Assembly: GCA_014860565.1 (NCBI GenBank)
Contig: JACZJN010000115.1
Coordinates: 1-59,568, forward strand
Length of the DNA: 59,568 bases
Reading direction: 5' to 3'
Source: Bacteroidota bacterium
Lineage (GTDB): Bacteria > Bacteroidota > Ignavibacteria > SZUA-365
The notes under the pieces are model-generated. The model did no database searches. It worked only from the letters and a program-made list of their open reading frames with translations, and had not been told where the DNA came from. This document shows positions 1 through 59,568 of this stretch, piece after piece. A program made the translations under genes and the position numbers. How positions within the stretch are numbered: position 1 is the first letter of the stretch; every line of letters starts with the position of its first letter.

Positions 1-46
1 GTTCTGAAGTGCGCATACGCTTGATTGCAGACTTATGCTGAGGCAT
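1..46 (-). CDS. rpsT: 30S ribosomal protein bS20, N-terminal fragment (runs off left edge)
   Basis: Only the first 15 codons are in the window, reading MPQHKSAIKRMRTSE on the minus strand. The pattern MPxHKSAxKRxRxSE is typical of bS20 N-termini in Chlorobi-type bacteria, where the basic helix binds 16S rRNA in the small subunit. The start is ATG at 46-44, preceded by a strong AGGAG ribosome site at 55-51. The gene lies downstream of the giant surface-protein gene and in the same direction. The match is short but highly characteristic. A different protein starting with the same 15 residues is unlikely. Confidence 0.85.
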   Translation of the reverse strand, partial: MPQHKSAIKRMRTSE

Positions 47-118
47 GGTTCTCCTGTGATACAAAATACACGAACTCAAATATATGAAGCGGGGAATTGG
101 GATGCAAGGGGGGAGAAG

Positions 119-172
119 CGAGCACGAGCGGGGGACGAGGACCGAACCGTGCTCGTGCTCGTGCTCGTGCTC
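119..172 (-). repeat. GTGCTC hexamer tandem repeat with upstream inverted arm
   Basis: Four perfect GTGCTC units occupy 149-172. The segment at 119-128 (CGAGCACGAG) is complementary to them and can fold back into a 10-bp stem. The block sits 5 nt past the stop of the giant gene and before rpsT. It could act as a terminator-like hairpin, but no T-run follows it on the minus strand. The repeat number may vary between strains. Confidence 0.6.
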
Positions 173-176
173 GTTA

Positions 177-3100
177 TCACCTCACCACGGTCATTTTCTC
201 GGTCACAATGCCCTCACCCGAACGAAGCACGATCAGATATGTCCCTGCGGGCAGGGTGCTGCAATCCACACGGGCGAAATGCTCGCCCGCCGCGGCGTTT
301 CCTCCGCCGAGGTCGCTGACCGCACGGCCGCGCGCGTCATAGAGCACGAGCGTGAATTCCCCGTCGCGAGGAAGATTATATCGCAGCTCCGCGGACGATT
401 GGGCGGGATTCGGCACGGGCGGCGCCATGAGCAATCCTCCGCTCCTGCCGATCAGACGCGTGCCGTCGGCGAGGCAATACCCCATCAGATCAAAACGGCC
501 CGCCGCATAGCGGTCGATCAGCACGGCGGGATGCGCGAATGTGGCGGCCTCGGGCTCAAGCGCGGTGCTGCTGTCGCTGCCGACAAGCACCAGACAGCGC
601 ACATAGACCAGAACGTCGCCGGTTCCGGCGAGGCGACCGCCCGCGGCGGTGATCGACACGGTTCCTGTTGCCTGATCATAGGCATGGTTCAGCTGCATCG
701 AAGCGGACAGTGTGCCCTCGCCCCTCACGGCCAACGGATAGAGCATACTGGCATTGAAGCGTAGGCTGCCCTGCCATTCAGAGATATTGAGACCGGTGAT
801 ATCCCGATTGAGCAGCAGCGGAATGTCCACCGTGTCGTCGGGCGCACCCGTGACGGTACCCGCGCTGAGCGTCGTCGGCAGCAGATCGCCGTATCCTTCG
901 TAGGTGACCGAAACCGGAAGCGTAGTCGCGCACGGTGCGGAGTAGCGGATAGTGAAGCTGTCGCCGCGCATACCGATGCGGTCGGGAATAAATGCCAGCG
1001 CGAGCACCAGACTGTCGCCCGGAAGGATGTCGACCGGAGTCGCGGGGGTCGCGGAGAGCAGTCTCAGCTGAGGCGAGGGGAATTGAATTTCTTCAACGCG
1101 GACCGGGAACGTTGCGGTGTTTGTTCCAACCAGCAGTATGCCGGGATACTCCGTCCCCAGCTCTCCGCTTCCGAGGAAGGCGGCGGGAGTGAACACAAGG
1201 CCGCCGTCGCGCACCATCGCCCTCAGCTCGGACTTGAACGCGACGAGCTTGCCTGCTATCAGCACCTGGCTGAGCAGGTCCGCGACGTACGGACCGAGCA
1301 CCCCCGGCAGCGGCGTCATGCTGATCGTGAGCGTCAACTGCACTCCGGGATCAAGGGTGTGTGGGAGTGTCGGAAGGTTTTCTATGCGGAATGCCGATGA
1401 AAGCGCACCACTGGCCTGCATGCTCTGCAGGATGATTGGTGTGCTGCCGTTGTTGAGAATGGTGACGATGCCGCTGCGGGTTTCGCACGCAGGAACGTCA
1501 CCGAAATCCAGCGAACCCTGCACATACTGGCGGAGTACCGTGCCGCGCACGATGAGGCGGAATTCCCCGCCACACGGATCAATCGGAATGCGGAGCGTGT
1601 CGTCGAGCACCCCTTCGCGCGAAGGAACGAGCATGAGCGAGAGGGCCGCGCTCTGTTTTCCGTAAAGCTGATAGGGGAACGCGGGGCCTGCATTGCTGTA
1701 ATCGCTGTGCGCAATGAGAGAGAGGAATTCCAGCGTGGCGTCGCCGGTGTTCATGATCGCGGGATCGATATTGACCGGACTGCCCAGCAGCAATTGCCCG
1801 AGATTCAGCACGATGTCCTGAGGAAGCTCGAAGCGAACGCGCGTGCCGAACAGCGGCAGTTCGAGCAATGGCTGATCGACGGCATCCGTGGTCACGAAAA
1901 GCGACGCCGTCGCGCTGCCGTCGGGAACGTCCGCGGCGCGGAACCGCAGATAAAACGGCCGTGCACTGTTTGCAGCGAGCTGCTCGTCAGGCGTGACCGG
2001 GTTGAGCAGGGTATATCCCGCTGCACCGGAACCGTTGATGCTGCTGCTCTTCAGGATCACGGGAATGTTGCCGGAATTCTGCAGCATGACGGTGTCGATT
2101 TCCTCCTGGCAGAAGGCCAGCGAGTCGAAGCGCAATTGCGGCAGCGAGAAGAGCAGATCACCGTCGATGGCGATGCCTTCGAGCGCGACGCAGACCGTGT
2201 CGGGACAGGGCCGGTCAAATATCAGACAGAGCGTTCCGAAATAATTCCCCGGGTCGGCGGCCTGGAACACCACGGAAATATCCGCCGATGTCCCCTTCGG
2301 AATGTCCACGGGCGTGGCCGCGACGGCAGTGAATTGCGCGTTGGGCTGCACGTCGATCGCCGCGAGCCGCAGGCCGTCCATGTCGCTGTTCATCACGTTC
2401 AGCGTCTTTGACTGGGCCGTTCCGGCGACGACGTTGGCGAACAGCAGCGTCGACGGCGTTGCGACGATATAGTTCTCGCTCGCGCGTCCCCGGAGCACGA
2501 GCGTCGAGCGGCGCTCACAGCTGCCGCTGCGGCTGCGTATGGTCAGCAGCGCGGTGAATACCCCGGGACCCGACGGCGTAAAGCGCATGCGCAGGGTGTC
2601 GGATGCATGCCCGGCGATGCGCATGGACAGCGCGCTTTCGAGAACGAACACCCCGTCGCTGCTCGACACATCGAACACGATTTCCTCGAGTCCGCCCCTG
2701 TTCTCAATGGGGATGGAGAAGAGGCGGTCGGTCTCGCAGCCGGGAATATTGCCGGCGTCCACGGTGTCGGGCAGAAGCAGGCCCTGATCCTGCCGCACGG
2801 CGACCAGCGCGACGGCGGAAAGCGGCGCGGCATTCGACTGCAGCAGCAATTCCCCGCGCGCGATGCCCAGTACGGGCTTCCTCGCGCAGATGCGGAAGGT
2901 CGCACCCTCCCCTGCTTCGAGCAGAATGGCGGTGTCCGGCTCCACGGAAAACACCGCGGCGTTACTGATCGCGGGCTGCAGCAGCTGCGGCACGGTGAGG
3001 GCGTTGGTAATGCGAACCGTATCGCAAAGCAGCGTATCGCAAAACGCGAAAGTGAAGGTCAATGTGTCGGCCGAGAACGCGAACGGCGTACCGATGAACT

Positions 3101-6100
3101 GCGCGCTGACATCGAAACAGATCGTGTCGGGACAGGGCGAGGAAAGCACCGCGCAGAGCGTCCCGCTGATAGCACCGGTATCCTTGGCGAGACGCAGCTT
3201 CAGATCCGCGGCAAGCGCTTCGCCCGGACGCAGCGTACGCGGTGCGCTGAGCTGCTGCACGAGATACATGGCCGATGCGGCGCCGCGCAGGATGAGCGAG
3301 TCGACGACGACCTCGAGCGTGTCGCTGTTGCGGATGCGCACCGCGACGACGCTTGTGTCGGTGACAGGCAAGGTGCCGAGCGCAAGCGGCGAGGGCTCCA
3401 CGGTAAGGAGGGGAACAGGGACGCCCGCCTTGAAGCGTATGGTATAATCGGCACGGCACGGCTCGGTGAGGACTCGCAGTTCCACGTCAAGCACAGTGTC
3501 AAGGGGAAGCGTGACATCCGCCCACAATTCGAATGATCCCCCCGGCTGAACGCTGGTTGGTACCTGCGGGGACCGCAGGGTCACGAAGGGACTTCCCTTC
3601 ATCACGTCGATGCTTGCGAGCAACAGCACCTCGCTGTTGTCGTTGCGAAGCACGAATCGCCTTGACCCCATCACATCGTGGCACAACTGCAGCATGCCGA
3701 GCGTATCGCCCACCAGCGTCAGCGACAGCACTTTCTTTCTGCCGTTGAGCTGAACCACGCTTTCCCCGTGCACCGTCAGGTCATTGTGCCGGAGAACCAG
3801 CGACGCACTGCTGCCGCCGTTGGTCGGGGCGTTGTATGCAAGGTATATCCATGCGGACGCCCCCGGGTCGATGCTCAGCGGGAATTTCGGCGCCGTCACC
3901 CGGAAATGCAGGGCGCTGCTTCCGCCGATCGTCGCGGAAGTGATCACCAGCGGCTTCTGGCCGGAATTGTGCACGAACACGCTGTCGAGCACATCTTCCT
4001 CGCAGGTCTGCGTCTTGAAAATCACGGCATCGATCACTTCCGCGATGGGCATTTCGTCGCTGATCAGAAGCACGGGTTTTTCAAGGCTGCCCGCGCAGGG
4101 ATCCGACCAACGCACCCGCAGCGTCGTGCGGACGCTGTCTCGGTTCGACGCCTGGTAGATGAACGAGACGTCGATGCTTTCCTTCGGTCTGACCGTGAGC
4201 GGGAGATTCGTCGGTGCGACGAGCACCAGTCCCGGCACGGGAGGATCGAACCATACCTCTTCGATCGTGGTCGGGAGGAAGCCGGTATTGCGCAACTGCA
4301 CGGTTGTGGAAATCTGCCGGTCGAGGGGTGCGGGACCCACGACGAGAATCGAATCCGTCTCTAGTTCCATGAAGGCTTCGACACCGCGGCCGGAACAGGC
4401 GAGTAGCAGCGTATCGGAGCAGGGAGAAAATATCATCCGGAACTGGGCGGTGGTGCTCAGGGAATCCGCCTTCTTTGGATGATAGCGGAGGGCGAGAAGA
4501 ACATACTGTCCATCCTCGATCGTCAGCGAGGTGTCCACCTCGAGCGTGAACAGGGAGTCTCCGCCGTACTGTTTGAACTCCCGGATTCTGCCGGGGACAT
4601 TCCCCTCGTTCTTGACCTGCACGTACTGCACGACGTCATCCCCGGCGCAGACATCCTTGAACTGCACCAGTTCCGGCACCACCTTCATCTCGTTGCTTTG
4701 AATCAGGCACTGAAACGGTATGGTGAGGATGTCCGGACAGTCGGGATTCCCGGCGGTGATCAGAATGTTGCCGCTGATCGTGCCCGATTTCCCGCTGCTG
4801 AGAGCCAGGCGCAGTGAATCCGTGCCCGTGATGCGATCTCCGAGCGTGTGCGAAAGCAGCGTGAGACTTCCGCGGTCACTGAACAGCGCGATGTCGAGTA
4901 TGGTCGGTGCGACGTTGCCGAAGACGTCGACCTTGAGCGTGGCTTCGCTTTTCTCACCGCTGCAGACCGGGGGAAACACCAGTGCGCCAGCGCGCGGCAC
5001 CAACCGGGAAATAAGACGGGTGCCGTAGAGATCCACATGCCAGGGCGTGTGGTCGTTGTCGCTGCTGACGATGGACATGCGGCTGCCGGCCGGCGGCGCA
5101 CCGTAGTAGTCAGGACCGGGTTCCCACCGTACTTCGACCTCATGCGTGTTGCCAGGTGGAATGATGATCGGCCAGGAAACATTCTGCAGGGAGAATGCCG
5201 GGTCGTTGAACGTGATACCGCCGGTGAAAATGGTGATGCTTCCCGTACCGCTGTTGCGTATAGGGATCAGAATATCCTTCGATTCCTGACATGCCATGGT
5301 ATCGAAACTGGCGAATGTCGGCGTGGTGGAAATGTCCGGTTTCTGCGTGCCGACCCATTTCATGATCCAGCCGTACGACACGCTCGGATAGCCGTCGGTG
5401 CGCTGCGGACCGCCCACGGCCCAGCCAAAGGCCTCGTTCAGAAATACCATCTTGTTGACGGGCGGGTACGGCTTTCCGCCGAATACCTGCGGCATGTACT
5501 TGTACCAGGTGAAGCCGCCGTCTTCCGTGTAGGCGAATTCATCGTAACGGCTTGAGACCCAGCCCTTCAACGAATCGAAGAAAAATACACCCTTGTGCCC
5601 CTCGGGTGTCGCGGCGAAATTCGGCTGATACTGCGTGGGCGCCCAGTCCAGTCCCCCGTTTGTGGTTTTTAATACGTGCAGCGGGTTGTTCTGATTGTAC
5701 CCGTTGAGGTATCCGTAGTTGTCGTTGACAAACGAGAGCTTCAGATGCGTGGGGAAATATTCGGTCGATCGCGTGAAAGAGAGATCGTACCACCGGTTGT
5801 TGATCGGATTGTATCGGTAAAAAATATTCTGGCCGGCCGCGATGACCCAGTACGTGCCGGTAAACTTCACATCGGTGAGCGGCGGCTGTACGGGGATCGT
5901 GTAGCTCGTCCAGTTCACTCCTCCATCAAGGGTGCGATGCGCTCGGCCGGGTCCCTCCCCGACGATCATGCCCTCGCGAACATCTTTGAAGTACACTGCG
6001 AAGCGGGTCCCGTAGAGAATCGGATTCAGGGGTGAAACCGAGAACCAGGTAATTCCCCCGTTCGTCGTCTTGTAGACGAGACTGCGGTAATCGTCGCGCC

Positions 6101-6440
6101 AGGAGATGAAGGCGATGGACGTGCCGGGGACGGCGTGGACATCCTGCGCCCATGACGTGAGCGCGATGTTGAGGGCGGGTGCGAACGCGGTGGCGGCGAT
6201 CGTACGCCAGGTCGGGTCGCCGGGCGTTTTCCGCAAAATGCCGGTATGCCCGAGGATCACGTCGACGTCGCCGACGGCATAGCCGGTCCCCGTATCGGCC
6301 ATGGAAATCCCCATCAATCCACGGACGGGGATTTCGATTGGCTGTTCTGTCCACGTACCGACGGGCTGCGCCTGTACAGCAGTGAAAACAGCGAACATCA
6401 GCTGTGCGATCAGGCACAGTATTCGGGAAGGACGAAGCAA
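177..6440 (-). CDS. Giant exported choice-of-anchor-D (HYDIN-like) protein with Ycf48-like propeller, T9SS sorting domain
   Basis: This 2087-residue exported protein probably acts at the cell surface. Residues 1-24 are a signal peptide ending AVQA. Residues about 25-365 carry Ycf48/BNR-like propeller repeats (KTTNGGITW, RTLDGGVNW, KTTNGGLDW, YTEDGGFTW). Residues about 370-1860 are a long train of roughly 100-residue Ig-like HYDIN/choice-of-anchor-D repeats, with recurring NxG, PGxS and CPDT segments. Residues about 1860-1980 resemble a cohesin-type beta-sandwich (LRFNASMLYPL). The last 80 residues are a T9SS type A domain (PVPNPAQSSAELRYNLP to LPAGTYLIVL). The start appears to be TTG at 6440; no ATG gives a complete signal peptide and no good ribosome site is visible, so the start is less certain than the rest. 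No enzyme motif is seen; a structural or adhesive role is inferred. Confidence 0.9.
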   Translation of the reverse strand: MLRPSRILCLIAQLMFAVFTAVQAQPVGTWTEQPIEIPVRGLMGISMADTGTGYAVGDVDVILGHTGILRKTPGDPTWRTIAATAFAPALNIALTSWAQDVHAVPGTSIAFISWRDDYRSLVYKTTNGGITWFSVSPLNPILYGTRFAVYFKDVREGMIVGEGPGRAHRTLDGGVNWTSYTIPVQPPLTDVKFTGTYWVIAAGQNIFYRYNPINNRWYDLSFTRSTEYFPTHLKLSFVNDNYGYLNGYNQNNPLHVLKTTNGGLDWAPTQYQPNFAATPEGHKGVFFFDSLKGWVSSRYDEFAYTEDGGFTWYKYMPQVFGGKPYPPVNKMVFLNEAFGWAVGGPQRTDGYPSVSYGWIMKWVGTQKPDISTTPTFASFDTMACQESKDILIPIRNSGTGSITIFTGGITFNDPAFSLQNVSWPIIIPPGNTHEVEVRWEPGPDYYGAPPAGSRMSIVSSDNDHTPWHVDLYGTRLISRLVPRAGALVFPPVCSGEKSEATLKVDVFGNVAPTILDIALFSDRGSLTLLSHTLGDRITGTDSLRLALSSGKSGTISGNILITAGNPDCPDILTIPFQCLIQSNEMKVVPELVQFKDVCAGDDVVQYVQVKNEGNVPGRIREFKQYGGDSLFTLEVDTSLTIEDGQYVLLALRYHPKKADSLSTTAQFRMIFSPCSDTLLLACSGRGVEAFMELETDSILVVGPAPLDRQISTTVQLRNTGFLPTTIEEVWFDPPVPGLVLVAPTNLPLTVRPKESIDVSFIYQASNRDSVRTTLRVRWSDPCAGSLEKPVLLISDEMPIAEVIDAVIFKTQTCEEDVLDSVFVHNSGQKPLVITSATIGGSSALHFRVTAPKFPLSIDPGASAWIYLAYNAPTNGGSSASLVLRHNDLTVHGESVVQLNGRKKVLSLTLVGDTLGMLQLCHDVMGSRRFVLRNDNSEVLLLASIDVMKGSPFVTLRSPQVPTSVQPGGSFELWADVTLPLDTVLDVELRVLTEPCRADYTIRFKAGVPVPLLTVEPSPLALGTLPVTDTSVVAVRIRNSDTLEVVVDSLILRGAASAMYLVQQLSAPRTLRPGEALAADLKLRLAKDTGAISGTLCAVLSSPCPDTICFDVSAQFIGTPFAFSADTLTFTFAFCDTLLCDTVRITNALTVPQLLQPAISNAAVFSVEPDTAILLEAGEGATFRICARKPVLGIARGELLLQSNAAPLSAVALVAVRQDQGLLLPDTVDAGNIPGCETDRLFSIPIENRGGLEEIVFDVSSSDGVFVLESALSMRIAGHASDTLRMRFTPSGPGVFTALLTIRSRSGSCERRSTLVLRGRASENYIVATPSTLLFANVVAGTAQSKTLNVMNSDMDGLRLAAIDVQPNAQFTAVAATPVDIPKGTSADISVVFQAADPGNYFGTLCLIFDRPCPDTVCVALEGIAIDGDLLFSLPQLRFDSLAFCQEEIDTVMLQNSGNIPVILKSSSINGSGAAGYTLLNPVTPDEQLAANSARPFYLRFRAADVPDGSATASLFVTTDAVDQPLLELPLFGTRVRFELPQDIVLNLGQLLLGSPVNIDPAIMNTGDATLEFLSLIAHSDYSNAGPAFPYQLYGKQSAALSLMLVPSREGVLDDTLRIPIDPCGGEFRLIVRGTVLRQYVQGSLDFGDVPACETRSGIVTILNNGSTPIILQSMQASGALSSAFRIENLPTLPHTLDPGVQLTLTISMTPLPGVLGPYVADLLSQVLIAGKLVAFKSELRAMVRDGGLVFTPAAFLGSGELGTEYPGILLVGTNTATFPVRVEEIQFPSPQLRLLSATPATPVDILPGDSLVLALAFIPDRIGMRGDSFTIRYSAPCATTLPVSVTYEGYGDLLPTTLSAGTVTGAPDDTVDIPLLLNRDITGLNISEWQGSLRFNASMLYPLAVRGEGTLSASMQLNHAYDQATGTVSITAAGGRLAGTGDVLVYVRCLVLVGSDSSTALEPEAATFAHPAVLIDRYAAGRFDLMGYCLADGTRLIGRSGGLLMAPPVPNPAQSSAELRYNLPRDGEFTLVLYDARGRAVSDLGGGNAAAGEHFARVDCSTLPAGTYLIVLRSGEGIVTEKMTVVR

Positions 6441-6477
6441 AATGCGATACTGTCAATGCGAGGATGAAAATATTGTT

Positions 6478-6508
6478 GAATATAACTTTTTCTTTTCCTT
6501 AAAGACAA
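6478..6508 (-). promoter_or_regulatory. Possible Bacteroidetes-type promoter for the 2087-residue protein gene
   Basis: On the minus strand, TTG (6508-6506) is followed after 21 nt by TATATTC (6484-6478). This resembles the Bacteroidetes -33 TTTG / -7 TAnnTTTG arrangement. The surrounding 6470-6510 tract is AT-rich compared with the flanking coding DNA. It lies 38 nt upstream of the proposed TTG start. The rest of the 156-nt gap holds nothing else I can name. Confidence 0.35.
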
Positions 6509-6596
6509 TAACGAGGATTCGTTCTTAGCTTGCTCGGCATGCGCGGAACGTTATCCTGCTGCCCGGCGATCCCGAGGCGACTCTTGAGCGCATGTA

Positions 6597-9500
6597 CTAC
6601 CGTCTGATGCTGAAGAGCCTTGTATATACCGATGTGGGGGTCGAATTCACGAGGAAATACGCGCCAGGTGCGAAACGCGAGGCCACGATATTGACCCGGT
6701 ACTCGCCTGGCTGGAGCTTCCCCTCGAAGAGCACGGCGATGGTGCGTCCCAGCAAGTCATGCAATGTTATCCGATGCACTCCTCGCTCAATCGATCGGCA
6801 GACAATTGTTGATGCGCTCTCGGCCGGTTGGGGACTGATGGAAACGAATCCTGCCCGCAGACTGGCGTCCACCAGACGCGTGCCTCCTTCTCGGCAGATA
6901 TCGGTGAGCAGGAATCGGCCATTCTCAAGTACCACGTCCGCATCGAGATCCTCTATCCGGCTGTTCCCGAGCAACAACATGGTTTCTTCCTTGCGGCCAA
7001 GCATGACCTGAAATGGCAGCAGCGTAACGGACTCGATTCTGCCTGCCGCCATCTCGAGCTGAAGAGGTACGGTGCGTACTCCTGCCTCATCAACCCCTTT
7101 CACCGATCCGAGGGGATAGAGAAGCGAGGCGTCGAAACGCAGCGACGTAGTGACGCGCAGCACTCGATCGAGCGTTCCGCTTTCTTCGAGCGATGTGCGA
7201 ACCCGAATCTGTACTGTATCACCCGGGGCGGCGGAGGCATCCTCGACGGAGATGCGCATGGCCGTTGCTGCCCGTTCGGCACGTACGGGAACGAGCAGGG
7301 TTGCACATACCGGCTCGGTGTCGAGAATCAAATCATCAGAATACCGTCCCGGAATATCCGGATCATCAAACTCGACGAGCACCGTCGCGAATGCGCCGGG
7401 TTGCAGCAGCAGGGGGAGTGCCGCGTAAGTGCGAAATCTCTGGCCGGTGGTGAAACGCAGTCCGGTCACCGTCAGGGGCAATGTGCCAGTGTTCCAGATC
7501 AGAATCGAATCCCGGGCGGGGAGTGAGGCGGGACCGTGCAGACCGAATTCCACAACTGGCGGAGCTCCGAGAGCCGTGGTGTCTGTAACCACCGTAAACG
7601 GTACGGACCAGTTTGTCGCACAGGGAGAGGAAAGCAGGGAAAAACGGATGTTTCCAACAATCCTTCCCCCGTGCTTCGCAGCTTCATACCGAAGGGTCAC
7701 ACGCATCGAATCACCGGGAGCGATTGGAAACGGGAAGTCTCCCGGTAACGGAGAGAGGAGATGCAGTTCCGACACATCCGGGACAGGCAGCTGCAGGCGT
7801 GTTGTGCGCGTCCCTGTATTGCGTACCACAATCGTGCGTTCGTTGTCTCGGTTGGAACAGAGATCGATACGCCCAAAATCAAGCCCCGCATCGCTTGTCG
7901 CATACCCGACGCTGTCGATCACCGCCACGAGTGGAATATCGATCTTCGTGTCATGCAGGGAAATATCATCGGTCAGAATGCGGAGCGTGTCAAGGTAGGG
8001 GCCGGCCGGTCTGCCTCCTCCGTGAAAATGCAGGGGGATGCGTGCGGTCGATAGCGGCTCGATAATCAGCGGAAAACGGATGGCTGAATCAATCGTGAAC
8101 ACTCCCCCGGCGTCGTGAAACGTAGCAGACCGCAGCGTGAGCCGGGAGGAAGAGTGGTTCGGAATGTCAAGCGTGTCAGACGTGGTATCCTCGCAGGCGG
8201 CAGTGACGAAGGTGAGAGCGAGAGGCTGCGCCGTCTTCACTTCGGCCTCGGAATTATAGAGGAGATTCGTGGCCCCCTGGGCCAGCACGAATCGCGGTTG
8301 GGCGGAGAACCAGTCGACTACAGGATTCGGCTGCTCCTGCACGGCAACCATGTAATACAATTGGTCGTTTCCCGGAAGTTCCAGTGCGATGCTCCAGTGA
8401 TTCCCGGGATAATCGAACACTGTCGCGAACTGCGTCCATGGCATGGACGCGGATTTGATATACAGACGCAGGCGATTGCCGTCCCCCGTCCCTGAAAAAG
8501 AAAATGATGACCGACGGATGAAACGTGTCGTGTCCGTGGTGGGACCATGGTATTCCCATGAACTCGATGGGATGACCGAGGCGGTTGTGACAGTGCCGTC
8601 GAGACGCACACGACCGCGTCCGAACAATCCCGTAGCGTCGGCTCCGGTCGTGGTGATGGTGCTCCTCGTGATCCTGGTCTTCCCGCTAACAAGTACTCCA
8701 CCGCCGGATCCGCTTCCGCCTGGATGGAGGTGGGAGGAGTTCGAATCCACTCCGTCTGCGGACACCCGTAGTCCATCGATGCGTAAGGCGGAAATACTGA
8801 GCCCACCGCCGCCACCGCCACCGGGAGAGGCACATTCACCCAATACAGAGGGTGTTCCGCTTGCACCACCTGACCCACCTGCGAGCGGGATGAGTTGCGG
8901 ATTCCCGTGTGCACGTCCGCAGGATGGCACAGCGGACGATCCGCCATCACTGCCATACCCGGCATGCGAAGGCGGGTTGCCCGCTTCGGTCGCGCTCCCC
9001 CCGCCAAATCCCCCGTTCGTGCTACAAGCACGAGCGAGGTCGCACGCGCTGCCGGAACTGCCGAACGGATGACCTGTTCCACCTCCGGCGTTATAAAAGC
9101 CGTTCTCAATTCCCCCCGCGATCCCATTCAGCGATCCTCCGCTGGCGCCACGCTGTGGGCCGCTTCCGAAGGCGGGTACGGTGAATCCTCCGCCGGCGGC
9201 CGGCATACCGCCGGGGTTTCCGCCACCGGGGCCACCAGATGTAAATCCATCCCCTCCCCGCTCACCGTTGAGAATACTGAAGCAAAAGCTGCCACCACCG
9301 CCACCGCCACCCGGACCGCCATGCGTTCCCTGTGCGGAGACGTCCAGGACAGCGTTTCCCGTTCCGCGAATTTCCCCTCTCGCGATCAACACAAACGGTA
9401 GGTATCCCTGGTTCCCAGTGGTACTGGAATCGCAGTCCTGTGTCGACACATGCACTCGCGCATTCTCGATATCCATATTCTCGATGATCATCGCCCCGCG

Positions 9501-10028
9501 CGGGGAACGCACGCCGTATGCGCCTTCACCTAGCATGACATCGGAACGGATGCGTGGCAGTCTCGTCGGTGCCACGATGCGGAACAACACTGTATCCCCC
9601 GAAAAACCGTTGCGGATGAGACAGAGCGGGACGGTACATTCTCCCCCCACCTTTCTCCAATCAGACGAGGGAGGAGCGAGATACGGAAGCACGAAAATCT
9701 GCGAAGAGAACATCCTCCCGTTCCACCCTACGATCACAGGACCGATCTTGACCTTGTGTGTATCCGCGGGATGCACACAGACCAGGCGCAAGCTGCTGCC
9801 GTCATTGTTGAGATACAGTCCGTCCAATCCGAAATTCCCGATCGCATCGACGGGACCGATGCCCTCCACGTACGTGCTCATGCCCGGCGTTCCGATATCC
9901 GGCGTGATGTAGGACAAGCGCTGGGCCTCGCCGCGGAGGGAGCAGATCGTGCACAGCAGAATAATCACGAAAAGCCGGGTTCGTTTCTTCGTGCGAGTAC
10001 GCAAATTCTTTGCTTCGCTGTATCCCAT
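6597..10028 (-). CDS. Exported glycine-rich / choice-of-anchor-D protein with T9SS sorting domain
   Basis: This is an 1143-residue exported surface protein. A basic n-region and hydrophobic core form the signal peptide (to about residue 35, GEAQ). The N-terminal domain opens ITPDIGTPGMSTYVEGIGP, an IPT/TIG-like segment. Residues about 230-430 are extremely glycine-rich, with many GGxGGG runs, and could form a polyglycine-type or beta-roll shell. Residues about 600-915 are HYDIN-like Ig repeats, 920-1045 resemble a cohesin-type sandwich (LRFDASLLYPL), and 1060-1143 is a T9SS type A domain. The ATG lies 3 nt after the stop of the preceding gene, so translation is probably coupled. A structural surface role is inferred; there is no catalytic motif. 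Confidence 0.88.
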   Translation of the reverse strand: MGYSEAKNLRTRTKKRTRLFVIILLCTICSLRGEAQRLSYITPDIGTPGMSTYVEGIGPVDAIGNFGLDGLYLNNDGSSLRLVCVHPADTHKVKIGPVIVGWNGRMFSSQIFVLPYLAPPSSDWRKVGGECTVPLCLIRNGFSGDTVLFRIVAPTRLPRIRSDVMLGEGAYGVRSPRGAMIIENMDIENARVHVSTQDCDSSTTGNQGYLPFVLIARGEIRGTGNAVLDVSAQGTHGGPGGGGGGGSFCFSILNGERGGDGFTSGGPGGGNPGGMPAAGGGFTVPAFGSGPQRGASGGSLNGIAGGIENGFYNAGGGTGHPFGSSGSACDLARACSTNGGFGGGSATEAGNPPSHAGYGSDGGSSAVPSCGRAHGNPQLIPLAGGSGGASGTPSVLGECASPGGGGGGGLSISALRIDGLRVSADGVDSNSSHLHPGGSGSGGGVLVSGKTRITRSTITTTGADATGLFGRGRVRLDGTVTTASVIPSSSWEYHGPTTDTTRFIRRSSFSFSGTGDGNRLRLYIKSASMPWTQFATVFDYPGNHWSIALELPGNDQLYYMVAVQEQPNPVVDWFSAQPRFVLAQGATNLLYNSEAEVKTAQPLALTFVTAACEDTTSDTLDIPNHSSSRLTLRSATFHDAGGVFTIDSAIRFPLIIEPLSTARIPLHFHGGGRPAGPYLDTLRILTDDISLHDTKIDIPLVAVIDSVGYATSDAGLDFGRIDLCSNRDNERTIVVRNTGTRTTRLQLPVPDVSELHLLSPLPGDFPFPIAPGDSMRVTLRYEAAKHGGRIVGNIRFSLLSSPCATNWSVPFTVVTDTTALGAPPVVEFGLHGPASLPARDSILIWNTGTLPLTVTGLRFTTGQRFRTYAALPLLLQPGAFATVLVEFDDPDIPGRYSDDLILDTEPVCATLLVPVRAERAATAMRISVEDASAAPGDTVQIRVRTSLEESGTLDRVLRVTTSLRFDASLLYPLGSVKGVDEAGVRTVPLQLEMAAGRIESVTLLPFQVMLGRKEETMLLLGNSRIEDLDADVVLENGRFLLTDICREGGTRLVDASLRAGFVSISPQPAESASTIVCRSIERGVHRITLHDLLGRTIAVLFEGKLQPGEYRVNIVASRFAPGAYFLVNSTPTSVYTRLFSIRR

Positions 10029-10031
10029 CGA

Positions 10032-10904
10032 TCACCTGTCACCTGCATGCGTCGATCCTGAAGCGTTGTACACTGTCGGGGCTTCAGCGAGGATCATGCC
10101 CTGGATCGCAAGGAAATGCAATGACAGCAGGGGAGCGGGTCGAGGCGGTTTCATTCCCTCCGGCCAGAGCAGCTCGCCGGGCCAATGAACGGTGTAAGCG
10201 CCAGGATTGCGGAGGACGATTGTCAATAGCTGTCCGGGATCGGCATTCCTGAAACTGACTTCGGTGGGACCTTCTATCCTTACATCGATGACGTTCGATG
10301 ACTTCCAGTCTATCACCATTTCCCCGCTCCCCTTCAGCTGTGCGGCATCCGCGAACATTCGGCGACTCGTTCGGACCTGTCCCGCAACGTTGAGCATGGT
10401 GAAATCCGGCGAACGGTCCAGTGTTAAGTCCACCTGGGGGCTGTCGCCACCGGCGGCGGCGCCGCCGTGATGGAAGGTGAAATGATCGTAGGCCCAGCTC
10501 ATGGACACGCCCTGTCCGTCATTGCGGTCAATCGCCGTTTTCATGCGACGGACGAAGGCGCCGCGCGCGGTGCGCACATCGAGGTTGTGTTCGAACCAGC
10601 CGTGATAGTCGTTTTCGAAATTCAGCCATATTCCCCCGGACGTCGTGTCGAGTCCCAGCGGATTCCAGCCGAGGTAACTTACGTCGTTCGCCGCCCCGCG
10701 CTCCCCTTCCCCGTCGTACCGTCGGAGAAAGAAGCCGAAAGCCGGCGTCTCACCCGCGACCGGCGAGAAAAGGAACGGGTACCGGTTGTGCATGCGCCGC
10801 TGCCGCATGCCGGATGCCATTTCCTCCCCGGTCTCCTGACCGTGAGTATTGCCGACCCAGAGCAGGGCGAGCAGAAGAACAGCGGCGAGGCAGCGGGCAG
10901 GCAT
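10032..10904 (-). CDS. Exported beta-domain protein with GWNPLG motif; C-terminal half resembles phage tail-type beta-sandwich
   Basis: This 290-residue protein has a signal peptide (about 1-22, ending THGQ) and no T9SS domain. The central YLGWNPLG...NLDVR block recurs in the exported protein at 38128-39078, so the two are distant paralogues. The C-terminal part (GEMVIDW...IEGPTEVSFRN...TIVLRNPGAYTVHWPGE) has the rhythm of beta-domains in phage tail or fibre proteins, where a strand pair ends in TW(P)xxxxWPxG. Its ATG abuts the TAA of the upstream gene with no gap, and its own stop lies 3 nt before the next start, so it sits inside a coupled cluster. Function unknown; a surface or capping role is a guess. 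Confidence 0.75.
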   Translation of the reverse strand: MPARCLAAVLLLALLWVGNTHGQETGEEMASGMRQRRMHNRYPFLFSPVAGETPAFGFFLRRYDGEGERGAANDVSYLGWNPLGLDTTSGGIWLNFENDYHGWFEHNLDVRTARGAFVRRMKTAIDRNDGQGVSMSWAYDHFTFHHGGAAAGGDSPQVDLTLDRSPDFTMLNVAGQVRTSRRMFADAAQLKGSGEMVIDWKSSNVIDVRIEGPTEVSFRNADPGQLLTIVLRNPGAYTVHWPGELLWPEGMKPPRPAPLLSLHFLAIQGMILAEAPTVYNASGSTHAGDR

Positions 10905-13352
10905 TTATTGAATCCTGATCGTGCATGGAGAAAGCAGGTAGATCCAGTACCCCCGTCCCGGCCGAATTTCCGACGGCGTCTGGTAGGCGCCGCCGACGTA
11001 CTCGTACATCGTTCCGGGCAGTATCGCCCCGGGCGGCGTCGTCGTCACCTGGCTCACCGGTACTGTTCTGCTGATGGACCCGAGGAGAACCCAGCGTCCG
11101 CCGTCGGGGACGGTGACCTGCGCCGACGTAAGCGGTTGTCCGGAGAGAAAGGCGGAAGCAGGCGATATGAAATACGCCCAGTATCCATGCCCGTTCACGA
11201 GCGTCGATGCCGCCTGATACGCACTCGTGGTGAATGACCAGAGCGATCCGCCGAGGGCCTGCGGGAACCAGAGCGAGGGATAGGGACGGGCAGTCTGGAA
11301 CGGCAGCGAGACGATATTCCAACCGGCTTCGTATGGAACGACGAAGGGACGGTCATAGCGGCCGAAGCGGGCGGATGGCCGTCCACCCGCGAGCGTGAAG
11401 GCGCCTCCGACGATCACACCGCTGTCGCTCGGTGCGATGGCATGGATCGTCGTGTCGGTGCCTGTGCCGGACGAAAGCCAGAGCTGTCCGTTCCAGAATG
11501 CCAGGTTGCCCGATGCGGCACTGCCTGCGAAGTGGAAGTCCCCACCGACGGCAAGCAGCGAATCGTAGCGCGCCAACGCGAGCACGGGACCGTCGACGCT
11601 GCTGCCGAACGCATTCCAGGCGCTGCCATTCCAGGCCGCGATGAAGGAGTGGCTCTGGTTGTCGAGGACGGTGAAACGGCCTCCGACATACAGCAGTGTA
11701 TCCGTCGAACACAATGCCTGTATCATTCCATTGCAACCGCTGCTGATCGAGGTCCAGCCGTTGCCATTCCATCGTGCGATGTTCTGCGCTGGAATCCCGC
11801 CTGCGTGGGTAAACGACCCACCGGCGAAAAGTGCGTTCTTATGTGTCGCGAGAGTAAACACGCGACCGTTCGTGCCGCCGCTGAAGGCTGCCCAGCCAGT
11901 GCCGGTCCATCGCGCGACATGATTCACCGTCACACCGCCAGCAGAAGTGAATAATCCCCCTGCGATGACTTCCCCGTTGAATTCGATCAGCGCGTCGACG
12001 GCGTTGTCCATGCCGCCGCCCACGGCAGCCCAGGCGCTGCCGTTCCATTGGGCGATGCGGTTAACGGTCGTCGTGTCAGAGTGGGTGAACGCCCCACCCG
12101 CGTACAACGCGCCGTTGGATACATGGAGCGTGAAGACACTGGCGTTGAAACCGGCGCCCAGCGAATGCCAGCGCATTCCGTCCCAGCGGGCGACATAGGC
12201 TGCATCAACGCCTCCGATGGACAGGAAATCACCACCGACAAACACTGAAGTATCAGTCATGGCGATGGTGCGAATCGCTGCATTGGCACCGAGTCCCAGC
12301 GGCTGCCAGGTATCGAATTTCAGAATTGTGATTCCGCACATCCGGTAACCGCCGGCGCGCAGAAAGTTGCCTCCCATGATGACGGTCCCGCTGTCCGCGA
12401 CCAGAGCGTGTACAGTAGCAGTCGCACCGCTGTCGATCATGGTCCACGTACTTCCGGTCCATGCCGCGACATGGGCGAACGGTGCACCACCCACAGTTGT
12501 AAATGAGCCTCCGGCGATGACCAGATTGTTCAACGTGGCCAGGGCCAGCACTTCGTTGTTGGTTCCTCCCGCGAATTCCTGCCAGATATTGCCGTTCCAC
12601 TCCGCCAGGTAGCGCGCCCCGGAGAGCGGCGGGAGATAAAATGAACCTCCCGCCAGGACCTGTTGTCCGTTGACCAACAACGACCGGACGGTTCCGGAAA
12701 GATTCGTCCCGAGGGGCTGCCATTGAACACCGTTCCATCTCGAAACGCCTCCAGCGAGTGCTCCGCCAACATAGAGCGCAGTGTCAGTTGCGACGAGGCA
12801 CCGTACTGCACCGTTTGTCCCTGTCGCGAAGGCGTTCCACTGGCCGTCCTTGTACTTGCCGATATTGTTCACCGTGTTGCCGCCGCCGAGAGCGAAGAAT
12901 CCTCCGATAACGAGACTGTCGCGCCAGGATGCCAGTGCATACACCGTGCCCACGACGCCGGTGCCCAGCGCGCTCCAGTTCGCACCGTTCCATTCCGCTA
13001 TCCCCTTGACAAGAATCCCGCCCGCACGCATGAACGCGCCGCCCGCATACACGGTGTTCGCGGTCACGTGCAGGGCGAACACCGTGCTGTCGCAGCCGCT
13101 GCCGAGTGCTGACCAGTTGCTGCCATCCCAGTGAGCGATATTCTTTGCGAAGATTCCACCGGCCATGGTGAATTCGCCGCCGATGAAAATTTCGTGCCCC
13201 CGCCGCGCGACGGCATGCACGGTGCCGTTCGTTCCGGGGAACGCGTAACCATCCGCCCAGCCGACGTCAAGACTCTGTGCCATGAGCCCACCACTCCCGC
13301 ATGCAAAGACGAGGAGCAGAACAGCGAGAAACCGGGACACGTGCTCCCTCAT
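10905..13352 (-). CDS. Exported 14-repeat propeller-like protein ending in a two-lobed GWNxVSLP domain
   Basis: This 815-residue protein has a signal peptide (1-26, ending LMAQ). Residues about 30-665 consist of about 14 degenerate repeats of roughly 45 residues with the pattern VxALxxxxxxVxxGGxFxxAGGxxxxxIAxWNGxxWxxLGxG, typical of Kelch-like or delta-60-like bacterial propellers. Instead of a T9SS domain, the protein ends in two lobes, GWNIVSLP...GHGYWAYF and a second lobe ending in GRGYWIYLLS; the same module recurs in three other genes here. The ATG overlaps the preceding TGA (ATGA). A surface-exposed ligand-binding or structural role is inferred. How it is exported or anchored without a T9SS tail is unclear. 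Confidence 0.85.
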   Translation of the reverse strand: MREHVSRFLAVLLLVFACGSGGLMAQSLDVGWADGYAFPGTNGTVHAVARRGHEIFIGGEFTMAGGIFAKNIAHWDGSNWSALGSGCDSTVFALHVTANTVYAGGAFMRAGGILVKGIAEWNGANWSALGTGVVGTVYALASWRDSLVIGGFFALGGGNTVNNIGKYKDGQWNAFATGTNGAVRCLVATDTALYVGGALAGGVSRWNGVQWQPLGTNLSGTVRSLLVNGQQVLAGGSFYLPPLSGARYLAEWNGNIWQEFAGGTNNEVLALATLNNLVIAGGSFTTVGGAPFAHVAAWTGSTWTMIDSGATATVHALVADSGTVIMGGNFLRAGGYRMCGITILKFDTWQPLGLGANAAIRTIAMTDTSVFVGGDFLSIGGVDAAYVARWDGMRWHSLGAGFNASVFTLHVSNGALYAGGAFTHSDTTTVNRIAQWNGSAWAAVGGGMDNAVDALIEFNGEVIAGGLFTSAGGVTVNHVARWTGTGWAAFSGGTNGRVFTLATHKNALFAGGSFTHAGGIPAQNIARWNGNGWTSISSGCNGMIQALCSTDTLLYVGGRFTVLDNQSHSFIAAWNGSAWNAFGSSVDGPVLALARYDSLLAVGGDFHFAGSAASGNLAFWNGQLWLSSGTGTDTTIHAIAPSDSGVIVGGAFTLAGGRPSARFGRYDRPFVVPYEAGWNIVSLPFQTARPYPSLWFPQALGGSLWSFTTSAYQAASTLVNGHGYWAYFISPASAFLSGQPLTSAQVTVPDGGRWVLLGSISRTVPVSQVTTTPPGAILPGTMYEYVGGAYQTPSEIRPGRGYWIYLLSPCTIRIQ

Positions 13353-14866
13353 TGCATATACATCATTTTCCGCGTGAAGCGTGTGCTCGCGGTATACAGA
13401 GTATACACATAGACGCCGGAGGGGAGGTGTTCTCCTGACTCACTCGTCGCATCCCAGTTGACGACATGACGGCCGGCCTCCGCATATCCCGAATAAAGGG
13501 TCCTGATTTCCTCTCCTAGCAGGTTGTACACCACGAGGCGGATGTTGCCACCCGACGGCAGATGGAATTGAATGCGCGTCGTGGGATTGAACGGGTTCGG
13601 ATAATTCTGACTGAGCTCGTAGGTTGGCAGTGTACGCACTTCCTCGACAGGGTTTGGGGAGCCATAGACGATCGAGGCTTCGATGTCCGTCACCGCACCG
13701 TTGCTTTCATCCGCCACGATGAGTTTATGGAAGCTCACCTGCAACGGATTCCCGATATCGAAATTCATTTCGATCACGATGCGGTCCCCGGGAGTAACGA
13801 CGCTCGCACCCGAGAGGTCGGCGGCGATGATGCGGAGGATATTGTTCGAGAAGCCCTTCGAACCCGGTCCCCAGATCGTGTTGACTTTCGCAGTATCGGG
13901 CACGATGGGAATATTGCTCAACTCGAGTTGAATACCCTTGACGTTGACAGTGTTTTCAAGGCGCACTTCCACGCCTTTTTTCGTGATGTACACCGTAACT
14001 TTCGCCTTGGGGGCATTGAAGGCAACAGCGCGGGCATGGGAATCGGCAGTCTGTCCCTGGATGCGCAGGCGCGTTCCATTAGGATATTGTCCATCAAGTA
14101 TGATCTGTTGTGTCATGGCAAGGTCCTTTACGTCTATCGTCCCGTCACCAGCCGGCCAGGGCGCGATGTCGGCGCGAGTGAATGTCTCTCCCGAATACGT
14201 CGACTTGCCGAGAATGACGTGCATGACATCGAGGAGGTCGTTGATGTTCACATCGTCGTCGTAGTTGACGTCTCCCTTCTGAACGGTATTGGTTAGTGCC
14301 AGTGTTTGCCCGGAGCCGGCCGTGAGCATAGCATCTACTCCCCCGGCAAGCGATCCGATGACGTCATAGATCTCCAGCACCGTGCTATTGTCGCCGGCGC
14401 TGCCGATGTCGACTGCATCGTAGGTGAATCGCACGAGTCCGTGCTGAATGCCCGCCATGAGTTCCGCGTCTTCCTGGCCGAGAATAACCACCGAAACGGT
14501 GTCGTTTGTACCGAGGTCAGGGAGAATGCTGCTGCGCTTGATTTCCCACATACACAGCCAGCGGGGATCCTGCGCGAGCAGTGGATCGAGTTGCACGCCC
14601 GTAATGCGGATCTTCCCATTGGCATTGCGTATACGAAATTGCAGTGCTTTGAGGGGTGCGCCGTCGTACGCGTACAGACCGACACTGTCGAGGAAGCCTG
14701 AGGTATTATCAAGACAGGTACGTTCGGTGGTTGCGAAACCGACGATTCCACCCTGATCGCCATTGATAGATACCGGTGGGGAAGCCAGCACTCTGATGGC
14801 TCCAGCGAGAATGCACAGCATTGCAGCTGCAGGAACCACGAGGCGATGAAAGAATGTGCTCTTCAT
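13349..14866 (-). CDS. Exported dockerin-type / cohesin-like protein with T9SS sorting domain
   Basis: The 505-residue protein starts with a signal peptide (about 1-29) and a good GGAG site 8 nt before ATG. Residues about 35-190 are a cohesin-like beta-sandwich (APLKALQFRI). Residues about 198-245 hold a dockerin-like Ca-binding pair: KGDVNYDDDVNINDLLDVM, then DIAPWPAGDGTIDVKDLA. A second cohesin-like domain follows (about 265-395), then a T9SS type A tail (LSQNYPNPFNPTTRIQF to LPSGVYVYTL). The protein at 16389-18644 has the same core order, so they are paralogues. Having both cohesin-like and dockerin-like units suggests self-assembly or intramolecular pairing at the surface; this is inference. 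Confidence 0.88.
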   Translation of the reverse strand: MKSTFFHRLVVPAAAMLCILAGAIRVLASPPVSINGDQGGIVGFATTERTCLDNTSGFLDSVGLYAYDGAPLKALQFRIRNANGKIRITGVQLDPLLAQDPRWLCMWEIKRSSILPDLGTNDTVSVVILGQEDAELMAGIQHGLVRFTYDAVDIGSAGDNSTVLEIYDVIGSLAGGVDAMLTAGSGQTLALTNTVQKGDVNYDDDVNINDLLDVMHVILGKSTYSGETFTRADIAPWPAGDGTIDVKDLAMTQQIILDGQYPNGTRLRIQGQTADSHARAVAFNAPKAKVTVYITKKGVEVRLENTVNVKGIQLELSNIPIVPDTAKVNTIWGPGSKGFSNNILRIIAADLSGASVVTPGDRIVIEMNFDIGNPLQVSFHKLIVADESNGAVTDIEASIVYGSPNPVEEVRTLPTYELSQNYPNPFNPTTRIQFHLPSGGNIRLVVYNLLGEEIRTLYSGYAEAGRHVVNWDATSESGEHLPSGVYVYTLYTASTRFTRKMMYMQ

Positions 14867-14912
14867 GTGTCAGCTCCAGAGATTGAATCGTGCGAGGATA
14901 GAATGCGCTGCA

Positions 14913-15440
14913 TCAGCGCCGAATGATGATGAGGAAGCGGCTTTGCTCACGTCCTTCGAGCATGATCTCATGCGTCGAGCGCATGTCGCAGACAAGCTTC
15001 GATCCGTCGGCAGTGCGTATTTCAGCTTCAGAATATTGTACGTACGCCAGTGCCGGATTCCACTTGACACGCATCGGATACCCGTCATTCATCGGCTGGC
15101 AGTGCACGACGAAGGTATCGACATCTGCGGTTGTGATGCCGCGGATATCGCGGTAGGCGCCGGTAGAGGGCTTACGCGGGTAACCTGGCGGGTCGAAGAA
15201 GCGGACGTCGAACACTTGGTCGATGGGGACGGGCGGAACCGGCGATTCTCGGAGAGGGAAGTCAAAATCCGGCGTCGCCTCGGCGTGGTGTCCGAGCACA
15301 AGTGCGTTGCGGAGTTCATTGGAATCAGTGACTGTGACGACGAGCGAGTCCGCAAGTTCCTGCGCTTCGGCATGTAGCGGGAATGCCAGCCCGGCGGCGA
15401 CAACGATGATTCCGAGGAGATGTCGATACGCCATGCTCAT
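14913..15440 (-). CDS. Small exported protein made of one unnamed PPxPP-FDxR domain
   Basis: The 175-residue protein has a signal peptide (about 1-26, ending AEAQ). The rest is a single copy of a domain also seen in the genes at 15437, 16389, 28662 and 29790. Its marks are a proline stretch (PVPPVP), then FDVRF, a RDIRG-type turn, VDTFVV, MRVKW and a C-terminal IIIR strand. There is no T9SS tail, so it may be periplasmic or held by a partner. Its ATG overlaps the upstream stop (ATGA at 15440-15437), which indicates translational coupling with the T9SS protein before it. A second ATG two codons in (15434) is also possible. Function unknown. Confidence 0.8.
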   Translation of the reverse strand: MSMAYRHLLGIIVVAAGLAFPLHAEAQELADSLVVTVTDSNELRNALVLGHHAEATPDFDFPLRESPVPPVPIDQVFDVRFFDPPGYPRKPSTGAYRDIRGITTADVDTFVVHCQPMNDGYPMRVKWNPALAYVQYSEAEIRTADGSKLVCDMRSTHEIMLEGREQSRFLIIIRR

Positions 15441-16294
15441 CGCACCACGATCATCGTGCGGGTGATCGTCGTCGTGCCAGCCTGCAGTACGGCAAGATAT
15501 GCGCCACCGGAAAGTCCGGCTGCATCGAAGCGGACGAAATGCGTTCCGGGATCGCTCTCCGCATTCGTCAGGAGTGCGACTTCCTCACCGAGAATATTGT
15601 GTACCGCGAGGCGGACAGGCATGCGTTCGGCGAGCGAGTAGGAAATCGTCGTCATCGCGCTGCCCGTGCGGCTTCCACTGCCGAAGGGATTCGGATAATT
15701 CTGCGCAAGGGCGATAGCGGCGGGCGCATCGGTATGTCCGACCGACACAAGGCGGGCACCTTGCTTGATGATGATGACCGTCGGTTGTCCGAGAGGCGGA
15801 ATGGTTACGCTGGTATCGCTGAGCATATCGAGCGTCGGCCAGTCACTGCCTGACTGCGGTTTGATCGTCCATGCGCCGGCGTAATCGGAAAGATTCTGCG
15901 GCCAGGAAATCAGCACCGGTGTGGTTTCCAGTAGTTCCCCGCTGAAGCGGATGCGAAACGAATCGAGCTGTGCCGGATCAAGATAGCCGCGGAAATCCCT
16001 GTTCGTCCCGGTACCGAGTCCGGTCGGGAAGGCGGAGACGCGCCCGGGAAGGGATATCATGCGCGCGTCGAACGGAAATGGAGGCGGCGGAAGGGGCGGC
16101 ATCATGCCTTCCTGGAATTCCTTGAAGCTCTCGTCGCTGTCGATGCCGATCGTATTTCCGGGATTGACGCCGATGAAGAGCGTGTCGCCGATCGTTCCGC
16201 AGCGCACGAAGATCGGCACCTTGAACGAGACCTGTGCCGTAGCGGATGCGGACAGGGCAACGGTAATCAGAAAGAGAAGCACAAAGCGTTGCAT
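15437..16294 (-). CDS. Small exported PPxPP-FDxR domain protein with T9SS sorting domain
   Basis: The 285-residue protein starts at ATG 16294, chosen because MQRFVLLFLITVALSASATAQ is a clean signal peptide with an AGGAA site just before it; an open frame extends upstream to 16381. Residues about 22-175 form the unnamed domain: GIDSDESF, a PPLPPPPF proline run, FDARM, FRGYL, LDSFRIRF, ISWPQNL, WTIKPQSG, TSVTIPP, VIIIKQGA. Residues about 200-285 are a T9SS type A tail (LAQNYPNPFGSGSRTG). It resembles the N-terminal third of the 16389-18644 protein. The downstream small gene overlaps its stop by 4 nt. Surface location is likely; function unknown. Confidence 0.85.
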   Translation of the reverse strand: MQRFVLLFLITVALSASATAQVSFKVPIFVRCGTIGDTLFIGVNPGNTIGIDSDESFKEFQEGMMPPLPPPPFPFDARMISLPGRVSAFPTGLGTGTNRDFRGYLDPAQLDSFRIRFSGELLETTPVLISWPQNLSDYAGAWTIKPQSGSDWPTLDMLSDTSVTIPPLGQPTVIIIKQGARLVSVGHTDAPAAIALAQNYPNPFGSGSRTGSAMTTISYSLAERMPVRLAVHNILGEEVALLTNAESDPGTHFVRFDAAGLSGGAYLAVLQAGTTTITRTMIVVR

Positions 16295-16334
16295 GGGTTC
16301 CTCGTATGTGAGCATTTGATAAAGATCGATTCCT

Positions 16335-16374
16335 GCGCCGATCCCGCACGCCTTTCGACGCGCGGGATCGGTGC
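16335..16374 (-). terminator. Strong hairpin after the 16389 gene, no U-tract
   Basis: A 13-bp stem (16335-16347 with 16362-16374, one G-T pair) with a 14-nt loop begins 14 nt past the stop of the gene at 16389. No run of T follows on the minus strand. It may slow transcription or protect the 3' end of the upstream message rather than being a classic intrinsic terminator. Confidence 0.55.
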
Positions 16375-16388
16375 GGAACAACTGGATA

Positions 16389-18644
16389 TTATTTGGACAG
16401 TGTCATGCTGCGCACGGCGGAGAAGCTGCCGGCGCTCAGACGGTAGAAATACACACCGGAAGCAACCGCTGCACCGGTGGCATTGAGGCCGTCCCAGGTG
16501 ATCGTGTGCTGACCCGCTGCGACGCCGCCGGAAAGCAGAGTGCGCACTTCCTCACCGATGCTGTTGTAGATGCTCAGGCGAACAGGCATCGACTCGGGCA
16601 CGGTGAAGCTGATCTCGGTGCTGGGATTGAAGGGATTCGGGAAGTTCTGCGCGAGGTCGAATACGCCAGCAACAGCATTGCCCTTCTTGACGAGGATGAC
16701 GTTGACGTCCATCGCGCGGTTCTGCGCATCAGCGACGGTCACGTTCGAGGCGCTGAGTTTCTCAAGGTTAATGGCGGAGGCTGCAAGACTGAACAGCTGG
16801 CCATTCTCGACACCGTTTGCATTGTAGAAAAGCACACGGCCGTTGCGACCGATAAGCACGGTACCGTTCGTGGTCGACGCGGTCTCGATGCCGGCTCCCA
16901 TGAGATCGAACTGCACGCCCTTGACGGCGACATTGGCATCGATGGACGCATCAATACGGCTCCCGTCGACGTTGATGTACAGCGTGGCACGCGTGGCGGA
17001 CTTGCTGACGGAATTTCCGCTCCCCGTGAAGGGCAGCGGCGTACCGTCGGGAAATTCGCCATTGAGAATCATCTGCTGCAGGAGAGCAACGTCGGTTGCG
17101 TCAAGGTTCCCGTCACCGAGAGGCCACGGAGCGACGTCGGAGCGGATGAATTCACTGCCCTGCAGCGTGATACGATCGAGGATATGATCAATGACCTGAA
17201 GAAGATCGAGGATGTCGACGAAGCCGTCAGCGTTGGCGTCGCCCTTCTGACCGACACCGAGATCGGTGATGGCGATCTGCTGGGGATTTGCTATGCAGGT
17301 CGTCACCATCGCCGGATGACCGAGAGAAGTGGAACCGATGATTTCTGCGAGTTCCATCGTAGTGCTGGCGTCCAACGGGGTGTTGGTGGTTGAGTACTGG
17401 AAGTACGCGATGTCCGCCGGGTAAGTGTCGCTGGCTTTGATGGAGTCAGACACGCCGAGGATGACAAGACGGATGGTGTCGATGGAGGCAAACGTGAGCG
17501 GGTCCACAGGACCGTGACCTATTTCGTATTGGAAGATCCACTTTGCGGGATCGGAGACACGGTCACCGCGGCTGACGGAATTCAGACGGCTGGTTGAACC
17601 GTTGATGATGCGGAACTGCAGTGCGCGCAGGGGCTCGCCCGCATAACTCTGGAGCTGCACCGTGTCTTTCAGACCGGTCTGCGCATCACCCACGTTCTGT
17701 CCTGGGCTGCGAAAGCACAGTTCACCACCCTGCGAGTTGCCGGTACCCGTCACGTTCACTGTCGTGGGAGATCCCGGCGCGTTGTGGGTGAACTGGAGCG
17801 TGGCGGTCTGGGCTCCACCAGCGATCGGAGCAAACTGCACCTGGATGGTCGTGCTGCTGCCAGCCGCGATCGTGATCGGCAGCGTCGGAGCGGTGACATA
17901 GGAGAAATCGGTGCCGGTGAACGTATTACTGATCGCCGTGATGTTCAGCGGAGTGCTCAGACCAGTGTTGGTGATGGTGAGCGTCTGCGTCGCGGTGATG
18001 CCGGTCGCGACATTACCAAACGCCAGAGGATTCGGCGAGGCCGAGAAATTCACGGGGCTCGGCTGGAAGGCGCCAACCTTGATGATGATCACGTCGACGG
18101 CAGAACCGCTGTTCGGAGCGGGAATCGTCACACTGGTGTTGGCAATCATGTCGGTGGTCGGGAAAAGGGAACCCGAGCGCGGCTTGATCGTCCACGTCGT
18201 GCCGTACGAAGCGAGGTCATTCGGCCAGCTGATCGTTGCACCTGTCACATCGAAATTGTCGCCGACGATGCGGACCATGAATGAGTCAACCTGGGTCGAG
18301 CTGAAGTAATTGCGGAAGTCCATGTACGCTCCCGTCGAACCGAGGCCGTCGGGAAGTGTCGACACGCGGCCGGGGACGGTGCGGAAGGTCCAGTCCATCG
18401 TCGCGACGGAAGGCGGGGGGGGCGGAGCGGCCTGTTCCTGGAAGCTGCCGAAGAGAGGATCGCTGTCGAGTCCGACGCTGTTGTCGAGGCTGCCGCCGGG
18501 GCCGTCGCCGTTCACGCCAAGCGGACGCGCGATGGTCGTGGATCCGCTCGTGATCGTGATCAGTTTCTGGAAGCTCACCTGCGCGAACACCGCCGGTGCC
18601 GCGACAAAGAGCATCAGAAAAAAGGCAATGTATTTCGTCTTCAT
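16389..18644 (-). CDS. Exported dockerin-type protein with PPxPP-FDxR, HYDIN-like and T9SS domains
   Basis: The 751-residue protein starts at ATG 18644, where MKTKYIAFFLMLFVAAPAVFA forms a signal peptide after an AGGAG site; the frame is open up to 18704 but that extension would bury the signal. Order: PPxPP-FDxR unnamed domain (about 22-185), one HYDIN/choice-of-anchor-D repeat (SPNPLAFGNVATGITATQTL, about 190-290), cohesin-like domain (about 300-450), dockerin-like pair (KGDANADGFVDILDLLQVI, then DVAPWPLGDGNLDATDVALL, about 455-510), second cohesin-like part, and a T9SS tail (LAQNFPNPFNPSTEISF to VASGVYFYRL). It is a paralogue of the 13349 gene with extra N-terminal modules. A surface structural role is inferred. 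Confidence 0.88.
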   Translation of the reverse strand: MKTKYIAFFLMLFVAAPAVFAQVSFQKLITITSGSTTIARPLGVNGDGPGGSLDNSVGLDSDPLFGSFQEQAAPPPPPSVATMDWTFRTVPGRVSTLPDGLGSTGAYMDFRNYFSSTQVDSFMVRIVGDNFDVTGATISWPNDLASYGTTWTIKPRSGSLFPTTDMIANTSVTIPAPNSGSAVDVIIIKVGAFQPSPVNFSASPNPLAFGNVATGITATQTLTITNTGLSTPLNITAISNTFTGTDFSYVTAPTLPITIAAGSSTTIQVQFAPIAGGAQTATLQFTHNAPGSPTTVNVTGTGNSQGGELCFRSPGQNVGDAQTGLKDTVQLQSYAGEPLRALQFRIINGSTSRLNSVSRGDRVSDPAKWIFQYEIGHGPVDPLTFASIDTIRLVILGVSDSIKASDTYPADIAYFQYSTTNTPLDASTTMELAEIIGSTSLGHPAMVTTCIANPQQIAITDLGVGQKGDANADGFVDILDLLQVIDHILDRITLQGSEFIRSDVAPWPLGDGNLDATDVALLQQMILNGEFPDGTPLPFTGSGNSVSKSATRATLYINVDGSRIDASIDANVAVKGVQFDLMGAGIETASTTNGTVLIGRNGRVLFYNANGVENGQLFSLAASAINLEKLSASNVTVADAQNRAMDVNVILVKKGNAVAGVFDLAQNFPNPFNPSTEISFTVPESMPVRLSIYNSIGEEVRTLLSGGVAAGQHTITWDGLNATGAAVASGVYFYRLSAGSFSAVRSMTLSK

Positions 18645-18703
18645 TTTAACAATATCTCCTGAGTACTTTTTTTCGGTTTTTGGAAAGAAATGGATCAGGG
18701 TCA

Positions 18704-20659
18704 TCAGTTTTTCTTGACCACGATGTCGACCGGGAAGGTGCCGGGGGTGACGTACACCCAGTAGCCGCGTCCCTGGTTCATGCGGTTGACGGTCTCGTAG
18801 GTTGCGCCGTTGTAGCCCCAGACGTCGCCCGCGAGGATGCGTCCGGTGACAGGCGTACCACCGACCAGCGTGATCAGGTCAGCGTCGCCGTCGCCATCGA
18901 TACCACGGTCCCAGTTACCAATCGGCGCCAAATCAGGGAGTTTGTCCTCCACGGTATAGTTCGGGCAGCCGATGAGATACCAGCCCTCGGCCGTGGCCGT
19001 GAGCTTGAACTCTTCCACATCACCGCCGTTGACCGATGTTGTCTTCGAAGTGGCGAAATACGCCCAGTAGGCAGGACCGACTTTTACCGTTCCGGTTCCG
19101 TTGATGGTGTTGTACGAAACCCCGTTGTACTCATATACCACGCCGCCGAGCGTGCCCGGGAAGATCGTCGCGACGGTCGAGTCACTTGCGACGAAACGCG
19201 GCACTGAAACGAGGTTCCAGCCGGCGTTGTGGAGGTTGAGCGTACTGGTGGCTCCGCCGACGTACGGCGTGTTCTGAGGATCGAAGTTCGTCCAGTTGGC
19301 GGTCCACTGGCCTGCAAGCGACAACGACGGATCGAAGGCGCCGCGGTACGAGGTCGGAGTGAAAAACCCGGGGAGACCGCTGAAGTCCGTACCTGCACTG
19401 ATCAGTTCCGAACCAGTGGCGGGACGGGGATCCGGTGCGGTGAGGGATACCATGTTGGTCAGCAGCAGAGCGTCCGGCTGACGCGAGAGAAGCGGCGTGG
19501 TGCCCCACTTGTTGCCGTTGCGATTGATCCAGGCGTTGACATTCGGTTTATCCGTCGAGGGGATGCCGCTTGTTTCAACAGAGTCAACAGCTCCCGCATA
19601 CGAGGCAAAGCTGGTATTGCGCACACGGATGTCTTCGTTGGTATACGAAGGGTAATCCATCGAAGCATAGGTCTCGGCATCGCGGAACGACACACTACGC
19701 TCGTAACCGACTACCGCGCTGTTGAGAATGTTCAGCTGCGTACCACGGCGGAGCATGAGAGCGTAATCGAAGCGTTCGGCCGCGGGGACAGTCGTGCTGT
19801 TCGTCCGCTTGGGGCCGATTACCGTGAAGTTCGAGAAGATCGCCTTGGTGCGCGGCGAGGTGCCGTAACAGGAAGAACTTCCGCAGTTGTCGGATTCGAA
19901 CGCACGGGAGTTGTCCGTGGGATCCCAGAAATTCGGATCCTTCATCTGGAAACCAAACTGGATGTTGCCGTTGTAGCCGAAGTCGGTGTCGAAACCGTCA
20001 TCGGTTTCACCCACGGTGACCATGTACTTGCAGTTGACCGTGCCGCCAAAGAACTCGAATCCATCGTCGAAGGAATACGATACCTGGACATGGTCGATCG
20101 TGGTTCCGCTGCCAACGCCGCCGAGCGTGAGGCCGTTAACCTCGTTGTTCAGCTGAAACCGGTATCCGGCAAACTCGATGCGCACGTACTGAAACTCGCC
20201 GCTGTTGTCCGTCGGGTTCGAACCGCCGTATGAGCCGGGAACGATGCCCCCTTCAATAATCGGGTTTGTCTGGTTCGTCGGAGCGTTACCAAGAATGACC
20301 ACACCGCCCCAGTCGCCCGGCTGACGGGTACCGACGGGCTTGGCGCTCGTGAAGATGATCGGACTGGTCGCGGTTCCGGTCGCATGAATCTGCGCGCCCG
20401 GGGAGATACAGAGCACCGCGGCGGAGTCGCCGACGATCGTCGTTCCTGCCGGAATGGTAATCGAATACGTCGGGTCCACAAAGTAGACACCCGTAAGAAC
20501 GTACACATTCGATGCAGAGAGCGTGACATTACTTGTCTGATGATACACCGTGCGGCCCGAACCCACGCCGGGACCAAGAACCACGGTGGTTTGCGCGAAT
20601 GCCTGGCCCGCGAAGAGCATAATGGCAGCCGCAGCAAGCGCGAGGGAAATTCGTTTCAT
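18704..20659 (-). CDS. Exported parallel-beta-helix protein paired with a TonB receptor, ending in a two-lobed GWNLVS domain
   Basis: The 651-residue protein has a signal peptide (about 1-22, ending AFAQ) after a GGAG site. Residues about 25-440 look like a right-handed parallel beta-helix (TIPAGTTIVGDSAAVLCISPGAQIHATG, GDWGGVVILGNAP, FEFFGGTVNCKYM, DDGFDTDFGYNGNIQFGF). Such proteins commonly sit beside a TonB-dependent receptor in Bacteroidota. The end (about 470-651) has no T9SS tail but carries the two-lobed GWNLVSVP...AYWAYF / GWYLIGCP...GRGYWVYV module. The TonB receptor gene lies upstream on the same strand, 398 nt away. It is likely an outer-surface capture or accessory protein for the receptor; the ligand is unknown. 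Confidence 0.82.
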   Translation of the reverse strand: MKRISLALAAAAIMLFAGQAFAQTTVVLGPGVGSGRTVYHQTSNVTLSASNVYVLTGVYFVDPTYSITIPAGTTIVGDSAAVLCISPGAQIHATGTATSPIIFTSAKPVGTRQPGDWGGVVILGNAPTNQTNPIIEGGIVPGSYGGSNPTDNSGEFQYVRIEFAGYRFQLNNEVNGLTLGGVGSGTTIDHVQVSYSFDDGFEFFGGTVNCKYMVTVGETDDGFDTDFGYNGNIQFGFQMKDPNFWDPTDNSRAFESDNCGSSSCYGTSPRTKAIFSNFTVIGPKRTNSTTVPAAERFDYALMLRRGTQLNILNSAVVGYERSVSFRDAETYASMDYPSYTNEDIRVRNTSFASYAGAVDSVETSGIPSTDKPNVNAWINRNGNKWGTTPLLSRQPDALLLTNMVSLTAPDPRPATGSELISAGTDFSGLPGFFTPTSYRGAFDPSLSLAGQWTANWTNFDPQNTPYVGGATSTLNLHNAGWNLVSVPRFVASDSTVATIFPGTLGGVVYEYNGVSYNTINGTGTVKVGPAYWAYFATSKTTSVNGGDVEEFKLTATAEGWYLIGCPNYTVEDKLPDLAPIGNWDRGIDGDGDADLITLVGGTPVTGRILAGDVWGYNGATYETVNRMNQGRGYWVYVTPGTFPVDIVVKKN

Positions 20660-20676
20660 TGTTTCTCCAGATATGC

Positions 20677-20688
20677 GTTATGTGTGTG
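20677..20688 (-). promoter_or_regulatory. CACACACATAAC leader motif, 17 nt before the beta-helix start codon
   Basis: The 12-nt motif CACACACATAAC on the minus strand ends exactly 17 nt before the ATG. An identical 12-mer stands at the same distance from the TonB receptor ATG (23796-23807). The shared sequence and position suggest common transcriptional or translational control of the pair. Confidence 0.5.
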
Positions 20689-20707
20689 ACAGGTTCGTTG
20701 TGACTTT

Positions 20708-20726
20708 CATCCCGCCTGCGGGCGGA
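20708..20726 (-). other. Small GC hairpin in the beta-helix gene leader
   Basis: CCGCC and GGCGG are separated by a TGCG loop and fold into a compact hairpin about 50 nt before the start codon. It lies between the structured repeat further upstream and the leader motif. It may be part of a folded 5' untranslated region. Confidence 0.4.
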
Positions 20727-20828
20727 GTTCGATTCACTGTTCCATCCGTAGAGCATGGACTGACGCGTCCGACTTGATTTCCGTTCACGGACACAACGCG
20801 TGGAGAACAAAAAGACAGGCGTTGCGCC

Positions 20829-20900
20829 GCAGAGATCACCAGGTTTTCCTCGATTTTCATCCGGTGCGTCAACACCGGGCGTTTCGTCACGGAGAAACGC
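20829..20900 (-). repeat. Structured intergenic element, copy A (UUGACG-loop hairpin plus AACCUGGUGAUC box)
   Basis: Read on the minus strand, a first hairpin (GCGTTTC/GAAACGC, 20900-20879) abuts a second perfect hairpin CCGGTG-TTGACG-CACCGG (20878-20861). About 18 nt later comes AACCTGGTGATCTCTGC (20845-20829), followed by GGCG-CAA-CGCC and a TGTCTTTTT run at about 20814. Copy B (24246-24316) keeps the loop, inner stem and box while the outer stem bases change. The element lies in the 398-nt gap between the TonB receptor gene and the beta-helix gene. It could be a cis-acting RNA or a dispersed palindromic repeat. Confidence 0.6.
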
Positions 20901-21057
20901 GTCCGTCATGTGTAATTGTCCCCTCCTTCCGCTTCATCTTGTTTGTCTGACATGCTTCAATCTAATTCGAGCATGTTATCGCATTGGGGAGAGGAGGTAA
21001 GGACTCTGTTTTACTTTCCTTACATGCTCACGCTTCGCTCATGCCTGCTTATTCTGA

Positions 21058-23778
21058 TCAGAATGCATAGGACATTTTCAATGAGAACACCGAACCGTTG
21101 CGGATCTTCCGATATGGATCGCCGGTGCGAGTTTCGAATACGATTTCCTTCGGCAGGAGGTCATGCGCGCTCAATTTCATTTCCAGCGCGGAGGTGATTT
21201 CCTGCGTTACGGTTAAGTCCAGAACGCCACGCGCAAGTTCATACACGTCCGATTCGCGATAATCCCCGACAGCTTCGAGGCGTTTTCCGTACGAATTGTA
21301 CTGCAGGTTCAACGAGGTCCCGAACGTGGGCTCACGGAAGGTCAGGTAGAGATTGACCATGTACGGTGACTGGCCCTGCATCTCGCGGAACTGTGTCCGG
21401 AATTCGTCGCCATATGCGCCGCCACCGAGATCCACCTTGTAGCCCTGTTGGTATGCAATCTCGGATTGCACGATCGTGAAATTCCCTCCCAGGATCAGGT
21501 TCCCCCAGTAGTGCCCGATGAAATCGAAAGATTTCCGCAGCTCGAATTCCCAACCGCTGTTTACCCCGGTGGGAGAGTTGAACCACGTGCGTTCCGGATT
21601 CGAGGAGATGAGAATCTTCATTTCGATTGGATCCGTCAGTTCTTTACGGAACCAGCTGACGGCGAGCACCTCTCCCAGGCCGGGAAACAATTCCACCCGT
21701 GCGTCGATATTCTTCGATAGTGCGCGTTTGAGCAGCGGATTTCCGAATGTCCCTTCGTAGATGCTGTAATCATAAAAATAGAATGAAGCCAGTTCGCGGA
21801 ATTCAGGCCGGTTCACGGAATGGCTGTACGCAAGTCGAACGTTGAGTTCGTCGGTGGCCTGCCATGTGAAATTCATCGACGGCAGAATATCGACGTTTCG
21901 TACCTCCGCCCGGTACGGTTCGTTCGTGGAGAACGGACTCAGTGTGTACACGAGCTGTTCGGAGTTTTCCACACGCGCACCGCCCGTGAGGCGAAACCGT
22001 TGTTCGAGTACGGAAAATGGTACGTCCATCATCGCGTAATACGCGATGAGCGTGTGCTCGCCCCAGTACTTGTCGCGTGCGTCGGAGAGGACGGACGTCG
22101 TGAATTTATCAGGACCGTAATTCCCCGGCGTAAAAATGCTGTCGAGCGGAAGGAGGAGCAGGTCGAAATTCCTGCTTCCGCGTTCGAGTTCGTTGATGAA
22201 AAATGTGATGTCGTAGTAGCGTTCGCGTTTCTCGAACACTCCCCCCAGCTTGATTTTTCCGAGATCCCCGATCGGCATCGATGCGTCCATTCCCGCCATG
22301 CGGGAGAATTCGTCGAGATTCGACCATGAACGATCAGCGAGCGAGAGTGCCCAGACATCCTCATTGACCTCCTGGAAGATCGATTCCTTGCGATCAGGCT
22401 CGTCGGCGACGGACTGTGTATAGGCCATGCGCCACTCGAAATTCAAAGCTCCAACGGATTTGAGCAGATGTTCGCCCGAAAGCTGCGAGACAAGCACCCG
22501 GCGTTCGTCCCACTCGGTGATGCGTACATCCGAGGGATACAGGTTATCGCCCTGAACAGCCATCCGTGTCAGCTTGTCCTCGGCCGACTGGTTGAAACTG
22601 TTTTTCCAGCTGATCTTGTTCACTCCGGCGAGTTTTGCGCTCATGTTGAAAATTCCGCCCCAGAGTACATTGTACTTGTCGCGCTGACCATTTCCCGTGA
22701 GGATGGTGGTTCCCCCTTCGATGTTATTGTATTCCGTTTCCTCGCGGCTGTAGCCATTGCGATACGTCAGCGATCCGATCATTCCGAGCTCCGCCGATTC
22801 GCCCAGGAAGTAGCGGTCACCTGCGGAGACATCAAAAGCACTGTTGACAGGCGCCTTTGAAGAACCCTGTACCCACGTGTTGGGAAGAGACTTTCCCAGG
22901 TCATAGTTGTTCAACTGTGTATTCGGTGCGCCGCGGCTGCCGTCATCGATCCCCAGCCAGTCGCTTCCGCCACCCTGAGACACGAGGGCGTCTTTCCCCG
23001 TGATCTGCGTGTTCCAGGAACTGGAAATCCCGATCTTCAACATCGGATTGTCCGGAAAATCCAGCGTGTTCATGCGCACGAGTCCCCCGGTGAAATCCCC
23101 GGGCAGATCCGGTGTGGCCGTTTTCGTGACAACGGTGTTATCCACCATATTGGCCGGAACGAGGTCGAAGGCGAAGCTCTTTTTATCGACATCGGTGTCG
23201 GTGCTCGTCACCGTCACACCGTTGAGCTGCGTGCTGTTATAACGGTCGGTGACGCCGCGAACATAGATGAATTTGTCGTCGACGATGGTCACACCGGTGA
23301 CCCGCTTGAGGGCGTCGCTCGTCGTCGCCGCCGGTGAAAGTTTCACCTGTTCCGCGCTGAAGCCGTCGCCGATGGTGGATTCCGCCTTTCGTGCGGCGAG
23401 CAACGCGCTTTCCGTGGCGATTTCACGATCGGCGGAGATGACGACCTCCTCGGTGCTGAAGACGTCCTCTGCCAGTGTGAAGTCTGCCTTCACATTTTCA
23501 CCGGCGGTGACGGTGATATCTTTCAGCGTTCTGGTCCCGTACCCGACGTAGGAAACACGCAGCGTCACCTTTCCGGGCTCCAGGTTGCGTATGATGTACT
23601 TGCCATCCATATCCGTGGAGGAACCGGTCGATGATCCGACCAGCAACACGCTCGCGCCTACCATCGCCTCGCCGGATTTTGCGTCGCGGACCGTGCCGTG
23701 AATGCTTCCCTTCTGCGCCTGCACACCCGGTGCGAGCGCAGCAATGAGAAGAACGAGAATCAGTATCGTTCGTGTCAT
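21058..23778 (-). CDS. TonB-dependent outer-membrane receptor with carboxypeptidase-regulatory-like N-domain
   Basis: The 906-residue protein imports an unknown ligand across the outer membrane using TonB energy. A signal peptide (1-21, ending VQAQ) is followed by a carboxypeptidase-regulatory-like domain (about 23-105: GSIHGTVRDAKSGEAMVGAS, DGKYIIRNLEPG), a plug domain (about 115-245: SDALKRVTGVTIVDDKFIYV, RGVTDRYNSTQLNGV, FTGGLVRMNT) and a beta-barrel with the usual LAYSHSVNRPEFRELA block near residue 660. The C-terminus ends in aromatic MSYAF, typical of barrel proteins. The beta-helix protein gene follows on the same strand. The upstream leader has a terminator and two copies of a structured element, so attenuation is plausible. 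The substrate cannot be named from sequence. Confidence 0.93.
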   Translation of the reverse strand: MTRTILILVLLIAALAPGVQAQKGSIHGTVRDAKSGEAMVGASVLLVGSSTGSSTDMDGKYIIRNLEPGKVTLRVSYVGYGTRTLKDITVTAGENVKADFTLAEDVFSTEEVVISADREIATESALLAARKAESTIGDGFSAEQVKLSPAATTSDALKRVTGVTIVDDKFIYVRGVTDRYNSTQLNGVTVTSTDTDVDKKSFAFDLVPANMVDNTVVTKTATPDLPGDFTGGLVRMNTLDFPDNPMLKIGISSSWNTQITGKDALVSQGGGSDWLGIDDGSRGAPNTQLNNYDLGKSLPNTWVQGSSKAPVNSAFDVSAGDRYFLGESAELGMIGSLTYRNGYSREETEYNNIEGGTTILTGNGQRDKYNVLWGGIFNMSAKLAGVNKISWKNSFNQSAEDKLTRMAVQGDNLYPSDVRITEWDERRVLVSQLSGEHLLKSVGALNFEWRMAYTQSVADEPDRKESIFQEVNEDVWALSLADRSWSNLDEFSRMAGMDASMPIGDLGKIKLGGVFEKRERYYDITFFINELERGSRNFDLLLLPLDSIFTPGNYGPDKFTTSVLSDARDKYWGEHTLIAYYAMMDVPFSVLEQRFRLTGGARVENSEQLVYTLSPFSTNEPYRAEVRNVDILPSMNFTWQATDELNVRLAYSHSVNRPEFRELASFYFYDYSIYEGTFGNPLLKRALSKNIDARVELFPGLGEVLAVSWFRKELTDPIEMKILISSNPERTWFNSPTGVNSGWEFELRKSFDFIGHYWGNLILGGNFTIVQSEIAYQQGYKVDLGGGAYGDEFRTQFREMQGQSPYMVNLYLTFREPTFGTSLNLQYNSYGKRLEAVGDYRESDVYELARGVLDLTVTQEITSALEMKLSAHDLLPKEIVFETRTGDPYRKIRNGSVFSLKMSYAF

Positions 23779-23795
23779 GCGGACTGTATCTCTGT

Positions 23796-23807
23796 GTTAT
23801 GTGTGTG
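23796..23807 (-). promoter_or_regulatory. CACACACATAAC leader motif, 17 nt before the TonB receptor start codon
   Basis: This 12-mer is identical to the one before the beta-helix gene, with the same 17-nt spacing to ATG. No clear ribosome site lies between it and the ATG (only CAGAGA), so the motif may matter for translation or for control of both genes. Confidence 0.5.
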
Positions 23808-23885
23808 CTGTTCCTCTGCCGTGCGGAATGACGAAACGCAATGGCGTGCATTCGAGTGCGGGGGAACCGTGGGAAGGCATGTCAT

Positions 23886-23928
23886 AAAAAAACGCGCGGC
23901 TCTTCCTTTGGGAGAGAATGGCCGCGCG
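23886..23928 (-). terminator. Intrinsic terminator or attenuator before the TonB receptor gene
   Basis: On the minus strand an 8-bp GC stem (CGCGCGGC/GCCGCGCG) encloses a second stem (CTCT..CC/GG..AGAG) and is followed by seven Ts. It is the only classic intrinsic terminator with a long T-run that I see in the window. It stands 108 nt before the TonB receptor ATG and 455 nt after the porin stop. Its place just before the receptor suggests attenuation. It could also simply stop read-through from the porin gene. Confidence 0.75.
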
Positions 23929-23992
23929 CACTCTGACCAGCGTGCATCCGAAAGGATGCAGCGTGATACCGGGTATGGGGGAGTAGGACATC

Positions 23993-24033
23993 GATCACCA
24001 GGTTCGTTTGTTTTGCAGTCCGTCAAAACCGCA
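23993..24033 (-). repeat. Structured intergenic element, diverged copy C
   Basis: Minus-strand hairpin TGCGGT (24033-24028) with ACTGCA (24019-24014) closes a loop that keeps the TTGACG core. GATCACCAGGTT on the plus strand (23993-24004) matches the conserved box of copies A and B. A further hairpin (TGCATCC/GGATGCA) and the T-run terminator follow. The stem sequence is quite different from A and B while the pairing is kept. The match is weaker than between A and B. Confidence 0.4.
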
Positions 24034-24245
24034 TCCCGCAGTGCGAAGAAACAATTGCGTCCATTCCTTCCGCGAGGTTCTCAAACATAGTATCCCGACT
24101 GTTAGCACAGCGTTACACATCGGTGAGAATTCGGTACCGTGAAACGGAGAGCTTGATCCGGTATTCCTTCGCTTGCAATTACGCGTCTCCACGCATGCGT
24201 TACTTGAACGAGATGGCCAAAGTCCCTATCTTGTGTGTGCAAACG

Positions 24246-24316
24246 GCAGGCTCCGCCTGCAGAGATCACCAGGTTCTCATCACGTTTGCCCCGAGGCGGT
24301 GCGTCAACACCGCCTC
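24246..24316 (-). repeat. Structured intergenic element, copy B
   Basis: Minus-strand order: GAGGCGGTG-TTGACG-CACCGCCTC, a perfect 9-bp stem (24316-24293); then AACCTGGTGATCTCTGC (24276-24260); then GCAGGC-GGA-GCCTGC (24260-24246), a 6-bp stem. The stop of the porin gene lies about 68 nt upstream and the TonB receptor ATG about 470 nt downstream. The 605-nt gap 23779-24383 therefore holds copy B, copy C, the terminator and the shared leader motif; I see no gene in it. Confidence 0.6.
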
Positions 24317-24383
24317 ACTTTCGTTTCTCCCCGCCCCACCGATCCCCGCGGAACCACTCACCCATACAACCGACTTACGCGCT

Positions 24384-25685
24384 TTATAAGGAAATCGCCG
24401 GCAGCGCGTACATCACCTCCACCCTCCCCCAGGTATAGGAGGACGGCATTCCTCCCCCATGCGCGGTGATGAATGCGTCGGCATACCACATGTGCTCGAG
24501 CATCGCGAGGGCGCTGACGGGGAGATCGGGTTTCCAGAAAACGTACAGCGCGAGCAGGCGGCCGATATCACCGGTCGCGAGCCCGGGCCAGGAAAGATTA
24601 TGCGGTGTGGAATACTGCAGCTGCTGCATTCTGCAGACGGCGCGGATCGCAGCGCAGGGCCGGAGGGATGCTTCGGCGAAGAAAGCGTTGAGGTTGGACC
24701 AGTAGCCCGGCGCCACCAGGATGCCGCGGGAAAAGACCATCGATTCGTTCCATTTCGGCCAGCGGCCGAGAAGCGGTTCCCATCCGTCTGAATAGGAGAA
24801 CAGCCCGAAACGTGTGCTGAGACCCATGAGCTCCCCGGCGGGTGCCGACCAGCCGACATCGCCCTGGAACGCAGCTTCCCAATGGTGCGACGACCATCCG
24901 AAATCGTAATGGCTTCGCAAATCCTGAAACGCGAGTTCTGCGCGCATGTCGAAGCCGCCGCCGAACCGGGTCTCGATCCGGAGCCCGATGGTGGTGGATG
25001 AGAGCTGTTCGCCCCCTTCCCGCACTTTCTCCATCCAGAACCGGTGTTCCCCCTCGGCGCGGATCGCATAGGCGTTCACCGCATTCCCCTCGATCGTCCC
25101 GTCGTAATAGACTCCGGCAATGTCTCGGGTATATTCCGCAAGCGGACGATCTCTGTCGTTGATGATGGGAAGCAGATCATCCGTCATCGGCTGATGCAGA
25201 TAAAACAGCGTGAACCGCTGCCTCTGCCACGGCTCGAGATCCAGGCGAGCGCCATTCACGTACAGCGTACGTGACCCGTCGAGCGGACTGCCATCCATGA
25301 TCAGAAAACCATCACCTAGACGCATCTCCTGCCGACCGACCGTGGCTCCCAGTGGAAATCCCAGCGTATCCTGCCATTTCACATACAGGTGCTCGAAAGC
25401 GACTTCGTCGATATTGAACGGCTTTTCGGTGGGAAATTCCAGGTAGTTGAAAAACTCGTTCACCAGCGCCGCGCGCAGCTCCAGCGATGCCGCCGGTCGC
25501 CATGTCAGTCCCGCACGCGTGCGGTTGCGTATGAACTGCACCGGCGCCCCGCCCACTCCCGACAATCCGGCGTCCCAGCCCACATAGCGCATGCGATGGG
25601 ATGCGTCGAACGTTAGCGCGGACTGCGCGCGAACTGTGGAGGCGAAGGTGAGAATGGTGGCGACGATGGCAATAAAACGAAGCAT
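24384..25685 (-). CDS. AlgE-like (alginate-export family) outer-membrane beta-barrel porin
   Basis: The 433-residue protein has a signal peptide (1-20, ending TVRAQ) and then alternating hydrophobic and polar strands through to the C-terminus (VEVMYALPAISL), as in an outer-membrane barrel. The segment GRQEMRLGDGFLIMDGSPLDGSRTLYVNGARL near residues 115-150 resembles the GRQ..xfGDxRLxGxxxxxxxGRxxDGxRL signature of alginate-export (AlgE-type) porins. It probably exports or takes up a small polar solute or polysaccharide; the actual substrate is unknown. An AGGA site precedes the ATG, and a 7-bp hairpin (25697-25713) stands 12 nt upstream, where it could influence initiation. It precedes the TonB receptor on the same strand but with a 605-nt gap. 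Confidence 0.75.
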   Translation of the reverse strand: MLRFIAIVATILTFASTVRAQSALTFDASHRMRYVGWDAGLSGVGGAPVQFIRNRTRAGLTWRPAASLELRAALVNEFFNYLEFPTEKPFNIDEVAFEHLYVKWQDTLGFPLGATVGRQEMRLGDGFLIMDGSPLDGSRTLYVNGARLDLEPWQRQRFTLFYLHQPMTDDLLPIINDRDRPLAEYTRDIAGVYYDGTIEGNAVNAYAIRAEGEHRFWMEKVREGGEQLSSTTIGLRIETRFGGGFDMRAELAFQDLRSHYDFGWSSHHWEAAFQGDVGWSAPAGELMGLSTRFGLFSYSDGWEPLLGRWPKWNESMVFSRGILVAPGYWSNLNAFFAEASLRPCAAIRAVCRMQQLQYSTPHNLSWPGLATGDIGRLLALYVFWKPDLPVSALAMLEHMWYADAFITAHGGGMPSSYTWGRVEVMYALPAISL

Positions 25686-25696
25686 GGCGTCCTACG

Positions 25697-25713
25697 ATTC
25701 CGAAAATCGGAAT
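25697..25713 (-). other. Hairpin in the porin 5' leader
   Basis: ATTCCGA and TCGGAAT pair with an AAA loop (TTT on the minus strand), 12 nt upstream of the ATG and adjoining the AGGA ribosome site. It could modulate initiation, or be the end of the preceding transcript from the LamG gene. Confidence 0.35.
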
Positions 25714-25782
25714 ATCGGACACCATGCTCATTTTACCAAACCGGACGTTACGCCATTCAGCATCAGCGAACAGCCATCCTGC

Positions 25783-28554
25783 TTACTTCGTCATCCACCC
25801 GCTCGCGGGAAACGCCGTGAATCCCGAGGTGACGATATGCAGCAGTGCGGATGTGTTCACCTTGATGAAGTAGGCCTGCCCGGGACGCAGCATGCCGTCG
25901 GCCGGGATGAAATACCCGAGGGCGGGATCGTAGCCGTAGACGACGACGAGCGCGCCGGAGGGATTCTGCACGATGCCCGACAACGCGGCGGGACCGCTGG
26001 GCGCGCCCATCAGGTTCCACCCGCCGAACTGGTCCTGTGCCTGGTAATCCAGGGTGTTGAGCAGAGCGCCGTTGACCACCACCGAATCCCGCGTGGGGAA
26101 TTTCAGCCAATAGCCCTTGCCGTACTCGAGCGCATTCACTTCCACGTACCCCTGCGAAGGCACGTACTCATACGCCTTCCCGTCGGTGGCGGGGAAAAGA
26201 CTGCTGACGGCGTTCTGCGCGGGCTGCAGCGGCAGCGAAATCAGGTTCCACCCTGCTTCGTAACGGATGACGACGTCGCCGGTCCTGCCGCTTGCGACAA
26301 AGTCAATGCCGGTAGTGTTGGAAGCGAGTCCCTGCACGGCTCGGAATGTCGGCGTGAAGCTGAAGTACGGACTGACGGGAGTCACGGAATAATTCCCACC
26401 CACCAGGCCGGGTACTTCGTAGTCGCCGTTGGCGTCGGTGAACGTACTGCGATCGCCGACCCCGGATGCAATGACTTTCACGCCCTCGACCGGAATTCCG
26501 GCACCGTCTTTCACCGTCCCTGAAATGGAATAGGAGACCAGCGGAATGATGCGCAGTGTGACGTTGACCGTCAATGGCGCATTGACGGCATTGCCGCCGA
26601 CAATGATGTTATCAGAATACGATCCGACCGGCAGATTGGTGGTGTTGACCTGAACCTGAACCGAATCCTGGTTGCCCGTGCCTGCGTTGGCGGAGAGATC
26701 ATACCACTGCGCGCTGCTGGCCTGCGCCGTCCAGGAAAGAACGGATCCACCGGTGTTGAGGAACTGGATGGACTGCGCGGGCGGCAACGGCCCGTTTTCG
26801 GATGCGGTGAATACGATCTGCCTGGGCTGAACATACAGCACGGGCACGGGATCCTCGATCTCGAACGCCTTGCTCCTGTCAAGGAGCACGGTGGTCGTCG
26901 GAGGACGCACACGCACGACGGCATTCGTCGTCGGAGGTGCGGTGACGGTCCAGTTGAATACGCCCGGGGATGCAGGCACGGAAGGTGCGAGCACCTCCCC
27001 AAAAGTCTGTCCGCCGTCACGCGAAAGCTCCAGCCGCACGTTGATCAACCCCTGCGCCGTCCAGCGAATCTGCTCGACGTGGCTGATGGCCCAGCGTTCG
27101 CCGCCGACAGGACGCGTCAGCGTGAGCGTCGGTTCCGATGGCAGCGAGGTCGTGCTCACGAAATAGGCGAAGGAACTCGTGCGAAAGCTTCCCGTGCCGT
27201 CATACCCGTTTCCGGACATGTCGAGGTCGTCGCCGTCGAGACGGTAGCAGGCGACGAGTCCGGTCATGGGTCCGTTGAATTCCATGCGATGGTGATCCGC
27301 GATTTCCGCGTCGGTCCGCGCCACGTTCCAGAGACGGACTTCATCCAGCGTGCCGGAGTAGCCGTATGCCGTCTGGCCGGTACTGCGTGTATCGCTGCAG
27401 CCGAGGAGCAGATCCCACGTGGTGCCGGTACCGGGCTGCGCGTATGTACTGCTTCCCGCCGGCAGGCCATTGAGAAATATCGTCGCGCGATAGTTTTTTC
27501 CTTCCGGCTCGAAGCGTGCCGCGACATGCGTCCATGCATTCAACGGAATCGCTGTGCTGCTCTCAAGCGGTGCGCTCCAGTTCCCTGTCGGAAGGAAACG
27601 CACCTTGTTGTTGGACTTGTTGAGGCCCAGCCAGTAATTCCAGACGCTCTGGGCGTACGCGCCTTTCGAGATAAAGGTCTGATACTGCGCATGGCCACCC
27701 GTCGAAGCAGGTTTCACCCAACATTCGAGCGTGAAGGTCTGCGTAAGTGTCAACGCATTGGCATGTTTGACCGTCACGTGATCGCCCAGATCGGGACCAT
27801 TCGTCACCTGCAGGCCGATGCGGTCATAATGCGCGGGATCCGGCGATGCCGGGTATAGGACTGTTCCGACCGCACTACCGTTCACGCTGCCGTCGATCGA
27901 AATCGCGTTGCCGTTGAAGCGCCAGCCGCCCTTGATATAGCGTCCGTAGCGGCCGCCGGTCATCGCGAGGGGAATTTTATAGAGCAGTCCTTCGGCGGAG
28001 GAGAAATCGATGTCCGTGGCCCATATGCGCACTTCGTCGATCATTCCCGTCCAGTACAGACTCGGACCACCCACCTGCCGATCGGCGCCGATGCGCAGAT
28101 CGAAATAATTGAAGCCGAGATAGGTCTGGCCGGTATTGATCTGTCGATCGAGTGCGCCATTGATGTAGAAACGCAGGTTGTTCTTGAACGCATCGAAGCT
28201 GACCGCGACATGCGTCCAGGTGTTGGCGGGAATCGCGGCCGTGCCTTCGAACGATACGGAGGGATTCGGGTAATATCGAAGTTTCCCTTGCGCGTTGAGG
28301 CCGAACCAGTATCCCTGCGCGACATCGTTGCCGACGATGGTCATGACAGACCCGCCCGCGGTCGGACGCACCCATGCGCTGATGCTCACGGCACCTGAAC
28401 TGATCAGGTCTGTGTTAAGGGCGCTGCTGTAGGGAACGGATACATAACTGGCGCCGTTGAGCGAGAGCACGGAATTCACCGCGTTGTATTGAGCATGGGA
28501 AAGCGAAAGCGGCGCAAGGCAGAGGAGAATGCAGAGAAGCAGGAAATGTTTCAT
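25783..28554 (-). CDS. Exported LamG-type multidomain protein ending in a two-lobed GWNLISLP domain
   Basis: The start is taken at ATG 28554, where MKHFLLLCILLCLAPLSLSHAQ is a signal peptide; the frame is open to 28656. The 923-residue product has two LamG/concanavalin-like domains (about 21-190 and 240-430, with SISAWVRP, WTHVAVSFD, IDEVRIW and LDEVRLWNVARTDAEI), a Kre9/KNH-like Ig domain (about 475-560, RPVGGERW..IRWT), a BACON/HYDIN-like domain (about 585-670), a carboxypeptidase-regulatory-like domain (about 672-750, SGTVKDGAGIPVEGVKV) and the two-lobed module (GWNLISLP...GKGYWLKF, GWNLMGAP...GQAYFIKV). LamG domains usually bind glycans, so a carbohydrate-binding surface protein is the best guess. 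No T9SS tail is present. Confidence 0.87.
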   Translation of the reverse strand: MKHFLLLCILLCLAPLSLSHAQYNAVNSVLSLNGASYVSVPYSSALNTDLISSGAVSISAWVRPTAGGSVMTIVGNDVAQGYWFGLNAQGKLRYYPNPSVSFEGTAAIPANTWTHVAVSFDAFKNNLRFYINGALDRQINTGQTYLGFNYFDLRIGADRQVGGPSLYWTGMIDEVRIWATDIDFSSAEGLLYKIPLAMTGGRYGRYIKGGWRFNGNAISIDGSVNGSAVGTVLYPASPDPAHYDRIGLQVTNGPDLGDHVTVKHANALTLTQTFTLECWVKPASTGGHAQYQTFISKGAYAQSVWNYWLGLNKSNNKVRFLPTGNWSAPLESSTAIPLNAWTHVAARFEPEGKNYRATIFLNGLPAGSSTYAQPGTGTTWDLLLGCSDTRSTGQTAYGYSGTLDEVRLWNVARTDAEIADHHRMEFNGPMTGLVACYRLDGDDLDMSGNGYDGTGSFRTSSFAYFVSTTSLPSEPTLTLTRPVGGERWAISHVEQIRWTAQGLINVRLELSRDGGQTFGEVLAPSVPASPGVFNWTVTAPPTTNAVVRVRPPTTTVLLDRSKAFEIEDPVPVLYVQPRQIVFTASENGPLPPAQSIQFLNTGGSVLSWTAQASSAQWYDLSANAGTGNQDSVQVQVNTTNLPVGSYSDNIIVGGNAVNAPLTVNVTLRIIPLVSYSISGTVKDGAGIPVEGVKVIASGVGDRSTFTDANGDYEVPGLVGGNYSVTPVSPYFSFTPTFRAVQGLASNTTGIDFVASGRTGDVVIRYEAGWNLISLPLQPAQNAVSSLFPATDGKAYEYVPSQGYVEVNALEYGKGYWLKFPTRDSVVVNGALLNTLDYQAQDQFGGWNLMGAPSGPAALSGIVQNPSGALVVVYGYDPALGYFIPADGMLRPGQAYFIKVNTSALLHIVTSGFTAFPASGWMTK

Positions 28555-28588
28555 GACGCTACCGTCCGTTTTTCTTCCGTGAAGTGTA

Positions 28589-28645
28589 GAGGCATCCCCG
28601 GGATCTGATCCGCCATGAGGACGGTCAGATCCCGGAGTGTGCCTC
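28589..28645 (-). terminator. Long two-part hairpin between the LamG gene and the gene before it
   Basis: An inner 11-bp perfect stem (CCGGGATCTGA/TCAGATCCCGG, 28598-28608 with 28625-28635) and an outer 6-bp stem (GAGGCA/TGCCTC, 28589-28594 with 28640-28645) are separated by a small internal loop. It starts 17 nt after the stop of the 28662 gene. No T-run follows on the minus strand. Confidence 0.55.
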
Positions 28646-28661
28646 CATGGAAACAAGGGAG

Positions 28662-29777
28662 CTATTTCGTGAGAATCATACTGCGCGTGCGTACGGCGCC
28701 TGCATGGCGCAAGGTGTACGTATACACGCCTCCGGGCAGCGAGGCGGCATCGAAAGTGACTGACTGCAGACCGTCATGCAGTTGCAGACGGTCCGACAGA
28801 TCCATCACTTCCCTTCCTGCCATATCGTAAATGCGCAGCGAAGGAGCAGTGACCGCGGACAGCGAACCGAGGTCCACATCGATGCGTGTCGACACGGAAC
28901 CCGAGGACGCGGCGGAACCGAAGGGGTTCGGATAGTTCTGTCCGAGATAGAGCTGCCCGGCGACCGGCGCGTCTTCGACGCCCACGACCATGATCATGCG
29001 CACCGGTACATCGAGTCGGGCGGGATCACTGAGCGAGCGCACGGATATCATGCCGTCGTAGGTCCCGGCCGGAAGTAGCCGCGTGTTGACCATCACCTCG
29101 ACGTCCTGCTGTCCTTCTCCACCCGACGGCTGGATGTCGATCCAGTCGGCGTCCGTCGAAAGCGACCAGGATGCCTGGGGGTCTCCACGAGGAGTGATCC
29201 GTAAGGTCTGTGTCGGCAGAGGATCCTTGTTGTTGACGTTGAAGAGCACAGGATTGGGACTGGCTTCAAAACTGAGCGCAGTCGGCGTGAAGGTGATCTC
29301 CACGGTGATCTGCCCGGTCGAGAATCCCGACTCGTAACTGGTCTTCCCGCTCTGGTCTTCGCCATCGATGAGGATGACCTTGACGCGGCCCGGGATTTCC
29401 GGTCCCCAGCTCAGTGTCACTCCGCTGGCGTTGATGCCCGCCTGATAGGCGAGCGTGTACGTTTCCTTGATGTCCGCGGTGCCGGTACCGAGACTCCGGT
29501 AATCGGCGAGCGTTCCCGTGCCAAGCTGGGATTTGCCCGGCGTGCTCACGACGCGTGCGTCAAAGATTTCATTGGGTGGCTGCGGCGGCAATTCGGCTTC
29601 CTCGAGCGCGGGATCGAGTCCCGACGTCGCGCCTTCGCGCAGTCCAAGGGCGAGGACCTGTTCGCGTCCCGCGCCGTTGTTGACAGTGATTTCCAGCGTG
29701 ACACCCCGGTATTCCTGGGCGACCGCTTGCGCGGCCACCAGCAGGAACACCAGAAGGATCAATCGTGTGTGTTTCAT
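28662..29777 (-). CDS. Exported PPxPP-FDxR / BACON-like protein with T9SS sorting domain
   Basis: The 371-residue protein starts at ATG 29777 after an AGGAG site. A signal peptide (1-20, ending AVAQ) leads into the unnamed domain (about 22-155: GLDPALEEAELPPQPPNEIFDARVV, PGKSQLGTGTLADYRSLG, VTLSWGPEI). Residues about 170-265 are a BACON- or HYDIN-like Ig domain (FEASPNPVLFNVNNKDPLPTQTL, WSLSTDADWIDIQPSGGEGQ, GTYDGMISV). The end is a T9SS tail (LGQNYPNPFGSAASSG to LPGGVYTYTL). It is 12 nt from the end of the metalloprotease gene and probably co-transcribed with it. It may be a surface partner of the protease; function unknown. Confidence 0.87.
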   Translation of the reverse strand: MKHTRLILLVFLLVAAQAVAQEYRGVTLEITVNNGAGREQVLALGLREGATSGLDPALEEAELPPQPPNEIFDARVVSTPGKSQLGTGTLADYRSLGTGTADIKETYTLAYQAGINASGVTLSWGPEIPGRVKVILIDGEDQSGKTSYESGFSTGQITVEITFTPTALSFEASPNPVLFNVNNKDPLPTQTLRITPRGDPQASWSLSTDADWIDIQPSGGEGQQDVEVMVNTRLLPAGTYDGMISVRSLSDPARLDVPVRMIMVVGVEDAPVAGQLYLGQNYPNPFGSAASSGSVSTRIDVDLGSLSAVTAPSLRIYDMAGREVMDLSDRLQLHDGLQSVTFDAASLPGGVYTYTLRHAGAVRTRSMILTK

Positions 29778-29789
29778 GTTCGAGCTCCT

Positions 29790-32700
29790 TTACTTGACAA
29801 TCGTCAGGGTACGGGAAACAGTGCCGGCCGCGGTTTCGAGACGGTAGGTGTACATGCCCGCGGGCAGCACATTACCGTGTTCGTCGAGGCCGTCCCAGGC
29901 GGCGAGCTTTGTGCCCACGGCCTGCGTATCATCGACGATCGTGCGGAGCCTGCGCCCCAGCATGTCGTAGATGGCAAGGCGAACGCCTCCCGGCTCATTC
30001 ACCGTGTAGGGAATGATCGTCCGTGAAGCTGATTGGAAGGGATTCGGGTAGTTGCTGCCGAGCGCGTGCGACTCCGCCGCGGCCGGTGACACCGTGGCGC
30101 GCAGTTTGAGCGTGCGCGTGACGGCGACGTCGACGAGCATGTGATCGGCGGCGTCACCCGTGAAGGTGTGCAGCAGACGGTCCTGCTCGTCGCGAACCTC
30201 GATACGAACACGCGGGGAAGGCACGGGGAGTGCGAGCACCATCCGGCCGTCGCCGCGAAGCTGTACGAGATTGTCTCCGTTGAAGAGGAATGCGGATCCC
30301 TCGCCGGAGCGCACGTCAAGCACGCCGGCAGGGGGTGCGGCAGGCAACGCCAGCACATCGCGTTCGGCTTCCGGGAGATCGGTTGCGGTGAGATAGAGCG
30401 AACGAGCGGCGCCCTTGCCGTCTTCGACGGTGAGGAAGGCCGCGATATCGAGACTGTTGACCGTCTTGCGGTACTGCGTCTCTCCACCGCTGCCTCGGAC
30501 CGTACTGATGCTCATCTTCAGCTTGGTACCGGGATCAACGCGCACCCAGTAGCCCTTGCCGGGAACGATGCTTGTCGGGATGATGTATCCCTGCGCGGGA
30601 TCCCATCCGAAGATGGCCTTCATGCCGCCCGCGGGCGTCACCTGAACGGCGGGAAGAAGCAGAGTCTTGAACATCGAACCGATCATGTTCCAGCCGTAGC
30701 CGGCCGGCTCGCCGATGCCGTTGAGACCGGTCCACTCGTAGCTGGGCTGCGAGAGACCGATGAGAATGGCTTCGAGCGATTCCGACTTGAGCCAGTAGCC
30801 GCGGCCGAATTCCATTTCGCTGGCCGGGACGTAGCCGCCGACCTGCGTATCGAAGGAATACAGGCGCAGGTTCGGATCGTTGAACAGTCCATCGATCTGC
30901 GGCTCCTTGAGCAGCAACGGAGTGGAAACCATCTCCCATTCGCCGCTGGATTTAAAGACAAAGCGCTCCGGATCTCCGTTGCCCGTCGGTATCGGTGGCG
31001 GAATGCGCACGATGAGCGTGTCTTTCATCTGATCGGGATCGTCGTCGTTGTCGTTGACGATCTCCACTTCACGGTTCGGATCGTTGTTGCCCGGATCGCC
31101 GCAGAGACGCACGATCAGCAGCGAATCCATCTGCGTGAAGTTCGAGAGGCGCATGGGCCGGACCGAACCGTCTCCCATCTTCTCGTTGAAACGGAGGAAG
31201 TATGGGTTGTAGAACGGCAGGAGTTCGCCCGTCTGCTTGCTGCGCAGGCGGAGTTTGAGTTCGACGCAGGGCCAGTCGCGGTTGTCGACACCCACGGTGG
31301 TGACATCCACTTCATTCTCCTTCGTCGGCTCAGGACATGCCGCTTCCTTCACCTCGATGGTGAAGACGTACGTGCCCTCGTCCTTGAATTCGAAGCTGGA
31401 AGCCGTGCGCATGTTGATCGTGCCCGGAGTTCCCTGCACCTTCAGCGTATAGCTGGCGTTCGGGGAAGCCGCGGGGGGATTCCATGTCATGTTCACCGGG
31501 GCGGTGCCGCCAGTCTGGACGCGTCCCTGGAACGTATGCGCGCTCTTGATGGCGCGCAGATCGGTCGTGCTGCCCTGCGAACCGGTGATATTGATCCAAC
31601 GGATGTCGAGCGCCGTGGGGGGCGGAATCGGAGGCAGATCGGTCTGGCCGGACTCGAGTCCGTCACCCGCACCCGACGCCATACCGTATTCGAGTGACAC
31701 GTCGTTCTGACGCGCGTTGCGCAGCAGGAGCTGGTGGCGCCACGCGGTCATGGGTTCGGGCTGGCAGGGAACGGGACGGTAATGCGCGATCAGGCGCTTG
31801 CTGCGCCAGAGCGTCACGGGCATCGGATTGGTGGTGCCGGTCGTATCACCGCCCCAGCCGACGAACACAGATCCCGTGGGGGCCTTCGCCTCCGCAGTGA
31901 CGACTGAACCGACCGCACCGCTGGTGCGGAATTCGATCGGACCCGCCGGTCCTTCAGGATGAATCACCACCAGCTCGGCGGTCGCCGCGCTGATGGGCTC
32001 GATCATGGGATACACCTCGTACTCACCCGGCGCGGTGTTCGGCCCGATGTTGATGGGACTCGGATTGTTCGGCAGGTTCCCGAAGCTTCCGCCGAACCCA
32101 AGGAAGGAATACCCGGGAGGAACCTGGTAGTACATGTCGAACATGGTGGGCGTCGCGCGGCTGAGTCCGAGATTGAACAGGTCGAATTTCGGATGCGGCT
32201 TCATGATGATTTCGCCGGGGAACGGCTTCACCACGAGCAGCTTGACGCAGTTCAGACACGGGGTCTGCAGCTGCGGCTGCGCCTGGGTGCGCTCGACGGT
32301 CATCTCATACTCGCCGAAACCGAAATGGCCGCCCGTACGATTGACGAAATCGTAGCTGATCGTCTGGCTCATGTCGGATTCGACCTTGATGAGATATTCG
32401 CCGTCCGCCGTGAGGTTCAGCGTATGCACGCCTCCGCTGACGAAGGAATTGATGTGCGTGGTGGTGCCGACGCGCTGCGCGCGAAGGCGCAGGTTGAAAT
32501 CGGATCCGGGCTTCACGCGGGCCTTGAACGTCAGGCGCTCGCCGAAGAGCAGGTTCGACACGTTGATGACCGTGATGCGATAATAATCGTTGATGGGAAT
32601 GAACCAGCTGAATTCACCAGATATGCCGGTCACAGGAATGGCGCCCTCGATCGTGTAGGGAGCCATGCCGGGTCCCGAGGAGGCAAGCGCCTTCGGACTC

Positions 32701-34847
32701 GACGTGCTGTTCGGTTCGTTTGCATCGTAGCAATACACAGTGTCCGCGGGCGCGGCGGGACGGGTGGTCACCTCGGCGACCGAAGATACCGTGCCACGGT
32801 TGGTATTGAATTCACCGACGATGCGGAAGCGATACAGTTTATTGGTCGTCACATTCGTCGAGCCTGTGCCGCTCGCATTCGGGACGGCATATATCATCAC
32901 GCCGGTCCACTGTCCGATCGGGACATTGAACGGTCCGACTACATAGTGACTGTTGGTCAGCGGTTTCCAGTTATTCGTCGACGCTTCATACTCGATGATG
33001 GTCTTGACGTCGCTCATGTTGTAGCGCGTGCGCCACTTGAGCGCGATGCCCGGACTCGGGGAAGCCGATGTGCCTATCGGCGCGAGATGGGCCTCGATCG
33101 ACGTATTCGCCGTGAGGAAATCCGGTGGCGTATTCGTGTATACCGCCTCGATGTCTTTGGCAGGATCGGCAAAAGTTGACGTATACGCGTACGAGGGCAA
33201 TTCGTTGGCATAGTAATCGATATTCGTTATCGCTCCGCCCTTCCGGGTGATCTTCCAGTGATCGAAGTACCAGTTCTGTCCGCTGCGGAAAACCGATGCG
33301 GGAGCGACGATGCGATGGCAGTAATCGAAATCGACGCCCACGCCGATCGGCGTGGTCCAATCCCGCGTCAACACGCCATCGCAGTTGCGGAAGCTCAGCG
33401 TAATGCCAGTCGGCGTACTGCTGTAAATTCGCACGGGAGCGGTCTGTGCGGCGGAAATAACACCGGTATGCACCGGCGTTGCCATGCTGTTGCCGTTGAT
33501 GTAATTCCCCTTCATGATGCCGTCCCAGCCTTTCATGTTGAAACCGGGGCGTCCCCAGGCGGCATGCGTAGTCTGGCAATTGATGTTGGGAAGGCCGCGG
33601 TACGTCCATCCGCAGTTATCGTTGCGGTATTCGTCGGGCGCACCCCAGAGGTGGCCGATTTCGTGGGCAACGACGTTGCGCATCGGTGCGGCGAAGGGAT
33701 CGAGTTCCGCCTGCCAGTACTGGGTGTCCATGGTGAAATACACACCCTCGCGATCGCCGTTATTCCAGGAAATCACCGAGGCGTGCGGCCAGATGCCTTC
33801 GTCACCGCTGGGCTTATAGGCGATGAAGCCGCAGATCGCCTCGTCGGCGTTGTAATCGTCCCGCACATTTTTATTGTACCACCAGCACCATTCCGTGCCT
33901 GGATCGATATTATCCCACGACGGCGGCCAGTTGCCGAAGGTCGGGACCTTCAACCGCAGCACGACGACAGGGATGAAGGCATTCTCACCCACGGTCACCG
34001 GTTCGCCATTGATCTGCGTCACGCTGCTGTACGGTGAATACAAACGCCACCATGTCGTGATGGTCTTGCCGTAGCGCGCGGCGAAACTGACCCAATAGTT
34101 CATCCCCGCGATGTAGAAATTACGGTAACGGTTGTAGACCGTCGCATCCCAGTTCCAGCTGCCGGAGCCGGTCTGGCTCTCCAGGAAAAAGCTGGTGTGG
34201 ATGATATATCCATTCAGGCGCGTACGGCGCAGGATCTGGTCCCCTTCCCCTCCTACCGCCGGCATGCCTCCGGTTATCTCGTACGGAGGAGCCTCATTCG
34301 TTTCGAAAATGCTGGTGCACTCCGGCTGTTCCTTCGTCTGCATCAGTTTCTCTATCTCGGCTTCACGTTCGGCGATGCGCGCCAGATCATCTTGCGTCAG
34401 TGGACGCTTGATGAAATCGAGATATTCGACGATGGCCTCATCGGCCTCCGACTCTTCGGCATTGATCTGATCCATGCTTCGATTTCGGTCAAATTCGGCA
34501 GTGCTGTACGAAAGCGACAGTACCGAGAGTTTCCCGACGGCAGTCTCCAGCCTCGTCGCCTCGACCGCCGCGCGTGCCGTGGGGGGAACCCAGGCGAGCA
34601 TGCGGCGCGGGGAGGTGATGATGGAAACCAGTGCGCCGTTGCGCGTGAGGGCGTTGCGCATCTCGATGGCGGAAGCTACATCCGTACAGTTCGTTTCTAT
34701 GACGGCGAGATGCTCGTTGTGTGATTCCAGCCCGTATGCGGCGGCATCGGGCGGGACATAGGTCGGTTGCGGCACCTGTGCGAACGCACTTGCCGCTACT
34801 ATGAGAAAAGTGAACAGAGTGATCTGAACACGTATATATCTATTCAT
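29790..34847 (-). CDS. Giant secreted metzincin-like metalloprotease with T9SS sorting domain
   Basis: The start is ATG 34847, with AGGAG upstream and signal peptide MNRYIRVQITLFTFLIVAASAF; the frame is open to 34955. The product is about 1685 residues. A HEIGHLWGAPDEY motif (H395, E396, H399, D405) fits the zinc site HExxHxxGxxD of metzincins, with Asp as third ligand as in snapalysin-type enzymes. It lies in a domain with NxxC/C pairs (EYRNDNCGW, NINCQ). Later parts include an FnIII-like region (about 620-720), a jelly-roll-like pre-peptidase C-type domain (about 770-890), a PPxPP-FDxR-like domain (about 1120-1260), the two-lobed GxWxMVS..GRGYWLK / GWNMIGS..GKGYWVRV module (about 1335-1480) and a T9SS tail. 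An extracellular protease for degrading protein or surface remodelling is likely; its substrate is unknown. Confidence 0.85.
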   Translation of the reverse strand: MNRYIRVQITLFTFLIVAASAFAQVPQPTYVPPDAAAYGLESHNEHLAVIETNCTDVASAIEMRNALTRNGALVSIITSPRRMLAWVPPTARAAVEATRLETAVGKLSVLSLSYSTAEFDRNRSMDQINAEESEADEAIVEYLDFIKRPLTQDDLARIAEREAEIEKLMQTKEQPECTSIFETNEAPPYEITGGMPAVGGEGDQILRRTRLNGYIIHTSFFLESQTGSGSWNWDATVYNRYRNFYIAGMNYWVSFAARYGKTITTWWRLYSPYSSVTQINGEPVTVGENAFIPVVVLRLKVPTFGNWPPSWDNIDPGTEWCWWYNKNVRDDYNADEAICGFIAYKPSGDEGIWPHASVISWNNGDREGVYFTMDTQYWQAELDPFAAPMRNVVAHEIGHLWGAPDEYRNDNCGWTYRGLPNINCQTTHAAWGRPGFNMKGWDGIMKGNYINGNSMATPVHTGVISAAQTAPVRIYSSTPTGITLSFRNCDGVLTRDWTTPIGVGVDFDYCHRIVAPASVFRSGQNWYFDHWKITRKGGAITNIDYYANELPSYAYTSTFADPAKDIEAVYTNTPPDFLTANTSIEAHLAPIGTSASPSPGIALKWRTRYNMSDVKTIIEYEASTNNWKPLTNSHYVVGPFNVPIGQWTGVMIYAVPNASGTGSTNVTTNKLYRFRIVGEFNTNRGTVSSVAEVTTRPAAPADTVYCYDANEPNSTSSPKALASSGPGMAPYTIEGAIPVTGISGEFSWFIPINDYYRITVINVSNLLFGERLTFKARVKPGSDFNLRLRAQRVGTTTHINSFVSGGVHTLNLTADGEYLIKVESDMSQTISYDFVNRTGGHFGFGEYEMTVERTQAQPQLQTPCLNCVKLLVVKPFPGEIIMKPHPKFDLFNLGLSRATPTMFDMYYQVPPGYSFLGFGGSFGNLPNNPSPINIGPNTAPGEYEVYPMIEPISAATAELVVIHPEGPAGPIEFRTSGAVGSVVTAEAKAPTGSVFVGWGGDTTGTTNPMPVTLWRSKRLIAHYRPVPCQPEPMTAWRHQLLLRNARQNDVSLEYGMASGAGDGLESGQTDLPPIPPPTALDIRWINITGSQGSTTDLRAIKSAHTFQGRVQTGGTAPVNMTWNPPAASPNASYTLKVQGTPGTINMRTASSFEFKDEGTYVFTIEVKEAACPEPTKENEVDVTTVGVDNRDWPCVELKLRLRSKQTGELLPFYNPYFLRFNEKMGDGSVRPMRLSNFTQMDSLLIVRLCGDPGNNDPNREVEIVNDNDDDPDQMKDTLIVRIPPPIPTGNGDPERFVFKSSGEWEMVSTPLLLKEPQIDGLFNDPNLRLYSFDTQVGGYVPASEMEFGRGYWLKSESLEAILIGLSQPSYEWTGLNGIGEPAGYGWNMIGSMFKTLLLPAVQVTPAGGMKAIFGWDPAQGYIIPTSIVPGKGYWVRVDPGTKLKMSISTVRGSGGETQYRKTVNSLDIAAFLTVEDGKGAARSLYLTATDLPEAERDVLALPAAPPAGVLDVRSGEGSAFLFNGDNLVQLRGDGRMVLALPVPSPRVRIEVRDEQDRLLHTFTGDAADHMLVDVAVTRTLKLRATVSPAAAESHALGSNYPNPFQSASRTIIPYTVNEPGGVRLAIYDMLGRRLRTIVDDTQAVGTKLAAWDGLDEHGNVLPAGMYTYRLETAAGTVSRTLTIVK

Positions 34848-35025
34848 AGCAGCTCCTTGTAAACATGAAGAGAACCTGGTCTTCGAAATCTCATGGCTGC
34901 GACCGCGAAGGGGAATTCCCGACGATAACGGTGAACAGCAAGGTGCGTGCTCCACGAACGCAAAGCTCCCCGTAAGGGCGTCAATGGAATTTTCCTACTG
35001 GATATCAGGTGATTCTAACGCGGGC

Positions 35026-35054
35026 ATAATAATGAATAGGATATGTATTGTCAA
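35026..35054 (-). promoter_or_regulatory. Sigma70-like promoter for the metalloprotease gene
   Basis: On the minus strand TTGACA (35054-35049) and TATTAT (35031-35026) are spaced by 17 nt, one base away from the housekeeping consensus. Transcription would start near 35019, giving a leader of about 170 nt before the ATG at 34847. The surrounding region is AT-rich. This is an E. coli-like promoter rather than the TTTG / TAnnTTTG type expected in Bacteroidetes proper. Confidence 0.6.
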
Positions 35055-35150
35055 GTATGTCTGCTACAGTGCATTCTTTCTCATCGATATTTTCCTATCT
35101 TTTCCTGAATTGCTCACTTCCGGGCAGGGCCTGACATATCAGAAAAGCAT

Positions 35151-37172
35151 ATGACACATTCCCAGATTTTTATGGACGTCGAACGTGCTGGCGACGATGA
35201 AGCGAAAATCCGCAATGCACTGCGTGGACTGTTGGAAAAGGAACAACCCTTTGATGGCGCCCAATTCCTCCTCTCCCGTTCTGCACTGCTTCCGCTCTGC
35301 TTCGAACTGACGCGCCTGTATGATATTCCCTGCACCTTCGATCCAGGCGTGCCTCTGCATTACAGCAAGGCGGCGCGCACTGCATTCGCATGGCTGCGCT
35401 GGCTGGCGGAGGACTACTCCGGGAGACATCTGATCCGCATGATGTATGACGGCATTCCCGCCCCGCAGGAATTGCATTTCGAAGGGGAACGCGGCGGACG
35501 GCTGCAGATGGCCGCGATGCTGCGCCGCGCCGCGATCGGCGCCGGACGCGAACGGCTGCTGCCCGCGGTGGACCGCTCCCTCGCCGTCCTGCGGAAATCA
35601 GCCACGGAGGATAACACTGCACTGCGCAGCTGGAGGCAGGGACAGGCAAATCGCCTCTGGCTCCAGAAGCTGCTCGAAGCAACTCCCTCCGCAAACGCTC
35701 ATGGCCTGCTGTCGTTGCACGCGATCGCCGAGGGTGCGCGAACACTGGTGCAACACCTCTGCCGTGACGCCTATCCGGGCGAGGAACTCGCTCTGGCGCG
35801 CATTGCGGAATTGATGTCCGGCCTGCAATCCGCCCCGGATGCCGAAATGAAACCCCATCAGGCAGCGGCGAAGGTCATCCCGCTGCTGCGGGAGGCCTAT
35901 TTCCCCATGGCACTGCAGGCGCCCGGCAGCGACGCCATTCCAACGACCTCTCCTCTCCCCGGTCATCTGCACGTGGCGATCGACAGCCATCCGGACCAGA
36001 CCCACCGGCCCGCAACCATCCGCATTGGGTCCCTGAGCGACGATGCCGGCCAGCATCACATGCAAACGCATGCCCTGCAGCCACCCCTCTCCCTGGCGGA
36101 ATGGTGGCTCTCCGCATGCCGACAGCGGGATCGTACCACGGTGCGTTCGGCACTGCTCGCCTGGCAGCCCCTGCTCCGCGAAGGAGCGCGCGCGGAAGCG
36201 GCCCGCGCGACGAATGATTTCACAGCGTGGGACGGCAATTGCGGCGCGGGATCGATTACCCGCCTTCCCGAAGAATTCCGTGACGACGCGCTGCACGACT
36301 TCTCCCGCTGTCCCTACTCATTTTTCCTCGAGTATCTGCTTGAAGTGAAAGAGCCCCCTCCCTGGAGGCAGTCTCCTGATGCGTCGGGCGACGTTCCCCG
36401 GGCGGAGGTCTCCTCGCCGAGTATTCCGGAAGCGGACACTTTACGGCTGGATCATTCGGCACGTACGGACCCGCCCTCGCCTTCGCTCCGTATGGCATTC
36501 GCGACGGCCCTGGCCGCGGGAAGCTTCCCGCATCCCGACGATAGCGGGACCTGCGCCGCATGTCCCCTCCGCGAGGTCTGTGGGCCTTCCGCATCGCGGC
36601 AGATTCCCGAACTGCAGCATCTGCTCAACGCGATGCGCATATTGACGGATCCGGAGAACCCGCTTCCGATGGTGGCGTTTCTGCGTGGACCGCTGTGCGG
36701 CGCTGACGACCGTGCCTTACTGGCATACCGGAATGCAGGGGGACAGTTCGCCTTCAACGCGCGCGCGATTCCTGGTACGGACGAGCGCATCACGCGCGGC
36801 CTGCAATTCATCAAGGATACCGTCCGCCTGGTACGATCGAATCCACCGGGCACGGTCATCGCCAGCATGCTCGAACGTCTCGCGCTCCACGCCGCCATCG
36901 CCTGCTCGCCGAGCGGCTGGACGGGGGTCGCCGCGTTACAGGAGGTTTTTTCCCTGGTCCAGTCCTGGTCGATGACAGGAAGTTCCATTCCTGAAATTGT
37001 GGATAGGCTCCAGGCGGCGTTTCTTGAGACCACCTTCCCGTCGTCCCCTCCCCCGGAGGTACTCCCGCGCCCCGCGGCCTCGCCGCCTGCGCTGACCATG
37101 GGGGACATCGACGACGCCGAGCGCAAGATCCGCGCCCGCTTCGAACGCGCACTGCGTCCTAGCGGAGTTTGA
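35151..37172 (+). CDS. Composite AddB/AddA-like protein lacking helicase and nuclease cores (probable remnant)
   Basis: The 673-residue product reads like an AddB (deoxyribonuclease subunit B) followed by an AddA-like helicase piece, with core parts missing. Residues about 35-80 resemble the AddB segment LxRxxxxxxxxxxxLxxxxIPxxxxxGxPL. GHLHVAI near 270 and the PLSLAEWWLSACR...FTAWDG block near 330-370 match the region before the AddB nuclease. The four Fe-S cysteines remain (C387 in SRCPYSFF; C468, C471, C477 in TCAACPLREVC) but only 81 residues separate the first and second, too few for the PD-(D/E)XK nuclease, whose motifs I do not find. From about 485 the text switches to the AddA/RecB 2B-like pattern LLNAMRILTDPENPLPMVAFLRGPLCG. 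No Walker A or B is visible. It may be a decaying in-frame pseudogene or a shortened protein with a new role. The ribosome site is weak. Confidence 0.65.
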   Translation: MTHSQIFMDVERAGDDEAKIRNALRGLLEKEQPFDGAQFLLSRSALLPLCFELTRLYDIPCTFDPGVPLHYSKAARTAFAWLRWLAEDYSGRHLIRMMYDGIPAPQELHFEGERGGRLQMAAMLRRAAIGAGRERLLPAVDRSLAVLRKSATEDNTALRSWRQGQANRLWLQKLLEATPSANAHGLLSLHAIAEGARTLVQHLCRDAYPGEELALARIAELMSGLQSAPDAEMKPHQAAAKVIPLLREAYFPMALQAPGSDAIPTTSPLPGHLHVAIDSHPDQTHRPATIRIGSLSDDAGQHHMQTHALQPPLSLAEWWLSACRQRDRTTVRSALLAWQPLLREGARAEAARATNDFTAWDGNCGAGSITRLPEEFRDDALHDFSRCPYSFFLEYLLEVKEPPPWRQSPDASGDVPRAEVSSPSIPEADTLRLDHSARTDPPSPSLRMAFATALAAGSFPHPDDSGTCAACPLREVCGPSASRQIPELQHLLNAMRILTDPENPLPMVAFLRGPLCGADDRALLAYRNAGGQFAFNARAIPGTDERITRGLQFIKDTVRLVRSNPPGTVIASMLERLALHAAIACSPSGWTGVAALQEVFSLVQSWSMTGSSIPEIVDRLQAAFLETTFPSSPPPEVLPRPAASPPALTMGDIDDAERKIRARFERALRPSGV

Positions 37173-37207
37173 GAAAGCGAACGCTGCGCAGGCCGTAAGG
37201 GAGTCGA

Positions 37208-37906
37208 TCAGAAACTGGCCTTGGCGTTAGTGCCGAATTCAATGAGTTCGGTGACGGCGCCGTTGTCTTTCGAGACCGAGCGCACCACGCCGTTGAGGGG
37301 GACCTTCGGGTGGAGGAAGGATTCGGATTCGTAATCGCCGAAAAAAGTCTCCACTTTCGACGTGGCTTTCGTGCAGCCGTTGAACGTGCCGGCGGGAACG
37401 CGCACCATGGCCATTCCCAGCTCTGCGTCGAACTTCATCGCGATGCCCGTAAGCGCCTTCGAATACGTCCCCTTGACCAGGGAGAGCGTCATGCCGTCCA
37501 TCGTCTGCACGTTTCCTTCCTTGTCGCGAATCTTGATCCATTTGATATCGAGGTCGTCGGTATTGAGCGTCTCCTGCACTTTCTCCATTCCGCTCACCGC
37601 CATCTGCATCATGGTTTCCCCGGACTTCGTGAGGGTGGTGGATTCCATGATCCAGGCATCCCCTTCCCTGCCGACAAGCGCGGTACGGTGAATCATGTGA
37701 TCGTCACCGTCCGTCGTGCCCTGCACCACATATTGTCCGACGGCGAACGGCATCGGTTTCTGGTACACCGCCCCGGCTTCATACGATTTGGACGACGTCT
37801 TGTTGAACCACTCGGCGATACGGTTCTGCATGGCCGGATCGACCGATGCCGCGCATGCGCTCAGAAAAACCAGCGCTATTGCTGTTCCAAAAATTCGCGT
37901 ATTCAT
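37208..37906 (-). CDS. Exported lipoprotein of unknown function
   Basis: The start is ATG 37906 because an excellent AGGAGG site precedes it and the sequence MNTRIFGTAIALVFLSACAA has a lipobox (LSAC, Cys18). The frame is open to 38008 but that would bury the signal. The mature 215-residue part contains KPMPFAVGQYVVQGTTDGDDHM, WIMESTTL and FLHPKVPLNGVVRSVSKDNG. These resemble beta-rich lipoproteins that report on a measured quantity, but I do not recognise a named family. It is convergent with the AddB/AddA-like gene (36 nt between stops) and divergent from the exported protein at 38128. It is likely anchored in the outer or inner membrane leaflet. Function unknown. Confidence 0.8.
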   Translation of the reverse strand: MNTRIFGTAIALVFLSACAASVDPAMQNRIAEWFNKTSSKSYEAGAVYQKPMPFAVGQYVVQGTTDGDDHMIHRTALVGREGDAWIMESTTLTKSGETMMQMAVSGMEKVQETLNTDDLDIKWIKIRDKEGNVQTMDGMTLSLVKGTYSKALTGIAMKFDAELGMAMVRVPAGTFNGCTKATSKVETFFGDYESESFLHPKVPLNGVVRSVSKDNGAVTELIEFGTNAKASF

Positions 37907-38127
37907 AAGACCTCCTATAGGGCACAAAACCGTACGTGGCAGCCACGCTTTCACGACGGCTTCCTGCATGTATCGATAGTGGAAAGACAAAGCAAGTTGC
38001 GAAGTCATTGTGTCAAATGCAATCCCCCTGCGATTCCAGGTGGAGTCCCGCCTTCCGGGACCCCCTTGAATTCAAGCGGCAAATGTCCGATTTTCTTTCA
38101 GTCCCCGAGTATCCCTGGAGTACCGCC

Positions 38128-39078
38128 GTGAAAGTGATTCTGATCTCCGTCTTTCTTTTTCTCGCAAGCGCTCTCCATGCCCAGGACGATCCGCTCCTGT
38201 TCGCCCCCCCCGATACAACGGCGGCATTGCATGGGTACACGCCGCTGCGGCTGTTCCCGCTTTCGCCGAAAACTGCCTGGCCCGGAGCGGGCATGAGCGG
38301 GCGCGGCGTATTTGCGATCCATGCCTGGGCAGTGCCGAAAACCGGTCCCACCGAGGACCGCGCCAATGAGGCGGTGCTGATCGGATGGAATCCGATGGGA
38401 CGCCTCCTGCCCGAGCAGCCGGGATACTGGTGGCAGTATGAATGGAGCTATGGACAGACAGGAACGCCGCTGTTCGAACTGAACCTTGACGTGCGCGACA
38501 GCGCCATGCTGGGGGAACGTCCCGGACTCCGCCGCATCAGTTATAAAATCAACCGGAAAACCGGCGCCGGCATTTCGGCGGATTTCGCTTTCCAGAACGT
38601 GAGTTTCGTCGAAGGCTCCACGAGCGCGGGCGACAAGCTCCCGGAAAATTACCTGCAGATCAACACGCGTTCGAACCGCTTCCGCGCCAACCTGCGTGCG
38701 GAGTTCCGCAAACTCGTGCAGCAGGCGGTGTTTACCGCCAGCAGCGCCGACAGCAAGCTGTTCCTCGCCTGCGAGCGCGGCAACATTTTCAACGCCCGGC
38801 TGATTCCGCTCTACGGCGCCGTGTCCGACAGTACCGAAGTCACGCTGAATGCCATGGAAATGGGCGCGCGCTACACGCTGAAAATCCGCAACGAACGAGA
38901 GTACGCCGTCCGGCTCACCTGGAAGGCGACACACGGACGGCGTCTCTACTGGGATGCGCAGCGCGCCCTCCCCGAGAAGGTCGAAAGCGGCATGACGCTC
39001 ATCGTCGAAATTTTCGTCGACGACACCTACAATTCCTTCGGCAGCGTCCTTGGCATGTTCCGCGAGGAGGACCGCTAG
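38128..39078 (+). CDS. Exported beta-domain protein, distant paralogue of the 10032-10904 protein
   Basis: A GTG start at 38128 is chosen: GGAG lies 7 nt upstream and VKVILISVFLFLASALHAQ is a clean signal peptide. The frame is open back to 37936 but the extra part is not signal-like. The 316-residue product contains LIGWNPMGRLLPEQPGYWW, a counterpart of YLGWNPLG in the 10032 gene, followed in both by a NLDVR strand. The C-terminal half (TEVTLNAMEMGARYTLKIRN..YAVRLTWKATHGRRLYW) follows the same beta-sandwich rhythm (TLxIRN, xxTW, xWD). There is no T9SS tail. The ancestor of both genes may be a phage tail-fibre-like domain adapted for export. Function unknown. Confidence 0.75.
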   Translation: MKVILISVFLFLASALHAQDDPLLFAPPDTTAALHGYTPLRLFPLSPKTAWPGAGMSGRGVFAIHAWAVPKTGPTEDRANEAVLIGWNPMGRLLPEQPGYWWQYEWSYGQTGTPLFELNLDVRDSAMLGERPGLRRISYKINRKTGAGISADFAFQNVSFVEGSTSAGDKLPENYLQINTRSNRFRANLRAEFRKLVQQAVFTASSADSKLFLACERGNIFNARLIPLYGAVSDSTEVTLNAMEMGARYTLKIRNEREYAVRLTWKATHGRRLYWDAQRALPEKVESGMTLIVEIFVDDTYNSFGSVLGMFREEDR

Positions 39079-39105
39079 CGGATTCCGCCTGCCTGCACGA
39101 AACAC

Positions 39106-42100
39106 TTACCTCCGCAGTTGCAGCGCCTGCACCGTCGACGTATCGCCCGCGCGGACGTAAACGAAATACCATCCGTTCGGGGAATCCGCCAGATCGACGG
39201 AGAGCGAACCCGTCGGCGCGGGACCGTCGAAGAAGTACCTTTCCCGTCCGAGAATATCGGTGATGCGGATCACGGCGGAAGCGGCCGCCGGGTCGGTGAA
39301 TTTCACCGTCACGATTCCCGTCGTCGGATTCGGATAGAGCAGTACGGATTCACCGGGAACGGGCGCGTCGTCGAGACCCAGCACCGTCACATCATACTGA
39401 TCCGACCATGCCTCGCAGCCGAAGGCGTTTTTCACACGCACCCGATACCCGCCGGGCTGGTCGACCAGATATGATCGCCGTGTCGCGCCCGTGAGTTCAT
39501 GTCCGTCACGGAACCACTGCCATTCATCAGCATCGGTCGCAACGAGCGAATCCAGCTGCCGGGTAATCACCGGCTTCGCGGGCAAGGGAATGACCACGAC
39601 CTGGAGGGTGTCGGAAAAACCGGGACGTCCGTCGCCCGACATTGTCTGGCACCAGTACGACCCCATCTGCCGCACGCTGATGCTGCGTGTCGTTTCGCTC
39701 GTGTTCCAGAGATACGATAGATACCCCGAGCCTGCATCCAGGGTGACGGAATCCCCGTCGCAGAACATCGTGCTGCCACCTGCGGCAAGGCGGAAGGAGA
39801 ATGGAACCCCGGGAATACCTGGCAACGAGAGCGTTGTCGCACAGCGATGCGGATCCTGGTTCCGCGCGAGAAGATCGAGATACACGCTCGCCGTGTCCAG
39901 CGGGAACGGCGACGGATCATGCCACAGCAGCCATCGCGCCGTTCCGCCTTTTCCCGGATCGAGAGTAGCCGGAGCAAGCATCTTCGTGACCTGTGTCGGG
40001 GCATCGGGTGGAGCGATGGAATATCCTGGCGGGAGCGTGATTGTCGCCTGGACCTCTTCCGCGGGTGCATCGCCGGTATTCGTCACGGTGACGGTGATGG
40101 GAAATGGCATGGGGAGATAGGTCCGGTTCACCGAATCGACCACGACCGGTGGGTAACTGAGACTGCAGTGGAGTTCCGGTGATGGAAATTGCAGTGCGGC
40201 GATGGGAAGATATTCCGAGCATTCGTTGGTGCCGCCACCGTCGTCGACGCTCTCGACCGTGATCAGGGGCATACGGCGTTTCCCTCGCGGTGGTGCGTAC
40301 AGCTTCCATTCCAGAAGAAGTGTGCGTCCCACGTCGAGGAGCGTATCGGGATGCACCAGCGCGGGATTCGGTGACGACGGATCGAGCCCGAGGTCCTGCG
40401 CCGGGAAACGCAGCTGCACGCGATCCACCCGGGCGGGGATGATCGATCTATTTGTCAGTTCGTACCGTACGGAAAAGGGATTCGGCTCGACGTCCGTCTC
40501 CCCCGCATTCAAACCGAGAGAGTCCGGCATCACCAGTGCACATTCCCATTCAAGCGGAACACCGGGAATGCGCACGCCGCACGAGGTCACCACGGTGTCG
40601 ATGAGAACGCCGGTGCCGTCCTCCGCGCTTACATGGAAGCTCAGAACGGGATTCTGTTCGGATCCGACGAGGCCGGTCCAGGCAACCGTCCACTCGATCT
40701 CCGGTACCAGATTGCCTGGTTTCCATGGCATCATGTCGGAAGGGACAAACGTGACCGTCTGCCGCTGCGTCGGGGGATCGAAGGCCAAACCCGACGGAAG
40801 CAGCAATCTCCCGGTGACATTGCGGAGAGGGACCGAGCCATCATTGATGCACGTCAGACGTACCGTAAAAGGATTAGGAGTGTATTGCAGGAGTTTTGCA
40901 TCGAAATGGAGAGAATCAGGAACGTAACAGCGCGGTGCGAGATGCAGTCCCTCCTGGACGGGTATGATCAGGCTGTCGTCACAGACCACGCCGTCATCGC
41001 CGGGGAACTGTCCGGCCTGCACACTGATTTTGAATCGCCGCTCGACTTGCGTCAATGGATGCTCCACCATCCACGTCACGCGACCCGTATCGCCCGGCTG
41101 CAGGATCGCCGGCTGAAGCGCCTTGGTGAAATGGTCGGGGGCGTCAGGACCGGCAAGTGAAAGTCCCGTCGGCAGCATGAGTGTTGCGTCGATGGGTGCG
41201 GAAGCGATCGTGCCGACATTGACGACTTCATAGACCACCGGAACGGGCATCGGATCGTAGCGCCCGTTTGCACTGTCGGCAAGCACGGGTGGAATCACAA
41301 GACGGCATTCCAACAACGCCGCATCCCGAAGGACGAGCACGGAGCCGGGATCGAAGCGAGGGATCCAGCATCCCTGCGAGAACGTGGGACCGACTACCTC
41401 GAGCGGCAGCAGCAGGCTGTCTGTTATCCCGGGGAGAGGGCTCGCCCGGAAGTGGAACTGCAGAATGCTCCGACTCCCAGTGGGCGACCATGGTTTCTGA
41501 ATCATGACCGCCGTGCCGTTCGCAACTCCGGCGGTGGCAATCGACTGCGGAGTGATGGGCGAACCCGGGGAGGGTGCGACCCAGAGCAGCTGAAGCGCCT
41601 GGCGATCGTAGAGTAGCGTGAAGTTGAGCGGATATAGGTCTAACGGTTGTTGCGCTTCTACGGCGAGATTGACAACAACCTCCTCACCCGAGAACGCGAT
41701 CGCGTCATCGAGCGTGAACTGCAGATCTGCAAAGGTCGTGGAATCCAGCGGCGCCCGGTATGTCTTGGTTTTGACGTCCGTCCCGCCGCAGAAATTCTTC
41801 AGCTGCAGCTCCACCGTCCGCATCCCACCGTCCGCACAGTCGCGCTCGTACGTAATGACGCATTCCTGGAAGCCTTGGAAAATGATCGTTGTAATTTCCT
41901 GGTATATCGCGGCCAGCTGTCCCGCGTTCGGTGTCTGGTAATACTTCCCGCCCGTCAGCTGCGCGATCATCTCGAGCTCGGTCGAGTTGATACTCGAACC
42001 CAGTCCGATCGTGAACACGCGGATACGGTGGCGGTTCGCCAGAGAAATGATTTCTGCTACGGTCCGCGTGGACGAAGCATCGCCGCCGTCAGTCATCACG

Positions 42101-42687
42101 ATCACCGCACGGCACGGGTTGACGCCGTTGTTGATCAGTTCGATGATCCCCGCATAGATTCCGTCCCACACCGCTGTCGCACCCGTGGCCGGGAGCGCAT
42201 CTACCGCCGCATGCAGGGCTAGCTTGACCGTTGTCATCTGCTGATACACGGTCACCACATGGGTAAACCATACAATCGCCGCTTCGTCGACGACCCCGTC
42301 CATCAGGTCAATGAACGCATGCCCCGCCTGCTTGGCACCCGTATTTCCCGAACCCGCCATCGATCCCGATGCATCGAACACCAGAGACGCCGATAGCGCG
42401 CAGCGGATAGTCGGATCGGGACACCACATCGTGAAGTCCTTTACCTCCTCCCCGTTCTCGAGAATCCGGAAATCCGGTTTCGTCATATTGTAAGCCGGAT
42501 TTCCGTCGCAGCCGACCGAGTAGTACAACTCGATTGTCGGAAAGTTGACGGTGACCCGTTTGAAATTCAGGTTCGGCTGTGCCTGCAAAGCCGATGAAAT
42601 GCCGAACAGCAGCAGCGCGGCGAACAGGAAATGGACGCGCGGCCCCCGCCGACGTTTCCTTCCTCCCAGTACGTCATGAAATCCCAT
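39106..42687 (-). CDS. VWA-domain surface protein 5 of the tandem array, T9SS sorting domain
   Basis: The start is ATG 42687, with AGGAGG upstream and a hydrophobic signal (HFLFAALLLFGISSALQAQ); the frame is open to 42981 over the end of the next gene. The 1193-residue product has a VWA domain (about 85-275) with an intact metal site: DASGS, then TAVWDG and MTDGGD. A cysteine-paired Ig region follows (CVITYERDCADGGMRTVEL, ...DVKTKTYRAPLDSTTF), then several Ig-like repeats (about 300-940: FDAKLLQYTPNPFTVRL), a gliding-type Ig domain (FCDGDSVTLDAGSGYLSYLW, about 985-1060), a second one (QWFRDGHELTGATRRSYLV) and a T9SS tail. It is the last gene of five in a row. A metal-dependent adhesin is the likely role. 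Confidence 0.9.
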   Translation of the reverse strand: MGFHDVLGGRKRRRGPRVHFLFAALLLFGISSALQAQPNLNFKRVTVNFPTIELYYSVGCDGNPAYNMTKPDFRILENGEEVKDFTMWCPDPTIRCALSASLVFDASGSMAGSGNTGAKQAGHAFIDLMDGVVDEAAIVWFTHVVTVYQQMTTVKLALHAAVDALPATGATAVWDGIYAGIIELINNGVNPCRAVIVMTDGGDASSTRTVAEIISLANRHRIRVFTIGLGSSINSTELEMIAQLTGGKYYQTPNAGQLAAIYQEITTIIFQGFQECVITYERDCADGGMRTVELQLKNFCGGTDVKTKTYRAPLDSTTFADLQFTLDDAIAFSGEEVVVNLAVEAQQPLDLYPLNFTLLYDRQALQLLWVAPSPGSPITPQSIATAGVANGTAVMIQKPWSPTGSRSILQFHFRASPLPGITDSLLLPLEVVGPTFSQGCWIPRFDPGSVLVLRDAALLECRLVIPPVLADSANGRYDPMPVPVVYEVVNVGTIASAPIDATLMLPTGLSLAGPDAPDHFTKALQPAILQPGDTGRVTWMVEHPLTQVERRFKISVQAGQFPGDDGVVCDDSLIIPVQEGLHLAPRCYVPDSLHFDAKLLQYTPNPFTVRLTCINDGSVPLRNVTGRLLLPSGLAFDPPTQRQTVTFVPSDMMPWKPGNLVPEIEWTVAWTGLVGSEQNPVLSFHVSAEDGTGVLIDTVVTSCGVRIPGVPLEWECALVMPDSLGLNAGETDVEPNPFSVRYELTNRSIIPARVDRVQLRFPAQDLGLDPSSPNPALVHPDTLLDVGRTLLLEWKLYAPPRGKRRMPLITVESVDDGGGTNECSEYLPIAALQFPSPELHCSLSYPPVVVDSVNRTYLPMPFPITVTVTNTGDAPAEEVQATITLPPGYSIAPPDAPTQVTKMLAPATLDPGKGGTARWLLWHDPSPFPLDTASVYLDLLARNQDPHRCATTLSLPGIPGVPFSFRLAAGGSTMFCDGDSVTLDAGSGYLSYLWNTSETTRSISVRQMGSYWCQTMSGDGRPGFSDTLQVVVIPLPAKPVITRQLDSLVATDADEWQWFRDGHELTGATRRSYLVDQPGGYRVRVKNAFGCEAWSDQYDVTVLGLDDAPVPGESVLLYPNPTTGIVTVKFTDPAAASAVIRITDILGRERYFFDGPAPTGSLSVDLADSPNGWYFVYVRAGDTSTVQALQLRR

Positions 42688-42703
42688 TCCCGTCCTCCTT
42701 GTA

Positions 42704-45700
42704 TCAGTGTACTGTTCCCGACAGCAGCAGCTGCCGTGTGATATTCGTCGAACCGGCAAGCAGCCGGACATGATAGAATCCCGTGGGCAGACCGGAGAGA
42801 TCCAGCCGCAGTTCTCCCTCGCGCGTCGCCGTCGGCAGCGCGCGCCGCAGCAGTTCGCGACCGAGCAGGTCATGAACACTGACGACCGGCTGGCCCGCCG
42901 CGGCCAATGTATACCGCAACGTGACCACACCGCTCGTGGGATTCGGAAAGAGTTCGAAGCGGTCGACCACCGCGGCGGCATCCGCCACGTCGAGCACCGT
43001 CACGTCGAAGGGATCGGACCAGGCCTCGCAGCCGAAGCTGTTCGTCACGCGGACACGATAGCTTCCCGTTTGCGAGGCCGCAAGGTCGCGGGACGTCGCA
43101 CCCGGAATTTCCATTCCGTCGCGATACCACTGCCAGGTGTCCGCATCGGTCGCCGTGAGCCGATCGAGCTGACGCGTGATCACCGGCGTCGCCGGCAGGG
43201 GATGCACCGTGACCGATATCGTATCGGTGATGACGGGACAACCGGGAGGAACCGTCATTTCACAGAAATATGCGCCGCTCCGTCGGACGACGATGCTCTG
43301 CGTCTGCTGACCGTCGGACCAGAGATAATCGATATATCCGCTTCCCGCATCCAGGACGACGGAATCACCGTCGCAGAATGCCGTGCCCCCCTGCACAGCG
43401 ATGGTCGCTTTCTGCGGAGCGGGAGCAAGGACGACAAGGGAGAAGCCGCAGGAAACGGGAGGCATCGGTTGGCCGTTGGCAAGATTGCCGTTCGCCTGCA
43501 CGGAAATGAAGACCGTCGTATCGCGACAGATTATTTTCCCCAAGCGCGCGAGCCATGTCAGCGTCAGGGAGGTATCCCCCGGCAGCAACGGATTCGGCGT
43601 GACGTATTTTTTCCCCGTCTCACCGATGTCCAGGACAAACCCCGGTGGGAGGAGCGGTGTCACGTTCACCGACGAGAGCGTATCCGGCGTTGCGTTTACC
43701 AATGAAACCCGTATCGGAAAAGGATCGGGGGTCCATGCGCCCGTCTGCGGATCGAAACGGAGGGTGTCCGGACCGTAGCAGCGCAACTCCAGGTTCGGGG
43801 AGTTCAGCGGCGGTATGACGATCGTCTTTTCACAAAATGAGGAATCGGCGTTGGCGGATTTCACCCAGATCCGTACCTGGTACGATTTCTCCACTGTCGT
43901 CGGCGCGTGCTGCAGCATCCATTGCGCCTGCCCCTGCTGGTTCGGATGCAGCAGCGAAGGCAGCAGCCGCTTTGTCGACGATTCGCCCGTGATGAGTTTC
44001 AGCTCCGATGGGACAATGATCGTCGCGAAAACGGAGTCGGTCTGCATCCCGCCCGCGTTGGTCACCGTCACCGTCAAGGGGAACGGCATCGGCACGTATC
44101 GCGCATTCGCGTTGTCGGCGATAACGACCGGAGCATCGATCTCGCATTGGAGAATGGGGTCGGCGGGAGGAACGTACGTCTGAACGCAGCACGAAATATC
44201 CGGATGATTGTCGAACGAGGCGACGATGCAGAATCTCAGCGAGTCACCGCTCGTCCTGCGTTTTGCCGCGACCTGCCAGATCGCCTCCGCAAATTCTCCC
44301 GGGTTCAGGTTCGCCGGCACTCCGTTCTGCACATCCGTGAGCGGCGAGGCCAGCCGGACGTCGCCGGCATTGTATATGATCCTGTACCGCACATTCGTCG
44401 CTTCCCTGTCGCCGGTGTTGAACACGCGCATGCGCACCGGGAACGGATTCGGCGTGTAATCCGTGATTCCGCGCTGCCACCGCAGTTCCTTCGGCGCGTC
44501 CATGTCGCAGGTGACGATTGGCGCGCGGGGAATGATGCAGATTTCGCCCGAAGCGATGACCGGGATGAAACACCCCTGCTCAAACGCCGCGTTGCCCGCC
44601 GACACGTCACAGCATGTCGTATCCAGCGGATCCGATGCCGTGAAGACAAACTCCAGGAGCATGCCGCTGCCGGCGAGCAGCTTCCGATCCATCGTGGCGA
44701 TCCGCACTCCGCCGGGTACCGGAGTCACCGTGAGCGGAACGCCCTGGAGCAGGGATCCCGGGGGAGTCTGCACGCTTTTCAGCTGCGCACACAGCGAGTC
44801 GCTGAGCAGCGTAAAGGAAAACGGATACAACATCTCGTTATTCAGCGGCGACACGAGATTGAGCGGCACCGTGATTTCCGTACCGCCCCGGCCCTGCGCA
44901 TCGCCGAGTTCCAGATTCAGATTCGAAAAGGTTGTGGAGTCCAGCGGCGCCCGGTAGGTCTTGGTCTTGACGTCCGTCCCGCCGCAGAAGTTCTTCAGCT
45001 GAAGCTCCACCGTCCGTATGCCACCATCGGCGCACTGACGCTCATACGTGATCATGCATTCCTGGAAGCCCTGGAAAATGATCGTTGTAATTTCCTGGTA
45101 TATGGCAGACATCTGTCCCGCATTCGGCGTCTGATAGTATTTGCCCCCGGTCAGAAGTGCGATCAGTTGGAGTTCCGTCGCGTTGATGCCCGTGCCCAGT
45201 CCGATGGTAAACACCCGGATGCGGTGGCGGTTCGCCAGGGAGATAACCTCCGCTACCGTCCGCGATGATTGGGAATCACCGCCGTCGGTCATGACGATCA
45301 CCGCGCGGCACTGGTTCACCCCGTTGTTGATCAGTTCGATGATGCCTGTATAGATGCCGTCCCACACCGCGGTGAAACCCGCCGCGGGAAGTGCGTCCAC
45401 GGCGGAATGCAGCATCGGTTTGACCGTCGTCATCTGCTGAGCGACCGTCGCCACCTCGTTGAACCAGATGATCGAGGCCTCATCCACAACGCCGTCCATC
45501 AGATTGACGAACGCGTGTCCCGCCTGCTTCGCGCCGTCGTTGCCGGCACCCGCCATCGAGCCCGAGGCATCGAACACGAGCGAAACCGAGATCGCACACC
45601 GTACCGTCGGGTCCGGACACCACAGTGTGAAGTCCGGAACCTCCACACCATTCTCAAATATCTTGAAGTCCTGCTTCGTCATGCTGTAGTCGGGGTTCCC

Positions 45701-45883
45701 GTTGCAGCCGACGGAGAAATACAATTCGACCGTCGGCCAGTTCACCGTGACGCGCTTGAAATTCAGATTCGGCTGCGCCTGCAGTGTCGTCGCTGCGCCG
45801 ATAAGCAGCAGTGCGGCGATCAGAAAAAGGACGTGCGTCCCCCGACCGTATTTCACTGTCCTGGAAATGTCATGATTCGTCAT
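42704..45883 (-). CDS. VWA-domain surface protein 4 of the tandem array, T9SS sorting domain
   Basis: The 1059-residue protein has an AGGAGG site before ATG 45883 and a signal peptide ending TTLQAQ (about residue 36). The VWA domain (about 85-275) keeps DASGS, TAVWDG and MTDGGD. Ig-like repeats follow, among them CDMDAPKELRWQRGITDYTPNPFPVRM and CEIDAPVVIADNANARYVPMPF, then FCDGDSVVLDAGSGYIDYLW and WQWYRDGMEIPGATS near residues 885-975, and a T9SS tail. The stop is 16 nt before the next gene's start. About 240 bp near its 3' end are nearly identical to the next gene upstream (see the repeat entries). Probable surface adhesin. Confidence 0.9.
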   Translation of the reverse strand: MTNHDISRTVKYGRGTHVLFLIAALLLIGAATTLQAQPNLNFKRVTVNWPTVELYFSVGCNGNPDYSMTKQDFKIFENGVEVPDFTLWCPDPTVRCAISVSLVFDASGSMAGAGNDGAKQAGHAFVNLMDGVVDEASIIWFNEVATVAQQMTTVKPMLHSAVDALPAAGFTAVWDGIYTGIIELINNGVNQCRAVIVMTDGGDSQSSRTVAEVISLANRHRIRVFTIGLGTGINATELQLIALLTGGKYYQTPNAGQMSAIYQEITTIIFQGFQECMITYERQCADGGIRTVELQLKNFCGGTDVKTKTYRAPLDSTTFSNLNLELGDAQGRGGTEITVPLNLVSPLNNEMLYPFSFTLLSDSLCAQLKSVQTPPGSLLQGVPLTVTPVPGGVRIATMDRKLLAGSGMLLEFVFTASDPLDTTCCDVSAGNAAFEQGCFIPVIASGEICIIPRAPIVTCDMDAPKELRWQRGITDYTPNPFPVRMRVFNTGDREATNVRYRIIYNAGDVRLASPLTDVQNGVPANLNPGEFAEAIWQVAAKRRTSGDSLRFCIVASFDNHPDISCCVQTYVPPADPILQCEIDAPVVIADNANARYVPMPFPLTVTVTNAGGMQTDSVFATIIVPSELKLITGESSTKRLLPSLLHPNQQGQAQWMLQHAPTTVEKSYQVRIWVKSANADSSFCEKTIVIPPLNSPNLELRCYGPDTLRFDPQTGAWTPDPFPIRVSLVNATPDTLSSVNVTPLLPPGFVLDIGETGKKYVTPNPLLPGDTSLTLTWLARLGKIICRDTTVFISVQANGNLANGQPMPPVSCGFSLVVLAPAPQKATIAVQGGTAFCDGDSVVLDAGSGYIDYLWSDGQQTQSIVVRRSGAYFCEMTVPPGCPVITDTISVTVHPLPATPVITRQLDRLTATDADTWQWYRDGMEIPGATSRDLAASQTGSYRVRVTNSFGCEAWSDPFDVTVLDVADAAAVVDRFELFPNPTSGVVTLRYTLAAAGQPVVSVHDLLGRELLRRALPTATREGELRLDLSGLPTGFYHVRLLAGSTNITRQLLLSGTVH
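42938..43180 (-). repeat. Near-identical tract shared with 46133-46375 (gene conversion)
   Basis: This segment encodes the WQWYRDGMEIPGATS Ig domain and the start of the T9SS tail. It differs from 46133-46375 at only a few positions up to about 43160, while surrounding DNA of the two genes is far more diverged. This pattern fits recent gene conversion or recombination between neighbours. Confidence 0.8.
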
Positions 45884-45898
45884 CCCGTCCTCCTTGAA

Positions 45899-48751
45899 TC
45901 AGTGTACTGTTCCCGACAGCAGCAGCTGCCGAGAGATGATCGTTGAACCGGCGAGCAGCCGGACATGATAGAGTCCCGCCGGGAAGGCGGAGAGATCCAG
46001 CCTGAGTTCCCCTTCACGTGCGGACATTTCCGAAGTGCGGCGAAGCAGTTCGCGGCCGAGCAGATCGTGAACGCTGACCGTCGGCTGTCCAGGCAAGGCA
46101 AGAACGAAACGCACGGTCACCACGCCGCCTGCGGGATTCGGGAAGAGTTCGAAGCGGTCGACAACCGCGGCGGCATCCGCCACGTCGAGCACCGTCACGT
46201 CGAAGGGATCGGACCAGGCCTCGCAGCCGAAGCTGTTCGTCACGCGGACACGATAGCTTCCCGTTTGCGACGCCGCAAGGTCGCGGGACGTCGCACCCGG
46301 AATTTCCATTCCGTCGCGATACCACTGCCACGTGTCCGCATCAGTCGCCGTGAGCTGATCGAGATGACGCGTGATCGCGGGCTTCGCGGGCAGGGGATGC
46401 ACGGTAATGGAAACAGTGTCCGATGTGAACGGACAACCCGCCAGGCCCGTCAGCATGCAGAAATAGCTCCCGCTTTGACGGACAACGATGCTTCGAGATG
46501 CCAGGCCGTTCGACCAGAGATAGCCCTGGAATCCGGCTCCCGCGTCGAGCATGACGGAATCCCCTTCACAGAACGCGAGGGATCCGAAGACCGCGATCGG
46601 TGGATGCGCAGGCTGAATCGGCGCGCGGATCAGGACGGGAAGGCTGCAGGACACCGGCGGCAGGGGGGTTCCGTCCTCCTGCGTTCCGGTCACCGTGAAT
46701 GAGACAAGGACGGTGGTGTCGCGGCATACCGGCGGAGTGCGCAGCAGCCGCATCGTCCACCGGACCAGAGGAACGCTGTCTCCCGGTGTCCACGGAAGAA
46801 GCGGGGATGCCGAGACGACCCGGACAACCTGCTCGCCGGGCTCCAGCGAGAGTCCCGCTGGCAGCGCGATCGTCGCGCGAACGTTCGTCGCGGGAGCCGT
46901 TCCCGTGTTTTTTACCCGCACCCCGGTCCAGAAGGGATTCGGTATCCAGGCGTCGGCCTGCGGATCGTAGACAAGCGTCAGCGGTCCGGGACACTCCACA
47001 TCGAGTGCCGGAACGCCCGCGGCAGGGACGTACAGATCATGGCAGAGACGGAGGGTTTGATAATTGTCGAACATCACCGTGACGCAGATATGCATCGTGT
47101 CGCCCTTGCTGCGCGGCAGCACGCGCAGTTTCCAGTCGACCTCCTGCCTCGTCCCCGGTGCGAGGTCGGTGGGATTGCCGTGAACGGTGTTCGACGCATG
47201 CGAAGTCAAAACAAACGCAGTCGTGTCGTATTCCATCAGATAATGCAGGTTCTTCGCATCCGCATCTCCGATATTCGTGACCGCCGATTTGAGCAGGAGC
47301 GGGTTCGGAACGTAGTCGTTGATCGCCGGATACCAGTTCATCACGGCGCTGGACCCGAGGGTGTACTCAACCTGCGGCAGCTCCTTCACGATGCAGATCA
47401 ATCCGTCATCGGTGACGGGAATGTAACAGCTGCCTTCGAAGCGCGCATCGCTGAGCGTCACGTCGCAGCAGACCGTATCCGCGGACGTCACCGGCGCATT
47501 CACCAGCATGTCGAGTATCGTCCCGGAACCTTCGACGGTGAACGTATCAGTGAGGGCGATGCGTACGCCGTTTCCTTCGGGAGTGACCGTGATCGGTTTG
47601 CCGTAATAGAACTCGCCCGGGATACCGGGTGAACCGAAACCACTGGATGCACAGCCGGGGCCGAATTCGAGATGGAAGGAAAGCGGCGGAAGGACAGTGC
47701 GGGGAAGCGCCGTGCGCAATTTCAGCGGGAGCGTGTATTCTTTGCCTGATTTCACGAACATGTCGTCGAAACCGATTTTCACCTTTGTCCACGTCGTCGA
47801 ATCGAGCGGTACGTCATAGCGGGTGTGAACGCTGCCCGTAACACCGCAAACACCCTGCAGCTCGATATCCACATCATGCACGCCGCCGCCGGCGCAGGGC
47901 GGTCCGGGGATGTCGTATTCTATGAAGCACTCCCCGAAATTCATCCGGGTAATAATCGAGTAGATTTCCTGATACGCGTTGACAATGGCGGACCGTGGCC
48001 CCTGGTAGAAGCGCCCGTATGTCCGTGTGGCAACTTCTTCAAGCTCCTGTGGATTGAATTGATCCCCCACGCCGACGGTGTAGATGCGTATGTGATGACG
48101 CAGGGCAAGCGCGATAACCTCGGTCATTGTCCGCGAGGACGCAACGTCCGTTCCGTCGGTAATCACGATCACTGCACGCTGCTGGTTGACGCCGTTGTTG
48201 ATCAGTTCGATCACACCTGCGAAGATACCGTCCCAGAGCGCTGTTGGTGAACTGGCAGGGAGGGCGTCGATTGCGGAGTGAAGCATGGGTTTGATTGTCG
48301 TCATCTGCTGGTAGATTGTCGAAACCTGATTGAAGAAAATCACCGCGGCTTCATCGTTGATCCCATCCATGCTGTCGACGAAGGCGTGTCCGGCCATGAT
48401 GGCCGTATTGCGGCTGGTTCCGGCCATCGAACCGCTCGCGTCGAAAACGAGGCTGACCGACATTGCCGCGCGCATGGGGGGATCGTTGCAGAAGAGTGTG
48501 AAGTTCTGCACCTCCGTTCCATTGTCCACAATGTGATAGCGAAGAGGGTCTGTGACCCATACCGGCGTCGAGTCGCACTCGGCGGCGACCGGGATGCGAA
48601 CGGTGGGCCACCAGACACTCAGGGGTCCTGTCCTGAGCGTCGCTTGCGCACGGCCTGCTCCCAATGGCAGCAGCAGAAGGACGGAGACAAGAATCATTGC
48701 CTTGACGGCGGCGCGATCCAGCCGGAATGAACGCAGGGCGAGGCGAGACAT
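45899..48751 (-). CDS. VWA-domain surface protein 3 of the tandem array, T9SS sorting domain
   Basis: The start is ATG 48751 with a GTGAGGAC site; MSRLALRSFRLDRAAVKAMI leads into a hydrophobic signal ending GRAQA. The frame is open to 48949. The 950-residue product has a VWA domain with DASGS, TALWDG and ITDGTD, an intact metal site. It is followed by the CFIEYDIPGPPCAGGGVHDVDI paired-cysteine region, Ig-like repeats (DPQADAWIPNPFWTGVRV), the gliding-type Ig domain (FCEGDSVMLDAGAGFQGYLW), the WQWYRDGMEIPGATS domain and a T9SS tail. Its VWA domain has different loop detail from 4 and 5 (a GDQFNPQEL loop). Probable surface adhesin; the ligand is unknown. Confidence 0.9.
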   Translation of the reverse strand: MSRLALRSFRLDRAAVKAMILVSVLLLLPLGAGRAQATLRTGPLSVWWPTVRIPVAAECDSTPVWVTDPLRYHIVDNGTEVQNFTLFCNDPPMRAAMSVSLVFDASGSMAGTSRNTAIMAGHAFVDSMDGINDEAAVIFFNQVSTIYQQMTTIKPMLHSAIDALPASSPTALWDGIFAGVIELINNGVNQQRAVIVITDGTDVASSRTMTEVIALALRHHIRIYTVGVGDQFNPQELEEVATRTYGRFYQGPRSAIVNAYQEIYSIITRMNFGECFIEYDIPGPPCAGGGVHDVDIELQGVCGVTGSVHTRYDVPLDSTTWTKVKIGFDDMFVKSGKEYTLPLKLRTALPRTVLPPLSFHLEFGPGCASSGFGSPGIPGEFYYGKPITVTPEGNGVRIALTDTFTVEGSGTILDMLVNAPVTSADTVCCDVTLSDARFEGSCYIPVTDDGLICIVKELPQVEYTLGSSAVMNWYPAINDYVPNPLLLKSAVTNIGDADAKNLHYLMEYDTTAFVLTSHASNTVHGNPTDLAPGTRQEVDWKLRVLPRSKGDTMHICVTVMFDNYQTLRLCHDLYVPAAGVPALDVECPGPLTLVYDPQADAWIPNPFWTGVRVKNTGTAPATNVRATIALPAGLSLEPGEQVVRVVSASPLLPWTPGDSVPLVRWTMRLLRTPPVCRDTTVLVSFTVTGTQEDGTPLPPVSCSLPVLIRAPIQPAHPPIAVFGSLAFCEGDSVMLDAGAGFQGYLWSNGLASRSIVVRQSGSYFCMLTGLAGCPFTSDTVSITVHPLPAKPAITRHLDQLTATDADTWQWYRDGMEIPGATSRDLAASQTGSYRVRVTNSFGCEAWSDPFDVTVLDVADAAAVVDRFELFPNPAGGVVTVRFVLALPGQPTVSVHDLLGRELLRRTSEMSAREGELRLDLSAFPAGLYHVRLLAGSTIISRQLLLSGTVH
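46133..46375 (-). repeat. Near-identical tract shared with 42938-43180 (gene conversion)
   Basis: This is the partner of the 42938-43180 tract, offset by 3195 nt. The 3' junction DNA after each gene (near 42690-42738 and 45885-45935: CCTCCTTG, then TCAGTGTACTGTTCCCG) is also nearly identical, so the homology includes the gene ends and the ribosome site of the following gene. Confidence 0.8.
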
Positions 48752-48918
48752 GATGTCCTCACATGAAAAAATGAACTGGTAAATTGCGTTCGAAACAGCG
48801 CTTCTGCCGCCCCCGGGGCGTACTGTACGATAGTCGCGCTGCGTGGCTGGATGGTAGGTCAATGTAGCAATCCTGGCAGTACATGTCAACACGAAGCATG
48901 TTCGTCGGGAACGACCGA

Positions 48919-50940
48919 TCATTTTGTAAGAAGATATCGCGCCAGCCACTGCCTGCCGCTGCCGACGAGACGCAGCAGATACAATCCCGGCGGCATGACC
49001 GACAGATCAAGAGTCGTCGCGCCGAGGGTTGTTCGCCATGCTCCTTCGCCCGACGGAGATGGGCCGCCGGTAGCAGCCGCATCGACATCACGTCGAAGGA
49101 CGATTCGTCCCAGCGCATCGGTCACGAAAAGGTCCGCGGTGCCGCTCAGCTCCGTCGGCAATGCAACGCGCAGCAATCCGCGGCCGGGATTCGGCCAGAG
49201 TTCCAACGAGAGCTGCGCGGACGCGGCACGCTCCACCGCGAGCGGCGCGTCGACGAAATACATGCGGCAGCAGCAGGTGTGGGACCGATTATTGGACGCG
49301 TACAGCGTCATGCAGGAGAGGACGGAATCCAGCGGACGCACGCCCGCCTGGGGCATGAGTTGCCATGTGGCTTCCGCCCAGTCGCCCGCGGCAAGCGTCC
49401 CGCCGGGAAGCGCATACACGCCGGTATTCGGAGTGACGAACCGCAGTTTCGTGGTATCGATAGCCAGCCGCATGGTGACGTTTTCCGCATCGCGGTCGCC
49501 GGTGTTGTAGACGCGCACCTTGACGAGGAAATCCGGCGGTTCCCACTCACCGGTCTTGCCGTTCCAGTAGATCCAACCGGGATGCTCGCCGTCGAACCAC
49601 AGTTCCGGTCCGTGCGCGAGTATCACCGCGTGCGCGTCGTCGATCCGCAGGTCGGGACAGCCGTCCTCGAACGCGGCGTCGGTGACGGCGACGGTCAACG
49701 GGATGGTATCGCCGCGTCCCGCTGGTGCATGCGTGCGAAACGAGAGGTGCAGGAGCGCCCCTTCCGCCTCCGACCAGCCATTGCCGCCCGTTGCGGTCAC
49801 GCGGACGCCGCCCGGAATGGGTGTCGCGGTGATGGTGAGGTTGCGTAGGAGGTCGCTCTCCCACGCGCTGACATACGGGAAGGCAAGGAGCGTCGTGTCG
49901 TATTGCACGGTGAAATGAAAAGCGCCGCGCTGCCGGTCTGCGACGGGATCGACGATATGCAGACCGAGGTGGAGACTCTTTTCCGCGAGGACGGTATCTC
50001 CAACCAGCGTCAGGTGCAGCGGCTCGAGCGTGGAAGAATCGAGCGGGGCGGCGTAGCGGCGGGAGAATTCGACCATGTCGCCGCAGAGATAGCGCAGCTG
50101 CACGACGATCTCATGCTCGTTTCCGTCCGCACAATGACGCGTGTACCGGAGGAGGCAGTCCTGGTCACCGCCGGTCCTTCCGTAGCTGATGGTCTGATAG
50201 AGCGCGGCCATTTGCCCCGCGTTGGGTCGGAAGAGATACTGCCCTCCCGTTTCTGATGCGATCATCCGCAGCTCGGCCGTATCGGCAGCCCCGCCGAAAC
50301 TGATCATGTGAATCGGAATCCGATGCTGCTTCGCCAGGGCGAGCACCTCGGGAAGCGTTCTGTAGGAGGAATCGGGACTGCTATCGGTCATCACGATCAG
50401 CGCCTTTCCGGGATTGAAGCTGTTGTACGCGACTTCAATCACACTCAGATACAGTGCGTCATAGAGCGCGCTGCCCCCGTTCGTACCGAGTGCGTCGATG
50501 GCCGAATGCAGCATGGGTTTGATCGGTGTCATCGCCTGATACGTCGCGGCATGGTCGTTGAACAGCGTGACCGTTGCCTCGTCGATGATACCGTCCATCA
50601 TGTCCACGAAGGCGTGGCCCTTCGATTTCACCTCCGCGGTACCCGTCCCGACCATGTCGGCGCTGCCGTCGAGTACGAGGGCGACGCCGATGCTGATCTT
50701 TCCGTACAGCTCGGGACACCAGACATCGAAGTGATCGATTTCCCTGCCGTCTTCGAACAGGCGAAGATTTGTGCGCGTGACGTCGTCGCGCTGCACCCCA
50801 TCGCAATGGACGCGGAACCCCACGCCGATCTCCGGCCAGAGCGCGGTGTCGACGGTCCGCAGATACAGTTCCGGTTGCGCCTGCGCTTCAACGCAGACGA
50901 GAAGGAAGAGGGAGATCATGACCAGAATCAATCGTCTCAT
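48919..50940 (-). CDS. VWA-domain surface protein 2 of the tandem array, degenerate metal site, T9SS sorting domain
   Basis: The start is ATG 50940 with GGAG six nt upstream; MRRLILVMISLFLLVCVEAQ is the signal. The frame is open to 51024. At 673 residues this is the shortest array member and lacks the gliding-type Ig domains of its neighbours. The VWA domain (about 85-275) has DGSAD (residues 91-95) where DxSxS is expected, and TNGGSALYDA in place of T.xWDG; the later MTDSSPD keeps its Asp. Metal binding is therefore likely weakened or lost. Ig-like repeats follow and the tail is T9SS type A (LWPNPGRGLLRVALP to MPPGLYLLRL). It may be a scaffolding or inactive partner of the other array members. 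Confidence 0.88.
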   Translation of the reverse strand: MRRLILVMISLFLLVCVEAQAQPELYLRTVDTALWPEIGVGFRVHCDGVQRDDVTRTNLRLFEDGREIDHFDVWCPELYGKISIGVALVLDGSADMVGTGTAEVKSKGHAFVDMMDGIIDEATVTLFNDHAATYQAMTPIKPMLHSAIDALGTNGGSALYDALYLSVIEVAYNSFNPGKALIVMTDSSPDSSYRTLPEVLALAKQHRIPIHMISFGGAADTAELRMIASETGGQYLFRPNAGQMAALYQTISYGRTGGDQDCLLRYTRHCADGNEHEIVVQLRYLCGDMVEFSRRYAAPLDSSTLEPLHLTLVGDTVLAEKSLHLGLHIVDPVADRQRGAFHFTVQYDTTLLAFPYVSAWESDLLRNLTITATPIPGGVRVTATGGNGWSEAEGALLHLSFRTHAPAGRGDTIPLTVAVTDAAFEDGCPDLRIDDAHAVILAHGPELWFDGEHPGWIYWNGKTGEWEPPDFLVKVRVYNTGDRDAENVTMRLAIDTTKLRFVTPNTGVYALPGGTLAAGDWAEATWQLMPQAGVRPLDSVLSCMTLYASNNRSHTCCCRMYFVDAPLAVERAASAQLSLELWPNPGRGLLRVALPTELSGTADLFVTDALGRIVLRRDVDAAATGGPSPSGEGAWRTTLGATTLDLSVMPPGLYLLRLVGSGRQWLARYLLTK

Positions 50941-50955
50941 CGGTACTCCGTTGTG

Positions 50956-50972
50956 CCGCCCTTTCAGGGCGG
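50956..50972 (-). other. Hairpin in the leader of VWA gene 2
   Basis: CCGCCCT and AGGGCGG pair with a 3-nt loop, 16 nt upstream of the ATG at 50940. It lies in the 141-nt gap between array members 1 and 2, together with the heptamer array and the hairpin at 51061. Confidence 0.5.
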
Positions 50973-51023
50973 AAGCCGCACTGGATTGCGAAAGTTCCGG
51001 GTGTCGTTCAAGAACTTTCTTCA

Positions 51024-51058
51024 TCCTACGTCCTACGTCCTACATCCTACATCCAACA
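51024..51058. repeat. Five-unit heptamer tandem repeat TCCTACR
   Basis: Units TCCTACG (x2), TCCTACA (x2) and a variant TCCAACA follow each other without gaps. The repeat is intergenic, just after the hairpin that ends VWA gene 1. It has the form of a short simple-sequence tract that can expand or contract. Confidence 0.75.
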
Positions 51059-51060
51059 TC

Positions 51061-51081
51061 GCGATTCGCGAAGCGAATCGC
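51061..51081 (-). terminator. Perfect hairpin immediately after VWA gene 1, no U-tract
   Basis: GCGATTCGC and GCGAATCGC form a perfect 9-bp stem with a 3-nt loop, starting directly after the stop codon at 51082. The heptamer repeat follows and no T-run is present. It probably protects the upstream message or partly terminates it. Confidence 0.6.
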
Positions 51082-54000
51082 TTACCGTACCACGACCAGC
51101 CGCGCCTGCACACCGCCTCCCGCCTCCAGCTGGACAAGGTACACTCCCGACCGCAGGCCGCGCAAATCGAGGCGCTCGGTGAAGGAGCGCGATTCCGCAT
51201 CACGCGATATCCGCCAGAGTTCGCGGCCGAGCAGATCGCGCACGACGAGGCGGACCGGAGCAGGATGATCAATCACGACGTCGATGGTGAGGACCCCTTC
51301 CACGGGATTCGGATACAATGTGAAACGCTGTCCGGGTGTCTGCCCCTCATCCACATCCAGAGTACCTACGGCAAACACGTCGGACAGCGCCTCGCATCCG
51401 TTTATATCAGTAATTCGTACCTGATACTCTCCTGTCTGGTCAGCAGGCAAACTCTGGGCACTGGCGCCAGGGATTTCATTCCCGTCGCGATACCACTGCC
51501 ATGCCGAGGCGGGATCGGTCGTCAGCACGTCCCCGCTCCGGGTGATCAGCGGCGTCGCTGGAAGCGGATACACCGTGACGGTCACCTGGTCGGACAATCC
51601 CGGCAGACCGTCGGCCGCGGTCACTCCGCACCAGTACGTCCCGCTCTGCGACACCGTGATCGCCTGTGTAGTGTCGCTGGTGGACCAAAGATACGTCGCA
51701 TACCCTGCACCGGCATTGAGCACCACTTGTCCACCTTCACAGAACGCGATGGGGCCCGACGGAGACAGGGTGAACCAGAACGGCGCAGGCATGGCGGGAA
51801 TCAGCACCTCGGTTTCACAGAACGTCGTGTCGCCTCCCTTTTCCCAGAGCATTGTTCGCACGGTGTAGCGCACTTCCTGCGTCGAAAGCGGATGCGTGAG
51901 CATCCATTGCACGCTCCCCTGCTGCTGCGGAAACAGCAGCGCCGGGGAAAGAGGCTTGGCGAATATTCCGATATCCGGTCCCGCCAGCGCGAGTCCGCCC
52001 GACGGAATGACTATCCGTGCCCAGACGGAATCACTCAGCGCCGCCTTGTTGCTGAACGCAGTGAGCGTTACGGCGAATGGCATGGGGATGTAGACCTGCT
52101 TCGTATAATCCGCCGTGATGCTGTCCGTATAGAGACCGCAGTCGAGCGCCCCCTGCGGCAGCGAAGGAATAAAGAGATGCCGCTCGCACAGATGCACATC
52201 ACCGTCGGAATCGAGCGTCCGCGCTTTGATCACAAACGATCGGGGATAGCTGCGATTCTGGACATCCACGATCCAGATAAATTCCGCGCTGTCGCCTGGT
52301 TGAAGCGGCACGGCGATCGGATCGCCCATCCCGTACGGTGACGTCGGGGCAAGGGAGAGGCCGTCCGCTATCCCGATGAGAACGAGCGTATTCAACCTGG
52401 TGGCCGTCTGGCCGATGTTGCGCACCCAATAGCGGATCGTGAAGGGATTCGGCTTCACACTGTCGCCCGCGACATTGAGATGAAGCGCATCGGGCATTTC
52501 CATCCCGCAGAAAACCTCTTTCCGTAATCCGGCAATGCGTACGGTGCAGCTCACCGGAACGTCCGCAACCTTCGCGCCGGTGCGCGTCTCGGCCCCGACG
52601 ACAAATGAGATGCCGAGATCCACATCGTGTGCTTCGCGCTTCGTCCAGCGCACCATCCAGGAAATGCTCGGCACAGGATCGCCGACCCGCCAGGGAGCGA
52701 GCGGCGCGGTGTATATGGGTTTCGTCAGCGGCTCCGTCGCCGAAACGAGATCAAGGCCGTCCGGCAGCTGCAGTGTGCCGGTGACGGCAAAGGCCGTGTC
52801 CGTCCCGTTGTTGACGCAGCTCAGCTGCACGGTGAAAGGATTCGGGATATATCCGTCGACGCTGGTATCGAAATGCAGTGAATCCGGCACGTAGCAGCGA
52901 GGCGAGAGAATGGCTTCTCCGGTGAATGGCCGCGGGAGCACTGTCACGGTCGCTCCCGATATCAGCGGCGTCAGACAGCCGGATTCAAACCACGCTCCGC
53001 TGACGGTAAACGGCGACGTCACGGTATCGTTCGGATTCGTGATCGAGCGGAACTTCAGTTGCAGCAATACGCCACTCCCGTTCACAAGTTTGCTCCCGAC
53101 GGTCTGAATGCGCCGGCCGCAGGCGATGGGGCCGGCGGTCGCGCTCATTCCATCGAGCAATCCGCCGGCAGGAATTTCCACTCCACGGAATTCGAACATG
53201 TGCGTGTTGTAGCAAAGATCGAATGTAAGGGCGGTGAGAACTTCCCCGCTCAGCTGCGATGGCAGCGTGAACGGGACCGCGAAGTCCTCACCCCCTGTGA
53301 CTGTAGTATCCGTGAGCGTCAACGGCAGTTCGCTGAATGTGGTCGTATCGCGCGGCGCCCGGTAGGACTTCGATTTCACATCGCTGCCCCCGCACACATT
53401 GTTCACCTGCAGTTCGACGGTATGAACCGCTCCGTCCGCACAGGTTGCGTCGTAATCGATCCGACATTCCAGAAAACCCATGTGAATGATCGATGCGATC
53501 TCGGGGTAGATCACGACGAGCGATGCCGGGGTCAGTGCCTGGTAGTATTTCCCTCCGGTGAGCTCCGCGATGAGTTGAAGATCGATAGGGTTGAGCCCGG
53601 ACCCGAGTCCTATCGTGAAGACGCGGATGTGGTTCTGGTTGGCGAAAGTGATCAGCTGGGCGGGCGTGTACATCGAACTGTTGTCGCCGCCGTCGGAAAT
53701 GACGACGACCGCCCGGCAGCTGTTGCTCCCGTGCGTCTGTACTTCCTGCAATCCGGCCCAGATCCCATCCCACAGCACTGTCGGTCCGGTCGCGGGAATC
53801 AGGTCTATCGCACGATTGAGTGATGCCGTATCACCGGTCATCCCCTGCTGCAATGTGGCATTCTGATTGAACCAGGCGATCGCGGCTTCGTCCGTGGCCC
53901 CGTCCATGGTGCCGACGAAGGCCTTGCCTGCCTGTATGATTCCGGCATTGCCCGCTCCCGCCATCGAGCCGCTCGCGTCGAAGACCAGGGCGGTGGACAT

Positions 54001-54291
54001 CGGACAGGCGACGGTGGGATCGGCGCAATGCATCGTGAACTGCGGCACTTCCTTCCCTGCATCGTACAGCCGGAAATCCCCCTGATTCAGATTCCATACC
54101 GGCGCCCCCGAGCAGGCGACGGTATAGTACAGTTCTATCGTGGGCCAGTTGTTGACAATGCGTTTGAACGTCAGGTTCGGCTGCGCGGTGGCGGACCCCA
54201 ACATCGCCATTGTCAGAGCGATGACCCAGGCCAATGCACGGAATATCGTTGTCGATGACGGCGTGCTGAACGAACGGTCCCAGTTTGTCAT
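51082..54291 (-). CDS. VWA-domain surface protein 1 (first of the tandem array), T9SS sorting domain
   Basis: The start is ATG 54291 with GAGGAT upstream and a signal ending GSATAQ; the frame is open to 54360. The 1069-residue product has a VWA domain with DASGS, TVLWDG and ISDGGD, an intact metal site. It is followed by the CRIDYDATCADGAVHTVEL region, Ig-like repeats (FDTSVDGYIPNPFTVQL), a gliding-type Ig domain (FCEGGQVVLNAGAGYATYLW), WQWYRDGNEIPGASAQSLP and a T9SS tail (LYPNPVEGVLTIDVVID). It heads the five-gene minus-strand array and is the member with a promoter-like sequence upstream. Probable metal-dependent adhesin. Confidence 0.9.
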   Translation of the reverse strand: MTNWDRSFSTPSSTTIFRALAWVIALTMAMLGSATAQPNLTFKRIVNNWPTIELYYTVACSGAPVWNLNQGDFRLYDAGKEVPQFTMHCADPTVACPMSTALVFDASGSMAGAGNAGIIQAGKAFVGTMDGATDEAAIAWFNQNATLQQGMTGDTASLNRAIDLIPATGPTVLWDGIWAGLQEVQTHGSNSCRAVVVISDGGDNSSMYTPAQLITFANQNHIRVFTIGLGSGLNPIDLQLIAELTGGKYYQALTPASLVVIYPEIASIIHMGFLECRIDYDATCADGAVHTVELQVNNVCGGSDVKSKSYRAPRDTTTFSELPLTLTDTTVTGGEDFAVPFTLPSQLSGEVLTALTFDLCYNTHMFEFRGVEIPAGGLLDGMSATAGPIACGRRIQTVGSKLVNGSGVLLQLKFRSITNPNDTVTSPFTVSGAWFESGCLTPLISGATVTVLPRPFTGEAILSPRCYVPDSLHFDTSVDGYIPNPFTVQLSCVNNGTDTAFAVTGTLQLPDGLDLVSATEPLTKPIYTAPLAPWRVGDPVPSISWMVRWTKREAHDVDLGISFVVGAETRTGAKVADVPVSCTVRIAGLRKEVFCGMEMPDALHLNVAGDSVKPNPFTIRYWVRNIGQTATRLNTLVLIGIADGLSLAPTSPYGMGDPIAVPLQPGDSAEFIWIVDVQNRSYPRSFVIKARTLDSDGDVHLCERHLFIPSLPQGALDCGLYTDSITADYTKQVYIPMPFAVTLTAFSNKAALSDSVWARIVIPSGGLALAGPDIGIFAKPLSPALLFPQQQGSVQWMLTHPLSTQEVRYTVRTMLWEKGGDTTFCETEVLIPAMPAPFWFTLSPSGPIAFCEGGQVVLNAGAGYATYLWSTSDTTQAITVSQSGTYWCGVTAADGLPGLSDQVTVTVYPLPATPLITRSGDVLTTDPASAWQWYRDGNEIPGASAQSLPADQTGEYQVRITDINGCEALSDVFAVGTLDVDEGQTPGQRFTLYPNPVEGVLTIDVVIDHPAPVRLVVRDLLGRELWRISRDAESRSFTERLDLRGLRSGVYLVQLEAGGGVQARLVVVR

Positions 54292-54405
54292 ATCATCCTC
54301 ATGTGCATCGGCATGAACCTCCCCTGTCGGGGACGACGGGAAGGCAGGGAACTTGGCCACTGCGTCAATAACACCGTAACGGCTCCGATGTTACAATTAT
54401 TCACA

Positions 54406-54434
54406 CAATATATTCTATCCCAGGCGCGCATCAA
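54406..54434 (-). promoter_or_regulatory. Possible Bacteroidetes-type promoter for the VWA array
   Basis: On the minus strand TTG (54434-54432) and TATATTG (54412-54406) are spaced by 19 nt, close to the -33 / -7 TAnnTTTG arrangement. The tract is AT-rich and lies about 115 nt before the first VWA gene, just downstream of the terminator of the gene before it. Confidence 0.35.
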
Positions 54435-54469
54435 CTTCAACTTCGAAATACCCCCTGAATCCATACAGA

Positions 54470-54496
54470 AAAGGGCGGGTACCGCGCCCGCCCTTT
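54470..54496 (-). terminator. Intrinsic terminator of the DUF438/hemerythrin gene
   Basis: A perfect 10-bp GC-rich stem (AAAGGGCGGG/CCCGCCCTTT) with a 7-nt loop begins 33 nt after the stop at 54530, and on the minus strand it is followed by TTTTCTGT. It fits a Rho-independent terminator. Confidence 0.75.
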
Positions 54497-54529
54497 CCGT
54501 AGATTCATGCGTGTATCGAAGGCGAAACC

Positions 54530-56194
54530 CTACCGTTTGCGGATCCAGATCGCCCAACCGTCCGCGATTTCTTCGCCCCAGACGCCATGCCCCAGTTCGC
54601 GGAGGGCGTCGACCATCGGCGTGGGATAGAACGACACACACAGATGAATGATCGCGCCGGAACCGACGCCGCCGAGTCCCTTGTGCACCGCGTTCATCGG
54701 ACTGGCACCCATGTCGAGCAGCGCGGTTGCGTCGATGCGCGCTGCAATCGCGGAATCCTCGGCCCAATCGGGACGTGGTTCACGTGTTGCGGGGGGAACA
54801 TGTCCCGCGGGTGGCGGACTCCCCGCCGGGATTCGCGCATGCGCTCCGTATTCCGCAATGGCCTGTTCCGCCGTAAGCGTCGCCGCCTTCGCCGGTTCGG
54901 GCCGCGAAACCCCTGACGTGATGGGAAAGACTGCGTCTCCCGGAACATTCACGTCGGCTTCGGATTTTTCGCCATAGGAAAGCAGGCGCTGTTCCCCTTC
55001 GAGCGCCCGTTTCGGCGTGAGGTCCTGCGACACCTCGAGCGTTCCGAGATACGTGCCCTGCGGATCGCGCACGGCAAAATATTCTATGTGGATGAACTTC
55101 CCGTTCAGCTGAATCCAGAAGGGCGCGCGTTCTTCCCGCCCACTTTTGAAGTCCTCGAGAATGCGATCGACGATGTTGACGCTCGAGGGCGGATGGCACA
55201 TGCGTACGTCGCGTCCGAGTATCGTCCGGTTACGGTCGAAGATGCGCTCGGTTCCCTGCGTGAAGTACTTCACTTTGTCCTGCGCATCCACGAAAGTCAT
55301 GTCGAAGGGCGCGGTGTTGAGAATGGCCGTGAGTTCCGCCGGCGTCAGCGCGCCGCTGGGCATGCGCACCGCGTCACCCGCGACCTGGGTGGCAGGGGCA
55401 ACCTCCACATTCTTCGGCCTCCAGTCGATCTGGGGATCGAACAGGCAGAAACCGATTTCCGGCGTCTGGCGATGGATCTCGTACCATTCGAGTTCGGTGA
55501 GCTGATCCATGCACATGGGAAGAAGAATCTGCTCTTCTTTCATGATCATGTCATCGACCCCGCGCGCGGCGGGAATCAGCAGACGCACGGAGAGTGCGTC
55601 CAGTTCAGCGGCATCGGCATCCGGCGAAGCAGCCAGCGTTTCCCGGGCGGATTTGAGCAGGACGCGGATTTCGTCGTGCTTGCCCCACATGACCGTCGGG
55701 GGCCCAGTGATGCCCCGCTGTTCGAGAAAGGGAAACAGCAGGTTTTCTTTCCTGCGATAATGCTTGTCGACGTCACCGAGTTCGTTGAACAGCGCGCGGA
55801 ATTGAAGCACGCGCTCGCCCACCTGCTCCGGTGGCAGATGATCCACACCTTCGCTCAGCTGCATGATGCGCGCGGTGACGCGGGCCAGCGCCTCGTTCTC
55901 CTTCTGGAAAGTGTCCACGGGATGTCCGGGCGGCACGAGCCTGGCCATGCTGTGATCGATTTGTCCGTCGAGCACGGCGGTGTGGATGTCACAGAACTGC
56001 TGAATTTCTTCCTGCGAAATTCCTTCCGCGATCAATTCCTGCTCCACTTCCACTACCTCGCCGTAGGGAATCCCTCCGAGCAGATGTTCCAGGCGGCTGC
56101 GCACTTCCGCGGGCGCCGTCCCGCTGTGCAGCTCACGGATCATGTGCTTGAGCAGCTGTTTTCTCTGCTCCGAATTGTTGATGAGTTCGCTCAT
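54530..56194 (-). CDS. DUF438-hemerythrin-PAS-TusA-like cytoplasmic sensor protein
   Basis: ATG 56194 (MSELINNSEQRKQLLKHMI) is chosen because DUF438 proteins start this way and because the ATG at 56251 overlaps the promoter -7 element. The 554-residue product has DUF438 (about 1-85), a hemerythrin-like di-iron domain (about 95-245) with GHP, DKHYRRKENLLFPFLE and WGKHDEI ligand segments and MIMKEEQILLPM, a PAS domain (about 295-410, LNTAPFDMTFVDAQDKVKYFT...GTYLGTLEVSQDLTP), a Pro/Ala linker and a C-terminal TusA/DUF2249-like domain (about 488-554, DATALLDMGASPM...LRELGHGVW). No signal peptide is present. Members of this group are linked with oxygen, nitric oxide or iron sensing; the exact role here is inferred. 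It is the only clearly cytoplasmic protein between the envelope genes. Confidence 0.85.
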   Translation of the reverse strand: MSELINNSEQRKQLLKHMIRELHSGTAPAEVRSRLEHLLGGIPYGEVVEVEQELIAEGISQEEIQQFCDIHTAVLDGQIDHSMARLVPPGHPVDTFQKENEALARVTARIMQLSEGVDHLPPEQVGERVLQFRALFNELGDVDKHYRRKENLLFPFLEQRGITGPPTVMWGKHDEIRVLLKSARETLAASPDADAAELDALSVRLLIPAARGVDDMIMKEEQILLPMCMDQLTELEWYEIHRQTPEIGFCLFDPQIDWRPKNVEVAPATQVAGDAVRMPSGALTPAELTAILNTAPFDMTFVDAQDKVKYFTQGTERIFDRNRTILGRDVRMCHPPSSVNIVDRILEDFKSGREERAPFWIQLNGKFIHIEYFAVRDPQGTYLGTLEVSQDLTPKRALEGEQRLLSYGEKSEADVNVPGDAVFPITSGVSRPEPAKAATLTAEQAIAEYGAHARIPAGSPPPAGHVPPATREPRPDWAEDSAIAARIDATALLDMGASPMNAVHKGLGGVGSGAIIHLCVSFYPTPMVDALRELGHGVWGEEIADGWAIWIRKR

Positions 56195-56244
56195 TGTTCT
56201 GACCTGTATGCCTGAGTGAGTATTGTAGACTGCTTTATCGACAT

Positions 56245-56275
56245 TAAACATAGAGTATTCTGTCTACGTTTGCAA
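56245..56275 (-). promoter_or_regulatory. Bacteroidetes-type promoter of the DUF438/hemerythrin gene
   Basis: On the minus strand TTG (56275-56273) and TATGTTTA (56252-56245) are 20 nt apart, matching -33 TTG and -7 TAnnTTTG well. The region is AT-rich. The predicted transcript would start near 56238 and run into ATG 56194. Confidence 0.55.
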
Positions 56276-56313
56276 GAATAATATTCTTTCGATTTTTTTA
56301 TCCCACGTGCCAA

Positions 56314-56327
56314 CCTGATCGATCAGG
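56314..56327. promoter_or_regulatory. Perfect 14-bp palindrome upstream of the sensor promoter
   Basis: CCTGATCGATCAGG is a perfect palindrome lying 39 bp upstream of the predicted -33 element of the hemerythrin gene. That is a position where an activator or repressor dimer could bind. It resembles half-sites of FNR/CRP-type boxes but without their usual 4-nt spacer. The regulator is unknown. Confidence 0.4.
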
Positions 56328-56329
56328 CA

Positions 56330-56379
56330 TGTACAACAACAACGGGCCGTCTCACAAGACGACCCGTTGTTGTTGTACA
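56330..56379 (-). terminator. Very long hairpin after the M1 aminopeptidase-like gene
   Basis: A 17-bp perfect stem (56330-56346 with 56363-56379) based on GTTGTTGTT repeats holds an inner CGTC/GACG stem with a TCACAA loop. It starts 47 nt past the stop at 56426. No T-run follows directly; an AT-rich tract comes about 35 nt later. It is a probable transcription terminator, possibly for both directions. Confidence 0.7.
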
Positions 56380-56425
56380 GCGGCTTCCACACCGTGCTAC
56401 AGGAAATGCACTCCCTCACCTTTCT

Positions 56426-58324
56426 CTATTGGACAAGAATCATCCCTGCGCTGCTTCCTTCCGTCGTGCGCAGCAACAGGCGGTAATGTCCCGCGGCACA
56501 ACCGGACAGATCGACCGGTACGATGTGCCGTCCGGCATCGAACCAGCCCTCGGCAACCGTACGGATGCGCCGTCCGAGTACATCATGCACTTCCAGCGAA
56601 ACGACGCCGGCCTGCGGCAGGAGAAACGGCTGCATTGCCATGGTGGCTCCCCGGGGCAGGGGTTGTGGGTAAGCGGACTCCAGCCGCGGCGCGGGAGGAA
56701 GCATGGCGTCGGCTTCAACCCCGGTGACCATCTGCGCTTCGTGCAGCAGCCACCCTTCCGGATCGAGACGCCAGGACGCGACATCGCTGCTCTGTACTTC
56801 ATCGAAGACGAACATATCCTGCGCCAACGCATGCAGCATCCGGCGGAGCACCAGCGTATCTCCACTCGTCGTGACGATCTCGACATCCACCGGCATCTCA
56901 AACAGAGGCCAGCCTTTCTCGTCCTGCTGCCGCTGCTGAAGCCCGATGCGCAGTCCGCCCGCAGGCGAGGTGTCGAGCTGCCGCACCGTGAGCATCGGCC
57001 AGCCGCCGCTGTACACCCATTGATCGAAATACTGCACGAGCGACTCCTCCGCATGCTCTTCCATGACTTCGCGGAACATGGTGGACGTGACGTTCATATC
57101 GCGATAGCGCAGATAGTAGTCGCGTATCCCGCCCCAGAATCTCTCGTCTCCCATCCAATGCCGCAGCATGTTCAGCACGATGGCGCCCTTGATATAGATG
57201 ACGCTCTGGTAATTGTATTCCGCCCCGGCACCGAGAAAATCGTACAGCGGCAGGGCGCCCTCGGCCGGAGCTTCCGTTACGCGGTAGAATTGGGTGAACT
57301 CCTTCAGAATCCCGTCGAATGTGCGGCGACGGGAAAGCGCGGCAGTGATCAGCCATTCGCCGTACATGGCGAATCCCTCGCTGAGCCAGTTCTCGCGCAC
57401 GTCCATCGGCGTCACGCAGTTGCCCCACCAGTGATGCGCGAGTTCATGTCCCGCCGTTTCGTACGCGGCGCCATACAGGTTTTTCAGTTCCAGCAGCGTC
57501 ATGGTGTGCACTTCGCAGGTCGCACTGTCTGTTGCAACGAAGCCGATTTTCTCTCCAGGATAGGGACCGTAGTGCGTCGTAAAAACGGTAAGCATGCTGT
57601 CGATGGCTTTGAAATACATTTTCGCGGATGAGAGACCTTCGGGCCACACGTAGGCACAGAACGGAATACCCTGCAGCGTATCGCGATACACTGCGTAATC
57701 GCCGACGGCCCAGCCCGCACCGGCGGGATGCAGGGGCTCGTGCAGCACCCAGTGTGCCAGGTTGCGATCGTTGACTTCCTGCTCGTCCTCCAGCGTTCCC
57801 ATCGAGGCCGCGCGCCATCCCTTTGGCGTATCGAAGGTCAGATCGTAAGTCGCCTTGTCGGAAAAGAGGTTGTTGCAGGGAAGCCAGTGCGGAAGCATGG
57901 CCACGTAGCGCTCTATGTGGGATTGCGGATGCGCCCACACGCTTCGCGGTCCGAAGCCGACGCCCGAGTAGCCGGTTCGGTCGTGCGTCGGATTGCCATG
58001 ATACCAGACCGTCACCACGGCGGTATCGAGAGAACGCAACGGCGTATCGAAGTGAATAATGATGGTGCTGTCGCTGACGCCGAAAGTCAGGGGAACCCCC
58101 TCCTGTTCCACCCGGTCGGTCATGAGATTGCGTAGATCAAGTTCGAATTGTTGGATATCAGAACGCATGACGTTCCGGAACGTCACGGTGGCGACGCCCG
58201 CGAGATACCGCGCGGAAGGTTCGATCGTCAGCCGTGCCCGGTAGGAAACGACATCGATCCCGTGCGTTTCGGCGGTAAGCTGGGCCGACAGAAGCAGGCA
58301 CACGAACAGTGCAAGAAGCCTCAT
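56426..58324 (-). CDS. Exported M1-family (gluzincin) aminopeptidase-like protein with T9SS sorting domain
   Basis: The 632-residue protein has GGAGGA before ATG 58324 and a signal peptide (1-18, ending AET). The N-terminal beta domain is followed by a thermolysin-like fold with zinc ligands HELAH (H293, H297) and E316 in NWLSEGFAMYGE, exactly 18 residues after the second His, as in M1 enzymes. The place of the substrate-binding GxMEN-type loop reads ATCEVHTMTLLEL, keeping the Glu but losing the GxM part. The catalytic Tyr region is likely around YNYQSVIYIKGAIVLNMLRH. A T9SS tail (LESAYPQPLPRGATMAM to CAAGHYRLLLR) sends it to the surface. It probably trims peptides outside the cell. Confidence 0.85.
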   Translation of the reverse strand: MRLLALFVCLLLSAQLTAETHGIDVVSYRARLTIEPSARYLAGVATVTFRNVMRSDIQQFELDLRNLMTDRVEQEGVPLTFGVSDSTIIIHFDTPLRSLDTAVVTVWYHGNPTHDRTGYSGVGFGPRSVWAHPQSHIERYVAMLPHWLPCNNLFSDKATYDLTFDTPKGWRAASMGTLEDEQEVNDRNLAHWVLHEPLHPAGAGWAVGDYAVYRDTLQGIPFCAYVWPEGLSSAKMYFKAIDSMLTVFTTHYGPYPGEKIGFVATDSATCEVHTMTLLELKNLYGAAYETAGHELAHHWWGNCVTPMDVRENWLSEGFAMYGEWLITAALSRRRTFDGILKEFTQFYRVTEAPAEGALPLYDFLGAGAEYNYQSVIYIKGAIVLNMLRHWMGDERFWGGIRDYYLRYRDMNVTSTMFREVMEEHAEESLVQYFDQWVYSGGWPMLTVRQLDTSPAGGLRIGLQQRQQDEKGWPLFEMPVDVEIVTTSGDTLVLRRMLHALAQDMFVFDEVQSSDVASWRLDPEGWLLHEAQMVTGVEADAMLPPAPRLESAYPQPLPRGATMAMQPFLLPQAGVVSLEVHDVLGRRIRTVAEGWFDAGRHIVPVDLSGCAAGHYRLLLRTTEGSSAGMILVQ

Positions 58325-58456
58325 GGGATCCTCCTCATGAATCTGGGAAACGTTATGACACCGTCGCGTGACTGAGAACAGGACACATCCACCCGATTTC
58401 GGTTACCGGGAGTCGTTCGCATGTGTTTTTAGGATTTCCTCATCCCTTACGGAGAC

Positions 58457-58529
58457 AGGGTGCATATGATTCGGGGGGACGGATTTTTGACCTCCCCGTC
58501 CGATGCACCCTCGGTTTTTTCCGGGGGTG
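58457..58529 (+). other. Alternative-pairing segment in the divergent intergenic region
   Basis: TGCACCCTCGG (58504-58514) can pair either with the upstream AGGGTGCA (58457-58464) or with the downstream CCGGGGGTG (58521-58529, T6 loop), but not with both. The 343-nt gap 58325-58667 separates divergent genes and should hold both promoters. I do not see a clear promoter or other gene in it. Mutually exclusive folds like this occur in leader-control regions, but this could be chance. Confidence 0.3.
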
Positions 58530-58667
58530 GAAAATGGCGATGTTTGTTGATTCTGTTTTCGTTTGATGCATTCATCGCGAAAACAGGAGCTTCATGCGCA
58601 CCGCGACCCCGATAAACCTTTTTCCTCGCTGCGCATCTAATCTCAGATACATTCATTCGGGACACCC

Positions 58668-59568
58668 ATGAAATTCGCAGCCGCTGCATTCGCCATTTTC
58701 TCGCTTCTCGCTTTCTCATCGGTCACGGCACAGGATCTGAGTATTCAGGGACGCATTCTTCAGAAGGACGGCGGCACGCCGCTTGCCAACGCAAACGTTA
58801 TCCTCCAGCGCCTGCCCGACAGCAGTACCGCGGGGGGCACGGTGACGGGAAAGGATGGGCGTTTTCTTTTCGATAATCTGCGCAACGGGCGCTACGTACT
58901 GAAGATTTCCTATATCGGATACACCACCCTCGTCAAGGACGTGCCTCTGCGCGGACAATCGGCCAAACTCGGGGATCTGACGCTCAGCGAGTCGACGATT
59001 TCCCTCGAACAGGTCGAAGTCACCGGCGCCGCACCGATCGCCGTCATCAAGGAAGACACCACCGAGTTCATCGCCAGCGCATTCAAGGTCAATCCCGATG
59101 CGACCGCCGAGGATCTCGTGGCCAAGATGCCGGGCGTGACCATCAAGGACGGCAAGGTGGAAGCGCAGGGTGAGGAAGTGAAGCAGGTGCTGGTCGACAA
59201 TCGGCCGTTCTTCGGGGACGACGCTCGCGCCGTGCTGCGCAACATTCCCGCCGAGATCATCTCGCGCATCCAGGTCTTCGACCAGCAGAGCGAACAGGCG
59301 CGCTTCACCGGGTTCAGCGACGGGAGCGAGGTCAAGGCAATCAATCTCATCACACGCGATGCGATCAAGAACGCGCAATTCGGCAAAGTGTACGGCGGAT
59401 ACGGCGAAGAGGATCATTACCGGGCCGGTGCCGTGCTCAACGCATTCAGCGGCAAACAGCGTTGGTCCCTTCTGGCGATGTCGAACAACGTGAACGAACA
59501 GAATTTCGCCTCGGAAGATTTGCTCGGCGTCATGCTCTCGTCAAGCGGCGGGGGGGGACGCGGCGGAA
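58668..59568 (+). CDS. TonB-dependent / outer-membrane beta-barrel protein with carboxypeptidase-regulatory-like N-domain (runs off right edge)
   Basis: The first 300 residues are visible. ATG at 58668 is followed by a signal peptide (MKFAAAAFAIFSLLAFSSVT, cut near AQD), a carboxypeptidase-regulatory-like domain (about 23-110: GGTPLANANVIL, DGRFLFDNLRNGRYVLKISYIGY) and a plug (about 125-225: TAEDLVAKMPGVTIKDGKV, VKQVLVDNRPFFGDDARAVL, IPAEIISRIQVFDQQSEQA). The VDxxPFFGDD and VFDQQSEQAxFTGF motifs are characteristic of the large outer-membrane beta-barrel family related to SusC/TonB receptors in Bacteroidota. A Gly-Gly-rich stretch begins at the right edge. It likely takes up an unknown nutrient. 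It is divergent from the M1 aminopeptidase-like gene. Confidence 0.9.
   Translation, partial: MKFAAAAFAIFSLLAFSSVTAQDLSIQGRILQKDGGTPLANANVILQRLPDSSTAGGTVTGKDGRFLFDNLRNGRYVLKISYIGYTTLVKDVPLRGQSAKLGDLTLSESTISLEQVEVTGAAPIAVIKEDTTEFIASAFKVNPDATAEDLVAKMPGVTIKDGKVEAQGEEVKQVLVDNRPFFGDDARAVLRNIPAEIISRIQVFDQQSEQARFTGFSDGSEVKAINLITRDAIKNAQFGKVYGGYGEEDHYRAGAVLNAFSGKQRWSLLAMSNNVNEQNFASEDLLGVMLSSSGGGGRGG

Follow-up and report, generated by a model that had tools for sequence, protein, structure and literature searches.

The question raised by this locus is what three related intergenic sequences, copies A, B and C, do beside the gene of a TonB-dependent receptor. In the window (the whole stretch of DNA that was analysed, 59,568 nucleotides) the order along the minus strand is the gene of a 433-aa protein (with a sub-threshold match to Alginate_exp), copy B, a promoter, copy C, the TonB receptor gene, a second promoter, copy A and the gene of a 651-aa protein, for which no Pfam or NCBIfam family is found. 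Elsewhere in the window, a 23-nt inverted repeat at 56330-56379 (96% complementary, with a 4-nt loop; TGTACAACAACAACGGGCCGTCT) forms a strong hairpin, and at 39380-53781 related stretches of 40-300 nt recur every ~3.2 kb, as expected for tandem paralogous genes. The minus-strand features of the receptor locus are the following.

24082-24116, minus strand: predicted receptor promoter, with the boxes GTAACGC-TGTG-CTAACAG and with TACTATG
23993-24032, minus strand: copy C, putative receptor leader element, with a hairpin at 24015-24032 (loop TTGACG) and the pairing site AACCTGGTGATC at 23993-24004
23797-23991, minus strand: possible leader ORF of 64 codons, its ATG following GGTGATCG
23886-23931, minus strand: predicted intrinsic terminator, GCGCGCGGC..GCCGCGCGTTTTTTT, between copy C and the receptor ORF
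21058-23778, minus strand: TonB-dependent receptor of 906 aa (Pfam TonB_dep_Rec_b-barrel, Plug and CarbopepD_reg_2), proposed target
20958-20980, minus strand: predicted promoter of the 651-aa gene, ATAACA-N10-TAGATTG
20829-20900, minus strand: copy A, putative leader element of the 651-aa gene, with hairpins at 20879-20900 and 20861-20878 (loop TTGACG) and the pairing site AACCTGGTGATCTCTGC at 20829-20845
18704-20659, minus strand: 651-aa secreted protein, proposed second target

The initial annotation had described two clear copies and a third, sharing a UUGACG loop, and their sequence, coordinates and pairing are verified here. In copy B (24246-24316), as in A and C, a minus-strand hairpin with the loop TTGACG is followed by the 12-mer AACCTGGTGATC, which is exact at 20834-20845, 23993-24004 and 24264-24275, on the minus strand in all three. 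The stems differ between the copies and the pairing is kept, in agreement with the proposal of a structured RNA with compensated stems. When compared with shuffles, the fold z value of copy A is -3.0 on the minus strand, and that of copy B is -4.6 on the plus strand and -2.4 on the minus strand. For copy C by itself (66 nt) the fold has no advantage over shuffles; the entire C leader has a z value of -2.4.

A second proposal was a family of dispersed palindromic (REP-like) or mobile repeats, as could be suggested by the presence of several intergenic hairpin copies. The covariance model R2, which comprises the hairpin and the 12-mer and is built from the three copies and the copies of relatives, scores B at 63.5, A at 58.7 and C at 47.4 bits, and besides these it finds no match better than 20 bits (E 0.03) across the 4.75 Mb genome. 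With just three R2 matches in the whole genome, clustered at a single locus, the element is above chance and is not a dispersed repeat, and in the relatives the copies are found at the same locus with different stems. The copy number therefore refutes a REP-like or mobile repeat, for which the remaining probability is practically negligible. The exact 12-mer is seen at four other places in the genome. Three of these are coding coincidences, being without the hairpin and reading AAC CTG GTG ATC in frame (Asn-Leu-Val-Ile), and the fourth, on contig C194, reaches an R2 score of only 12.3 bits. A cmscan of the region against Rfam (E up to 5) identifies no relevant family, riboswitch or known cis-regulatory RNA, as is consistent with the element being unreported.

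The copies are at the receptor locus in this genome, and in relatives the element is found at the matching locus; the proposed linkage to the TonB gene is upheld. There are six carrier genomes in all. Besides this genome (G000), A, B and C are all present at the matching locus in G011 (JAGTUZ010000135) and G007; G006 has A and B, without C; G012 (PABJ01000003) has A, B and a partial C; copy A is thus kept in these four. G002 (JAFGKR010000025) has B, the 12-mer of C without the hairpin, and an additional 12-mer site. The range of the element is narrow, covering one family and one genome of a neighbouring family. Samples of 385 further genomes from the class and of nearly 400 from across the phylum yield only weak matches, and the inspected ones looked spurious. 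Weak matches of the sRNA model (described below) in genomes of other families (G067, G102, G049, G098, G054 and G499) are plain GC-rich terminators or unrelated sequence and have no seed. No convincing common motif is detected in the receptor and partner leaders of more distant relatives. Two further observations concern the carrier genomes. The extra 12-mer site of G002 (L108, 2646-2698; GAACTTGGTGACTC) is located behind the promoter-like TACATTTG and possibly marks a third target leader there, and the open frame of the TonB receptor of G007 (L066, 3169-5133) is shortened to 654 aa, perhaps by a frameshift.

Several properties identify A and C as probable leader elements. TAACA boxes and TAnnnTG precede C in three genomes and A in two, at distances that correspond between the genomes. 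The receptor promoter layout recurs ahead of the receptor genes of relatives, and that of the 651-aa gene recurs in G007 at equal distance from the hairpin. When considering the helices of A and C, picked by hand, there are nine G-U pairs on the minus strand and zero on the plus strand, four of the nine being the U.G pair that closes the C loop. The stretch 23870-23975, which includes the terminator region of C, has a fold z value of -4.6, and an intrinsic terminator is present between C and the receptor start codon in G000, G011 and G007. It can be asked whether the shared sequence is instead a transcription-factor site in the DNA, with the palindrome as operator, given that GGTGTTGACGCACC is palindromic and near promoters. 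Such a site is highly improbable, as the stems vary with the pairing retained and with G-U pairs on one strand, the sites come some 60-110 bases after the TAACA promoters, and the spacing between hairpin and 12-mer varies widely.

The suggestion that the element is a cis-regulatory RNA is kept for A and C as putative leader elements. It would apply to all three copies if they were one minus-strand RNA, riboswitch-like or protein-binding, B then being part of a long leader or of the upstream gene's 3' region. This agrees with the hairpin loop and the 12-mer being common to all copies in the same order and orientation, with the placement of A and C in leaders, and with the terminator after C, which is frequent for riboswitches. 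However, copy B has its own predicted promoter and terminator on the plus strand, and it looks like an apparently undescribed small RNA (sRNA) gene of ~85 nt on that strand, opposite to the genes, with the following features.

24204-24232, plus strand: predicted sRNA promoter (copy B), TTG-N20-TATCTT, of the Bacteroidota sigma-ABfr type
24239-24326, plus strand: putative sRNA gene (copy B), with an outer stem GCAAAC/GTTTGC, an inner hairpin, the seed GATCACCAGGTT at 24264-24275 and the terminator
24293-24326, plus strand: predicted sRNA terminator, a 9-bp hairpin with the loop CGTCAA (24302-24307) and a T-rich tail

The sRNA covariance model R1, built without G002, scores copy B at 95.6 bits here and at 64.8 bits in the held-out G002. 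In all six genomes TTG is found 35 bases, and TA...T 12 bases, before GCAAAC, as seen in a script check of five genomes and in aligned rows for all six. No other column is invariant within the 40 bp before B, where the six sequences are otherwise 28-65% identical, and the background rate of TTG-N20-TA...T in these loci is 0.8-2.9 per 10,000 positions. As G002 is found by a model that lacks it, the promoter at the same position in G002 is an independent test. These elements have the form described for Bacteroidota promoters, with TAnnTTTG at -7 and TTTG near -33 (PMC7366714). A terminator scan selects the copy B hairpin on the plus strand, and the first ten tail bases of the six genomes include 4-7 T on this strand versus 0-2 on the minus strand; the tail is T-rich in five genomes and poor in G002 (4 of 10). 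In the helices of B, also picked by hand, there are three G-U pairs on the plus strand and one on the minus strand. Judged by the wobble pairs, the minus strand is the one read in A and C, and the plus strand, with less weight, is the one read in B.

A single cis-regulatory RNA is therefore rather unlikely. Its B copy would have a promoter and a terminator on the opposite strand in six genomes, would be upstream of the receptor promoter and so outside its leader, and folds better on the plus strand. Moreover, the 12-mer differs between genomes and matches among the copies of each genome, unlike a ligand-binding core, and a match in Rfam is absent.

With a conserved predicted promoter and a terminator on the plus strand at B, and with A and C as complementary leader elements on the minus strand, the shared sequence is best read as that of an sRNA and its targets. 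A and C expose the UUGACG loop, and the terminator loop of B, CGUCAA, is complementary to it; A and C also carry AACCUGGUGAUC, to which GAUCACCAGGUU of B is complementary. The seed of B and the 12-mer of C are complementary, and with an extended seed the match reaches 17 nt in A. This matching sequence varies between the genomes and agrees within them, being ACTTGGAAAAC in A and B of G012 and TTGGTGAACCCAGA in A and B of G006. Cofolding of the A leaders with the RNA of the same genome gives a gain of 29-45 kcal/mol versus a mean of 6-13 kcal/mol for shuffled RNA. The own RNA is the best partner in four of the five genomes; the exception is G000, where it trails the best by no more than 1 kcal/mol. 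With this method, in which kissing loops cannot be represented, the C leaders show little gain over shuffles, and a preference for the own RNA is seen only in G012 and G002.

The likeness of A and B could stem from copying instead of pairing. Copying also yields similarity, so complementarity alone is no proof of pairing. If B were the plus-strand sRNA and A and C were its degenerate duplication sisters, not its targets, the complementarity would be expected from copying alone, and A indeed scores 42 bits on the plus strand with R1. However, A and C are without the TTG-N20-TA promoter on the plus strand, their G-U pairs favour the minus strand, A and the local B have drifted without losing their complementarity, and A and C are at set distances behind their own promoters; such sister copies are consequently quite improbable. 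Pairing is the better reading because the polarity of B and A is opposite.

On the evidence base of six genomes, it is likely that B is a plus-strand sRNA and that it targets A and C in the leaders made from TAACA promoters, the most likely effect being repression. The sequence itself shows the elements and how they are conserved, the polarity of promoter and terminator, and the complementarity; from it we infer the transcription of B, the pairing and the repression, as well as the link to Pho. The sRNA would start at ~24239 from its own sigma-ABfr-type promoter and stop at its own terminator. It may then make two contacts with each leader, one between the CGUCAA terminator loop and the UUGACG loop and another between GAUCACCAGGUU and AACCUGGUGAUC. 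The most likely effect would be that the receptor and its partner are repressed as long as phosphate is in sufficient supply.

In leader C, the sRNA is predicted to favour the terminator ahead of the receptor gene. It is possible that it blocks the GGUGAUC-AUG ribosome site of the leader ORF: the site in C shares bases with a GGTGATC that stands before an ATG, and GGTGATC finds its complement in GGATCACCTCCTT, the 3' end of the 16S rRNA in this genome. In three genomes GGTGATCGATG is present, with a leader ORF of 64, 50 and 24 codons, which in G000, G011 and G007 extends as far as the terminator or past it. Because the leader ORF reaches the terminator, binding of the sRNA could halt leader translation and let the terminator form. 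In these three genomes the start of the leader ORF is conserved and the peptide is not, which makes the leader-translation step speculative. In G012, the partial C match is immediately ahead of the start codon of the receptor, and there the sRNA may act at the ribosome site of the receptor itself. A more specific proposal is that the sRNA and the two leader hairpins, matched to it through a kissing loop and a linear seed, co-evolve as a set, and that the sRNA acts on a phosphate-type receptor through transcription attenuation coupled to translation: translation of the leader ORF would normally prevent the receptor terminator, and the sRNA would block the leader ribosome site. This full scheme is doubtful and is put forward as unlikely.

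The phosphate link comes from the promoters. The promoter layout that precedes A and C is shared by the pst operon of this genome (CTAACACGACCGTAACATTCGACTGGTAGCTTTG), which suggests the Pho regulon, with the receptor gene and the 651-aa gene as putative members. A strict tandem TAACA pattern gives one match in four genomes, at the receptor gene of G026, and none in this genome; this pattern is too strict. A relative of the 651-aa protein with 38% identity is encoded beside the pst genes and ties this protein family to phosphate. The pst operon with the TAACA/TAnnTTTG layout is on contig C19 (L182; 7338, minus strand, and 9191-10447), where the gene of the 651-aa relative adjoins it.

Control of outer-membrane receptors by sRNAs is known for sugar uptake in gut Bacteroides. 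The DonS antisense RNAs of Bacteroides, of 78-128 nt, are divergent beside a susC receptor gene and repress there (PMC7366714). Copy B, on the plus strand, is likewise divergent to a TonB-type receptor on the minus strand; in G002, another ORF is located between the two. DonS is cis-antisense to its susC homolog, whereas copy B does not overlap its target and is upstream of the receptor promoter at 24082-24116, with ~230 bp between it and the C site beyond that promoter, and with the second target, A, 3.4 kb away. FopS and GibS of Bacteroides thetaiotaomicron have a sigma-ABfr promoter and their own terminator and pair with the 5' regions of outer-membrane receptor mRNAs (PMC11697453). Copy B resembles them in its sigma-ABfr-type promoter, its own terminator and its predicted pairing with receptor leaders. 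FopS is a 14-copy family that targets many susC start codons with a single-stranded 5' seed (PMC11697453). Unlike FopS, B is a single copy with its seed in a closed domain, its terminator loop may pair, and its sites are upstream leader elements. No match to the FopS/GibS family is obtained by cmscan of the region (E up to 5), in an Rfam release which may lack this family.

In the CopA/CopT antisense pairs of plasmid copy control, the two RNAs are products of one DNA segment. Complementary hairpin loops and a linear segment could start and lock the pairing here as they do there, but in this locus the RNA and its targets are separate chromosomal copies. Literature searches on sRNAs in Ignavibacteria and on Pho-TonB control in Bacteroidota returned nothing relevant. 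Copy B is most likely a further variant of the receptor-controlling sRNAs, on the theme of DonS and FopS. If this is true, the control of receptors by sRNAs would extend to an uncultured Bacteroidota lineage and apparently to phosphate-linked receptors, in a locus where the co-evolution of RNA and target may be read from sequence and where the regulator and both targets are within 3.5 kb.
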